This document shows, one piece after another, positions 1-64,000 of a stretch of 64,000 nt of DNA. Made by a program: the position numbers and the translations under genes. The stretch lies in NCBI RefSeq assembly GCF_026210795.1, contig NC_089443.1, forward strand, positions 2,356,001 to 2,420,000, written 5' to 3'. The notes under the pieces are model-generated. The model worked only from the letters and a program-made list of their open reading frames with translations. It was not told the origin of the DNA and did not search any database. Within the stretch, counting starts at the first letter, position 1. Every line of letters begins with the position of its first letter. This DNA is from Rhizophagus irregularis (Eukaryota; Glomeromycota; Glomeromycetes; Glomerales; Glomeraceae).

Positions 1-1
1 C

Positions 2-481
2 TATTCACCTAATCATTTTAAACTTCTTCGTCTACTTTCTTCTCGGTTTTTTACCGATTATCAAGCTTATTCCACTACCGATGGTCCTGATCCTACCTTT
101 TATCATGCCAATGGATCTTCTAGACTGGATTATATTTGGTCTTCACCTGGCTTTCCTGCTCCTGGTCTTTTCTCACACGTGGTTGCTTGTCCCGATCTTC
201 TGGATCGTCCTTTTACGGATCATAAAGTTCTCACAACCATTTTTGATTTCAGCTCTTGTTTAGCGATTTTGGCCAAATCTCGACTTAAACAGAAAAAAGA
301 AATGCGTACTATTTTCTCTTACACTTCCACTTCAACTGAACAATGGAATAATTTTACCACTGAAGTAGATGATTCTCTTGGAGTTTATTTAGATAGACAA
401 TATCACTCTAATTTTGATTTCTCCTCTCTCTCTCTTGATCGTATGTGGCATGCATTGAAAGCTGCCATAATTCTTTACTAA
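2..481 (+). pseudogene. LINE endonuclease domain, C-terminal part
   Basis: The frame is open from the window edge to a stop inside an inserted MITE. It contains SRLDYIW and, about 35 residues later, FTDHKVL. These match the C-terminal catalytic blocks (R-D-Y and S/T-D-H) of apurinic endonuclease-like domains that nick target DNA for target-primed reverse transcription. The N-terminal catalytic residues lie outside the window. About 60 linker residues follow before the MITE breaks the frame, and the same protein resumes after position 835. Part of one LINE ORF rather than a separate gene. Confidence 0.82.
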
Positions 482-835
482 AAATGGCCAATTTTTTGAA
501 ATGATTTTGAAATAATTTTAAAATACTACAAAAATACATTTAATATATCAAAATGTTTTTATTATACTTTTGCTATTATTTTGTAATTATATTGTATCTA
601 GGTCTATAAAAATAATTCAAAATAATATCACAATAATTTTTTAATGTTTTTGTTATTATTTTATTATTATAATATAATTAACTTTGATATTATTTTAATA
701 TTTTAATCTCAAAAATACCTTAAATATATCTTGATATATTTTAAAAATTTTACAAAATAATTGCACAATTGTTTTTAAAGCCATTGTATCTAGGTCTATA
801 AAAATATTTCAAAAAATTGGCCATTTTTAGTAAAG
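473..835. mobile_element. 363-bp MITE with perfect 30-bp TIRs inside the LINE
   Basis: Positions 473-502 and 806-835 are perfect inverted repeats of 30 bases, beginning CTTTACTAAAAATGGCCAAT. The interior is very AT-rich. It carries two direct copies of GTATCTAGGTCTATAAAAAT (near 593 and 785), the second next to the right terminus. If the element starts at the inner CTAAAAATGG, a TA lies at each border, consistent with a Tc1/mariner-type TA target. It encodes nothing and interrupts the LINE between endonuclease and reverse transcriptase. Confidence 0.85.
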
Positions 836-3163
836 TTGGTGCTGCAATTGAAACATTACCCTTTCAAAAAGTCTCCAATACACACCGACATTCGTACTCT
901 CCTGAATTAACTAAACTTATTACTATTAACAAGTTGATTTTTATATCGCTTTACTACTCATCGTTCTAATCGGCCTACTCAGATTGCGCAAATGATTGCT
1001 GCTTTGCCCTCCCATCTTGAAAATCTTGCATCCTTACTTCCTGATTATTCAGTTCCTTCCTATTCTACAACCCCTACATCTGTATTCAAATCGTTTTTAC
1101 GATCACAGAAGAATTTAGTCTCTGCCTTTTTATCTACTAAATTCGCCCAACACCTTACGGACTCAGTGGAATATTATACTGCACTACGTGACGAACACTT
1201 CTTGAATTCGCTCAGCACCTTTATCAATTCTGCCTTATCAGTTGAAAAACATTCGATTGTTCTTGACCGCGTCCTGGTTGTCCTGGACTCTACTCCCACT
1301 CTTTTAACGGATCCTTCGGATATTAAACAAGCTGCTATTACTCATTTTTAAACAATTGTTTCTCCTCCGCTGGTCCATTATTCTTCAATCGCTTCATTCC
1401 CTGCTCGATGGCAACAAGCTTATACTCCCCTCTCTGATGTATCTGCTTCTTTATATGATCCTGTTTTGGCACCTATTTCCCTACAAGAATGGTCTGCTGT
1501 GATTTCCTCCATGCCTAATAACAAAGCTTCCAGCCCTTCAAAAATTTCTTACGAAATGATCAAACATTTGTCCGGTGATGCTTTCAATTTTTCTCTTTTA
1601 CTTGCCAATACCTGCCTTTCCCGCGGTGACATTCCTGCTTACTGGCGTGAAGCTGTGGTTTATCCTATTCCTAAACCCCATGAATTTGACGCTCAACTTA
1701 AGAACACTCGACCTATTACCCTTCTGGAAACAGTTCAAAAATGTATAGTTAAGGTCGTCACGAATCGTCTCTCTAATAGACTTGCTGATGGTAAAATTCT
1801 TCAAGGTGGTAATTTTGCTGGTTTACCAGGTGGTTCTACTGATGTCCCTATTAAAATGCTTGATGCGATTATTCATCAACAAAAACATGACTCTACTGAT
1901 GATCAGGAACTATAGATCGTTTCTCAAGATATTTCTAAAGCTTTTGATTCTATGGATTTAAATATGCTTAAATTAGCTTTAGATAGATTACATATACCTG
2001 CACTTTTAGTGCGATTTATTTTGAATCTTTTTACACGACGAAATAATAAGATAATTACTTGTCATGGCGATACAGCTGCTTACAGAGTACGTGTTGGTAT
2101 CGATCAAGGAGAAATCATTTCCCCTCTTCTTTGGGTTATTTATTTGGATCCCTTACTTACCGTTTTGAATCAAGAAGCACGAGATCCTTTTATTTTAAAA
2201 TCTTCAGCTCTTTTAAATTATTCTCCACTTGAATTTGAACAACATTCCTTACCAATTTCACATTTAACGTTCATGGATGATTCTACACTTATTGCCTCTT
2301 CAAAATCTGGAATAGAAGATCGTCTCTCTATTACTGCTGAATTTTATACTTTAAATAATGTTCAAGCCAACTAAGCAAAATATGTTCTTCTTTCATTCTC
2401 TTCACCTTCTTTGAAGATTACTTTTGAACTTTCACCTTCCCTTTTAATTTCCGATATTTCTCTTTCCCTTTCTTCTTTACCTCTTAAAGCTTCATTTCGC
2501 TTTTTAGGAGTTTGGTTTTCTTTGTCTGCCTCTTCTGATTTTGTTCTGAAACAAGCGCGCTCCATGGTTCGAGATATGGCTGCTCTCCTGGGACCAAAGA
2601 AATTATTAGCACAACATGTGGCCTATCTCTATAATGCTGTCCTTCTTTCGCGATTGGAATTTCGTCTTCAAACTACCCTTTTCTCTGAAAGTAATATTCA
2701 ATCAATAGTCAAGCCTATGTTTTCAGTACTTCGAAGAAAAGCTGGACTTGCAGCGACTACTCCGTTGGCCTTGTTATTTCTTAAACTTCCCTTTTCGATT
2801 CAGAATGCTTTTTATCGCTTTCTTTCTTTCCATATCGCATCTTGGCAAAAAATTTTCATTCATCCAGACTTCAAGGATTTTGCCCTTTATGCTATCTCCT
2901 ATCTTCAAGGATATTTGGGCGCTGAAAGTTGCCCGACCACTATTAACCTAGAACCATAGTCGCAAGTTGTTTCTTTACGAACGCATATCTTGTTTAATTC
3001 GCTTTTGTTTTCTTTGCGTTTAAACATCACGTGGTCTCTCTCCTTCCGGCCTCCAAGGCGTGATCTACAACCTGCTTTGCCACTCCGATCTATTCTACCA
3101 CATTCCAAATTTCAAACAAGTTGGAAACTTTGGAAAAATCTGAATATATTTGTGCTTGCTTAA
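836..3163 (+). pseudogene. LINE reverse transcriptase region
   Basis: The reverse transcriptase palm motifs are visible in order: SQDISKAFDSM (motif A, about 1922-1954), QGEIISPLLW (motif B, about 2107) and TFMDDSTLIASS (motif C, about 2267-2302). N-terminal to them are NKASSPSKISYEMIKHL and RPITLLE, the usual LINE finger motifs. The frame of 992-3160 is interrupted by five stops (1349, 1913, 2372, 2957 and 3161), with no frameshift between them. There is a frameshift near 930. All five are TAA or TAG and could come from CAA, CAG or TGG by C-to-T or G-to-A transition. Catalytic aspartates are intact, so decay looks point-mutational. Confidence 0.88.
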
Positions 3164-5219
3164 TTGGTTTCTCCTTGTGGACGTTATCTCATGAATTGGC
3201 CTGACCTTCGCTACCTTGGCATCGTTGGTCGTAAAGGACGAATTCCTAATTGGTTTAATTTTATTAAAAATAATTTTCTTTCTTCTCTTTCTTCTTCTTT
3301 ACTTTTGCCTTTGTATTTTATTAATTCTTCTTTTACTTTAGCTTCTCCTTGTTTATTAGATCATACTGTTAAAGATTATTCTTTTTATCCTCAATGGGCT
3401 ATCAATTTTGATTCTGCTACTCAAACTTTATCTGTTGGTCGTGTGTGTATCACTTATAAGAAACAAAACTCGGCTATTATGTCTCATTGGCTTCCTGTAT
3501 CTACTTTGGATGATGAACGATCCTATAATCCTTGTCCTGGTTGTGCTCTTAACATTCCTGCCTTATCCAAGAAATCTGCTATCAAACAGCGCTGTAACAG
3601 CGAAAAGTGTTTTTTCAATGTTACCCTATCAGAAACTGTGGGCTACCCTACCAGAAATGCCAAAGTCTTTGCGGCTTACCTTCCCATTGCTTTATCTACT
3701 TCATGGAGTTATGCCACTTCCTTGGCTCTTGCTCATTTGTTGAACGCGCCCTTATCCGTCTCTCCCGCTCCTTTTCCTTCCTATAAGGACAAAATAGATG
3801 ATAATATCTTGCCGCTTTCTGTACAATCTTTGTATACAGATGGTTCGTTCCATCCTACAAATGATTCTTTGCCTTCTTTCATGACTTCTGCTTGGATTGC
3901 TCTTGATGATGATGGACTTGTCCTAGAATCTTCCTCTATGCAACTTCCTTCTTTCTTCCCTTCAGCTTTGCGCTCTGAAATTTCTGCTGTTGTATTAGGA
4001 TTAAGCGCCCTCTCCCATGACTCCTCAATCTCTATTTATACTGATTGTAATCAATTAATTTCATTATGGACATGTTTTGTTGATGCTCCTTTCTCACCAA
4101 AGTTGCTTCGAGAACCTAATCATCTTCTTTGGCTTTCCATTCGACAATTTATCATGGATCGTAATCTTAAAGTCGTTTTGACTAAAGTCCCTGCTCATGG
4201 CGATGATATATACAATGTTCAAGCGGATTCTCTAGCCAAAGATGCTCATTCATCTTTACAGCCTGCTGTCTTACCTTTGGCATTTTGCTATGCTCCATGC
4301 TCATTATCATTTAATTCTTTGCCTATTGACGTAAATATTCGTCATTTTCTCCGCTCTATAGCAGATGCTCGTGCTCTTTTATCCTTCTGTTCCCTAGCGC
4401 GTTTTACTGCTCTTGGTTCTCCTTCACTTTTTGATTGGACTGGTATATATTTTTGCCTTTCACAAATTAAAGGTTTCGCTTCACATAGGAATGGTCGTCC
4501 TGAATTTTGGATCTTCCGCATTAAGCTTCTTTTGGATATGTTACCTACCTTGACTACTCTTCAACAACGCAAACCCTACTTATACTCCCCTGACTGGCTT
4601 TGTCCGCAGTGTAATTCTGCTCCTGAAGATTTGAATCATCTTTGGACTTGTCCTTATATTTTACCGGATTTAAATCCTTGTTTAACACACCGTTCTGAAG
4701 TCATTAAATTTAGAGATTCTTGTTTATCTTCTTTTCTATCCTTGAAACCTTTGGATATTTCTTTTCAAACCGAATTCTCTGCTTTGGATTGCTGGAACTA
4801 TGAAGCTCCTTCTTCATCCTGTCTTTGGCTTACTCGAGGATTGCTGCCTGCGCATTTAACGGCCTTTTTGAATCAACACTTTCCTCTCTCTGTTATATAC
4901 AAGATTATTTCTCCTCTTCTTAATGACTTCCAAGTCGAATTATATGGTGAAATTTGGCTATGTCGGAATGTTCTTTTCCATGCTTGGGAAGAGTCACAGG
5001 GTATCTCGGCTGCTTCCAAATTATATGGCCCATCTACAATTTATTTCTTCTTCTATTGCTATTTCTTTACAAAAAAACAATTCTTCTTTGGCGTCAGTTT
5101 CTCAGGATTCCTGGATTTCTTGGATATTCTCTTCTATAATCTGGGGTGGATCATGGATTTCGCACTTGGATTTTCTGCACCGCTTAACAGTTCAACCTCT
5201 TAGGGTCTCTTTCTGGTAA
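3164..5219 (+). pseudogene. LINE RNase H domain and C-terminal zinc-binding tail
   Basis: An open frame of 679 codons continues the LINE polyprotein after the last stop. It has no ATG near its beginning and is not a separate gene. RNase H residues are visible: YTDGSF (first Asp), LRSEISAV (Glu), IYTDCNQL (Asp) and VQADSLAKDAH (final Asp). About 250 residues later comes a zf-RVT-like Cys/His segment, CPQCNSAPEDLNHLWTC. Near 5036 a frameshift occurs in a T-rich run, and the true C-terminus continues in another frame (SLQKNNSSLASVSQDSWIS) to the stop at 5217-5219. RNase H would remove the RNA strand during reverse transcription. Confidence 0.87.
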
Positions 5220-5470
5220 CAGACTGGATTTTTGGATGTTGGATAGTTGACTCACACTGGCCTTCGGGTAAAATTGGGGTATGCGATTCTGTAATAGTTT
5301 AGTTTTTCTTTGCTTTAATTTATTTTAGTTTAGATTTCTTTACTTGTATGAGTCGTGAAGCTACTCTTTTTATTTTTTATTAGTTTATTTTCTTATTTTT
5401 ATAATATTGTTCGATTATGTTTTCGATGTCAAAATATAAATAAAAGATAAAGTCACAAGACTGTTTGCAC

Positions 5471-5487
5471 AGGAAAAGGATAAAACT
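5471..5487. repeat. Left copy of a 17-bp target-site duplication
   Basis: AGGAAAAGGATAAAACT occurs here and again ending near 6481. The two copies bracket a tRNA-like retroposon. The same sequence is internal to pogo-type MITE copies without the insertion (for example 17620-17640 on the opposite strand), so it is the pre-insertion target. Confidence 0.7.
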
Positions 5488-6462
5488 AGGGTTGGTCACC
5501 CTATCTCGGTGGTTAGTCACTGAGACCCTCATTAAGCCTGAGTATGGTGAGGTCGCAGGTTCGATTTCCATGACCACGGAAATAAAAAGAATTTTACTGC
5601 GGACGCTACAACCAATAGCGTGAAGGTACAGGGATTAGTGTAGTTGGATTGCATCATGGTGAATTAGTGTATACGGTTAGGCTGCACATTTCAACTAGGG
5701 CGGTCCACTGTCCTTCTAACGTTCCCTATGAGGCCATTGGCATGTGCGCAAGTCCTGTCCTGGAGTCACTACTATACCGCGGAGGGGCTCCTGTACGGGT
5801 GGTCATTCTACGATACCGCTTGGGGTCAGTAATGGCTAGATGGTCGTCCTAGATGGTAAAGCTGAGGGTGCAATGTCTTAGTGGTAGTTAGACCTTCCGT
5901 TAGGTCTTAGACCAACCAAAGTGTTCGTGCACAGAACAGGTAGCATGACTATGGAGTTCGATTCCCTACTCCTTGGGTCCTGGTTGGTGATCCCTGGTGG
6001 TTGATACCCACCATAAGGGGTGATCCTGGACAGATGCCTGCTACTTCCTGTCCGAGTGGTCACTACAAAGTATACCACTTGGGGTAAACAACTGTACTAT
6101 CGGTGCTAGGTAATCGCAGGCTGTAGTGGCCTTTGAGTGAGACTTAGTACCTAAAATGGTGGTATAAGGAAGGTGCTTAGATGGTTGATGTTACCTGTCG
6201 AAAATCCTCCATGAAAGTAGATGCTCTCTAAAGGTCGTTAAATAAATTGAGTATCAGTATCATGCAATGGGTATAGGATGAGTAGGCGGCGTATACCTAG
6301 CTTCAGATCAGCCTAAAATGGCCCGATGGGGGATGTCTTCTATGGTGCTGTTACCTGAGGAATTAAGTACTCGGTTTAATGGTTGCCCATTGAAGATGAT
6401 AGGACACAGACCCGAGATTAGTCTCATAAGAGGCAATGGGTGGTCTGGCCGTAAATACTTGC
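5488..6462 (+). mobile_element. tRNA-like SINE or long retroposon (copy A)
   Basis: About 975 bp between 17-bp direct repeats, much more GC-rich than its surroundings. Two pol III-type internal promoters can be read. The first is TATCTCGGTGGTTAGTCAC (A box, about 5502) with GGTTCGATTTCC (B box, 5558-5569). The second is TGTCTTAGTGGTAGTTAGAC (about 5874) with GAGTTCGATTCCC (about 5956). A second copy lacking the first 300 bp lies in reverse at 62353-63032. Flanking direct repeats and A/B boxes are typical of SINEs. There is no credible ORF and no clear A-tail. Confidence 0.72.
5493..5576 (+). other. tRNA-derived head (degenerate)
   Basis: TGGTCA (5493-5498) can pair with TGACCA (5571-5576) as an acceptor-like stem. 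A D-arm-like TCTC...GAGA and a T-loop GGTTCGATT lie in the right order. The T-stem pairing is poor and no anticodon can be assigned, so this is a tRNA-derived SINE promoter rather than a working tRNA gene. Confidence 0.5.
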
Positions 6463-6757
6463 AAAGGAAAAGGATAAAACTACCACCATTCGATTCGTCT
6501 CAGTGAGATGATTCTAACAAGCTATGATACATCTTTGTACGATTATTAGATGCCAAGTTATTTAATATATTCTTTATATAACTGTGATTATAAATGGTTC
6601 TTTTTAATATAAGATTTTTGAGGATAGGTGTGATAGTGACTATAGATAGATTGTGACTATATAGGATAGATTTTAATAATAAAGTGTTTTGAACATTCAA
6701 CTAGTGTGACTATATAGTAGAATGTGACTATAACGGGAGTGACTATAGAGGGAGTTG
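6463..6757 (-). mobile_element. Pogo-type MITE fragment (right part, reverse)
   Basis: Sequence from AAGGATAAAACTACCACCATT to the terminus GAGGGAGTTGACTG followed by TA matches, in reverse, the first 300 bp of the full MITEs at 17338 and 32736. The remainder would lie left of the SINE/LINE insertions. The terminal CAGTC and TA target are those of pogo/Tc1-mariner elements. Confidence 0.82.
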
Positions 6758-6765
6758 ACTGTATA

Positions 6766-8111
6766 GCCAAAAATTGGCAGGTAAATTTTTAGATAATTTT
6801 AACTTATTTGATGTGTGTATGATAATATTACAGCAATAAAATATCATATAAAAGAAATGAAGACTACAAGTTTAACATTATTATATAATACACAAATAAC
6901 AAATACCAATAATATTATAAGAATATGGTCATCCTGAGTTATTTTATTATATAAAGTGTATTTAACAAGTTTTAACAAAGAAATATTATCTTAGAAGACA
7001 ATTTTTATTATTATCACTCTACCATTATGGGAAACTACAGTTCTAAAAGCTGCTAATAATAAACAACCTTCAGGAAACAAATATTTTAATTAACTCAAAT
7101 CATAAATCAAAAATTTAAAAACAATATTGTAAAGGATCTATCAAATTAAATTCCTACTGGCTACTCCTTTCATTATTGAAAAATAAAAAAAAAATGAACA
7201 TTACTCAAAATATAGAATCTAAATAAATTTGCCAGAAACAAATAAAATGGTTGACATATTTCATAAGGAAATTTTCATTGCTAAATGAATTCTTTAAAAT
7301 TTTTGGACATTATGGTCTAGATGAAGACTCGCACATTAATTTTAAATCTTTTTTAAGAAAGTTGCTTGTAACTCAAATTCTTTTCATTTTTATTTCTCTC
7401 TTACAAGATATACAACAAACTATTAGTGTTCCAAAATTTTTCCCATATATTAATCTAGATATACGGTTGTTGTTTCAACTAAAGTTTCAAGAAAATAGTT
7501 ACATTATAATCTATTAAATTATATAAGAATAATATATAAATTAAAATATATTTATACCTAAGTAGAAAAAGAATTTGTCCTTTGCTGCAATGTCCAGATA
7601 ATGTCAGCCGTCCAGAAATATCCATACATGCAACGATCGGTTTCGACACGACGGATATTCTCCTGAAACTCTCAACACGGTTAAATACTCAGATACTTTT
7701 CGTGGTGACGTTTCCCCTTTTTATATGATATTTTCGTATTGATATCACCGTTTCCCTGATTTTCTCCAATCAAGAAAAAATATTTCGTTATTCCATTGCC
7801 CCCCCATAATCTATAAGAACTTAAAAATAATACGATTTTAAACATTCTTTTTTTTTAAATGCATTTCTGAAATTAAAATTTTATTATAATAACTTATCAA
7901 TAAATTATTTTTTATATACACTATAAACTTCTAATAAATAAAAGGATAAATAAAATTCTTTGATAGTAGTTATATCAATAAAAGTTTCTAAAAAAAGTAA
8001 AGAAAAAGTAAATAAAATAAAAAAAATGTTGTTAATATATCAAAACAATCCTGAATCATGTATCTTGGTAATTAGTAAAAAAAAACTAACCTTTTTCAAA
8101 ATTATTAAATT
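6766..8111. other. Intergenic, no gene recognised
   Basis: AT-rich sequence. An 88-codon frame at 7251-7517 lacks an ATG start and any motif. A locally GC-richer patch at 7590-7760 contains GTTTCGACACGACGG and CTCAACACGG and resembles a former promoter or exon, but I cannot assign it. Confidence 0.4.
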
Positions 8112-8334
8112 TTAAGTTTTCGGAGAGCTTGATTCATAATTTGGAGGAGGGTTTGAATCATAATTAGGTAAATTAGTGGCATTTGTGTAATCGGGAGGAT
8201 TAGAATCATAATTTGGAGGATTATTTGATGATGTATAATCAGGAGGATTACCATCATAATTGGGAGGATTGTTATTAGTTATTGTTGTAATAATAGTAGA
8301 AACATTTTCATCATTTTCGTCGTCGTCGTCGTCG

Positions 8335-8366
<32 letters not shown>

Positions 8367-8696
8367 GTTATCATCGTTATCATCGTTATCATCGTCGTCG
8401 TCATCATCATCGTCATTTATATCAAAGTTTGGAGGAGGATCAGTTGAGGCATCATCATAAGTAGGTAAAGATTCAGTTTCAGGTTCAGATTCAGCTACTT
8501 CAACAGTGATAGTAGTACCACGTTGTATAATAAAACTTGTTCCTCCTCCTGAATGGTGAGGATTTTCCGAATAAATTGGTGGATTAATTATAACATCATA
8601 AGTTTCTCCCGGTACAAGAGATTCTGCTATGCATGTTTGTTCTTCTTGTGATAAGTCTGCAAATGTTGGTGCTGACGAATAATTATAATGAATCAT
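8112..8696 (-). CDS. Asp-rich protein with multiple PPxY motifs
   Basis: Single-exon ORF of 194 residues. The N-terminal 90 residues are of ordinary composition (LVPGETYDVIINPPIY). Residues about 93-128 are almost pure Asp/Asn, encoded by a CAT/CGT repeat on the + strand. The C-terminal 55 residues repeat NPPNYD and NPPDYT. Six PPxY motifs (PPIY near 39; PPNY or PPDY near 143, 150, 159, 166 and 183) and two LPxY (near 77 and 175) are visible. PPxY is the ligand of WW domains, notably of Nedd4/Rsp5 ubiquitin ligases, so an adaptor or ligase substrate role is plausible but inferred. No signal peptide or membrane segment is seen. Upstream DNA carries two CACGTG motifs. Confidence 0.68.
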
Positions 8697-9480
8697 TTCT
8701 TACTTTTTTTATTTTTTTTTTGTGACGAAAAAAACCAAATAAAAGTATTTAAAAAAAAGCATTGTCATTCCCTTTTTATATTGCTTTTTCAGAACATTCT
8801 GTTGTACGCTGTTGTACGAAATTAAATGTTACACGGCACATCCGTACATTTTTTAGTCGTCCAAACTCCAAAGCCGATTCGATCACGTGACTTTAAAATT
8901 TACTTTTTACAAACAAAACTTTTCGCCAACATTGCTTACATTGCTTAGTGCACAACATGGGGTTTTTGATCCATTTTTAGATATAATCATTAATCAGCAA
9001 AGATTGTTCATTCATATGTAAAGTCATTTAAAATCAATTTTTTTCACTAAGTAAACTTGTAGAGCAGGCCAAGATACACTTATTCTACGGTATGACTTAA
9101 GTTCATAACTTATGTTAAGTCACGTGTTCGAGCCGTAAAAACAAAATCCGATCGCCACAAATTGTAGATGTGCCGCAACTGCAAAATTTATTTATCGCCA
9201 CAAAATAAAAATTTTATTTTTTATCACATAAAAATTCATCTTTTAGCGCCACAAAAAAATCAGGAAAGGGGTGAAATTTGATTTGATTTATAAAATTTTT
9301 TTTTATTGAGCACAGCTCTTATATTTTTTAAGTTTATTTAAAATCAATTCCCGCTATTATTTTTTCTCTCTTTTTTATTACGACAAGCAATAAAAATTTA
9401 TGTTATTCTAATTATTTTATAAAATACAAATTATTCAAAAATGATTATCACGAAAATTAAATTATTTTGTACTGAAATAT
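8697..9480. promoter_or_regulatory. Intergenic region upstream of the Asp-rich gene
   Basis: Between the start of the Asp-rich gene and the 3' end of glyoxal oxidase. It contains ATCACGTGAC (about 8882) and GTCACGTG (about 9119), matching the RTCACRTG site bound by Cbf1-type bHLH factors in other fungi. Use by this gene is inferred. The rest is A/T runs with no ORF. Confidence 0.45.
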
Positions 9481-11902
9481 TTAAGAAAGCATAACTTCAA
9501 CAGCCGTTGTTCCTGGAACATTCTTATTATTAATATAAAGATAATTACGTCCAGGAACAATCATATTACCATTTGGTGGCATTATAACATTCATACTGTA
9601 AAATCCGTTGGATAAATTAGTTACATTTTGGACACTGCAAACAACATATCTTTGTGACATATGAACTGAATGAGTAACAAATCCATAATGAACGAGGGCT
9701 GCTGAAAATACTGCATTTGGATCGCTAATCGATACTGTTACTGGAACAGCTTTATTGTAATTAACTTCAATAGCCCCTTTGTTCAATACATTATTATTGG
9801 CTACAGATACGATGGTAGGACGTTTGAAACCAAGTTGAAGGTAAGGCGGTGAATACATTTCAACGCGGTACCTTTTTTCAAAAAAAAAAATAAGAATAAA
9901 AAGAAATAAGATTTTAATTTATAAAAACTCGAGATTATTTCATCAACTTACTCGGTAACATATTTGGTATTACTGGTTCGGACATCTGAATTTGGGTTAC
10001 TTCCGGCAACGAAAACTCTTCCATCAGGTATCAAAGTAGCAACTGAATGATATAATCTAGGAATTTTAGAGTTAGCAAGTCTGGTGAACCTTTTTCCTTT
10101 GGGAGCTCTATGATCATAAAGAACTGGTGTAAGAACTGGATCTTCAGCAGCTTGTTTTTTGCCCTTATCGGAATCTATGTTAAATAATTGAAATAATTAA
10201 ATAAGTAATATCCGGAGAAAAAAATTTAAAAAAATATTTGTAATATATAATATTTACTGTAACCAGAAAATCCTTTTCCTGCACCGTTCAAGAATAGGGT
10301 CTTTCCGTCAGCTAATATGACAGCATCCGGCATATTTCTTCGAATGCCACCAAAATTTTCGACTTCCCAATTAGCAGTTTCTAAATTGGATAGATTAATC
10401 CTACCACATGAATCATCTGCTGGTTCATTTGCATCGTGTTTTGCAACACCACCACACATAAGAATTTGAGCTGCATAATTTTCTTCTGGACGTAATGGCA
10501 ACATGACTGAAGTACCAGAAAGTGGATACAATCTTGGAGGACCTGGAAGTCTTGGAAGACGTTTTACAATTGATTTTTTTCCCCAATCCCAAACGATACT
10601 ATCTGTATTTGAGAAAACGAAAAGAAATTTTTGATCTGCTGGACCAGGTAAGACATGAACAGCTGGATATAAGTTGAATGGCAAGCTATTTAATATTATA
10701 AAAAAAAAATTCTCATAAAGTTAGTATTATACATATTATATAAAACACGTGCAAAGAATTACATACGTTTCTTTGAGAAACGGAAATGGTTCCGGTTGAG
10801 GGGATTCGCTTGGGAAGAATTCAACAGTGGGATTATTATCTTTTTCAGTGCTCTTTCCAAGAGGTTTTTTTGAACCGCCGAGGATCAAAACTCTTCCATC
10901 AGAAAGACTAATAACAATTATAATAAAAGTGTAAGAAAATAAGTAATATTAAAAAAAAAATTGAAAATTGAATAACTGAAATTAATACATACGTAGTCAT
11001 AGTTGGGTACCATCTCTTTGAAGTCAAACCTTTTGGATTTTCAAACCAATCACATGAACCGTCGTCACATGGTTCGAAAATACGAAGACTTTCAAAACCT
11101 TCGTCAAATTTATCTTTGGCCTTTATTTTTTTTTTAAAAAAAAAGAGAATGACATTAGGCGAAATTATCACGTGATAAATACATTTTCCTTGAAACTTAC
11201 TATAGCTTCTGCGCCACCGGTATGAACTAAAGTACCGTTACCAAGAAATGCTCCAGCAGAACAGAAAGTATTTGTGTTAAGATTGAGGACACGTTTCTTA
11301 TTGGTTGGAATATCATATTCAACGGAAACGGCAACACGACCGTCTTTTTGTTTTATTGGATTTTTTTCAACTATAAAAAATTGAATAATATTTTTAAAGA
11401 CATTTGATTTGAGTGAAATTTATTTATTTGTTTATTTGCTTACCTTTGTCGATAATAACGATTTTTGTAGGAGAAGTGACGACAATATGCATTGCTGTCA
11501 AAAAAAAATGAGAATTAGAACTCAACTGGCAAAATTATCTTTGTTGTTTAAGATAAAAAGTTTACCTGCTATGCCTGAACTACAAAATAGAAAAGGAATT
11601 TTTAATCGTTAAAAAAAAAATTTTTTTTTTTTTGAATTGATCATGTTAAAAGATCTTACTTACTTTCCGACTACTTTAAAAGAGCCCGGATTTTTATTTA
11701 ATGGAGCTAATACACTTTCTATATAAATAAACGTAAGAGTAAAAGATTATAATCATTAATAATCATTTAATGACTTTATAACACACAAAATTACAAAAAA
11801 AAAATCAAGAATACTTTTGACATTTGTAAGTTGAGCATCGGATTCATTTGATAATAAAACGAAAGCTAATGTGAATAAAGCGGAAATAATTGAAAGTTTC
11901 AT
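9481..11902 (-). CDS. Secreted glyoxal oxidase (copper radical oxidase), 10 exons
   Basis: Oxidises simple aldehydes to acids with release of H2O2, outside the cell. Splicing with consensus GT-AG borders gives exons 11902-11815, 11718-11664, 11579-11566, 11494-11444, 11370-11201, 11120-10993, 10907-10767, 10685-10258, 10174-9952 and 9871-9481. Total 1689 nt, 562 residues, in frame throughout. A signal peptide (MKLSIISALFTLAFVLL) opens the protein. Family landmarks follow: FKVVGNSGIAAMH, NTFCSAGAFLGNGTLVHTGG (Cys of the Cys-Tyr cofactor), RWYPTMTTLSDGRVLILGG, RLYHSVATLIPDGRVFVAGS (axial Tyr and His ligands) and a C-terminal early-set (DUF1929) domain with VTHSVHMSQR (His ligand). Length matches the fungal family. 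Introns are 71-96 bp; exon 3 is only 14 nt. No disabling change seen. Confidence 0.93.
11566..11579 (-). other. 14-nt micro-exon of glyoxal oxidase
   Basis: TTCAGGCATAGCAG lies between TTTTGTAG and GTAAAC. Including it joins GGAAA to CAATGCAT through GNSGIAAMH, the conserved family motif. Skipping it would shift the frame and lose the motif. Confidence 0.85.
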
Positions 11903-13859
11903 GGTGACTTTGTGACTTTAAGAAGGTTAAGATAAATTAGGATAAATTAGGATAAATTAGGGTAAGTAAAGCCGGTATACAATAAAATGAGAGGCAAGTT
12001 TACAGGATTAAAAAGGTAAATAGAAAGGAAAGTGAGAATAGAGATTAACTGGTGTGGCTAAGTCGGAATAAAAATGAGAGTTGGATTACGGATTAAAAAG
12101 GTAAGTAGAAAGGAAAGTGAGAATAGAGAAATTCTCTATTAACTGGTGTGGCTAAGTTAGCCTTTGCTATTAAATATGATAATAAAAATTCAATTTTTTC
12201 ATGGATTACAATCAGTATTTATTTAAAAAATACAATCTGCAAGTTAACATTGACATTGTTTACTCGAATAATTTAACAATTAGAAGAAACCAATAATCCC
12301 ATAACTCGATATTCTCATAACATTTAATTTAACACTAATTTTATTGAGTGTATTAAAATCTCCTGATATCTAACTAAAAAAAGAACGCACGAATCTTTTT
12401 AACTCGGCATACTTTCCGATTTTTATATAAATATGGGATAAAAATTTCTAATCTGAATTCTGTTTTTAATATAAGACGTCACAAATTTTATATGGCCATT
12501 GAGTTTGTGAACATGTGCTAAAAATGATTTTTAATTTAAATGCGGGAAAATCGTAAGGTATTTGAAGGAAACCGCGCACTTAAATATTATTGGCAATAAT
12601 AAATTAATCGTGACATCGTGTAACAGAAAAATCCAATAGAAAACCTTCAAAAGAAGGTTCTGATGTTGTGTTTGATGTATGTTCAATTAGTTACATATAA
12701 ATATATTTATACATTTTTAAGGGAACTGCTTCATTTTATTAGTATCGAACGAATTGCACAAAAAAAATCATGCATAACAGATATTTGATGCATAACCATG
12801 TAAAATTGTATTTATTACATATATGTCATAAAGGATACATTTATGATATATTTATAACAATAGAAATAATAAACGTCGTTATTGAGTTAATTGGCGTTTA
12901 ATAATTGAAAAATTGATTGCGATCGAACATATTTACCGGAGATATTCAACCTCTCCTACAATTCCGTCATTATACTCATTAATACAGCATTACATTGCTA
13001 AAAAGAGATGTAATATGGCGCAGTGATTTTTTAAAAAGCTTTAATTCTTTAATTCTTTGAAATTCCGACAACGAGTAGATCTAGGAAATCATGATATAAA
13101 GTACCACAATTAATAAATTATTAATTTATTAGCCTTTTATACCTTTTTTTGTCACATATTCGTCAATTCCCGCTTTAACATTTTATACATGGGTATTTCT
13201 GATATTAAACTAGAAACTTGAACAACGTGAACATCGTAGGCGAAAAGAATACCAAGTCTTCAACAATAAATAATAATAATAATATATATATTTTTTTAGG
13301 TAATAAGAAAATATCCATTTTTGAATTTTGATTGGTTTATAAAATATACAAACCCGGCTAAGGATACAAATTGTAATAAAAGATTTTCCAAAATGGGCAA
13401 ATTTTATTGTTTGTGTGTCAATTCGGTGATTAGTGATTACAATATGTTGCACTTCGGGAGTTTTTATTTAATTCGTTATTAAATAAGTTATTTGTTTTAA
13501 TTAAACACATATGTTTAACTGTTATGGGGATTGTCCGATTAAAAATGCATGCAAATGTGCAACTATAAAAAACACTTCGGCCTTAAGTTCAAACAAAATA
13601 AAAAGTTTGAAATTAATTTCATTTTCATTCTTTTTTTTTTCTTTCCTTTTTTTAAATTCAAATCTTTTTTATATGCAGGTTCTATATTTATAATTTTTAT
13701 CAATTTCACGTCTTATAAATTGAACAGATTGAATTCCTTTGCTCTTATTTAATTTATTTTTTTTTCTCCCTTCCTTCTTTTCTTTCTTTTTTTCTCTTAT
13801 AAAGTGATTTTAATCTTCATTTTTTTTCAAATATACAGTAATAATATTAATATATTAAT
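11903..13859. promoter_or_regulatory. Divergent intergenic region between glyoxal oxidase and glycosyltransferase-like gene
   Basis: Just upstream of the glyoxal oxidase start is a GATAAATTAG tandem (about 11929-11965). It is followed by a roughly 105-bp direct duplication (about 12007-12055 and 12090-12152) sharing TAGAAAGGAAAGTGAGAAT and TTAACTGGTGTGGCTAAGT. The remainder is AT-rich. A C/T-rich tract (13755-13800) precedes the + strand gene, as is common before fungal transcription starts. Confidence 0.5.
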
Positions 13860-16223
13860 ATGTCCCTGCAAAATCAATCAACTACAGGGCAAAAAGCTCA
13901 TCGACGTAATACGAGCATAAATAATACACTTCTTGAAAATCCCGTAACTAATCCTACATATCTTAAACCAATTGATACTTTTCCAAAAAAATCTCATTTA
14001 AATAATGTATTAAATGATACTCCACCTTTAACTCCTCCCCCAACTCCATCAAAATCTAAAAAGATCGATAAGAATGATGGTAATTTTGATATAAGAAATA
14101 TGTTCTTTATTCTCATATTTTGTGGTTCTCTCGTGGTATTTCTTGGTGCTTTAAGTGGCTTAGGTCCTCCATTTGATGATGAAATTGATATTTCTATTGT
14201 AAAAGTTAATATTTCAAATAAAATTGATACTAATAATATTATAAATGATTTAAATGATAATAATAATAATAATATAGAAATTATTGATGAAAAAGATGAT
14301 GAATTTTTACAAATTTCGGACGAAATTCATCATGTTAATAATAATGATAATAACGATGTAGTTAATAATAATGATGAAATTAATAATCATGAAGAAAATG
14401 AAAATGTTGATTTTATTGAAAATACGGCAACTGATATTGAAATTGTAAATCCTGAATTAATAATTAAAGAAGAAAAAGAAGTTGATCAGGATTTTGAATT
14501 ACCACCTGAAGATGATATTAAACCTGAATCCCCAATTGAGATATCTGATGATATGAAATCTGAAAAGAAAGAAGATATCATAGATGATATAGAAGATGAA
14601 GGTTTAGATCCTATTCCTTTAAATAATGATGATGTTTCAAATAATAATGATGAAAATAAACTTGATCAAGATGATAAAGACATTACTTTCAACATTGTAG
14701 ATGGTTTACCAAATAAACTTAAAAATAAGAAGAATAGTTATCAAAAGATGATCCCAGCCAGATATGATGAATCAGAGAATCAAGATTATCCTAAAAATGA
14801 TTATTCTAATTATACTTATATGAGAAATAAGACTCATTTCACTTATGATGATGTTGTTGGATCACTAACAGATGAAGAACGTGATGATATTAATAAGACT
14901 CAATTATTAGAAATGAATACAAATGAAAGTTTGGATTCTTCTTGCGGTACATGGCAAGATAATTACTCGATGTTACATGAAAAAATCTTATCAGGAAATG
15001 AAGCGCAAAGATATGTTAGTTATATTTGTGATGACAAAAATAATTGTGGAGGATTATCTGACAGGTAAGGAAAGGTTCTTTTTTAAAAAAATGAGTCCCA
15101 CTAAGTTGGTAATTGACGTCTTAAATTTATTAAATTATTAGAATTCTTGGAATGACATCCGCATTTGTATTCGCTTTACTTACAAACCGAGCGTTCCTTG
15201 CAGATTGGCAAATTCCTTTTCCACTTGAAACTATTTTTAGTTCACCAAATATTGATTGGAGTCATGATTCATTAAATCCATCATCTAATATTAGAGAACT
15301 TGAGACAAGTGAGATCAATGTTATTGATTTCGATGCAAAAAATTTAGATCAACAATTCATGCTTTCTAATTGGACAACAAAATATCCAAGTCCTTTTATA
15401 AAGTTTTATTCAAATCGTGGAATGATTATAAGATCTTTTGATTCAAAATATTATTCACAATCATTAAAAGATATGGGTTTAAGGCCACATACAACATTTG
15501 GTTGTGTTGTTGATTATTTATTCCGACCTGCACCTTCTGCTCTATCATTTATAACTCAATATACATCATTATTTGCTCTTCCAAGTATATTTACGGTTGG
15601 AATACAAATTAATGCTCAGAATGGTTTCACTTCATTACAAGATTATAATCATTATTTTAATTGCGCAGATCAACTTACGCAGACTTATGCTGCACTTAAT
15701 CAAAAAGTTATTTATTATCTTGTAACGGATTCATCAGAATTAAGAAATGAAGCAGTACAAAAATTTGAACATTTGGTTGTTTCCGGTTTACCCACCGATT
15801 CAAATCTTGATAATCTTGATAATCCTGATAATGTAATCAATGCTATGATTGAAAGTTGGATTTTTAGTAAAACTGATTATAGAGTAAGTAGACGAATAAA
15901 AATTATTTGCGTGTATTTAATATATTTAATATATATAAAAAATAATTAATTCTTATCATTTTTTTTTTTTTTAGATAATTTCATCAGGAAATTATGGTAA
16001 ATTGTCAGCTTTTTATTCAAAACAACTTCACACCACAGTTTCCATAGGCAATGATAACCAAGCTTTAGATTGTTCAAAAGAGGTATGAATTTAAAATAGT
16101 TTTTTATATATTAATAAATCAATAAATTTTAAATATTCACTTTTATTTTATTTTATTTTATTTTATTCATAGGACACATTTATAACATTTATTAAATTGG
16201 CAAGTGAATCTTCATTGGGATAA
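13860..16223 (+). CDS. Type II membrane glycosyltransferase-like protein (fucosyltransferase-like)
   Basis: Exons 13860-15064, 15142-15883, 15975-16082 and 16173-16223 join with GT-AG borders to 2106 nt, 701 residues. A Pro/Ser-rich cytosolic tail precedes one membrane segment (about 81-100, MFFILIFCGSLVVFLGAL). A long acidic Asn/Asp/Glu-rich stem runs to about 370. The catalytic-like part starts with CGGLSDRILGMTSAFVFALL, close to the GGLGDRI/LG..S.F..AL block of xyloglucan or alpha-1,6 fucosyltransferase-type enzymes. Later blocks are FTVGIQINAQ and YYLVTDSSELRNEA. The Arg usual in the GDP-sugar block (IxR) appears as Asn, so activity is uncertain. Probably Golgi-resident. Family assignment is from motifs only. 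Confidence 0.8.
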
Positions 16224-16878
16224 TTTCTTTCATCATTATTATTACATTATTATTATTACATTATTATTATTTGTAAATTTAGATATTTAGAATTTAGACT
16301 CAATTACAATTAGAAAAAGTTAATTTTGAATATTTTGTAGAATAATGAAAGTTCGGAACTGCGGTATTTGTAAAATTATTGATTCAAAATATTTATTAAT
16401 TGATTTAATTTTTATTTAAAAAAAGTTATTTTCTGAAAAAAAAAAAATCTTAATATATTTTAATATATTATTAAGTATATAAAAAATTTTTGTAATTTTA
16501 ATTTTTTTGTTTTAAAAAAGATTTGTAAACGTTATAATATCTATTATAATATATTAAACTGAGTTATTGATAATTAATACATAAATCATTGGACTACCAT
16601 ACTAGATTTAATTTTCTCCGTATCAATTATCTAAAAATGCGTGTAAAATGTTTGAGTTAGACTCGGGCATCACAATTTATCATGTGGTAATTAAAGGTTC
16701 ACATGTATCGATCCTCGTACAACTATTGCCTTATCAATGATCATATGCATAAAAGATAGGGCCAAACAATCATTTCAAAGGGTTTGTGATTTTATTGGTT
16801 GACGATCACGTGAGTGGGCAAATTTTTCAACAGTTGATCGGCATTTCGATCACATGTTTATTGACTTATCTCACCAAA
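16224..16878. other. Intergenic, no gene seen
   Basis: AT-rich sequence downstream of the glycosyltransferase-like gene, including short TTATTA repeats just after its stop. No ORF or RNA gene recognised. Confidence 0.5.
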
Positions 16879-18445
16879 ACAGGGCGGACATCCTCGTATT
16901 ATCACATTTTTGCAGATCATTTTGCCGATCATTTGTTAATTATCTATTCAATATTATCACATAACAAAATCACTATTATGGGTTTTTTTGCAAATTTCTG
17001 TTATACATAAAACTAAAATAATTTGAATTGATCATCTTGAGGGTCAAAATGGCCAAAATTAGCCAAAATTACATCATATAATTAGAAAAATTAAAAGTAA
17101 TTTGATGATACTGCAGCAGCCAGTGATCAAAATTTAATGTTTTATGGCTTGTTGAATTCATCAAATCAAGACGAACATTTTGATTGTAAGTTCATAAATA
17201 TTTACACAAAATTGATTGAGAAATGATATTTTAAAAACTTCTATTTATTATATAAATTATAACAATATGATTGCCAGTATAATTTCGGCCATAACTTTTG
17301 TGTTACCTAAAATTTTACTGTATTACTTTGGCTATTACAGTCAACTCCCTCTATAGTCACTCCCGTTATAGTCACATTCTACTATATAGTCACACCAGTT
17401 GAATGTTCAAAACACTTTATTATTAAAATCTATCCTATATAGTCACAATCTATCTATAGTCACTATCACACCTATCCTCAAAAATCTTATATTAAAAAGA
17501 ACCGTTTATAATCACAGTTATATAAAGAATATATTAAATAACTTGGCATCTAATAATCGTACAAAGATGTATCATAGCTTGTTAGAATCGTCTCACTGAG
17601 ACGAATCGAATGGTGGTAGTTTTATCCTTTTCTGATCACTGGCTGACGAGTTATTCAACAAAATGTTAAACATCGGCATTATAATATTTCTTGATTTACG
17701 TTTACTGCGCCATTTAACATTTTGCTAGATTTCTCGGTACCTAGTGATTGTAAAAAGACGATTTATAGCTCGTTGGAATCGCCTCATCGAGACGAATCGA
17801 ATGGTGGTAAGCTCATCTCTCTGTGATCAATATTGACGGAGTTATTACTTAAAAACCATTTAATATTTTTTAATTTCGGAAATTGATCTAGTGATTGGAT
17901 TTCAATGTATCTTATACCATTAGATTCGTCTCATCAAGACGAATCGAATGGTAGTAAGATCGTCTTTCTAGGATCAATATTGGCAGAGTTATTACACAAA
18001 ATCCATTAATATTTTTTTAATTTCGGAAATTAATCTAGTGATTGGATTTCGACGTATTTTATACCATTAGAACCGTCTCATCAAGACGAATCGAATGGCG
18101 GTAAGATCATCTCTCTACGATTAATATTGGCGAAGTTACGATACAATAAAGTTTTAAGTATAATTCTGGCTAAAATTATGTTAATTTTGGGCCGGAATTA
18201 TGATATACAAATATAAAAAATTTTTTATATAGTCACATCTCTTTATAATCACCAAATATGGACTGTCCCAAATGTGTGACTATAAAGAGAGTTGACTGTA
18301 ATTCTAAAGCTGTTAATCTATAACCCATAAAAGTTTCAAGTTTCGCCTGAAGCTTCTCGGCTTTACGCGCTTAAAGTCTGATATCATCAAATTACTATAT
18401 GATCGGCAAATGATCGGTAAGGTGATATAAGGATGTCCACCCTGT
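16879..18445. mobile_element. MITE with TIR ACAGGGYGGACATCC, containing a pogo MITE
   Basis: The left end reads ACAGGGCGGACATCCTCGTA and the reverse complement of the right end reads ACAGGGTGGACATCCTTATA. Both continue with YGATCATTTG-type similarity for over 50 bases. No coding potential. A 961-bp pogo MITE is inserted in the middle, leaving about 600 bp of host MITE. I could not identify a convincing target duplication. Confidence 0.65.
17338..18298 (+). mobile_element. Pogo-type MITE, 961 bp, complete (copy 2)
   Basis: Termini CAGTCAACTCCCTCTATAGT and, on the right, the complement of CAGTCAACTCTCTTTATAGT, flanked by TA on both sides. Five palindromic blocks built on ACCATTCGATTCGTCTC/GAGACGAATCGAATGGT recur inside. 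CAGTC termini with a TA target are typical of pogo/Tigger-type Tc1-mariner elements. It is non-coding: the 66-codon frame repeated in each copy has no recognisable motif. Nearly identical in length and sequence to the copy at 32736, so recently active. Confidence 0.88.
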
Positions 18446-18479
18446 TTCTCACAAATACCACTCGTACAATATGACTATT

Positions 18480-18902
18480 CAATGCAGGAAACCATGTGCT
18501 ATAGGCATCATTGAATTTAAATACGTGGATTTGTAATTTGTCTTTCATACTTTTAATATCAGTTACTAAATTTTTAACGCCCTTGAAACTTGTTTAAACT
18601 GTCTATCATTTATTACCAATATTTTCTTGTTCCTTTACAATTTTTAATGCTTCATGTAGTATTAATTTGTAATCTTTAAATAGTTGCATTGTTTGATCGT
18701 AATCATCAAATTTACAATTGTAAATTGGGTAGAATCATCATGAATCTTTATAAATATAATAATAGTCGTCACTTTCACCTATTAAATTAATGACCATGGA
18801 TAATTTTTTGGATCATATCAATTGAAATATTGCAATTAAAATCTATACCAGTTAAGTTAAATACTTTTCTAAGTATTCATTTTCAATTAGTTGTTTTGAC
18901 AT
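18480..18902 (-). pseudogene. Decayed coding remnant, family not recognised
   Basis: On the minus strand an ATG at 18902 opens MSKQLIENEYLEKYLT then a stop. Downstream, codons read YNCKFDDYDQTMQLFKDYKL, then LILHEALKIVKEQENIGNK and a stop at 18606. After further stops comes SFKGVKNLVTDIKSMKDKLQ. Codon use and charged helical composition look protein-coding, but at least five stops interrupt it. Its borders and family are uncertain. Confidence 0.5.
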
Positions 18903-19637
18903 TTCTTATCTTTTGTCTAGAAGAAAGTTCCTAATGTGAATGTGTTTTTGGCTTTTGAATATCCAATGCTAATACTGGGCTTGAGTGTTTCATGGTGAAT
19001 TCAGCTAATTCAATATTTCCATATGTACTATTCATTAAATAAAGTATTATTATTTTATCGAATATATATAAGATTATTGAGATAGCTGGTCACGTGTAAT
19101 GAAGCAATGCCTGTGCAATATAAAAACCTATATTAACGCTCGACCTAATAAATTTTTATCTCACTTCAGAACATAACACTTTTTTTATCTGAGCAAAAAT
19201 ATTCCTACTTGACAGCTGAACACAATTCTTATATGATTGAAAACTGGGATACAGATACCCTTGTTGATTTTTTGAAAGAACAGAACCTTAAGCTCGACAA
19301 AAATGACTTGGGAATACTTCACAAACAAAAGGTTGACAGCCAGGCCTTTCTTAAGTTGACTGAAGAAAAGCTTTTAGCACCACCTTACAATTTTTCTGGT
19401 ATGTACGTTCTTCTTGTACAAGAGCTTGAAAAAGGTATTGAAAAATATAGTATTGATGGTAATGGCATAAGTATGATACGACAATTTCCGCTAAGTAGGT
19501 TTTTAACACAGATATTTTTGACATTAACCGGAGCTAAGCTAACTTTTTTTAATCTTACATTCTAAGAAACTTATCCACTTGAAGACAAGGAGTTAACAAC
19601 AATGTATAAGAAAAATAAGGGCAGATTGGGAAATATG

Positions 19638-20571
19638 CCATGCTATACATGAAACCAAAATTGGTTAATTTTGACCTCTGAAATGGTCGAAATGGTTGAA
19701 ATGATTTCGACTTGAGCCCCTCCAAAAGTCGAAATGGTCGAAATTACAGTATAGTCATATGATTTTATAGTAAACAATAATATTAAAATTCAAAGTTAAC
19801 GATCTCCGCATCCAGTGATTCGAATTTTATGATCTTTACACGGTTGGATTCAGCTCATCGAAAGGATTCCAATGATATGTATTTCATATCTGTAGCATCA
19901 ATATTGACGGAGTTATTCACGTTTAAAATTTGGTATTAAATAGTTTTATAATTTTAATAATTTTAAAATTCAAAGTTAACAAACTCCGCATCCAGTGATT
20001 CGATTTTTATGATATTTACGCGGTTGGATTCTGCTCATCGAGAGGATTCCAATGATATGTATTTTATATCTGTAGCATCAATATTGACGGAGTTATTCAC
20101 GTTTAAAATTTTATATTAAATTATAATTATAAAAATCATATGACTATATATGAAACTGAAATTGGTTAATTTTAACCTCCAAAATGGTCGAAATGGTCAA
20201 AATGATTTCGACTTGAGCCCTCTAAAAGTCAAAATGGTCGAAATTATGTCATAGTTATATGATTTTATAGTAAACAATAATATTAAAATTCAAAGTTAAC
20301 GATCTCCGCATCCAGTGATTTGATTTTTATAATCTTTACACGGTTGGATTCAGCTCATCGAGAGGATTCCAATGATATATATTTCATATATGTAGCATCA
20401 ATATTGATGGAGTTATTTACGTTTAAAATTTTATATTAAATTATAATTATAAAAATCACATGACTATGATGTAATTTTGACTATTTCAACTTTAATTTCG
20501 ACTTTTGACCTTCCCAAGTCGAAATATTTCTACTATTGGGCTTTAATTTTGACTTCATGTATATACCATAC
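19638..20571. mobile_element. MITE-like element with internal 3-fold repeat
   Basis: The ends are inverted: CATGCTATACATGAAACCAA on the left and, in complement, TATGGTATATACATGAAGTC on the right. Three copies of AAAGTTAACGATCTCCGCAT-type sequence (about 19791, 19972 and 20287), each followed by CCAGTGATTYG and an ATATTGACGGAGTTATT block, fill the interior. It separates two exonic parts of the SAM-domain pseudogene. Confidence 0.6.
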
Positions 20572-20713
20572 GTTATGAATACATTTTGGCTATTCTTCAC
20601 ATGTCACTCTTTATCATCAAGAGAATAATCAAAAAAGATCTTAGCTTGCTTTTCAGCTTGAAGTTGTTGGTAAAGAAAGTACTGGATGAGTTAGTTGACT
20701 ACGCAATTAAAGC

Positions 20714-20932
20714 GGGACCTCGCTTACTTATAAGATAGATCACCCCCAGGTCTAAGGTAAAAATTATATATAAAATTCTTTGCAGATCCTATTATAAAAG
20801 GAAATTTTATGTTATATTGTTATGATTTTTGTCCTTTTTAACTAATTAACCAATAGAATTTAAGAAAAAAGTAAGGTAAAAACTAAAGGCCAATTTTCTA
20901 TGGTGACCTTTATTATAAGTAAGCAGAATCCT
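20714..20932. mobile_element. 219-bp MITE with 8-bp target duplication
   Basis: Termini GGGACCTCGCTTACTTATA and, in complement, AGGATTCTGCTTACTTATA. Flanked by ATTAAAGC (20706-20713) and ATTAGAGC (20933-20940), an 8-bp duplication with one change, as for hAT elements. Removing it joins VDYAIKA to LEELICITEG in frame. Confidence 0.75.
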
Positions 20933-21359
20933 ATTAGAGCCCTTGAAGAACTAATTTGCATCACAGAAGGAATGCTTCATCAAGTGGTCATAGGTTTCAC
21001 ATAGAATCTGATCCAGTATGAAAGTGCTTTACAAGTGAATAAAAATAAGATAAAGTGTAAGTTGTATAAAGCGTTTGAAAGTGACTTTGACTATATTTAC
21101 AGAATTATTACAATAGCTATAGAATGGTATTTTGTTCTATTCACATCAGATGGGATTTCAAGTACCAGTAAGGACCTTTCCCCTTCAATATCTGATTTTC
21201 TGAGTCTACTTGAAGGAAGATTCGGAGAAAGAAAAGGAGTTGCATAAAAATGTGAAATGGGTAATAGAGAGCTATTAAGGGATAAGGCGGATGTTGAGAA
21301 GGAGCCAGCAAACAGATTTAGGGATAGTTCAAAAAACAGAAGTCATCAATAGTATATAA

Positions 21360-21794
21360 ACATCATGTATTCTGGGCAAAGTCCCGAGCTTTGTATTTAT
21401 TTTATTATTAAAAAATCATAGTCCTAAAACATTATAAAATCCAGATTAAGATTCTTAGTATCAGACATCTTGTAATAATCAATCTGTTCTAGTTAGAACT
21501 TAGAAATGTAGTATTGCCTTAGATTTAGTAAAAAAATAACGTGTAATTTTACGAGTACAATGAGTAATCCAGTGATACTATGATATATTACGTAATATTA
21601 TTATTACCTAGGGGTTTCTTAACGTATACTGGAGGTATATGATATTAATGTACAGAACTGATCAAAATTAACGCATAACTCCTAAACTCAGGTCACCAGA
21701 AGTACGTTTAGATTGTACATCCCTGTAAAATAAGGACGTCCTTATAGAAGATGTCTAAAGCAGGGCAAATCATGTAACTTCAGAAAAAATCATA
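21360..21794. other. Intergenic, no gene seen
   Basis: Sequence between the SAM-domain pseudogene and the Tc1/mariner element. No frame or structure recognised. Confidence 0.4.
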
Positions 21795-21969
21795 CAGAGG
21801 CCTACAGTAATTTACCAGATTTTTTTACTATTTATAAAATTTATATATATAATGTGGGTTTTTTCCTGTATATGGAAAAATTTATTGTACTAATTAATTA
21901 ATAAAAATTTTTTTTAAAACAAAGTACCAAATATTAAGTTTATTATTTGAAAATTTAATATGAATTATA

Positions 21970-22542
21970 TTAGTATTTAATATGTCCGCCTTTAGCCTTA
22001 ATTACTGCTTTAACCTGATTAGGTAAACTCAAAATTAAATGATGTAACGGTTTGATACTAATTTTTCTCCATTTCTCCTTTATCACATTAATTAATTCCT
22101 GTTTAAACTTAAGCAGAGGCTTCCTTTTTTGAACCTGACAATCCAAATAATTCCACAGATTCTCAATCGGGTTAAGATCTGGGCTTTGCGCTACCCAATC
22201 TAATACCGGAATGTTATGCATTCTCATCCACCAAACACTATAAGTTGAAGTATGACATGAGGCACCATTTTGCTGAAAAATAGAGTTTGAATAATTATTA
22301 ACCCATAGTATAAAATTGTTAGCTAGGATGTTGATATAATCATCAGAATCTATGTTCCCTTTTACAACAACCAAAGGTCTAACTCCATGCTAACCAAAAC
22401 AACCCCAAAATATTACTGATCTTCACCAAACATAACTGTAGGTTGAATACAATCTTTATTATAAGCTTCTCCAGGGTTTCTCTATACTCTTGCTTGATCA
22501 TTTGATTTAAAAAGTGCGAATCTTGACTCATCTGACCACACT
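21970..22542 (-). pseudogene. Tc1/mariner transposase, DDE C-terminal segment
   Basis: The frame from 22374 to 21970 reads FQQNGASCHTS, then DWVAQSPDLNPIENLWNYLD, the second and third catalytic blocks of DDE_3 transposases. The usual QQDGA Asp is Asn, and the Glu of NPIENLW is kept. Upstream, VWSDESRFALFKSNDQARV supplies the first catalytic Asp in another frame, followed by stops and a frameshift near 22385. It is the 3' part of the gene split by insertions. Confidence 0.88.
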
Positions 22543-22725
22543 AAGATTTCAGACAATTATATTAAATCTGGTATATATAAAATGGGGTAAATTTTAAAGA
22601 AAAATTTTGAAAGGTGGTATGTAAAAACTGGGTTTTTTTAAAAAATGTGGGGGTAAAATGAGGTAACTAAAAAAATAGTGATAGGATTTTTATGGTTAAA
22701 TTTCTATAATTTTTAAAGTAGCATA

Positions 22726-23529
22726 CAGTCAACTCTCTTTATAGTCACACATTTGGGACAGTCCATATTTGGTGATTATAAAGAGATGTGACTATATAAA
22801 AAATTTCTTATATTAGTATATCATAATTCTGGCCAAAAATTAACATAATTTTGGCCAAAATTATACTCAAAACTTTATTGTATCGTAACTCCGCCAATAT
22901 TAATCGTAGAGAAATGATCTTACTACCATTTGATTCGTCTTGATGCGACGAATCTAATGGTATAAAATACAATCACTAGATCAATTTCTGAAATTAAAAA
23001 ATATTAAATGGTTTTTAAGTAGTAACTCCGTCAATATTGATCACAGAGAGATGAGCTTACCACCATTCGATTCGTCTTGATGAGGCGATTCCAACGAGCT
23101 ATTAATTGTCTTTTTACAATCACTAGGTACCGAGAAATTTAGCAAAATGTTAAATGGCGTAGTAAACGTAAATCAAGAAATATAATAATGCCGATGCTTA
23201 CCATTTTGTTGAATAACTCATCAGCCAGTGATCATAAAAGGATAAAACTACTACCATTCGATTCGTCTCAGTGAGATGATTCTAACAAGCTATGGTACAT
23301 CTTTGTATGATTATTAGATGCCAAGTTATTTAATATATTTTTTATATAACTGTGATTATAAATGGTTTTTTTTAATATAAGATTTTTGAGGATAGGTGTG
23401 ATAGTGACTATAGATAGATTGTAACTATATAGGATAGATTTTAATAATAAAGTGTTTTGAACATTCGACTGGTGTGACTATATAGTAGAATGTGACTATA
23501 ACAGGAGTGACTATAAAGGGAGTTGACTG
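22726..23529 (-). mobile_element. Pogo-type MITE, 804 bp (copy 3)
   Basis: CAGTCAACTCTCTTTATAGT and, at the other end, GAGTTGACTG, flanked by TA (22724-22725 and 23530-23531). Reverse orientation relative to 17338 and lacking one internal palindromic block of about 130 bp. Confidence 0.87.
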
Positions 23530-23585
23530 TATTATAATTGGGGTAAATTTCACATTTTAATATCGTATACTACATTATAAAAGTG

Positions 23586-23720
23586 TGTCCGCAGTATTGC
23601 AGATATATATTGCAGATTTTGAAGTCTAAAAATCTGCAATTCTGCAATACCATAATTATCCAATTTATCGCAATTAATGCTTGTAGTGCAATTCAATTAC
23701 ATAATTGCAGATCAAAAAAA
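23586..23720. repeat. TGCAG/TGCAAT palindromic repeat patch
   Basis: Short repeats such as AAATCTGCAATTCTGCAATA resemble the subterminal repeats at both ends of the 12.5 kb element (29380-29580 and 41780-41860), suggesting relatedness of the two elements. Confidence 0.5.
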
Positions 23721-23759
23721 AATTTTTTTTATTAAAGTGTTTTTTTTTTTTCTTTTTTT

Positions 23760-24900
23760 TAGGTGATTCCTTGGAAACTAGGAAATAGACGGCTTGAAAT
23801 TTACCAGTAAGTTTTATTTATTTTTATTTTTTATTAAGGATGTTTATTAACGTTTTTTTTTTATTTCTTTTAGAATGGACTCCTTGGAAACTGGAAATGG
23901 AGTCTTGACCGGTTTGAAACTATACCGGTAAGTCATTTTTATTTTATATTTATAATACTTTATGGATAGCAATATTAACACCAATATTATTTTTATTTTT
24001 TATAGCAGCACTTCGAAATGGTTAATTTAAGTAGACTACCAATTTTTTTTTGTTTTTGCTTATATAGAAGTTTAATGTAGGTACAAGTTGAATAGGAAAT
24101 AACTCGTTTAAGATTACTTCTGATGGTAAATGGTTTAAATCATAGCCATCATGAAAGCTAAAGATCTGATTGAAAGAAGAAATTTTGAGTAACAACAAAA
24201 GTAAATTTTTTGAATAGTATAAATGGGTTCTGTGCTAGGAAAATCGAGGTACGAAAGGCGCAGTATAATTTGAGATAAACAATGATAAACAATAGCGTTA
24301 TACAATCCAGGCATTTTTTGCCAATAAAAAATGGTTCTAATTTTAGGTATGATGATCTACATCACATGATTTAGTTTTGTATTACAGAGAATTTTGCTAT
24401 CAATTTAACCTTCCGAAACATTGTTACACTAATTTTTTTTTCTTTAATGGCTTGGACGACTTGAACCTAAACCAAAAAATTTTTGGTAGGTGTTGCGTCA
24501 TTTTTTGTGTTTGTTCATTTATTTTTTTGCTTTCTTTCATTATTATTAACTATTATTTCTTTTTTTTATAGGTTTATAGACTTTCAGAGCTTTTCGAATG
24601 GCCTCCTTTTTTATTGGAACGGTATATTTCTTTTTTTTTTTGTTTTTTTTTTTATTATAGAAATGGTACTAACATTCTACTTTTTTTATAGGCTGGACCT
24701 CTAAAAGTCTAAACTTTCCAGAATAGGTTATTGTGGGAACGGTGCTGGCGTTCCACTTCAGAAGTTTTTTATAAAAAGAGGAAAGAAATACAGGTACATC
24801 TTTACTTATGGGAGTATAATATTCCATATAATAAAACATCATTACTTTTTATTTTTTGGGGGGGTTTATTTTAATGAAAATTTGTTTATCTCATGAAACA
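23760..24900 (+). repeat. Leader array of exon-like units upstream of the DUF7869-like gene
   Basis: Repeated acceptor-exon-donor patterns are seen. Examples: TTTTTTAG, GTGATTCCTTGGAAACTAGG, then a donor GTAAGT near 23807; TTTTAG, AATGGACTCCTTGGAAACTGG and GTAAGT (23873-23930); TTATAG, GTTTATAGACTTTCAGAGC and GTATAT (24570-24620); then further acceptors near 24692, 24760 and 24900. They sit between the element's left arm and the ORF at 25141 in the same orientation, so spliced 5' leader exons are likely. Confidence 0.55.
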
Positions 24901-25140
24901 GCCCGTGAAAAAGGAAAGGAAATACTTTATGAAGCATAATACTCCGAATCCTTATGGAAATTCTTTCTTTTTTAAGCTCTTTCTATTTTTTTTAATAAAA
25001 AGGATTACTTTTTTTTATTTTTTTGTTTTTACTTTTACTTTTAGAGTTTATTTTAATAAAAATATTTATTTTACAGATATTTTTTATTTTTTAACGAAAT
25101 TTTTTTGGTTTCTTTTTTAATAAAATTTATCACAATTTCA

Positions 25141-26911
25141 ATGAGTTCCGCAACGCCTGTTTATAATTTTATCGAGTTAGGATTAGAAGAATATGAGGAA
25201 AATGAAATGGTACTTGATGTGGTACATGATTTAATGACATTTTTTAAAGATTCTACAAACTGTACTTGCCGAAATTCTTCTAATAAAAAAGATCTAAGAA
25301 CCTGTTTTGAAAAAGTAGGATTTAAGCATTTTTTTGAAAGACACTTGGAATTAAAAGCATTAGAAAAACATGAATTTGAACTTCATATAAAAAGCCAATT
25401 AATGGTCTTTGAAATTTCAAATGAAAAAGATGAAAAAAACGAAAAAGATAAAAAATCACGTCATTCATACCGATATAGCTTTAATATATCTTTACCACTT
25501 TGTAAACCTGCCTATATGAAATTATGCAATTTAAATGATTATAAACTTTTAACTTTACAAACTCATCTTCAAGAAAATGGATTAATTGAGCGTACTTCAT
25601 GGCAATACTGGACGTGTTTCAAGGCGAAATTCTAAAGTCTTTGTTGATTTCAATATAACATCTTCTGTTAAAGAATATTTAGTACAATATGGAACTATTT
25701 ATGGTTTACCATCTCCTATGAGACATCGTAATGATTCTGGAAATTTTATATATCTTCCAACTGGTGAAAATTATACTTCAATATATAAGAAATACAAAGA
25801 AGATTTTTATCTTGAACATGATGAAAGTGAAACTATCATTTCTTATTCTACATTTCGTAGACTTTGGCACGAATTAATACCTAATCTCAAATTCCAACCT
25901 TCTGCATCTGATCTTTGTGAAAAGTGTGTAGAATTCAAAGCAAAAATGCAAGCAGCGAAAAGTGATATTGATAAATACAATATTATAAAAGATCAATATG
26001 AAGAACACCATAAAGCAGCAGATCTTGAACGAAAACATTATAATGATAATATCGAAAAAAGCAAACAGGATTTATCTATAGCACATATTTGTTATGATTG
26101 GGCACAAAATGTATCAATTCCATATTCACCACAGCAAGTTGGATCAATTTTTTTTAAAACAGCCTATGCTATTCATTTATTTGGTGTTTGCAAAACCGAA
26201 GGTGGAGAAAATAGACAAATAAATTTTGTTATTACGGAAGATGAATTTCCTAAAGGTGTGTCAAAAGGGGCTAATACAACATTAAATATGGTTTATCAAG
26301 CAATTAAAACATTTGCTAAAGATGGAAAAAAAGATTTACATATTACATGTGATAATTGTATCGCACAAAATAAAAACAATTTATCACTTTTTTTTTGGTC
26401 TTAGTTGAGTATGTTAGGTTGGTATAATAATATAACAATTAACTTTATGATACCAGGTCATACAAAATTCATTTGTGATTCATTTTTTGGACATATAAAA
26501 AAAACTTATCGAAATCAAAAAGTTAATACTGTAGATGATATTGAAGATATTGTAAATAATTCATCAAAAGGTAATGAAGGACTTAGGTATAATGGTGGAA
26601 TTGGATGGAAGTGGTTTGATTTTCAAAATTTTTTTTCAAAAAATAATTTTATAAATTTACCCCATATAACAAAATATCATCATTTTCGTTTTAGTAATTT
26701 ATTAGAAGATTTAGGAAAAGTTTATTGTTCTGAAAATTCTAGTGGTGTTGAAATTTGCCATAAGCTTTTACGTGATGATAATAATTTTAATATAAATGAA
26801 AAATTAGATATTTTGGATGTTATGCATATATCTGAAGAAAGAAAAAAATATTTATATCAAAAAATTCGTCAACATATAGAAGATCCATACAAAAATGTTT
26901 ATTATCTTTGA
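25141..26911 (+). pseudogene. DUF7869-like transposon protein, frameshifted
   Basis: Starts ATG 25141 (SSATPVYNFIELGLEEYEEN). A frameshift near 25590-25620 moves the frame: HLQENGLIER continues as LHGNTGRVSRRNSKVFVDF. Next come SYSTFRRLWHELIPNLKF, SDLCEKCVEFKAKM (Cys pair), LHITCDNCIAQNKNN and, after one in-frame TAG at 26402 (probably from TGG), PGHTKFICDSFFGHIK. The CDNC...QNKNN...GHTKF blocks are those I associate with DUF7869, a domain common in transposon-linked eukaryotic proteins. The aspartates in CDNC and CDSFFG could be nuclease residues, but this is inference. About 590 residues if repaired. Confidence 0.72.
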
Positions 26912-27429
26912 TATATTTGTATTTTTTATTATTTTTCTTAAATAAAAAAAGAAATTACTAATTTAAAGTTATAAATTCCTTAAAAAATTAATTTACTACC
27001 TATTGATCAATTGAAATAACTACCTATCAATGCTGAATTGATTAATATTAGATGTATTATGATGAGATAAGTCTAATAAGCTATTATCTGTCTTTGTATG
27101 ATCGATAGGTAATGAATTACGGTACTTCGATTTTTCAAAAAAAATGTATGTCGATCATTTCCAAATCTATTTTTAGATTTTATGGCTGATTGTTACACAA
27201 AAAATTGATGATTTTTAAACTTCGATTTACTAATTTTGATAATAAGATAATATGCTATAAAATTTGCACCAAATGATTCTCATATGTCACAGATTCAGAT
27301 GCACAAAAAATCTCAATTTTGGTAAAAAATATCTCTAACCCTTATTTTCCTAGCACAAAACCCAAATAGTATATTTTTTACTACATGAATTTACTATAAT
27401 TTTTATTTTTTAATTTATAAGGCTATGCA
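26912..27429. other. 3' region of the 6.6 kb element, non-coding
   Basis: AT-rich, no gene. Contains CTACCTATTGATCAATTGAA and a partial inverted match TGATCGATAGGTAATG around 26997-27120, which could be part of a decayed MITE. Confidence 0.4.
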
Positions 27430-28626
27430 TAAAGCTCCAAACGGGTCGGTTTGGTCCGGATTATAGACGGTTCAGATTAGAGCCGAAATCCGTAAGAACT
27501 GAACCGAAAAACTGGCAGTTCGGTTCGGTTTAATCTGATTTTTATAAAAATGCGAAAAATCGAATAGCCGGCCATCTAGTGATCATATAAAGTCGAACCA
27601 TATATCATTGGATTCGTCTCGACGAGACGCGTCGAATGGTGGTAAGATCATGTCTCTAGCATCGATAGATCACACGTTAACCCACGCTAAATGATTTATC
27701 AATAATTGGAATTAGCAAGCTATCTATCGGTGCTAGAGACATGATCTTAGCACCATTCGACGCGCCTCAGTGAGACGAATCCAATGAATATAAATTCGTT
27801 CGTGTATGACCACTGGATGGCGAATAATATCAAGTTTCGCATTTTTTTAAAATTTTCAAGCGTTAAAAATTAAAAATTCTGATACATGAATTTATTCGTT
27901 GTCCAATGGTCGTACAGATATGAAATAGGACTCATTGGATTTGTCTCGATGAGACGAGTCGAATGGTGGTAAGATCACGTCTCTAGCATCGATAGATAGC
28001 TTGCTAATGCCAATTTTTTATAAATTATTTAGCGTGAATTAACTTACGATCTATTAATGCTAGAGACATGATCTCACCACCATTCGACTCATCTCATCGA
28101 GACGAATCCAATGAGTCCTATTTCATATTTGTACGACTATTGGACAACGAATAAATTCATGTATCAGAATTTTTAATTTTTAACGCTTGAAAATTTTAAA
28201 AAAATGCGAAACTTGATATTATTCGCCATCCAGTGGTCGTATATGGACGAATTTATATTCATTGGATTCGTCTCACTGAGATGCGTCGAATGATGCTAAG
28301 ATCATATCTCTAGCATTGATAGATAGCTTGCTAATTCCAATTATTGATAAATCATTTAGCGTAGGCTAACATGTGATCTATCGATGCTAGAGACATGATC
28401 GTACCACCATTCGATGCGTCTCGTCAAGACGATTCCATTGATATATGGCTCGACTTTATACGATCACTAGATGGTCGGCTATTCGATTTTTCACATTTTT
28501 ATAAAAATCAGATTAAACCGAACGAACCTCCGGTTTTTCGGTTCTAATACCTGAACTGAACTGAACCGAATTTTGAGCCGGTTTCGGATCGGTTCCCCGG
28601 TTTAGCCCGAACCGTTCGGAGCTTTA
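27430..28626. mobile_element. 1.2 kb palindromic MITE, 8-bp perfect target duplication (copy A)
   Basis: Begins TAAAGCTCCAAACGGGTCGG and ends CCGTTCGGAGCTTTA. Flanked by GCTATGCA at 27422-27429 and 28627-28634. The whole element is a near-palindrome of blocks around ATTGGATTCGTCTCRACGAG and TATCGATGCTAGAGACATGA. Non-coding. TIR form and 8-bp duplication suggest hAT. A second, more diverged copy is at 42210-43383. Confidence 0.85.
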
Positions 28627-28634
28627 GCTATGCA

Positions 28635-29122
28635 GATTTATTTTTTAAATAGTATTTATCATTAGAGCAATACTACAAAAATTTTAGCAACTTTATTTTT
28701 TTTATTTTTTTTTGGTAAAAAAAAAAATTTTTATTGAAATGTAACCAATTAAAATATAAATAAGTAATTAATAAAACAATTCAAATTTGAGTCATTTTTT
28801 TCAAACTAATCACATTAACTTTGTTATATAATAACTTTATTATAAATTTTGTGATATTACATATACTAAAATCTGATCAATAAACTATATATATATTTAT
28901 TCGTAATAGAGGTTTTCTCAATATTCTAATTATTATTGTAAAAAAAATCTTTTTTTTCTTTTTATATGCTGATTCTTCATATAACAGATAATGGTAAAAT
29001 TTTAGGTAAATTTTGAATTTTTTCAATGTAGTATATATAAAAGTGGGTATAAATTCTGAAATTTTTTGGGGTAAATTTCTTCATTTTTTCTTCCCATATT
29101 ATATATAATTGTCCAGGGTCTT
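28635..29122. other. Right arm of the 6.6 kb element
   Basis: AT-rich, A- and T-runs, no ORF. Contains TATACTACATTG-type sequence also present in the left arm (about 23572), consistent with subterminal inverted similarity. Confidence 0.45.
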
Positions 29123-29354
29123 ACCACACCACACTTTTCCACTCTTCTCCCCAGTTTTTTTTTTCTTTACGCCATCTCAACTAATTTTTTCAATGCCTAT
29201 CAGTTAAATAAGGTTTTTTGTATGTAATATAACTTTCAAGACCCTCATTATGGAGATATTTTCCAACAGTATTATAGTGCAGGGTAGTATTAAGCTGAGA
29301 GTTAAGTTTATCAGTTATGTTACCAAGAGGAGAAAATCGGTTAGTACAGATAAT
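29123..29354 (-). pseudogene. Tc1/mariner transposase, middle segment
   Basis: Minus-strand frame reads IICTNRFSPLGNITDKLN, then NTVGKYLHNEGLESYITYKK, PYLTDRH, a stop, KN, a stop, then LRWRKEKKNWGEEWKSVVW. This is the linker between the second DNA-binding helix-turn-helix and the DDE domain of Tc1-like transposases. Both ends coincide exactly with target duplications of the two large insertions. Confidence 0.87.
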
Positions 29355-29379
29355 TAAGGATGATGTCACAAATATGTAA

Positions 29380-29580
29380 TTATGGAATAATTGCGATTTA
29401 CAGTATTGTGGAATATTGCGGATTTTTAAATCTAAAAATCTGCAAATCTGCAAATCTGCAATTATTTGCAAATTTGCAAATATTCTGCAAATCCGCAAAT
29501 ATCGCAAGTACCGCAATTCAATTGTGAAATATTTGCAGTACTTTGCGATATTTGCAGATTTGCAGAATGTCTGCAAAAAA
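29380..29580. repeat. Left subterminal TGCAAAT/GCAGATTT repeats
   Basis: Dense short direct and inverted copies of AAATCTGCAAATCTGC and TTTGCAGATTTGCAG. Such clusters near termini of hAT-type elements usually bind the transposase. That role is inferred here. Confidence 0.6.
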
Positions 29581-29684
29581 AACTATTTTTTTTTTAATAA
29601 AATATAATTACTACTAAAAAAAATATATTTCTATTTATTATTAATAAAAAAAAAATTATTTTACATAAAAAAAAATTAAAAGAA

Positions 29685-29910
29685 AACGCCGGAACTTATA
29701 GTTCTAGCGTTTTAATTAAAAAAAAATTAAAAGAAAATGCTGGAACCTATAATTCTGGCATTTTTACATAAAAAAAAATTGAAAAAAAATACCAGAACTT
29801 TAGTTTCAGCGTTTTTACATAAAAAAAAATTAAAAGAAAATGCCAGAATCTATAGTTCTGGCGTTTTTACATAATAAAATTAAAAGAAAACGCCAAAACC
29901 TTTATCAGAA
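29685..29910 (+). repeat. About 63-bp tandem repeats, left array
   Basis: Four units of AAAAGAAAACGCCGGAACTT followed by an inverted half AGTTCTAGCGTTTT, each a hairpin separated by A-runs. Mirrored by about six units at 41383-41760. Confidence 0.75.
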
Positions 29911-30699
29911 AATTTTTTAAGATGCAGAACTGCAGAGATCTGTAAAATTAGCAGATCTCTGCATTTTTTATGTGAATTTATGCAAAAGTCTGCAATTTTG
30001 CAGATCTCTGCTTTTTAATTTTTACAAAATTTTGCAATAATCTGCAATTTTGCAGATTTCAGCTTTTTTTTATGTGAATTTATGCAGAAGTCTGCAATTT
30101 TGCAGATTTCAGCTTTTTTTTATGTCAGAATATCAATTTGATTTGCGATTTCATCACACAATTAACTCTTAACACTTTTAACACTTAAACTTTGATTAAC
30201 TTTTAAACTTTGATTAAAACTTGATTTATTACTTAAATAATTTTTTTATGATACTCTTTAAAGAAAAAAATTTACAAGACTTTAAAGAAATAATTTTTTC
30301 TACAACACTTTTTAAATTTTACAAAATAATTTTTTCTATCACCCTTCAAAGAAAAAATTTTATGACTTTAAATAAATAATTTTTCTATAATACTTTTTAA
30401 AGAAATAATCTGTTAAAGATTCCAAAGAAAAAAAATTTGTTAAAATTTTTATTATTAAGCTTCGAAGCTTGTCAGAAAAATTTTTTTTTTTAAAAAAAAT
30501 TTATTTACGAGGTTCGGGCAAATTCGTCCAACATTCGGCACATAATCTGCAACATGCATATTGGACTAAAAAGACATCAGACTCCATTATCTCCTACTTT
30601 CATAAAAAACATTTTACTTCGTAAGCAGAAGTACTCCATTTCGAAGCTATTTATTCCTTCAAATTTTTTTTATTAATATTATTTAACAAATGTTAGCAA

Positions 30700-31490
30700 A
30701 TGTTCATTTTATTAGTCCAGAACACCAAAGGTATATTCCAGACTCTCCATTTTTAAAGGTAACCTTCGAAATTTGTATTTTTCTTTTTGTTTCAAGTCCA
30801 GGACTCCCATTTTGAAAGTTACCTTCGAAAAAAATGTTATTCTTATTAATTTTATTAACGAACATTGTTAACGTTTGTTTATTAAGTTCTGAATGCCAAA
30901 GTACAGCTCTGGACTTTATTTTGAAAGTTGGAGTTGAAACTTCAGTAAATATTTTTATTTTTTAGGTCCTGAATGCTGAAGTACGGCTCCAGACTTCATT
31001 TTTGAAGGTAAAAAAACCTTCAAATTTTTTTTTTATATTTAATTTTAACGAATATCACTAACGTTTATTTTTATGTTTTTAGGTCCTAAGCGCCAAAGAA
31101 CGGCTCCGGACGTTTATTCAAAGGTAAAAATCTTTGAAATATTTTTTTTTTTATATTTTAACTTTAACGAACGTTAATTACGTTCGTTTTTGTATTTTAT
31201 AGGTCCTGACGCCAAAAATGGCTCTGGACTTTACTTTGAAGGTAAAACCTTCGAAAAAAAAATATTTTGTTTTATTAACTTTATTGACGAACGTTAACTA
31301 ACGTTTCATCTTATTTTTTTAGATAAAGGAAGCCGAAACTGAGTTTCAGGCTCCTATATCAATGGTGAAACAAACCTTCAAAAAAAAAATCAATTTTTTT
31401 TAAAATTAATTTATATTGACGAACGTTAACTAACGTTTCATCTTTTTTTTTAGTTAAAGGAAGCCGAAAGACAAGCTGTGTAATAACCGA
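30700..31490 (+). repeat. Exon/intron-like unit array, first part
   Basis: About seven units. In a typical unit an acceptor TTTTTAG precedes a 39-42 nt exon-like segment beginning GTCCTGA and ending TTTGAAG. A donor GTAAAA follows. The intron-like segment begins with CCTTCAAA, complementary to the exon end, and contains AACGAACGTTAACTAACGTT, a palindrome that includes CTAAC. The series stops in the middle of a unit at about 31489 and its continuation is at 38137. Confidence 0.7.
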
Positions 31491-31852
31491 AAATACAATA
31501 AAATAGAATAAGAATAAATAATTAACTGACGGGTAAATAATTAGCCGATAAAATTATATTTATAGTTTAGTTTAGTTTAACAAGATAGTCATATGATAAT
31601 AGATCTTTTATTTTCTTAATTTTTATTAGAAAAAAGATAGTCATATTAGAAATATTTTTCTTAAAATGTATAAATACAAGTGGATTTCAATAGGAAATTC
31701 TGCAGTTCGAGTTTGAAGTTCAATTTTAAAAAAAAAAATAAATAAAAATAATATTTTGGTAAGAAAATAATGTTTTGTAATTTTTGTAATTAATTTTTAT
31801 TTTATTTCAAACCAAGCATAGATATTATTCGAACTCAACATGTCGGTGGTAA
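31491..31852 (+). mobile_element. Possible LTR-like block
   Basis: Starts TGTAATAACCGAAAAT and ends GTCGGTGGTAACA (TG...CA). A TATA-like TATAAATACAAG lies about two-thirds in. A related block at 46321-47187 starts TGTAATCATAG and ends GTTGGTGATAA, with TATAAAAAGAGG at a similar relative place. No primer-binding site or matching second LTR found, so only a suggestion. Confidence 0.35.
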
Positions 31853-31875
31853 CATACGATATTTATTTTAATATC

Positions 31876-32735
31876 CTCACAGGTCGAAAGAGCACCATTG
31901 TCCAAAATTCAAAAAATGCAAATTCCACATTTTTCTGGAAAATGGTGGGAAATTGTGGAAAATGCTGCATTACGCCGAGCAATTTTTTGAAATAGCATTG
32001 TTACAACATTGTCTGATTTAGCAAATTTTATGAAAATTTGGGAAAATACTACATTATATCTCAAATGTAACATTTTGTAACATTTCATAACATTGTTATA
32101 ACATTGTCATTAAAATCAAATTTTGCTTTTTTTTTGTCAAATGTTCCAATTTTCTTACAAATGGTGCATTTTTATGAAAATTCCACATTTTATCTCAAAT
32201 GTAATAACATTTCATAAAATTGTTATAACATTGTCAATTAAAATTAAATTTTGCTTTTTTTTTGTCAAATGTTCCAATTTTCTTTCAAATGGTGCATTTT
32301 TATGAAAATGCCACATTTTATCTTCAATGTGATATTATTGTAACAACATTTCATAAAATTGTTGTAACATTGTCAATTAAAATCAAATTTTGTCAAATAT
32401 TCCGATTTTCTGGCAAATGGTGTATTTTTTTATGAAAATTCTATATTTTCTGTCAAATGTTGCATATTTTCAGCAAATTTTACGTTTTTTTGGCCAAATG
32501 TTTCATTTTTGTCAGAATGTTAAAATGTTACATTTTTTTTTGAAAATGCTCAATAATATGGCATTACACTGGAAAATGTAGCATTTCACCAAATTACACT
32601 AAAAAGCATCACAATTATCACATTTTTTGGAAAATTCCACATTACATTAAATTACACTAAAAAATGTAGCACTATACTAGATTATATAGCATTACACTAA
32701 AAAATACTGTAATTACACTAGACAATGTAGCATTA
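31876..32735. repeat. Simple AT-rich block of ACATTTT/AAATG repeats
   Basis: Degenerate repeats of CATAACATTGTTATAACATT, TTCCACATTTT and GCATTACACTAAAAAATG. Direct near-duplicates of about 125 bp occur at 32110 and 32245. Frames here are open by composition only. Confidence 0.6.
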
Positions 32736-33696
32736 CAGTCAACTCCCTCTATAGTCACTCCCGTTATAGTCACATTCTACTATATAGTCACACCAGTTGA
32801 ATGTTCAAAACACTTTATTATTAAAATCTATCCTATATAGTCACAATCTATCTATAGTCACTATCACACCTATCCTCAAAAATCTTATATTAAAAAGAAC
32901 CGTTTATAATCACAGTTATATAAAGAATATATTAAATAACTTGGCATCTAATAATCGTACAAAGATGTATCATAGCTTGTTAGAATCGTCTCACTGAGAC
33001 GAATCGAATGGTGGTAGTTTTATCCTTTTCCGATCACTGGCTGACGAGTTATTCAACAAAATGTTAAACATCGGCATTATAATATTTCTTGATTTACGTT
33101 TACTGCGCCATTTAACATTTTGCTAGATTTCTCGGTACCTAGTGATTGTGGAAAGACGATTTATAGCTCGTTGGAATCGCCTCATCGAGACGAATCGAAT
33201 GGTGGTAAGCTCATCTCTCGGTGATCAATATTGATGGAGTTATTACTTAAAAACCATTTAATATTTTTTAATTTCGGAAATTGATCTAGTGATTGGATTT
33301 CGATGTATCTTATACCATTAGATTCGTCTCATCAAGACGAATCGAATGGTAGTAAGATCGTCTTTCTAGAATCAATATTGGCAGAGTTATTACACAAAAA
33401 CCATTAATATTTTTTTAATTTCGGAAATTAATCTAGTGATTGGATTTCGACGTATTTTATACCATTAGAACCGTCTCATCAAGACGAATCGAATGGCGGT
33501 AAGATCATCTCTCTACGATTAATATTGGCGAAGTTACGATACAATAAAGTTTTAAGTATAATTCTAACTAAAATTATGTTAATTTTTGGCCGGAATTATG
33601 ATATACAAATATAAGAAATTTTTTATATAGTCACATCTCTTTATAATCACCAAATATGGACTGTCCCAAATGTGTGACTATAAAGAGAGTTGACTG
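32736..33696 (+). mobile_element. Pogo-type MITE, 961 bp, complete (copy 4)
   Basis: Same length as copy 2 and almost the same sequence, flanked by TA on both sides. The near identity of copies at distant sites points to recent transposition. Confidence 0.88.
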
Positions 33697-34600
33697 TACA
33701 CTAAAAAGTACCACAATTATCATATTTTTTAGAAAATTTCGCGTTATACTGGAAAATGTAACATTATGCTAGAAAATGCGGAATTGCACTAAAAAACGCA
33801 GAATTGCACTAAAAAACACAAAAAAAATACTACAATTATACAGGATAACGTAGCATTACACTTAATTACATTAGATAATTTTTATTTATTTGTAAAATTA
33901 CGGACATTATTAAATTTATAATATTTATATTCTAACGCATTATTTAACATTAAATTCACATTGTTAATATTAACAATGTATCAACACGATGTGTTGTTTA
34001 ATTTATACGAAACCTTACTACTGAAAACTCCCTCTTTTTGTCACTATAAACAGGCGGAGGGAGCAGCAATGGCTCTCCCCCTATAGGTACTTTATGGCCT
34101 CTACCTGTTTACAGAGGAGGGCTTTTCGTAAAGTTATTAGATAGATATATATATATGTATATATATAAGTATATATATACATCTATCAAAAAAATTATAA
34201 TAAAAAAAAAAAAAATTTTTTCGGGGAAAATGCCCCTATTTATACAAAAATATATATCACGTGTATCACGTGATATTACTAATAATTACTGCAGCAGGCG
34301 CAGCTTCAGCTGCGCCTATAGCGAAAAAAAATTAAGCATTTTTAGCAAAAACTTAATTTTTTTTTCTCACGTCCCCTTTCTTTCGATATTTCTTTCTCAC
34401 CTTTCCTTTCCCCTTTCCCTTTCGTTCTCCCCCTCCCTTTTTCGTTTCATTTTTCCCTTTCCCTTTTGTTCTTCCTCCCTTTTCGTCCTTTTCTCTTTCA
34501 TTTTTAACTTTCCCTTTCCACTTTTCCTTTTCGTTCTTTTTTTTCCCTTCCCTTCCCCTTTTATCGTAAATTAGAAATATCAGAAATTTCCTTTCAGAAA
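33697..34600. other. Non-coding stretch with GC-rich hairpins and C/T-rich tract
   Basis: At 34044-34130, GGCGGAGGGAGCAGCAATGG pairs partly with CTCTCCCCCTATAG, and CCTCTACCTGTTTACAGAGG forms a hairpin. An ATATAT tract (34145-34185), TATCACGTGTATCACGTGATA and GCAGGCGCAGCTTCAGCTGCGCC (34291-34313, palindromic) follow. A polypyrimidine tract of CCCTTTCC motifs runs 34370-34560. These could be promoter elements of the array that starts at 34600. Confidence 0.45.
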
Positions 34601-36800
34601 AACAAAAGGGTAAGTTTTGAATCGTTTGATTCGAAACTTTAATATTTTTTTATTTTTTAGGAAACGTTTCTAACGTTTCCTATATCTTCTTTTTTTATAG
34701 GTCTTTTCGTCGTATTCAACTTGGAAAAACGAAACGGTAAGTTTCGAGGCGTTTGCTTTTTAAAAAATATTTAATTTAGGAAACATTACTAACGTTTTCA
34801 ATAATTCTTTTTTTTTATAGATTTTTTTGGCGTACTCGACTTAGGAAAACGAAATGGTAAGTTTCGAGGCATTCGCCTCGAAACTTTTTTTCTAAATTCT
34901 TTTTAAGAAACATACTGACGTTTTCTTTCTTTTTTTTTTATAGATTTTTTGGTGTTTTGACTTTGGGAAACGAGAAACTGAAAGGTAAGTTTCGAAGCAT
35001 TTCGCTTCGAAACTTTTTTTTTAAAAAAAAATTTTTTTTAATTTTTTTTGTAAGGAAACGTTTCTAAGTTTCCTTTTTCTTTTTGTAGGAACGCCGGACG
35101 TTTGGATAATGTATTTTGAAACGAACCGGTAAGTTTTGCAACGAATTGTTGCGAAACTTAAATTTTATTATTTTTTTTTTAAGAAACGTTAACTAACGTT
35201 TCTTTTTTTTATTTTTTGTAGGTTCTGGACGTTTGGATAGTGAAATTCGAAACGAGCCAGTAAGTTTCGCAACATGTGTTGCGAAACTTTATTTTATTAA
35301 TTTTTTTTTTAAAGAAATGATACTAATGTTTCTTTTTTTCCTTTTTTTAGATTCTGGACGTTTGGATGATAAATTTCGAAATGAACTGGTAAGTTTCGCA
35401 ACATTGTGTTGCGAAACTTTATTTTATTAATTTTTTTTTTAAAGAAATGATACTAACGTTTCTTTTTTTCCTTTTTTTAGATTCCAGACGTTTGGATGAT
35501 GAATTTCGAAACGAAGGTAAGTTTTGCAACATTGTGTTGCGAAACTTGAATTTTATTGTTTTTTTTTAAGAAACGTTAACTAACGTTTCTTTTTTTTTAT
35601 TTTTTGTAGGTTCTGGACGTTTGGATAGTGAAATTCAAAACGAGCCGGTAAGTTTCGCAGCGTGTGTTGCGAAACTTTATTTTATTAATTTTTTTTTAAA
35701 GAAACGATACTAAATGTTTCTTTTTTTCCTTTTTTTAGATTCCGGACGTTTGGATGATAAATTTCGAAATGAACTGGTAAGTTTTGCAACATTGTGTTGC
35801 GAAACTTTATTTTTATTTATTTTTTTTAAGAAACGTTAACTAACGTTTTTTTTCTTCTTTTTGTAGGAACGCTGGATGAAATTTTTGGGTGAAAGGTAAT
35901 ATTTTTGTTTTTTTTTGTTAATAATTTTTTCTACGAAACGTTAACTAACGTTTCAGTTTTTTTTTTATAGATCCACGGCTTCGCCTCCAGGATGAGATTT
36001 CGAAGGTAAATATTTACCTTCGAATCAATTTTGTTTTTTTTTTGTTTAACGAAACGTTAGTAAACGTTTACTAACATTTCGTTTATCTTTATTTTTGTAG
36101 TTGATTTTCTGGTCGCCTTCTGTACGGAAGAATTTTGAAGGTAAATATAAGAACCTTCGAAGTTTATTTGTTTTATTTACAATGAAACATTTACTAACGT
36201 TTCGGTTTTCATTTTTTAGGTTCCAGGGTGCCGTTTCAACATTTCGAAGGTATTAGAACTTCGAAATTATTGGATTTTTGTTATGTAACAAAACATTGTT
36301 TAAAGTTTCATTTATTTATTTTTTTTTTTTGTAGGTTAAAGGAACGGAAAAATGAAAGGGAAAGGTGAAGACAAAAGGGGAAAGAGAAAGGGGAAAGAGA
36401 AAGGAAAAACCGAAATGGAGCGGGTGAACATTTCGAAGGTATACTTCAAAATGTTTGTTATACCTTCGAAATGTTTGTTTTTTATTTTCTTTTTTAACGA
36501 AATGTTTATTAACGTTTCGTTTATTTTTTCTTTTTTTTTAGATTCGATGGCTCCTTGGACATACCGGAGTTCAATATTTCGAAGGTATATTATACTTTGA
36601 AATACTTTTTTTATTTTTATTTTTCAATGAAACGTATATTAACGTTTCATTTTTTTTTTCTTAGGTTTGGTGGTTCTTGTTCTTGAATGTATGGAATTTA
36701 ACATTTCGAAGGTATATAACTTTGAAATGTTTTTTATTTTGATTTTTTTCAATGAAACGTATATTAATGTTTCATTTTTTTTTCTTTTTTAAGTTTTCAC
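34600..36800 (+). repeat. Exon/intron-like unit array 2 (about 17 units)
   Basis: Exon-like segments of 29-47 nt, for example ATTCTGGACGTTTGGATGAT..., alternate with introns of about 75-100 nt. Typical donors are GTAAGTTTCG. The first 30 intronic bases form a perfect stem (for example GTTTCGCAACATTGTGTTGCGAAAC at 35391-35419). A second palindrome, GAAACGTTAACTAACGTTTC, contains CTAAC. Acceptors are T-rich and end TAG. One unit contains an A/G-rich insert complementary to the C/T tract at 34380-34560. Confidence 0.72.
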
Positions 36801-37209
36801 TGGCTTCTACTTCAGCATCGGACATTTGATACATGAATGAATTAGAGGTGCAGATTATCCATAGATCATTGGATATTTGATGAATATTGATTATCGTTAA
36901 ATAATAATAATTGTGCATTTATTAATAAATAATATTATAATAAATTATGTGAAATTATTAAACCAGTGATTTAAATTGTCATGGCGTTTACACTAAATTG
37001 TTTAAAATTATTACTAAATTTCGCTCAATTGTCCGAAATTATTACAAAATTTCACTCAATTATCTGAAATTATTGCAAAATTTCACTAAATTGTCTCTGA
37101 AAATGTTGCATTTATACCGTTTACACTCAATTGTCCAAAATCGGTAAAACATTTTTACTCAATTGTCTGAAATTATCCTAAATTTCATTAAATTATTCAA
37201 AAATTTAGC

Positions 37210-37910
37210 TAAAATTTACCAAAAAAATGCCACAATTTTCCACAATTTGCATTACGTTTGCACAACATTGCTGAAAAATTCACCTAAATTTTCAACAATT
37301 TACATAACATTACTAAAAATACACTACAATTTACCACAATTTGCATTACGTTTGCATAACATTACTAAAAATTTACCTAAATTCACAATAATTTACATTA
37401 CATTTACATAGCATTACTAAAAATTTACCTAAAATTTACCCAATTTGCATTACGTTTGCATAACATTACTAAAAATTTACCTAAATTCACCACAATTTGC
37501 ACTTCATTTGCATAAAATTACTAAAAATTTAACTAAATTCACCACAATTTGCATTACATTTACATAAAATTACTAAAAATTTAACAAAATTCACCACAAT
37601 TTGCATTTCGTTTGCATAGCATTACTAAAAATTTAACTAAATTCATCACAATTTGCATTACGTTTACATAAAATTACTAAAAATTTAACTAAATTCACCA
37701 CAATTTGCACTTCGTTTACATAACATTACTAAAAATTTAACTAAATTCACTACAATTTGCACTTCGTTTACATAACATTTCTAAAAATTTAACTAAATTC
37801 ACCACAATTTACATTACGTTTGCATAAAATTACTAAAAATTTAACTAAATTCACTACAATTTGCACTTCGTTTGCATATCATTACTAAAGATTTGCCTAA
37901 AATTTCCCAC
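37210..37910 (+). repeat. About 60-bp tandem repeats
   Basis: About 11 units built on CACAATTTGCATTACGTTTG, CATAACATTACTAAAAATTT and ACCTAAATTC. No coding sense. Confidence 0.8.
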
Positions 37911-38136
37911 AATTTAATGATAATTTACTGAAAAATTTCTCAACATTTGAATTAGGAATTCTGTAGGAATTCCGCCATTTTGACAAAATTTGCCAAATTG
38001 TAAGACCTCCATTATCCCAAAATTGTAACACAATTTACCCCAATTTACTGGGATAATTCTCAATTTGCCAGAAAAATTCCAGGCAAATTTTGCGACAATG
38101 ACATCTGTTCGACCTGTGCCTATGGGCGGCGTGTCA

Positions 38137-40930
38137 CAGCCAAACTTCCATATCGAAGGTAAAACCTTCAAAAAAAAATATATATATTTTTTTTAACTTT
38201 ATTGACGAACGTTTACAATGTTTGTATTTCCTTTTTTTTTAGGTAAAGGAATCCAAAAACGAGTTTTGGGCTCCTATATCGAAGGTAAATTTAACCTTCA
38301 AATTTTTTTTCTTTTTATTTAAATGAACGTTTACTAACGTTCGTTATTCTTTTTTTTAGGTAAAGGAAGCTGAAAGAACTTCTATATCGAAGGTAAAATC
38401 TTCAATTTTTTTTTATTATTTTATTTAATAAACATTACTAATTCTAACGTTCATTTTTTTACTTTTCGTAGGTATAACCGTACAAGAAACCAAAAGGCAG
38501 GTTCCGGTCTCCTATTTCGAAGGTAAGGCTTCAAAATTTATTTTACTTTTTTTCTTTATTTTAGCGAAACATTTACTAACGTTTCAGCTTTCTTTTTTGT
38601 AGGCCTACGGCTTTCCGGAGCTTCATTTCAAAGGTTATATCCTTTATATCCTTCAAAAATATATTTTTTTATTAGTTTTTTTTTACGAACGTTAACTAAT
38701 GTTCATTTTCATTTTTGTAGGTCCAAGACGCCAAAGGTACGTGTCTCGTACTTGATTTCAAAGGTAAATAACTTTCGAAAAAAAAGGGAGTCTTTTTTTT
38801 TAACGAACGTTCACTAACATTCGTTTTTCTCTTCTTTATAGGTCCAGGATGCCGAAGGACTTTAATTTTGAAAGTAAACTTCAATTTTATTTTTTATTTT
38901 TTATTCTTTTTTTGTTTATTTTAACAAAACGTTATTAACGTTTCAATTTTTTTAGATTTCCAGCTCTCCCGAACTCTTCTGGACTGAATTTCAAAAGTAT
39001 TTCTTCGAAATTCTTTTATTTCTTTGTTTTATTTTATTTTTGTAAAAGAACGTTAACATTCTTTATTCTTTTTTTTTTAGATTTTCGGCTCTCTGGTTCT
39101 AGCCTGGACAGAATTTTCAACATGGTTAGTTTCGTAACGAACTTTTCATTACGAAACTAATTTTTTTTTTATTTTATTTAAACGAAACATTACTAACGTT
39201 TCGATTTTTTTTTCTTTTTCTGGTAGCCATCTGGATTAGACAGAATTTCGAAGGTGAAATTTAAAATTATTTTATTTTTATTTTTCATTTGAATGAAATA
39301 TAGACTAACGTTTCAATTTTTACTTTTTGCAGGTTTACGGCTTCTGGATAGAATTTCGAAGGTAAAATTCCTTTGAAATTTTTTCATGTTTTTTTTTATT
39401 TAGCGAAACGTTTTCTAACGTTTCATTTTCTTTGTAGGTCATCATCATTCCCAAAAAGAATTTTAAAGGTAAAACTTCAAAATTCTTCATTTTTTTTTGT
39501 TATTTTTAATTTGCAAAATGCTTACTAACGTTTCAGTTGGTTTTTTTTTGTAGGATTTTTGTTCTCCGGCTCCTGAATGAAAGAATTTTGAAGGTAAACT
39601 TCGAAATTCTTATTTTTTTATTACTTTACAAAACGTTTACTAACATTTCAGTTGCTTTTTTTGCAGGGTTTTGGTTCTCCGGCTCCTGGACAAAAGAATT
39701 TTGAAGGTAAACCTTTAAAATTCTTTTTTATTTTTTATTTTATTTTTCTTTAACGAACGTTCTACTAACGTTCATTTTTCCTTTATTTTTTAAGTTCCGG
39801 CTCCATTTGAAAGAACTTCAAAGGTATAATACTTCAAAGTTTCTTTTTTTTTAATTTTCTTTAACAAATGTTTTACTAACGTTCTTTTTCTTTTATTTTT
39901 TAGGTCCCGTCTCTCATTTGAAAGAATTTTGAAGGTAATGACACTTCGAAGTTCTTTTTTTTAATTTTCTTTAACGAACGTTCTACTAACGTTCATTTTT
40001 CCTTTATTTTTTAGGTTTCAGCTCCATTTGAAAGAACTTCGAAGGTATAACACTTCAAAGTTTCTTTTTTTTTAATTTTCTTTAACGAATGTTTTACTAA
40101 TGTTCATTTTCTTTTATTTTTAGGTCCCGTCTCTCATTTGAAAGAACTTTAAAGGTAATGACACTTCAAAGTTTTTTTTTTAATTTTCTTTAACGAACGT
40201 TCTACTAACATTCATTTTTCCTTTATTTTTTAGGTTCCGGCTCCATTTGAAAGAACTTCAAAGGTATAATACTTCAAAGTTTCTTTGTTTTTAATTTTCT
40301 TTAACGAATGTTTTACTAACGTTCATTTTCTTTTATTTTTTAGGTCCCGTCTTTCATTTGAAAGAACTTTGAAGGTAATGACACTTCGAAGTTCTTTTTT
40401 TAATTTTCTTTAACAAACGTTCTACTAACATTCATTTTTCCTTTATTTTTTAGGTTCCGGCTCCATTTGAAAGAACTTCGAAGGTATAACACTTCAAAGT
40501 TTCTTTTTTTTTAATTTTCTTTAACGAATGTTTTACTAACGTTCATTTTCTTTTATTTTTTAGGTCCCGTCTCTTATTTGAAAGAACTTTAAAGGTAATG
40601 ACATTTCAAAGTTCTTTTTTTTAATTTTTTTTAACAAACGTTTTACTAACGTTCGTTTTCTTTTATTTTTTAGGTCCCGTCTCTCATTTGAAAGAACTTT
40701 AAAAGTAATGACACTTCAAAGTTCTTTTTTTTAATTTTCTTAAACGAACATTTACTAACGTTCATTTTTCTTCTATTTTTAGGTCCTGGACTTCTATTTG
40801 GAAGAACTTCGAAGGTAATAATACTTCGAAGTTATTTTTTTATTTTTCTTTAACAAATGTTTTACTAACGTTCATTTTTCTTTATTTTTTAGATCCTGAG
40901 ATTTTATGTCAAACATTTCGAAAGTAATAA
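38137..40930 (+). repeat. Exon/intron-like unit array, second part (about 25 units)
   Basis: Continues the array broken at 31489. Exon-like segments of 27-51 nt end TTYGAAG or TTYAAAG, directly followed by GTAAWN and an inverted CTTCRAA. Introns hold AACGAACGTTYTACTAACGTTC (branch-like TACTAAC) and end TTTTTTAG. From 39780 to 40620 two exon types alternate (TTCCGGCTCCATTTGAAAG and GTCCCGTCTCTCATTTGAAA), giving a dimeric higher-order repeat of about 217 bp. Confidence 0.75.
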
Positions 40931-41159
40931 CTTCGAAATTTGTAACAAATATCTCTGATTTTCTATTTTGTTTTTTGTTTGTTAGAATCGAACCAACTAT
41001 AACAATGTTCCAAACCATTAACAACATGTAAATGTGCAGTAAAAAGATGATGAATAGCAATGACTAGTAATAGATTTCAATTGTATTTGTAAACTTGTTA
41101 ATATATAATAAAAAAGTAATTTTGATTATATAAATAAATTAGTAATTAATGCAATAAAT

Positions 41160-41380
41160 TAATTTGTATTATTGTGACGCAGATTTTTACTGAAAAAAAT
41201 TGCTGAGATATTTCGAAGGTTTTTTATTTAAAAATCTGCGCAAAACTTTGTTATTTATAAAATCTGCGCAGTTTTTTATTGGATTTTTCTTCTAATATTT
41301 TGCGCCAAGGTATAAGATTTGCGCAGATATAATTTCTGAAAATCTGCGCAGATCTGCTTCCCAAAAAATTTTTCGATGTT
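41160..41380. repeat. CTGCGCA/AAATCTGCGC repeat patch
   Basis: Repeated AAAATCTGCGCAGATCTGC-type motifs, parallel to the GCAGATCTCTGCA repeats at 29925-30115 on the other side of the element. Confidence 0.6.
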
Positions 41381-41382
41381 AG

Positions 41383-41770
41383 TTCCAGCGTTTTTATTAA
41401 AAAAAAATTAAAAGAAAATAACAGAACTTATAGTTCTAGCATTTTTATTAAAGAAAACGCTGGAATCTTAGTTTCGGCGTTTTTATATAAAAAAATTAAA
41501 AGAAAAATGCCAGAACCTATAGTTTCAGCGTTTTTATATAAAAAAAATTTAAAAGAAAATACCGGAACTTATAGTTCTGGCATTTTTACATAAAAAAATT
41601 AAAAGAAAATGCCAGAACCTATAGTTCTGGTGTTTTTATATAAAAAAATTTAAAAGAAAATGCTGGAACCCATAGTTCTGGCGTTTTTATTAAAAAAATT
41701 AAAAAATATGCTGGAAGTAATAGTTCCGGCATTTTTGTATAAAAAAACTATTAGTTCTGGTGTTTTTTGT
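41383..41770. repeat. About 63-bp tandem repeats, right array
   Basis: Six to seven units of AACCTATAGTTCTGGCGTTTTT with A-rich spacers, the same family as 29685-29910. A frame at 41751-42065 is an accident of this array plus the transposase segment. Confidence 0.75.
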
Positions 41771-41881
41771 ATGTAAGAAAATGCCAAAACTGAATTGCGG
41801 AATTGCAAGCTACTAACTGCAATTCAACTCCAAAATCTGCAATATTGCGAAATTTGAAAATCATTTGTGGACCCATCCTTA

Positions 41882-42108
41882 CAGATAATACATTGTAAAA
41901 CACATGTATCACGTTGAGTAAGAGTTTTTTCGCATTCAGAATGTTTTTCAGGTATTGCAGAACCTGTTTCTTTGTATCTTTTAATAGTGTCATTAATAGT
42001 ACTGGAAGGTATATTAAACTGAGTAGAAATAATTCTTTATTTAGTGCAGCTAAGATAAGCACCAATAATTCATTTACATTGAGAGTCTAACAGTCCGTTT
42101 TCTCGCAT
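41882..42108 (-). pseudogene. Tc1/mariner transposase, N-terminal helix-turn-helix segment
   Basis: ATG at 42108 (MRENGLLDSQCK, stop), then IIGAYLSCTK, stop, RIISTQFNIPSSTINDTIKR, then YKETGSAIPEKHSECEKTLT and LTQRDTCVLQCIIC. QFNIPSSTINDTIKRY is a typical first helix-turn-helix of Tc1-like transposases. Two stops (TGA, TAA) and no frameshift. It ends exactly at the 12.5 kb insertion. Confidence 0.85.
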
Positions 42109-42209
42109 TTAAAACTAGAAAGAAAAGCGAAAATATTTTTTCTTTTCATTTTTTTTTCTTTATATGTTTGATAGGATAATCGGCAATTGTAATACAGATC
42201 TACCAATTT

Positions 42210-43383
42210 TAAAGCTCCAAACGGGTTGGTTTGGTCTGAATTATAGATGGTTCAGATTAAAGCCAAAATCCGTAAGAACTGAACTGAAAAACTGGCAGTT
42301 CAGTTTGGTTTAATCTGATTTTTATAAAAATGCGAAAAATTGAATAGCCGTTTATCTAGTGATCGTACAAAATCGAGCCATATATCATTGGATTCATCTC
42401 GAAGAGATGCGTGGAATGGTGGTAAGATTATATCTTTAATATCAATAGATCACATGTTAATTCACGCTAAATGATTTATCAATAATTGGAATTATCAAGC
42501 TATTTATCAATGCTAGAGATATGATCTTAGCATCATTCGACGCATTTCAGTGAGACGAATCCAATGAATATAAATTCGTCCATATACGACCACTGGATGG
42601 CGAATAATGTCAAGTTTCCCATTTTTTTAAAATTTTTGAATGTTAAAAATTAAAAATTCTGATACTTGAATTTATTCATCATCCAATGGTCGTGCAAATA
42701 TAAATTGGGACTCATTGGATTCATCTCAATGAGGCGAGTCAAATGGTAGTAAGATTATGTCTCTAGCATCAATAAATCGTAAATTAATTTACGCTAAATG
42801 ATTTATAAAAAATTAGCATTATCAAGCTATCTATCAATGCGAGAGACATGTTCTTACCACCATTTGACTTATCTTATCGAGATGAATCTAATGAATCCTA
42901 ATTTATATTTGCATGACTATTGGATGACGAATAAATTCATGTATCAGAATTTTTAATTTTTAACACTTGAAAATTTTAAAAAAAATGCGAAACTACATTA
43001 TTTGCCATCCAGTAATCGTATATAAACAAATTTATTTGTCTCACTGAGACGTATCAAATGATGCTAAGATCATGTCTCTAGCATTGATAGATAGCTTGAT
43101 AATTCCAATTATTGATAAATCATTTAGTGTGGGTTAACGTGTGATCTATCGATACTAAAGACATAATCTTACTGCCATTTGACGCATCTTGTTAAGACAA
43201 ATCCAATGATATTGCATGACTTTATACAATCACTAGATGGACGGCTATTCAATTTTTTGCATTTTTATAAAAAATCAGATTAAACCCCAGTTTTTCAGTT
43301 CTAATACCTAAACTGAACCGAACTGAATTTTGAGCCAGTTTTGAATCAGTTTTCCAGTTTAGCTTGAACCGTTAAGAGCTTTA
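42210..43383. mobile_element. 1.2 kb palindromic MITE (copy B)
   Basis: Begins TAAAGCTCCAAACGGGTTGG and ends GAGCTTTA. Flanks ACCAATTT and ACTAATTC differ at two sites, both C/T changes. Relative to copy A, many C are T and G are A, so it is older or exposed to C-to-T mutation. Inserted between the right terminus and the transposase of the Tc1 host element. Confidence 0.8.
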
Positions 43384-43533
43384 ACTAATTCATATGACAA
43401 AAATCCGGTAAATTACTGTAGGCCTCTGTACTATATATACAACTATTTTAAACAAGCGCAGAGTAGGGTTTTGAATCCTGTTTTTTGATTTATTTGACTT
43501 TTTTCATTTTCGTTATTTATTTTTAGATATGAT

Positions 43534-44797
43534 TAGAGTTTTGAACAGAGTTGACCAAATTCAGGTAACCTGACAGGTTGACCTGAATTTTTCAGGTCAG
43601 GTTTAGCAATTACAATAGGACCCTGGACATCACATATATAACTCACATTTGAGTTTTAGCAAATTCAATCAAAATTAGGTTAAACTTATAATTTTAGAGA
43701 GAGCAAATTGATTGAAAATCAATTAATAGTTATAATTATGAGTTTTAGCAAATTGTATTGATTTTACAAAGTCATATTTTATATTTGAGCAAATTGGTAC
43801 TTTTTTTTAAATTTAACTTATCCTTTGTTTTTAACTTTATAAATAATATTTTTAAAAATATTAGTTTTAGAGTCCGGGTCATATTTTGGCCAAAATTAAG
43901 TATAATTCCGGCCAAAATTAAGCATAATGCGGGCCAAAAACCGTCCGTTTAGTTTCGCAACATTTTATTTTTTAATAATTATTTACTTAATTTATTATTT
44001 TTATTAATTATTATTTTATCTATAATCTACATATTTTAATTATAAAAATTGGCAGTTTAATTTATATTAATCATTTATTTTTTTATTGATAATAAAAAAA
44101 AAGATTATTAACTCATATTTTGAGTTTTAGCAAATTAGTATAGATTTGAAATGTGATAATTTGATTTTTAGCAAATTAGGTCTATTTTAGCAGGAGCAAA
44201 AAGTACTTAAATTCATGCAGATCAGTTATGAGTTATATATGTAATGTCCAGGGTTTTATTGCAATTCAGCATCAGTTCAGATTGTAACATTAGTATAACC
44301 TGAATGACCTGTTGACCTGAAACTATGATTTTATATAATAAGTGAGTTATGGTATTATAATTCACTTTTTATATTAATTTTATATGATAAAAGTGAATTG
44401 CGATATTGAAATTCACTTTTTTATACCGATTTTATATATAAAAAGTGAATTGCGGTATCGGAATTCACTTTTTTATATCATTTTTATATATAAAAAGTGA
44501 ATTGCAGTATCAGAATTCACTTTTTTATATTGATTTTATATTTAAAAAGTTAGTTGCAGTATTGCAATTCATCTTTTTATATGATTTTAATATAAAAAAC
44601 TGAATCGCAATATTTCAAAAAAATGTTTTGCACCATTTTTTTTGATATTTTAATATAAATCCTGAAAATTTTCAGGTTTCAGTTCAGGTTAAGTCAAACA
44701 GATAATCTGATATAACCTGACCTGACCTGACCTGAAAAAAAATTTCAGGTCAGGTTTATCAATTAACCTGACCTGACCTGATCTATTCAGAACTCTA
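43534..44797. mobile_element. 1.26 kb MITE with CCTGACCTGA repeats, 8-bp perfect target duplication
   Basis: Termini TAGAGTTTTGAACAG and, in complement, TAGAGTTCTGAATAG. GATATGAT flanks both ends (43526-43533 and 44798-44805). Subterminal repeats of ACCTGACCTGACCTG. The interior holds tandem hairpins of GTGAATTGCGGTATYGRAATTCAC (44335-44560). hAT-type non-autonomous element. A second copy begins at 63750. Confidence 0.83.
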
Positions 44798-45039
44798 GAT
44801 ATGATTAGCAAAATTTTAAAAACAATATTTAAAATCCACTTTTTTTCCTTAACAGTTAATAATTTATCAATTAAATTTTATTAATTCACTTTACATATTA
44901 AAAATTATATATATAGATATTAAATTTAATATTTATCTATCTACTATCTACTATTCACCATTCATCACTATCCACCATCTATTATTCTTACTGACCCAAT
45001 AAAAGTCTAATCCATAAATTTTTTAAATAAAAAAATTGG

Positions 45040-46320
45040 GTTTGAAAGATCAAAACTTACCTACCATCCAATAAAGTTCAAAATTCAACAAAAATCTAAA
45101 GAAAACTAAAAAAAATAAAAAATGGTTAGTATACCGATTCTTTAACAAAAAAATAAAATTTCAAAAATACTTTATCTGGAATATCAGCATTTATGTTGGA
45201 GTATTTCCTATATAAAAAAATAAGAAAAAAATGGTTATTTATTAAAAAATGTTTTTAAAGAAATTTTGAAATATTTGTTTTGAAATTTACCTGAAATATT
45301 AACGTTCAAGTTGGAGCTGAATTCTTACAAAAAAAGATGTTTTTATTAAAAAAACATTTTTAAAAAAGTTTTGAAACATTTGTTTCAAAACTTACCTGGA
45401 ATATCAGTGTTCACATTAGAGCTGAATTCCTATATAAAAAAATTAAAAAAAACATTTTTTTTATTAAAAAACATTTTTAAAGAAATTTTGAAACATTTAT
45501 TTCAATTGGCATCCATGTTGAAGTTAAATTCCTATATAAAAAAAGAAAAAAAATTTTTTATTAAAAAAAACATTTTTAAAAAAGTTTTGAAACATTTGTT
45601 TCAAAACTTACCTGGAATATCAGTGTTCACATTAGAGCTGAATTCCTATATAAAAAAATTAAAAAAAAACATTTTTTTTATTAAAAAACATTTTTAAAGA
45701 AATTTTGAAACATTTATTTCAATTGACGTCCATGTTGAAGTTAAATTCCTATATAAAAAAAGAAAAAAAATTTTTTATTAAAAAAAACATTTTTAAAAAA
45801 GTTTTAAAACATTTATTTCAAAACTTATCTGAAATATTAGTGTTCATATTGGAGTTGATTTCTTATATAAAAAAGTAAAAAAAAAAGGTTTTTTAATGTT
45901 AAAAACGGTTTATTAAAAAAAAGTTTCAAAAATCTTTCAAAACTTACCTGAAATATCAGTATTTACACTAGAACTGATTTCTTAAATAAAAATAATAGAA
46001 AAAAACATTTTTTTATTAAAAACATTTTATTAAAAAAATTTTGAAACTTTAGTTTCAAAACTTTAGTTAGAAAAATGGTATCTATGCCAGAATTGATTTC
46101 CTAAATAAAAATAATAAAAAAAAACATTTTTTATTAAAAATATTTTATTAAAGAAGTTTTAAAACTTTAATTTCAAAACTTTATCTCGAATATGGTATTT
46201 ACACTGGAACTGAATTTCTATATAAAAAATAATAAAAAAATGTTTTTTATTAAAAATGTTTATTAAAGAAAGTTTCAAAAATTTTTTTAAAACTTTACCT
46301 AGAAAAAAGTATTCACGCTG
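45040..46320 (-). repeat. Intron-like unit array on the minus strand
   Basis: Minus-strand units: acceptor TTATATAG, a 34-nt exon-like GAATTCAGCTCTAATGTGAA...TTCCAG, donor GTAAGTTTTG within the stem GTTTTGAAACAAATGTTTCAAAAC. A 216-bp higher-order unit is repeated almost exactly at 45368-45583 and 45584-45799. Introns carry AAAAATGTTTTTTAATAAAA palindromes instead of the GTTAACTAAC form. The array resumes at 47190-47540 after an insertion. Confidence 0.6.
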
Positions 46321-47187
46321 TAATCATAGAAGTTTAGGGTAATTACGTAATATAAAGGAATAATATATCAAATGAAAGATAATTGGATAAATAATTAGCT
46401 GAAAAGATAAATATTTGGAAAATGGAATGATCTACATAATGTAATATTTATTGAATGATTAATAAAGATCAGATAAATTAATTAAAGAGTTGATCAATTA
46501 TAATATAATAACCAGTTTATTAAGCTTATCAATAAGAATAAATTCTGATATAATAACCAGTTTATCAAGTTTATTAATAGGAATAATTAGAAGGAATAAT
46601 TATTAGTCATAAAAGATAGATTCATTTGGAATATTTTCTTCATAATAGTTTGCAAGATTATTTTTTGAAAAGATTATTTCTTTATGATAGAATATTTCTT
46701 TATGATGTAATATTTGAAAGATTATTTTCTTTTAAAGAATATTTTTAGGATGCATTAATTTTAGGGTAATGACAAACGACTATAAAAAGAGGTGGAATTC
46801 GATAAGGATTTTGTAGTTCAAAATAACTCAAGATAACTTTAAATTAATAAAATATTTATTTTAATACATCTCTTAATTATTTTGACTCTTTTATACTATT
46901 TTCTTATGATAAAAAAGTACATTTTTATTTGATATACATGAAACGCCTGCATGTAAGGATGCAATTAGTTAGAAAGTATATTACTATAATTGATGTATAA
47001 TTTTATAAATATAAATTATAAGATGAATTAAATATATACTTTCATAATAAGAACTATTGAAGTTTAAAAGTTGAAATATGAATAAAACTTTGTAACAAGA
47101 GCTATCACAGTTTGGAAGTTAAGCACAAAATATAAATTTAAACCAAACACGAATATATTAATGTTTCGTTGAAAACAAAGATAATAG
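46321..47187. mobile_element. Insertion in the minus-strand array (possible solo LTR)
   Basis: Separates array units. Begins TGTAATCATAG and ends GTTGGTGATAA. Contains TATAAAAAGAGGTGG (46776) followed by GTAGTTCAAAATAACTC, like the block at 31491-31852. No ORF. Confidence 0.35.
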
Positions 47188-47189
47188 AG

Positions 47190-47540
47190 TGGATACCTTT
47201 GTTTATCGACAGATAGCAGACGTTGGTGATAATGCCAGAACTAATTTTCTATTAAAATAAATAAAATAAAATATTTTTTAATTAAAAAATATTTTTTTTT
47301 AAAATAGTTTTAAAAATCTTTTGAAACTTTACTTAAGGAAATAGTATTTATACTGAAACCATTTTCTGCAAAAAATATAAAAAAAAAATGTTTTTAGCTA
47401 AAAACATTTTTTTTTAAAGAAAGTTTCAAAACTCTTTCGAAACTTATTTTCTTTATAAAAAGTATTAAAAAAAAATGTTTTATACATAAAAAATATTTTT
47501 TTAAAGAAAGTTTTGAAACTTTTTTGATTTAATAAAAAAT
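47190..47540 (-). repeat. Continuation of the minus-strand intron-like array
   Basis: Units with CAGAACTAATTTTCTATT and GAAACTTTAC patterns as in 45970-46320, more diverged. Confidence 0.5.
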
Positions 47541-47941
47541 TACTGAATTTAATGTGTATATTTTTACAGATAAAAGAGAAAGAGAAAAAGAAACAAAAAA
47601 TTTAAAGTTTAAAAAAGTTTGTTTTAAAAAGACCTGTAAAATGTTAATTTGGATTATTTGATGATTTCAGTTATTTACCAACTGATTTGCTGAATTATTG
47701 CCAATTAGTTATTGATTTTTACTGTTTGGCAAATTTGGCAAAATTGTGTTGATTTATATAACCAATCAGTATAATTTTACTAAATGATCTTAAAGGAACA
47801 ATTTTTTGTATAACAATCAGTATAAGTTGATTTTTTACCAAAAGACTGAACAAGTTTTCATTTAACAATTAATATTAATTGATTTGTGATTGATTTTGCC
47901 AATTTTTGCCATTGGTCAAAAAATGTAATGAATCATATGAC

Positions 47942-48184
47942 TAAGGTTGCTTGCTAAAATCTAGGGGTTTAGGCAAGATGGCATTTCACCGAAAAGCGAA
48001 ATTCTGCCAAAACTATATTAAAGTTATATTAAAAACTGGCGAAACTTTGGAGAAAGGTGAAACTGCAAAAACTTATTATAAATGCTAAAACTACTAAAAC
48101 TCTGCTGAAACTATAATAAATCTATAGTAAAATTTTGACAAAACTAATCATAGGATTTTGAAGATGTTTAGACAAGCAACCTTA
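47942..48184. mobile_element. 243-bp hAT MITE, 8-bp perfect target duplication
   Basis: TAAGGTTGCTTGCTAAAA at the left and TTTAGACAAGCAACCTTA at the right. CATATGAC lies on both sides (47934-47941 and 48185-48192). The interior repeats GCGAAATTCTGCC and GCGAAAC motifs. Its ends match those of the autonomous hAT at 56760-62107 (TAAGGTTGCTTGCC), so it is a likely dependent of that family. Confidence 0.88.
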
Positions 48185-48192
48185 CATATGAC

Positions 48193-49006
48193 CAATCAGC
48201 AAAAATTATGCTAAAAGTTCTTATCAGTCAAAAGTTTTGATTTTGATCAATGCAAAAATGATCACACTTGTGCAGTTGTGCTACATGATTATATGACAGA
48301 TATCATCAAAAAATTACTTCAACAAAAAGTAGCATTAAAAATTTTTTCTTTCATAAATTCCCTATTAAACTTCCTATCAACTTCCCTATCAACTTTTCAA
48401 CCAGTTTTTATATCAAGTGTATTGAGAATTTTTGCAAGTATATTAGTAATTATTTTATATTAGATACAACTTGAAGCTGTTTTTTTATTTTATTTTTTTA
48501 TAATTTATAGAAAAATTTATTTAGAAAGCAAAAAAAATCTTTCAATAAATAAATAACTCTAAATATTAATAATAATGTTTTAGCAAATTTAAATTATGTA
48601 TTGATTAGTTGTTTAATTAAAATCTATTTGATATTTATTATTAATTATTTTAGTTAATTTTTTTTCATTAAATTATTAAATATTCTTAATTTTGTAAAGT
48701 TTTTTTTTCTTTTTTTTTTTAATAAACTAACTTTATAATATTTTTTTCCATTTTTTTCTAGAAACTTCTTATACTAGTTTCAGATTAAAGAGGTAAATAT
48801 TTTGGAAGAGGTCTTAAAAGTTTTTTTATATATATTTTGACATTGACTTTTTTCTTATGTAGGAACAGGTTTTAATTGATTTTAATTAGTACTATATCAC
48901 ATAACTGATAATTGGAAAATTCTGTAAATCAGCAAATATGAATATTGCAATAAATATAATAAATACAATTTATACAAATTTTGAAATAAAATCATTAACC
49001 TATTAG
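48193..49006. other. AT-rich non-coding stretch
   Basis: No gene. A possible exon-like fragment, AAACTTCTTATACTAGTTTC with donor GTAAAT (48761-48797) and an acceptor-like TTATGTAG (48861), echoes the nearby arrays. Confidence 0.35.
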
Positions 49007-49635
49007 TAGAGCTTGTACTTAAATTAAGATGAGTTAATTTAAGTAAAATGAGTCAAGAATTTTTTTGATTCAAAAAATACTTGAGTCTAGGATTTGAATT
49101 AGGACTTGAGTTAACGTGAGTTAATTTGAATCAAAGTTAAAGTGCAGGTCAAAAAACTTATCCATAATTTTACCTAAACTGTTATAGTCATAATGCTGGC
49201 AAAAATTACAAATACGTGATTCCAGTTGACTCAAGTTAAGAATAGAGTGAAATTACGTAATCATTAATTAGTAGATCCATATCAAAAAATTTTTTTTTTT
49301 ATTGTGATTTTTATACAAGTCTACCTTTTCTAAAAAATGTCAAAGCAACTTGAAAACTGTAGTTAACAGCTTCTGAGAACTCCAACTTTCAACTTGTGGT
49401 AAAAAAAAGTTATATTATTTAGTAAAGTTTTCGTTAAAATAGCAAAAAAATGACTTTACTTTTTTTTCATGAATGCAATTTTTTCTTATGAACAAAACCA
49501 TACTAAGAAAAACTGCAAAACATTACATAAATAACTTAAAAAAAATAGTTTACTTATATATCATTATATATAAGTAAAAGATTTTCATATATTAATAAAA
49601 TAATGATTTTATTATATTAGATAATGTCTTTTAAA

Positions 49636-50718
49636 GAGGGATCGACTACATTTCTCACCTGCCAATCACTTGGCCATTTTTTCAGCGGAAGTTGTTGAAG
49701 GAAAAACTTTGGTTTTTCTCACTCAAGTGGTTGTAAAGTACTTTTATTATTTGATTTAAACTTCTCAGTTATTCTTTCAAGGCTCAAACGGGCCTTTAAC
49801 TCAAAGTTTTGGTGGAGTTACAAAACTATGGAGTGGTTCTCACCAAAAGTAATTTTACTTCTATGAAGCTTTTCTTCTACCGGATTCCTGAAAGTTGTAA
49901 TAGTTACACATTGGGCGGCTGGGCTTTGAACTCTGCACTAGTGTGAAGTTTCCCCGTTGGTTTCTTTACTTTTGGAAGTGTTGAGAAAGTTTTTCCTATG
50001 GAGTATTAATTGCCACTTGGAAAGTGGGCTTCTTCTTGTTATTAGTTGTTGTTTAAGGGGTTTGAAGTGGTAGACGGAGGCTTGATGTTTATTACCCTTT
50101 TTACTCAGTTTTTCCCTTAGGGGTTTTCTGAGATTATGACTTTTCTTTTTGTTTTTTAGTTTTTTCATTTTCCTGGAATTTCAGTGTTTTTACTCTTAGT
50201 TTTCTTTTAGGGGAACTGAAAAACTGGAATGTTGATCATCTGGGATGGAGGTTTGGTGTTACTTAACTTTTTTGGATTTATGTAGATCGGTCTATTTAAG
50301 AGGGCTAATGGGATTGGTGGATTTTAATTTTTAATTTTTACTAATCAAGTTGATCAGCAGTTGATCTATCAAAAGTACTAATATTAGATTGCTTACAATG
50401 TCATTGGCTGGATCTGATGTATCCACTTGGATTTAGTAAAATACTGTAGCATTGGGAAGTGCATCTCTTACCGCTGTGAACTTTCATTCCATTTCATGCT
50501 TTTTCTATATGAGGACTTCGTAGGGATTATGAAGGAGTTTAGCTTTTGTTTTTGTTTGTTTTTAATATTAATACAATGGTAATATGGATTCCTGGAGATA
50601 TTTGATGGTTGCATCCTCATGGGTGGGTATCATAGCTAGTTTAGAAAATAGTTTTCATTGTCGTTAACTAATTTTAATGTAAGCATATATAAACCATCAA
50701 ATTAAAATAAAAAAAAAA
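49636..50718 (+). mobile_element. 1.08 kb retroposon with A-tail and 16-bp target duplication
   Basis: GATAATGTCTTTTAAA occurs at 49620-49635 and 50719-50734. The insert ends ATTAAAATAAAAAAAAAA, an A-rich tail. Relatively G-rich, starts GAGGGATCGACTACATTTCT, with no ORF and no clear tRNA-like box. Either a long SINE or a retrocopy of a non-coding RNA, mobilised by a LINE. The duplicated target includes the likely start codon of the transposase-helicase gene. Confidence 0.82.
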
Positions 50719-50722
50719 GATA

Positions 50723-53700
50723 ATGTCTTTTAAATGGTACACAGCACTTGTTACTTTACAGAAACTTACCATTTTTAATCAATATAGAATCGATATCGTT
50801 AAGTTTATCTTAACGGTATCATTTTGATATCATTTTGATATCATTTCAATATCGATTTAATATCGATACGATATCGAAATGATAATTAAAATGATATCGA
50901 AATGATATCTTTAAATTAAACTTAAAGATGTTGTTTCGATATTATTTCTATTATCATTTCGATATCATTTCGATATCGATTTAATATCGAAATGATATCG
51001 AAATGATAATACTTTATTTCGATATCGTATCGATATTAAATCGATATTGAAATGATATCAAAATGATATCAAAATGATATCACTTGAAAACTTAAAGTTT
51101 CTGTAAAGTATACAAGATTCTAACAATCAAAAAGCTTTTAAACGAACAAATAGCAGTTGGATAGTAGTTGATTATTCTTGTGGCCTTTGTGTTTTAGATT
51201 TACATAATAAATTAAAAGCATTTGATTTTACATCTGAAGTAACAAAAAATATCTCTATTGCTGAAGAAAAAAATTATAATGCTGGTTACCTATTTCTTCG
51301 CAATCAAGAGGAAGTGGATCATTCATTAATACCATTATTACCTGGATATATTGTTTTTACGTCTGCAGGTAAAAAAGAAAGTTTAATTTTTCTTTTATGT
51401 AAATTGCCATTAACAATATTATGTTTAATGCTTACAGGTAAAAAACGATTCAAGTTGTCAATTTTAGAAAGTAATAATCAATTACTTTTTTATTGGAAGG
51501 AATTTGGTTCTGATACGTCATATGTTAATAGAAAGGCACAAGGCTTTGAACAAGTTGCATTTTATTATATGTTAAAGAAATATGGATTTGTTACTACTAA
51601 TTCTATTCAATATGTTCTTGGTCTTAATATTCCAGAGATAATTAATGAGTTAAAACAACTTGTTTATGAAAAATTTGTGATTATTTCTCAAGTACAAGAA
51701 CCGGAAAATTCAAAGTTAATTAAGGCCAAAAAAAAGGAAGAAACATTACGCCGTAGTTTAAAAAGATATCAGGAAAAAATTGATGAAATAATTTATGAAA
51801 ATAACAAAAATAGGAAAAATATTATACTTTATGGAATTCAAATTGAATCTGACAGAAAAAGGTTATCCCCAAAAAAAGCACAAGTTTTAATGTTAAATAA
51901 TATGGAGAATAAAAAAACAATTTATTCTCAAAACAGAACTATTAAAACACTAAAAGAAAAAGTTTCTTTAAAAAAATAAAACAGATACTAGTGTATTTAC
52001 AAATAATAAAAAGGAAATTCAGAAACTGGTAGAAAATGAAATTAATGAAAAAAAACTTGGATCAACTATTTTTATGAGTATTTCACATTATCTTTCCATT
52101 CTTCTTTCGTTACCTTGTTCTGATTGTCATGATATTATAGTATCTAATCGAACATTTTATACTACAGTAGTAGGGTTCAATTTAACATGTATTATTAAAT
52201 GTCTTCTTTGCAAAACATCAATGCAATATTCAAATGAAGATTCAGACATAAAATATTCTCATTTAATTGCAGGAGCAACACTTACTGGTAGGATGAATAG
52301 AAATTCCTTTCAAACTGCATTAGCGACAATTGAAGTAACAAACCAATGTAGTAAACGATCTTACCATAATTATCAGAATCACATGTATAAACCCATTATT
52401 GAAAGCGCAAAACAAAGTAGTAAAACTATTTTACTTGAAATTCTTGATCATTTGAAAGAAATTTATTTACTAAAACAAGAAAAAGTATTGCCTATAGGTT
52501 TTGATTGCTCATGGTCATATTCTCGCAATGCACATCAAGCTAGTGTATTTAGGAAATATTCCTGATATGTAGAACTAGCGACATGATTCATAAGTCAAAC
52601 AAACTAACTAAATCCAAATCTACTTTTAGGTTATAATTATCAGCCTGTAATTGCATTCCACACAATAGAAAATTCTCGTTCAGTAAAATATGATGATTCT
52701 TCAAAAATTGTGCATAAAGAAAATTTTAATGGAACTTCTAGGCAAATGGAGCATGCGATCTTATTTGCATTATTAAATGACATAATGCCAATTTTAAAGG
52801 AAACTGATTTTACTCTACATATATGTGTAGATGGTAATCTTGAGACTAACAAAACCCTGGCATGTATTCTTGCAGTAAGCCGTATATTTGCTGATCTAAA
52901 GCATGTTAGCAAAAATATTCAAAAAAATCTAAGTAAGCAACAATTCTCTTACATAATTTTAACTTACTTTCGTTACTAATATTTTATAAAATATTGATAG
53001 TGAAAAAACAACATTCACGATGGCATTCCTTTGAATAACACATAATGAGGTACTTCAACTCCTGTATGTTTAGTGCTGGTCTCCAAAAAAAAAAACAATT
53101 AAGATGATGCACCAACTGAAGAGGAAACAAGATATGTACAAGTAGAAGGTTTAATTAGGCATTTACTTGATGATCATAGTATATATTGGAGTGATGTTTG
53201 CTAGTTGAAAGATAATCCAGAATTACAGTTACAAGGCCCAACTCTAAAAAATTATACTCAAGCTGAAATAGATAATTTTAGAAATGTTATTACAACAATT
53301 TTTCGCATACCAGTTGGCCAAGGTATTGTAACTACATTTCGTACCTCTCATAATGAAACATTTAACAAAAAAATTCTGAAATATTTGAATAAGCGAATTG
53401 ATTATTGGGCTTCATACAGTGCTCAGCATGTATTAGCTGTGATTGATCAAAATGATGGATTAGATGCAATGATATCAAAAGTCCGTGTAGTAGCTACTGG
53501 AGTGGATTTTTCATATTCTGATATATGCAATATATTAAAATTTGTTCAGGAAAGATCTCGACAGGTTATTAAAAATCGTAGTGCAATTCAACAAAAAAAT
53601 GAAGCGAGAAAAGAACAGTATGTAAGTGAAAGAAAAGAACTTGCTGGCTTTGATTTTGATAAAGTAATTGTTTATTTAATTTGTAAGATTTGTTAGATTT

Positions 53701-54060
53701 GTTAATAAATAAATAATTTTATTATAGGAATTGGTATCTTATAAAAGTAAAGTATCTGAACAAATACATGAAAATATCTTTTGGCCATCGTTTGGTGAAC
53801 TTTTGACAGATTTTGATGTAATTGTAAAGTGCGTTGCATGTCACGCCTTTGCAAAAAAAAGTTCACGTGGTTTGTGTAGTATTTGCTTATTTTATATAGA
53901 TGCAGGCTTGTAAGAGCAAATTGCTAATAATAAATATATACCTAAAGGATAACAACCAGAAGAACCCAAAAAAGAAACACTTATCTTACTTGCTGCAACA
54001 AAAATTTTTGGTTTTGAGAAGTTTCGAAGTGGACAATTAGAAGCAATTAATGCTATTTGA
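50723..54060 (+). pseudogene. Mutator-like (PF20700-type) DDE transposase
   Basis: A likely ATG at 50723 opens SFKWYTALV. After a MITE, coding resumes as TNSSWIVVDYSCGLCVLDLH. An intron (about 51369-51438) follows, then KRFKLSILESNNQLLFYWKE, a charged coiled-coil-like stretch (51720-51975), and PCSDCHDIIVSNRTFYTTVV with a Cys pair. The catalytic region has IGFDCSWSYSRNAHQAS (first Asp, about 52500), SRQMEHAILFALLND and ICVDGNLETNKTLACI (second Asp, about 52825). Later FRTSHNETFNKKILKYLNKR (about 53340) likely holds the Glu. A Cys-rich CVACHAFAKKSSRGLCSIC (about 53830) closes it. Several introns, stops and frameshifts. About 900 residues if repaired. Confidence 0.72.
50754..51108. mobile_element. 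355-bp GATATC-rich palindromic MITE, TA target
   Basis: Termini CTTTACAGAAACTT and AAGTTTCTGTAAAG, flanked by TA. Almost the whole interior consists of ATCGATATCGAAATGATATC permutations, so the element is one long palindrome. Non-coding, Tc1/mariner-like by its TA target. Inserted near the 5' end of the transposase gene. Confidence 0.83.
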
Positions 54061-54129
54061 ATGGTAATAATACATTTGTATCTATGAAAACTGGTGGCGG
54101 AAAAACTTTGTGCTATGTTTTATCATATA

Positions 54130-54298
54130 CATGCCACCCAAATTATTTTGGACTGCCGTAATTATAAGTAAAATCCCAAATTCAATTATAGCATCCCAAA
54201 TTATTTTGGTACTTTACATAGTAAATTATATATAAACTGAATGAATTATGGCATTCCAAATTATAATTATGGCATTCCAAAATAATTTGGGCAGCATG
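54130..54298. mobile_element. 169-bp MITE inside the helicase
   Basis: CATGCCACCCAAATTATTTT at the left and, in complement, CATGCTGCCCAAATTATTTT at the right, flanked by TA. Interior repeats of GCATTCCAAATTATAATTAT type. Lies between helicase motifs I and Ia. Confidence 0.78.
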
Positions 54299-55546
54299 TA
54301 TACTTTATCAGCTGTTTGTTCTGAAGGTCTTACTATTGTCTTTAGTCCTCTTAAAGTACTTATAGAGGATCAAAAGGTTACTATAGTTATCTTTATTTTA
54401 ATGCAATATCTTTTGTACTTATTTTTTTTTTCTTAATAGCAAGAACTTGTAAAAGCTGGTATTTCCTGTGCAGTATTATATGCAAATTTAACACAAGGAA
54501 CACGTATTCAAGAAAAAATCTTTGAGGAAATAGCATCTGGATTGATAAAAGTGCTATTTGTTACGCCTGAAAAATTGGTATTCAATGAAGGGTTTTGCAG
54601 GTTTATTACACAGCTTTACGAAAAAAAAAAAATTCGCTTTGTAATTGACGAAGCACACTGCATTATAGCATTTCAGGATTTTAGGTATAAAATAATATTT
54701 ATTATTCTTTAGTATTATAAATAACTATTTTTACCTTTTAAAAAAACTTGGACGCAACTTGGAATGTTGAAACAATGATGGAAATCTGTACCAATTATGC
54801 TACTTACAGCAATATGTACTTGATCAAAAGTAGATGAAATTCTTGCAAATTTGACTATTGAAAAAAACAAATTTACTTTAATTCGTAATTCAACAAGTCA
54901 TCGATCAGAAATAATTTTTAATGTACAAGAGCGAAAAGAAATTTATGATCAATATATTACCAACATTATAGACATAATAAACAGAAATTTGCATGGCTGA
55001 TGAACTATTATATATTGTGCAACACGTTTCAATTGTGAACGCTTATATAATAAATTACAGAAAAGTTTGACTGGTATTTCAATAAATTATTTTCATGGTG
55101 GTTTACATGATAATGAAAGAGAAACAGTAATGAATAACTGGAAATTTAATCACACACAAATAATAGTTGCGACATCCGCATTTAGAATGGGAATTAATTT
55201 AAATAATATACTTGTAGTTATTTATGCAGAAGTACCAATAAGTATAAGTAAATAGAGATTGTTAACTTTACCTTATTTTTATTAATTATAATTCTAATTT
55301 ATATATATATCTTATAGCAAATCTTATTCAAGAAGCTGAACGTGCAGGGCGTGATGGAAATACTGCAACACATGTGATATTTTTTAGCAAAAAAGACATA
55401 CACACAAATTATTCAATAATAGCAGAATATCGAGAAACGTAATAATTCTCTATACCTTTTCATCCTTTTTGCTTTATTATCTGCTAAATTCTTTTTTTTT
55501 GGTAGAGAATCTATTATAGATATTTCAACAAACACACGTCAAATGA

Positions 55547-55730
55547 CCAAAAACAGGCAAAAAAAATGGCTAGAATTGCATAAACTATTCGCAAATTTAT
55601 ATAAACTATTTACAAATAGTATAGGTTGATTTGCAAATAGCCAAAAACAGCCAAAAATAGCCAAAAATAGCCAAAAATAGCCACTGCTTTTCGTGCCATT
55701 TTTTTTGCCGATTTTTAGCATTTCGATCTG
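55547..55730. mobile_element. About 180-bp palindromic insertion inside the helicase
   Basis: CCAAAAACAGGCAAAAAAAATGGC is inverted as CTAAAAATCGGCAAAAAAAATGGC. The interior is AGCCAAAAATAGCC tandems. Flanks TCAAATGA and TGAAATGA may be an 8-bp duplication, but the right border is uncertain. Confidence 0.6.
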
Positions 55731-56506
55731 TGAAATGAACAGAATCTAACTAATAAACTTAAACGGGCTGCAAATAAAATTTTTGAAGTCTTCTACTACT
55801 GCATTTCACAGTATGAATGCCGTCAACAGCTAATTTGGCAGTATTAAGCATGGCCAGACGAAAATAAACTATCTGTATGTAATAAATGTGATAATTGTAT
55901 TAAGAGAATTGCCAATAAACCAAAATTACTTGATGGCAAGAAAGAAATAATGAAATTATTGGAAGTGGTAGAGTTTCTTTTGTAAGAAGAACAAGTTAGT
56001 CAAGATGATGTGATTGACGTTTTTAGAGGTGGAAAAACAGCAAGAGTAAAACAGAAAAAATGGGATACATTACCTATCTACCCAACCAAAAAAAGGAAGG
56101 TGTTAAAAACTAAAAAATTAGTTCAATTTGCATTAGCAGATTTAGTTGTACGTAGTTTAGTTCCAGAAAAAATAATTTTGTGAAAACTATTTGAAGGTGG
56201 TACAAGTTATCTAGTAGTATTGTAATAGCTGGTGTCATACAAGAAGCACAAGCAAATGCTAATATGCAAACCTGGAATTATTTTGTCAAATAAATTTATA
56301 TAATGTATAATTTCTTAATGTTTCTAATTTTAATTTCTGGCAAAATTACAGCTATTACACAAAGATCAGTTATTACTATTACACCAAAAAAAATTTACAC
56401 ATGAAATAATATACGTGTTTACTTTACCCTTAAAAAATTTTTAACTCAAATTCAATTTGAGTCAACTTGAGTTATATAAGTGTTGAATTTAAGCTCTACC
56501 TATCAG

Positions 56507-56700
56507 TATATAATATATAATTATAATGATCATACCAATATCATATAAGTATTATTAGGTATATGAATACTGATATGAGTATAATATCTATACAATATTT
56601 TTATGATATTTTATAAACTGATATGTAACTTATATGTAACTTATATGTAACTATCTGCTTTATTTATAAGTATCATATCAGAATTACTAATTTGAAAATA
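56507..56700. other. Short AT-rich spacer
   Basis: Contains ATATGTAACTT triplicated (about 56622-56650). No gene. Confidence 0.5.
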
Positions 56701-58607
56701 CAGTCAACTCCCTCTATAATTACTCCTGTTATAGTTACATTCTACTATATAGCCACACCTAAGGTTGCTTGCCAAAACCTGTTTGGCCTAATGCCGAAAG
56801 GTGAAACCTCTTATATAGTGCCGAAATGCCAAAACGCTAAAACTGCGAAATCTGTCAAAATTGCGAAACTGCTGAAATATGCCGAAACCTCTATAATAGG
56901 TTTTTCCGGTTTTAGCATAGTTGATCATAAGATTTGCATATAGTTACGCCAAGTTACACCAATTAATAATATAATTTTGATGATCAAATAATCTACAGAT
57001 AAAAGATTAAACTTCAATATTTTACCGTTGTCTTAGTTCTTTTAAGCTTTATCAAGTGTTAGAATTTTCATTTCTAACTCCCATATTAATATTATGATAT
57101 TACACGTTTTTGCAGGTTTTTTAAGGGGCTTATATTTGTTAAAAAAAAATGCGTAACATGCATTTAATAAACCCAATTCCGTCATCTCCTTTAACACTGA
57201 ACTAAAGTTTCTTTTACTTTCTTCCGTTTTCTTAATAATAAAATTAATAATAAACTGTTTCAAATGACTGATCACATAGAAGATTCACCCATTAAAAAAA
57301 AAATAGAGGAGGTCAGCCACCTAATAGCATTTGGGAAGATATTAATAAAGGAGAAGCTGTTAGTTCTGGCAAATTTGCTGCCTCCTGCAAGTACTGTAAG
57401 AATACATAGTCACGCAGTGAAGTTTCAAAGCTTGAAAAGCATCTTTCAAACCATTGTCCAGATGTGCCAGCAGCAGTTGTTAGAAGGTATATGACTAAAG
57501 TAATGGAACGGCAAGATAAGTCCAAGTCATCCAAAAAAAGAAAATACTTTGAAGGTCAAAGTAACATGGATGATTACCATGATTCAACAGAGCTTAACGA
57601 ACAAAGATGTACACGAATTAATCGTGCATTAGTTAAATTTTTTATTGCGTGCAGAATTGCGTTTAGAATAGTGAAACATTCTCTTTTCATCAATTTTATA
57701 AAAGAGCTTAATGCCGGGTACAATACACCAACAAGGGAAGTATTAGTAAATCAACTACTTGAATGTGAATTAGCTCAAGTGAACTTCAAAGTTAATTCTG
57801 AGCTTGAAAAGGAAACGAATTTAACGTTATGTTTGTTAAATTAAATAGGCTATCATACATGATTTTTTATTTAATCTTACTTACTATATAATATTAATTT
57901 ATAATTTAGCCTTTGATGGTTGGACGTCTGGTACACATCGTTCAATTTGGAACTTCATTGTAATGACTCCGTCGCGTAAAGAATATCTTTATTAACTTTC
58001 TGATTTGTCTGAAAATTCGCACACTGCAGAATATTTAGTTACGATAATTGAAAAGGTTATAGAAAGTATTGAAGAAGATCGAATATATGCTGTAATTTTC
58101 GATAATGCAGCCAATGTTCGTAATGCACAAAAAATTATACATGAGAATCATCCAAAGATTGAGAATGTGCGATGCGTTGCACATTCTATCAATTTAATTG
58201 CATGTGACATCGTCAAGGAAAAGTTTGGGGAACGTTTATTAAAACGTGTCAATATTTTGACAATCTTTTTTAGAAGTTCTCATCAGGCTAATGCAAAACT
58301 TGCTCAAATAATTAAAGAAAAAGGAATTAGTGAAGGAGGATTAAAATTATATTGCAAGACATGCTGGACTACTGCTAGTGAATCCATAAATTCAGTAATA
58401 AATTTAAAATCAGTACTAGAAGAAATGGCTAGCGATCACGATAAAGTGCTAACAAATGACAAAATAAAACCGATTATTCAATCGAGAATTTTTTTTTCAA
58501 ATTTACGAGTTCTTGGATTTGTTTTGGATCCTCTAAGAAAAGCGGTACTTTCATTAGAATTGAGAAGAACTACACTTGCAGATTGTTTCCTGAGCTTGGC
58601 AAGACGT

Positions 58608-59442
58608 TGGGGTGTGCGATATCGGCCTAATCACAAACATAGTGAAACCACTATATTGTAGGCCCTTATTGAGGAATTTTTTTGTCGATCATTTTGACGA
58701 TCATTAAATTGAAAGAAGTTTACTAAGTTTTGAATTATTTTAAATGATTTGCAACATTTAAATAGTATCAATAGGCTATAGTACATTATTTTGAGTATCT
58801 TTGAGAAAGTTTCAGCTAAAAATTCACTCTGCATTATGCATTCTTTAAGTGATAGTGTTTTACTCTTTTGAGACGTGAAACATCTACTGTTGGCACTATA
58901 GTAAGTAGATGCTAGCCTCCAAAAACAACTTTTTTGGAAATTTTAAATGTCGTATTTTAATGAAATAGAGCCGGTTTTTGAACAATAAAATAAAAAAAAT
59001 AAAGTTTACATTGCTGTGAAATATTACAACGTGATTTTTACAACTAAATTTATATGTACTCAAGAAATCCGGCTCTATTAGTATGTGTACGTTTGATTTT
59101 AATATCATAAACAGTTGCTAAAAATGGAGAGTTAAGCATGCATATAAAGTTATGGGCAATTTAGTTTTACTAGTAATTTATTATATATTTATAAAAATCT
59201 ATAGTAATGATCACTATAGTAATGCATTATATTTGTAAATTAACCGATAACCTGATTTTAAATAGAAAATTTTAAATCTAAAACTCTTTTTTTAAATTTT
59301 TTAAATGATTTAAATCCAAGATTCTAAAATATTAATAAATTATAAAATGATTGACAGATGATCGACAAGAAAAATCCTTAATAAGGATGTTTACTTTAAT
59401 AATTGCACTATATTTGTGATTAGACTAATATCGCACACCCTA
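58608..59442. mobile_element. 835-bp element with 9-bp target duplication inside the transposase
   Basis: Termini TGGGGTGTGCGATAT and, in complement, TAGGGTGTGCGATAT, flanked by GCAAGACGT (58599-58607 and 59443-59451). Removing it restores FLSLARRAATLKKLP in frame. A 9-bp duplication fits Mutator-like elements better than hAT. It contains a further short inverted pair, ATAGAGCCGG...CCGGCTCTAT (58964-59078). Non-coding. Confidence 0.82.
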
Positions 59443-60278
59443 GCAAGACGTGCAGCTACATTAAAAAAGTTACCCAAATCATTAAATCCTGCATTCCGAA
59501 GTCATTGTATCAAAGTAATAAATGAAAGATTTGATGAGTTCGATGATGATAAGTATATTACTTGTTTTTTTATGAATCCCAGATTTAGAAACGCGCCACT
59601 TAAAAAATGCGCCCTCATGAGAATTATCAAATGTGCAGCTTCAATCGGGAAAAATTTAGGTTTCGATCGTTACGAAGCTGAAACTTTATGTGATCAAATA
59701 GAGAAATATATTAATGAGCAAGAACCATTTGACCTAGATATCGGTTTTGCTAAAGATAATCCTGTGAATTGGTGAAAATATATTAATACTGAACCAAAAC
59801 CAGATGTTCTACCAAGAATTGCAAGTTATCTATTTGCAATATGTCCTAACTCAGCAACTTGCGAATGTGGATTTTCGACTTTAGGATGGCTATTTCATAA
59901 ACGTCGCTTAAATCTTAATGTGGATAAACTAGAATCCATGTGCAAATTAATTTTGTATTGGAAATCCAATTCAAAAACTGAACTTAGATTTTATGGAATT
60001 GATCAAAAAAAGAATACTCGTCTTAGTGATGATGAGATCAATATACGTATTGCAGAAGCTTTTGCAGAAAATAATGATGAGGAATATAATGAAGAGCAAG
60101 CTTCTACTCAGAGATTAACTACAAGCGGTGAAATAATACCTGAAGATAATTGCCGTGTAGTAATCGAAAGTCTATGGATTGATCAATTTGTTAATTTATC
60201 GTATGATTCAATTACTAGGTAAATCGGCGATATTTCAAAAGATATATTGGATGATTCAAATGAAAATAATGCGGAAGA

Positions 60279-60428
60279 TAGAGCTCCGAAAATGACTCGC
60301 ATAAACTCGCATTTTGACTCGCATAATTGTAAATTTTCGTTTAATTATATTCTAACTTAATAAAAAGTACTTTAAAATTAAGGTTTTTAACTCGTAACTC
60401 GACTCGACTTGACTCATTAGGAGCTCTA
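60279..60428. mobile_element. 150-bp MITE related to the transposase-RecQ element
   Basis: Termini TAGAGCTCC and GGAGCTCTA; flanks GCGGAAGA and GCAGAAGA (8 bp, one transition). Repeats of ACTCGCATAAACTCGC and ACTCGACTCGACTTGACTC mirror the TAGAGCTT termini and GACTCAA subterminal motifs of 49007-56498. Inserted in the acidic C-terminal codons of the hAT transposase. Confidence 0.78.
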
Positions 60429-60566
60429 GCAGAAGATGATGAAGTTGATGATAGTGGTAATAACAAGAGAGCTGGGAAAGGTGACTATGATTATGATATA
60501 GATGATGTATTAAATATGGATGATGGTGATAATAATGACAATAATTATGATGATAATAAGGAATAA

Positions 60567-61130
60567 TAATAATAAGAAATAATTACAATAGTTAATCCAA
60601 TGAGAATTAATTCTAATATCATATGATTTAAATAATGATACTATTTAGGAAATAAATGATGTAATTATGCAGGACAAAATATTCGCGATCAAAGTCCAGT
60701 TAACATATAATTATGCAGGCAATTGTAATTTTATATTATATTTTAAAACATTGCAATTTAATTAAGGAATAAGGATAAGCATATTTTATTAGAATCAATA
60801 AGTTTTAAGGACTCCATTAATTAAATTTATTACATTAGATCAATAAATTTTAAGAACTGCGTTACAAAAAAAAATTTAGAACTGTGTTAATTAAATTTAT
60901 TACATTAGAATCAAAACTGTATTTATTTTGTTACAAATACTTTAATTATGTAGAATGTTATTATGTTTATCAGTTCATGTTTTAAACATTATAACGAATT
61001 TTAAAATTAGTATAAATATTATGAAATTTGAAGTATATAGGATTTTTTTTCGCAATTCAAAACCAAATTGTATTTTAATTTTCAAATTGTATTTAATTTT
61101 CAAGTTACGAAAAAATCATAAAAATAAAAA
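60567..61130. other. Spacer between the two hAT genes
   Basis: AT-rich with no gene. Repeats of TTAATTAAATTTATTACATTAGA (about 60815 and 60887) are seen. It should hold the transposase 3' end and the second gene's promoter. Confidence 0.45.
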
Positions 61131-61780
61131 ATGGCAGCATTAGTACCTTTTGTTCCACCACCACCACCAGTATTCCAATGGATGATTAACACTGCTAGGC
61201 AATTAATCGCCGAGCGAAGAAATATACATCAGCAATTAGAAAGAATTGCAAACTGTCACCATGTAAATGCATGGACAATAATAGCAAATAGAGTGTTCGT
61301 TGCAACCAGATTTGCAGCGACACCCAGGCAATGCTCTAAAAATGGAATGCCCTCAAACGAGGTTATGAAAACCTCAGTAGGATAATAAATAATAATGATG
61401 ACGACATTCCTATTGTAAGTCCAAATAGTTTCGATAGAGCGTGTTTCGCTTACATGAACGATGAATTTTGGCTACAAACTGGTAATTATTATTAATTATT
61501 ATTTTAAATTAATTTTATTTAGGCAATTCATTCAATTCATTAATATTTTTATTGGATTTTAGATCTGTTTAGACGAGAGTATCGACGGCAGCATGCTGCG
61601 CATGATCGATATTGATATGAATATAGATTGTAAAGGGAAAGAAGGAGGTCGCAATCTAGGTCTCGATCAAGAAGTAGAGATAGAAGTAAAGATAGAAGAC
61701 GAGACAGAAGTAGAGATAGAAGACGAAATAGAAGTAGAGATAGAAGAAGAGGTAGAAGCAGGTCCCCATATAGAAGATAA
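61131..61780 (+). pseudogene. Second hAT gene: Myb/SANT-like DNA-binding domain plus RS domain
   Basis: ATG 61131 gives MAALVPFVPPPPPVFQWMIN, then RQLIAERRNIHQQLERIANC, VNAWTIIANRVF and ATPRQCSK. One missing A near 61340 shifts the frame, which resumes WNALKRGYENLSRIINNNDD. The W..I...V..TPRQC..KW..LKRGYENL pattern is a Myb/SANT-like (trihelix) fold. An intron (about 61480-61560, GTAATT...TTTTAG) leads to DLFRREYRRQHAAHDRY. After two stops comes an RS domain: SQSRSRSRSRDRSKDRRRDR and SRDRRRGRSRSPYRR to TAA at 61778. RS domains usually mediate splicing-factor contacts and nuclear speckle location. About 205 residues if repaired. Confidence 0.72.
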
Positions 61781-62336
61781 AGATATTAAATTTTAATTTT
61801 TATTATATTTTTAATCGTATATTTTATTCTATTTTATTAGTTTAATATTAAATATTATAAAATAAATATTTATATATAAAAAATTATATTGTCTTTATTC
61901 TTATAAATTGTTTAAATGCTGAAACTCTAATTAAATCATATAGAAAGTATTGCTAAAACGCCAAAACAGTTTCGGCAAGTTATGGCAGTTTCGCGATTTT
62001 GATAAGTTTCGCAGTTTCAGCATTTCTTGATGATTTCGCGAAACTAGTTTCGGCAGTTTCACATACGCCATTCTGCCGAAACCCTCTAGTTTCGGCAAGC
62101 AACCTTAGTCACACCAGTTGAATATTCAAAACACTTTATTATTAAAAACTATCCTATATAGTCACAATCTATCTATAGTCACTATTACATCTATCCTCAA
62201 AAATTTTATATTAAAAAGAACCGTTTATAATCACAGTTATATAAAGAATATATTAAATAACTTGGCATTTAATAATTGTACAAATATGTATTATAGCTTG
62301 TTAGAATTGTCTTACTGAGATGAATCGAATGGTAGT

Positions 62337-63048
62337 AGTTTTATCCTTTTGCTTTGCTAGTATTTACGGTCAGACCATTCATTGCCTCTTATAAGACTAA
62401 TCTCGGATCTGTGTCCTATCATCTTTATGGGCAACCATTTAACTGAGTACTTAATTCCTCAGGTAACAGCACCACTTTGAAGACATCCCCATCGGGCTAT
62501 TTTGAGCTGATCTGAAGCTAGGTACATGCTGCCCACTCATCCTTAATCTATTGTATGATACTAATACTCAATTTATTTTACGACCTTTAAAGAGCACCTA
62601 CTTTCATGAAGGACTTTCGACAGGTAACATCAACCATCTAGTACCCTTCTATACTACCATTTTAGGTACTAAGTCTCACTCAAAGGCCACTACAGCCTGC
62701 GATTACCTAGCACTGATAGTACGGTTATTTACCTAAGTGGTATACTTTGTAGTGACCACTCAGACAGAAAGTAGCAGGCATCTGTCCAAGATCACCCCTT
62801 ATGGTGGGTATCAACCACCAGGGATCACCAATCAGGACCCAAGAAGTGGGGAATCGAACTCCATAACCATGCTACCTGTTCTGTGCACGAACACCTTGGT
62901 TGGTTTAAGACCTAACAGAAGGTCAAACTACCACTAAGACATTGCACCCTTAGTTTTACCATCTAGAACAACCATCTAGCCATTACTGACCCCAAGCGGT
63001 ATTGTGAAATGACCATTCAGACAGGAAGTCCCAGTTTTATTTTTTTGC
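62337..63048 (-). mobile_element. tRNA-like SINE (copy B) with 16-bp target duplication
   Basis: AGTTTTATCCTTTTGC (62337-62352) and AGTTTTATTTTTTTGC (63033-63048) flank a 680-bp body. The body is the reverse complement of about 5785-6462, including the second B-box-like motif (GGAATCGAACTCC on the + strand). Inserted in pogo MITE copy 5. Confidence 0.8.
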
Positions 63049-63749
63049 GATCACTGGCTGATGAGTTATTCAACAAAATGTTAAGCATCGGCATTATTAT
63101 ATTTCTTGATTTACGTTTACTGCGCCATTTAACATTTTGCTAAATTTCTCGGTACCTAGTGATTGTAAAAAGACGATTAATAGCTCATTGGAATCGCCTC
63201 ATCAAGACGAATCGAATGGTGGTAAGTTCATCTCTTTGTGATTAATATTGACGGAGTTACTACTTAAAAACTATTTAATATTTTTTAATTTTGAAAATTG
63301 ATCTAGTGATTGGATTTCGATGTATTTTATACCATTAGATTCGTCGCATTAAGACGAATCGAATAGTAGTAAGATTGTTTCTCTAGGATCAATATTGGCA
63401 GAGTTATTACACAAAAACCATTAATATTTTTTTAATTTCGGAAATTAATCTAGTGATTGGATTTCGATGTATTTTATACCATTAGAACCGTCTCATTAAG
63501 ACAAATCGAATGGCAGTAAGATCATCTCTCTACGATTAATATTGACAGAGTTACGATATAATAAAGTTTTGAGTATAATTTTGACTAAAATTATTTTAAT
63601 TTTTGGCCAGAATTATGATATACTAATATAAGAAATTTTTTATATAGTCACATCTCTTTATAATCACCAAATATGGACTGTTCCAAATGTGTGACTATAA
63701 AGAGAGTTGACTGTAGTATAATAAATTGATTAGTTTATTTCGTCATATC

Positions 63750-64000
63750 TAGAGTTCTTAATGGATCAGGTCAGGTCAGGTTAATTGATAAATCTGACCT
63801 GAAATTTTTTTTCAGATCAGGTCAGATCAGGTTATATCAGGTTATCTGTTTGACCTGACTTGAACTGAAACCTGAAATTTTTATTAAAATATCAAAAAAA
63901 AATGGTGCAAAACATTTTTTTTGAAAATATTGCAATTCACTTTTTTATATTAAAATCGTATAAAAGGTAAATCACAATACCGCAACTAACTTTTTTTGTA
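63750..64000. mobile_element. Second copy of the CCTGACCTGA MITE, runs off the window
   Basis: TAGAGTTCTTAATGGATCAGGTCAGGTCAGG matches, in reverse, the right end of 43534-44797. The interior GCAATTCACTTTTTTATAT also matches. The other end is outside. Confidence 0.8.

Follow-up and report, generated by a model that had tools for sequence, protein, structure and literature searches.

Non-coding arrays of micro-exons and short introns on non-autonomous TIR transposons of Rhizophagus irregularis may be kept for their spliceability

Results

The window, a 64,000-nucleotide stretch of the Rhizophagus irregularis genome, contains tandem units in which a T-rich acceptor (TAG) is followed by an exon of ~27-51 nt, a donor of the GTAAG, GTAAA or GTATA type and an intron, mostly 70-100 nt long, whose branch point resembles CTAAC/TTAAC. 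Arrays were detected with a simple splice-chain parser, which looks for the order donor, branch point, T tract, AG, and chance was controlled with 40 dinucleotide-preserving shuffles of 30001-41400 in 1-kb blocks. The top shuffle scored 43.5 (n = 40) and the same region read on the other strand 25.3, against 193.8 for the 3' part of array A (38144-40985, + strand) and 123.2 for array B (34610-36793, + strand). The 5' part of array A (30621-31454, + strand), with weaker, partly decayed units supported by the parser and by paralogues, scored 50.9 and thus barely exceeds chance. Rfam (gathering threshold) and ARAGORN gave no matches anywhere in the window.

Sequence, parser, TRF and chance control together delimit the 3' part of array A, in which the parser finds 24 micro-exons (38243-40923; 27-51 nt each) separated by introns of 73-102 nt, with the final acceptor set by eye and a 220-bp period (5.3 copies, TRF) across 39732-40892. 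The parser called 27 introns in 38000-41182, the outermost probably false, and 9 in 30621-31882, several of them false. In five paralogues (L001, L002, L003, L006 and L009) the 5' part is continuous with the sequence from 38144, and 30.6-31.5 kb and 38.1-40.9 kb thus form halves of a single array. Array B, recognised by parser, folds and relatives, has ~16 internal micro-exons of 29-104 nt (a parsed 74-nt exon is probably 40 nt); of its 18 parsed introns (34610-36966) the final one is probably false, and 16 of the 18 listed donors fall within a predicted hairpin or at its base, the exceptions being 35896 and 36848. Sequence, parser and shuffles all bear out the micro-exon/intron units described in an earlier note on this DNA. 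The span 34600-40930 that it named comprises not one array but two, in two nested elements, with a minisatellite (36991-37916, TRF) between array B and the 3' part of array A.

Array C (45205-46305, - strand) is decayed and was recognised from sequence, TRF, parser and DNA matches. Its parser score of 40.5 falls inside the shuffle range, so its case rests on tandem repeats, folds and relatives: the introns show a two-hairpin pattern similar to that of A and B (see below), and there are 110 DNA matches, mostly at 66-79% identity. Further unit-like stretches lie nearby at 47249-47451. Its donors are decayed in sequence and changed above control between copies (0.139 vs 0.071, p = 0.04), and in disjoint copy pairs its branch points showed no fewer changes than control.

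Array A sits in element A (29903-41378, + strand), a non-autonomous TIR transposon with TT/TT flanks that is split by a nested insertion and runs from TATCAGAAAATTTTTTAAGATGCAGA... at the 5' end to ...CCCAAAAAATTTTTCGATG at the 3' end. The 3' end is common to 10 other loci (the last bases of L007 differ), L001 and L002 carry the TIR at their 5' ends, and a search of genome G000 with its pattern gave 162 matches (0 with the pattern reversed), a count that includes array-less relatives. Four further elements (L015-L017 and L022) share an identical 16-bp TIR core; the longer, TIR-matched L017, the only one of the four in which a Plavaka-domain ORF was scanned, matches Plavaka PF18759 (E = 1.2e-14). 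Array-A elements thus have a TIR core in common with PF18759-encoding elements of the Plavaka group described from R. irregularis (PMC11075540), and differ from them in that L018, the one array-A element checked, has no Plavaka transposase of its own (longest stop-free stretch, 94 codons). L018-L021 are all TIR-bounded (4/4), 4.46-5.12 kb long, and carry 26-35 parsed introns each, some surely false. Matching 2-bp flanks, a short target-site duplication, were counted in 8 of 11 A elements; they differ in L019 and L020, and L001 was scored as a mismatch from a wrong upstream start, the true start giving TG/TG. By TIR match, family A is probably mobilised by Plavaka-type elements.

The insertion that splits array A is element B (31878-38118, + strand), a CACTA-like TIR transposon with CCT/CCT flanks and TIRs, CACAGGTCGAA...TTCGACCTGTG, that begin CAC. 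It lies in element A by way of a TG...CA-bounded solo-LTR-like repeat (+ strand; 5' part 31479-31877, last bases 38119-38136), the target of its insertion. A similar start of this repeat occurs at 10 other places (reversed control, 1 match), and L047 and L048 are insertion-free copies ending GGGCGGC[AG]TGTCA. We rejected a reading in which B ends as GCTGTG..., since TGTAATAACCG is part of the LTR-like repeat and the B TIR is the sequence given above. For the B TIR pattern the matches in G000 numbered 162, against a single one when it was reversed, and convergent B TIRs enclose 21 of 29 judgeable array-B loci, the elements having about 9-18 parsed introns each. They resemble CACTA/EnSpm elements (Transposase_21) in the CAC-starting TIR and in the Transposase_21 of TIR-matched longer elements (of the two examined, L050 lies above the Pfam cut-off, E = 1.7e-9, and L051 below it), and they differ in having micro-exon arrays where the coding region would be expected. 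Flanks that would fit a 3-bp duplication occur in two of three elements (CCT/CCT in the window, ATT/ATT in L050), and those of L051 differ. Family B is probably mobilised by CACTA/EnSpm-type elements, again by TIR match. A small element nested in B (32738-33696, unstranded), with a 147-bp tandem repeat (33174-33536, TRF), is absent from five B copies (L023-L026 and L028), in which the alignment skips ~WB 1267 to 2227. Non-autonomous DNA transposons thus carry the arrays as cargo.

The arrays appear to be non-coding. No maintained reading frame was found over the spliced products of 31 parsed chains, in which exon lengths are spread evenly modulo 3 (182/180/175 of 537 exons, many chains being mutual copies), and the fraction of exon-order permutations that reach the spliced open frames ranged from 0.03 to 0.94 (≤0.05 in 2 of 31). 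With CG/TG/CA and homopolymers left out, exons change faster than introns in both array A (0.057 vs 0.038, p = 2e-5) and array B (0.091 vs 0.068, p = 0.02). Among 550 distinct exons TAA stands at 0.64 of expectation (z = -12), with TAG at 0.94 and TGA at 0.95; TTA is also low (0.68) and CAG high (1.39), so that the depletion of TAA, the core of the branch point, may have another cause. On this point the earlier note, which had seen exon lengths that are not multiples of three and no frame, agrees with permutation test, substitution rates and stop-triplet counts alike.

A micro-exon protein gene, be it an SP7-type repeat effector or a protein of the transposon, with exons that evolve fast, is accordingly the least probable of the readings weighed here. 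Open frames per exon do exceed those of shuffled sequence (about 1.2-2.2 vs 1.1-1.6), and in L001 eight 39-nt exons lie within a 148-codon open stretch that translates as a 13-residue repeat, but in L002, 93% identical to L001, a different frame is open at that stretch. The frames opened by splicing generally do not exceed in length those of permuted exon orders, and the faster change of exons and a depletion limited to TAA likewise count against such a gene, as does a stop within 4-6 codons of the upstream ATG in the copies examined by eye (in the window this frame stays open for ~40 codons). The SP7-like effectors of Glomeromycotina are also repeat-built, fast-evolving and from the same fungal group, but they are described as having coding repeats and a conserved intron ahead of the first repeat (PMC11333574); an SP7-like effector gene was rejected on gene structure and the absent frame.

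Splice motifs were compared in 16 disjoint copy pairs, each site being located in one copy and scored in its partner, as whole motifs and with directions separate; an estimate from all pairwise comparisons had been dropped because it counted related copies repeatedly. The branch-point TAA was destroyed in 14/184 cases against 191/1009 elsewhere in one direction (p = 7.5e-5) and in 10/183 against 227/1088 in the other (p = 5.7e-8), and the acceptor TAG in 31/226 against 46/160 (p = 4e-4) and 35/230 against 48/162 (p = 7e-4). For the donor GTA the figures were 16/242 against 34/280 (p = 0.037) and 19/242 against 25/271 (p = 0.64), and the longer branch-point motif TAAC was non-significant in each single direction (p = 0.079 and 0.24); separating the directions weakened both of these results. 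Sign tests by copy pair gave 11/14 for the acceptor (p = 0.057), 10/12 for TAAC (p = 0.039) and 10/15 for the donor (p = 0.30). Per-base changes with directions pooled, in which, as in an earlier whole-motif control, every pair counts twice, were 0.025 vs 0.106 for TAA, 0.054 vs 0.174 for AG and 0.039 vs 0.060 for GT. Acceptor and branch-point motifs are thus preserved above matched controls in A and B, and donor constraint is weak. A genome-wide branch-point motif pattern gave 430 matches against 13 for its control.

In the youngest seven A copies, private changes fell on donor GT at 0.017 and on acceptor AG at 0.025 per base (controls 0.015 and 0.013), as frequently as in controls, so the copies drift after insertion; they were rarer at the branch-point TAA (1/462 vs 11/882). 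Spliced retrocopies were not found: two spliced-exon queries matched single exons only, and three copies with apparent matches past an exon end all proved to keep the intron.

The average array intron is predicted to fold into two hairpins, the first at its 5' splice site and the second around its branch point. In family samples of up to 60 and up to 80 introns, mean z lay between -1.6 and -3.9 for the donor hairpin and between -1.7 and -3.8 for the branch-point hairpin, with values near 0 in mid-intron; 18 host TCP-1 introns had no such hairpins (mean z +0.15). The donor-hairpin pattern occurs 350 times genome-wide against 3 for the control, palindromic places being counted on both strands. 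In a partner-swap test the branch-point hairpin paired better than swapped arms (p < 0.05) in 9 of the 12 copies; the donor hairpin did so in 5 of them, none of the five A copies included, so that covariation of the donor hairpin is not demonstrated in A.

Discussion

We lean, by a little, towards reading these loci as non-coding intron arrays that ride on non-autonomous TIR transposons and are kept for their spliceability. The arrays would then be non-coding transcription units, for which we infer both transcription and splicing: a pre-RNA reading through an array would lose some 10-35 short U2-type introns one after another, so that the joined micro-exons would make up a short RNA with no frame, and spliceability itself would be the trait that selection keeps. 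Its hairpins may allow each short intron to fold, and to be spliced, whatever the sequence of the unconstrained exons. The proposal in the earlier note of a spliced non-coding unit amplified in tandem holds as to non-coding nature, tandem amplification of exon plus intron and the keeping of acceptor and branch-point motifs; its splicing would be part of the reading favoured here.

The strongest rival, itself rather unlikely in our view, is a satellite at the DNA level, in which one ancestral intron-exon unit was amplified within transposons and spread with them, its splice signals being unused relics. The clear tandem structure with 110/220-bp periods fits this, as do the unconstrained donor and acceptor changes private to young copies, the weak donor constraint and array C, which is little constrained and has decayed donors. 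It does not account for acceptors and branch-point TAA kept above matched controls in A and B, the acceptors lying in neither hairpin, or for units diverged in their exons that retain the order donor, branch point, T tract, AG (an order that the parser itself seeks). TIR transposons often carry structured subterminal repeats, and a unit usually contains two near-palindromes, as would be expected if the arrays were kept for hairpins or palindromes serving transposition or element replication, with splice motifs inside by chance. We regard this as very unlikely, because the strict control shows preservation of the acceptor, which lies outside both hairpins, in either direction, and because A and B retain the order of splice signals.

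Hardly more probable than a protein gene are single introns that copied themselves to new places and accumulated in a dispensable locus, the introner-like amplification that the earlier note suggested. Introners and introner-like elements are likewise mobile DNA closely tied to spliceosomal introns, and some are reported to carry TIRs and target duplications (PMC9860276, PMC4457414); symmetrical stwintrons are known in fungi, and passages of the same source describe fungal introner-like elements and sister stwintrons as also symmetrical or hairpin-forming (PMC8469720). Here, in contrast, the repeated unit contains an exon as well as an intron, and arrays of such units lie inside a longer element of ~4-6 kb, whose TIRs and target duplications enclose the whole array and whose ends are not splice sites; among the spliced-query matches there was also no exon copy minus its intron. 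As the mobile entity is a TIR transposon, the label introner-like is unsupported.

Some splicing signals are preserved where no protein seems to be encoded, which suggests that being spliced may itself help the transposon. The likeliest benefit, though a tentative and rather doubtful one, is that a densely intronic transcript might be treated like that of a host gene and so escape surveillance of unspliced or intron-poor transposon RNA. More speculative still is the proposal that two families with different TIRs and transposases acquired arrays by exchange or convergence, the only job of their self-folding introns being splicing: the RNA of the element would pass as intron-rich host RNA and escape silencing, and the exons would be disposable spacers. 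In human HUSH, transgenes with introns are reported to resist repression, and in a passage of the same study a minimal intron with splice sites gave no protection (PMC8770142). That passage and the direction-separated control slightly lower our confidence both in spliceability as the kept trait and in such shielding.

Two-thirds of R. irregularis transposable elements are given as unclassified in PMC11075540, in whose main text neither 'intron' nor 'splic' occurs; array elements may explain part of these repeats, and the arrays could mislead gene annotation. Their kept splice motifs and drifting exons would offer material on the sequence and hairpin features that define a short intron. Provided that splicing of the arrays does occur, they would exemplify mobile DNA whose selected product is splicing, rather than a protein or an RNA sequence, and the elements would provide a natural test of whether fungi, like human HUSH, use introns to tell self from transposon.

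Intron-like arrays as transposon cargo

The units described in the earlier note, with an acceptor, a short exon and a GTAAG-type donor, are present and plainly visible in the sequence: each has a T-rich tract that ends with TAG, followed by a short exon, a GTAAG, GTAAA or GTATA donor and a CTAAC- or TTAAC-like branch point. A splice-chain parser scored 193.8 at ~38.0–41.2 kb (27 introns, array A), 123.2 at ~34.6–37.0 kb (18 introns, array B) and 50.9 for a third chain at 30621–31882, compared with 43.5 for the top chain among 40 local dinucleotide shuffles and 25.3 for the opposite strand. The top minus-strand chain (44662–45611, score 40.5) fell inside the shuffle range. Intron-like units that have T-rich acceptors also form a short and weak run at 23807–24794, possibly one more decayed array; this run sits in a 15-intron chain (22663–24901, score 64.8), much of which looks false.

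Across the genome (146.7 Mb, 32 contigs; window at C15:2356001–2420000), a DNA query of 39734–40174 from array A returned at least 92 matches (40 of 251 candidates scored). In five paralogues, positions 31474 and 38144 adjoin in an unbroken array, and the stretch between is therefore a later insertion. A sharp 3′ end, ...CCCAAAAAATTTCCCGATG, is common to element A (29903–41378) and ten other loci, with the last bases altered in one (L007), and its reverse complement forms the start of element A. This TIR pattern, allowing up to three mismatches, matched 162 times genome-wide, compared with 0 for the reversed control. Flanking dinucleotides were identical in 8 of 11 A-type elements by script, and also in L001 once its true start was used. 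Longer elements that share this TIR core (L015–L017, L022) contain transposase-like open frames, one of which (L017) matched Plavaka PF18759 (E = 1.2e-14); no array above chance was found in these four, their top parser chains (29.5–34.2) being no better than shuffles. Four other TIR-bounded elements (L018–L021, 4.46–5.12 kb) carry 26–35 parsed introns apiece. The arrays are thus transposon cargo. Element A is flanked on both sides (29659–29901 and 41379–41747) by a 50-bp minisatellite that contains an inverted repeat (AGAACCTATAGTTCTGG), and therefore seems to have inserted into it.

The insertion splitting array A has two layers: a TG...CA-bounded, solo-LTR-like repeat and, inside it, element B (31878–38118; TIR CACAGGTCGAA; CCT at both flanks), whose TIR pattern matched 162 times versus 1 in the control. 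Matches to array B (34610–36793) numbered 132 and were hand-grouped into 40 loci, 29 of them on contigs C1–C19, where exact TIR matches were listed. At least 21 of these 29 lie between convergent TIRs, with one TIR in 6 and none in 2; only exact matches counted, so 21 is a lower bound. Of two long B-TIR pairs read, one encoded Transposase_21 above the Pfam cut-off and the other matched it below that cut-off. Arrays of the same design are therefore carried by two families that differ in TIR and transposase, though the two may be closer than this difference suggests, as Plavaka is placed inside the wider CACTA/CMC group (PMC11075540). Array C (minus strand, ~45.2–46.3 kb) belongs to a third repeat family.

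Other repeats also occupy the window. A small repeat whose ends resemble AGTCACTCCCGCTAT / GTGACTATAAAGGGA occurs at 17339–18138, 32738–33696 (nested within element B) and 63186–63554, and also at 6724–6760 and 23492–23528; in three places it holds a similar 147-bp tandem repeat of 2.5 copies. An RNase H domain is encoded in a long open frame at 3164–5200, which probably derives from a non-LTR retroelement, and a block at 50817–51082 consists of GATATCGAAAT/ATTTCGATATC repeats in both orientations.

Coding potential

Exon lengths were evenly spread modulo 3 (182/180/175), but this proves nothing alone, because lengths outside multiples of three are permitted in coding exons too. The claim that the exons are non-coding is borne out by other evidence. 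Spliced open frames were as a rule no longer than with permuted exons (in 2 of 31 chains, at most 0.05 of the permutations reached the observed length), and different frames are open in close copies. Exons change faster than introns, including outside CG/TG/CA contexts and homopolymers, where rates were 0.057 versus 0.038 in array A (p = 2e-5) and 0.091 versus 0.068 in array B (p = 0.02); in array C the difference was not significant. Among 550 distinct exons, TAA was depleted (0.64), whereas TAG (0.94) and TGA (0.95) were not. Because TAA forms the core of the branch point, the avoidance of spurious branch points accounts for this pattern better than a reading frame does, although depletion of TTA (0.68) and enrichment of CAG (1.39) mean that the case is not clean.

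Partial preservation of splice signals

Splice signals are preserved in part. In 16 disjoint copy pairs, sites annotated in one copy were read in its partner. With both directions pooled (per-base p values here count every pair twice), change per base was 0.025 at branch-point TAA versus 0.106 at other intron TAA, 0.054 versus 0.174 (control) at acceptor AG and 0.039 versus 0.060 at donor GT. For whole motifs with directions separate, p values were 7.5e-5 and 5.7e-8 (branch-point TAA), 4e-4 and 7e-4 (acceptor TAG), 0.037 and 0.64 (donor GTA) and 0.079 and 0.24 (TAAC). Site rates were below control in 11/14 pairs for acceptors, 10/12 for TAAC and 10/15 for donors. Donors of array C changed more than control (0.139 versus 0.071), branch points no less in the per-base pair test, and acceptors were better kept in the pooled test only (p = 0.042). 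Changes private to one of seven young A copies were as common at donors and acceptors as in controls, and rarer at branch-point TAA (1/462 versus 11/882). Array copies seem to drift after insertion, and selection, if real, would therefore have operated on the lineage that continued to transpose.

Donor and branch-point surroundings had mean folding energies well below dinucleotide shuffles (sampled: 60 of 305 introns in A, 60 of 101 in B and all 27 in C), with the middle of the intron (about 0) and the start of the exon (−0.05 to −0.53) near shuffle level. Over the first ten array-B units, donors lie mostly at the base of a hairpin (GTAAGTTTCG...CGAAACTT); for array A and the final B units they lie in the loop, or at the top of the stem, of a hairpin built from exon end and intron. 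No such hairpins were found in 18 introns of host TCP-1 genes (mean z +0.15, with the branch point judged in 8), chosen with the same scorer, two scoring weakly. Exact patterns matched genome-wide 430 times versus 13 in the control for the branch-point motif, and 350 versus 3 for the donor hairpin, palindromic places counting twice. In a partner-swap test on 12 copies, covariation was seen in 9 for the branch-point hairpin and in 5 for the donor hairpin. The 5′ part of the array A copy at L001:158–1500 (C29) contains a run of eight 39-nt exons, whose donors lie in near-palindromes (GGAGGTA...TACCTCC) with a donor-like site on either strand.

Proposed mechanism

Movement of a non-autonomous TIR element needs its ends only, and splice motifs kept inside therefore ask for a reason. 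In Cryptococcus, spliceosomes stalled on transposon transcripts feed RNAi. No description of transposon-borne intron arrays was found in the titles and abstract openings surveyed (preprints and most subscription journals lay outside the survey), nor, among the papers searched, any that mentions both Rhizophagus irregularis and micro-exons; the one co-mention of Rhizophagus and microexon concerns Rhizoctonia. In human cells, introns need not be spliced to shield transgenes from HUSH, yet no protection came from a minimal intron that had splice sites (PMC8770142), so the parallel with the arrays is loose. For R. irregularis, 40 AGO-like genes are reported, and TE expression is reported to be higher in roots that it has colonised (PMC11075540). 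We favour the interpretation that element RNA, as a transcript that would be packed with efficient short introns, may be handled as host RNA.
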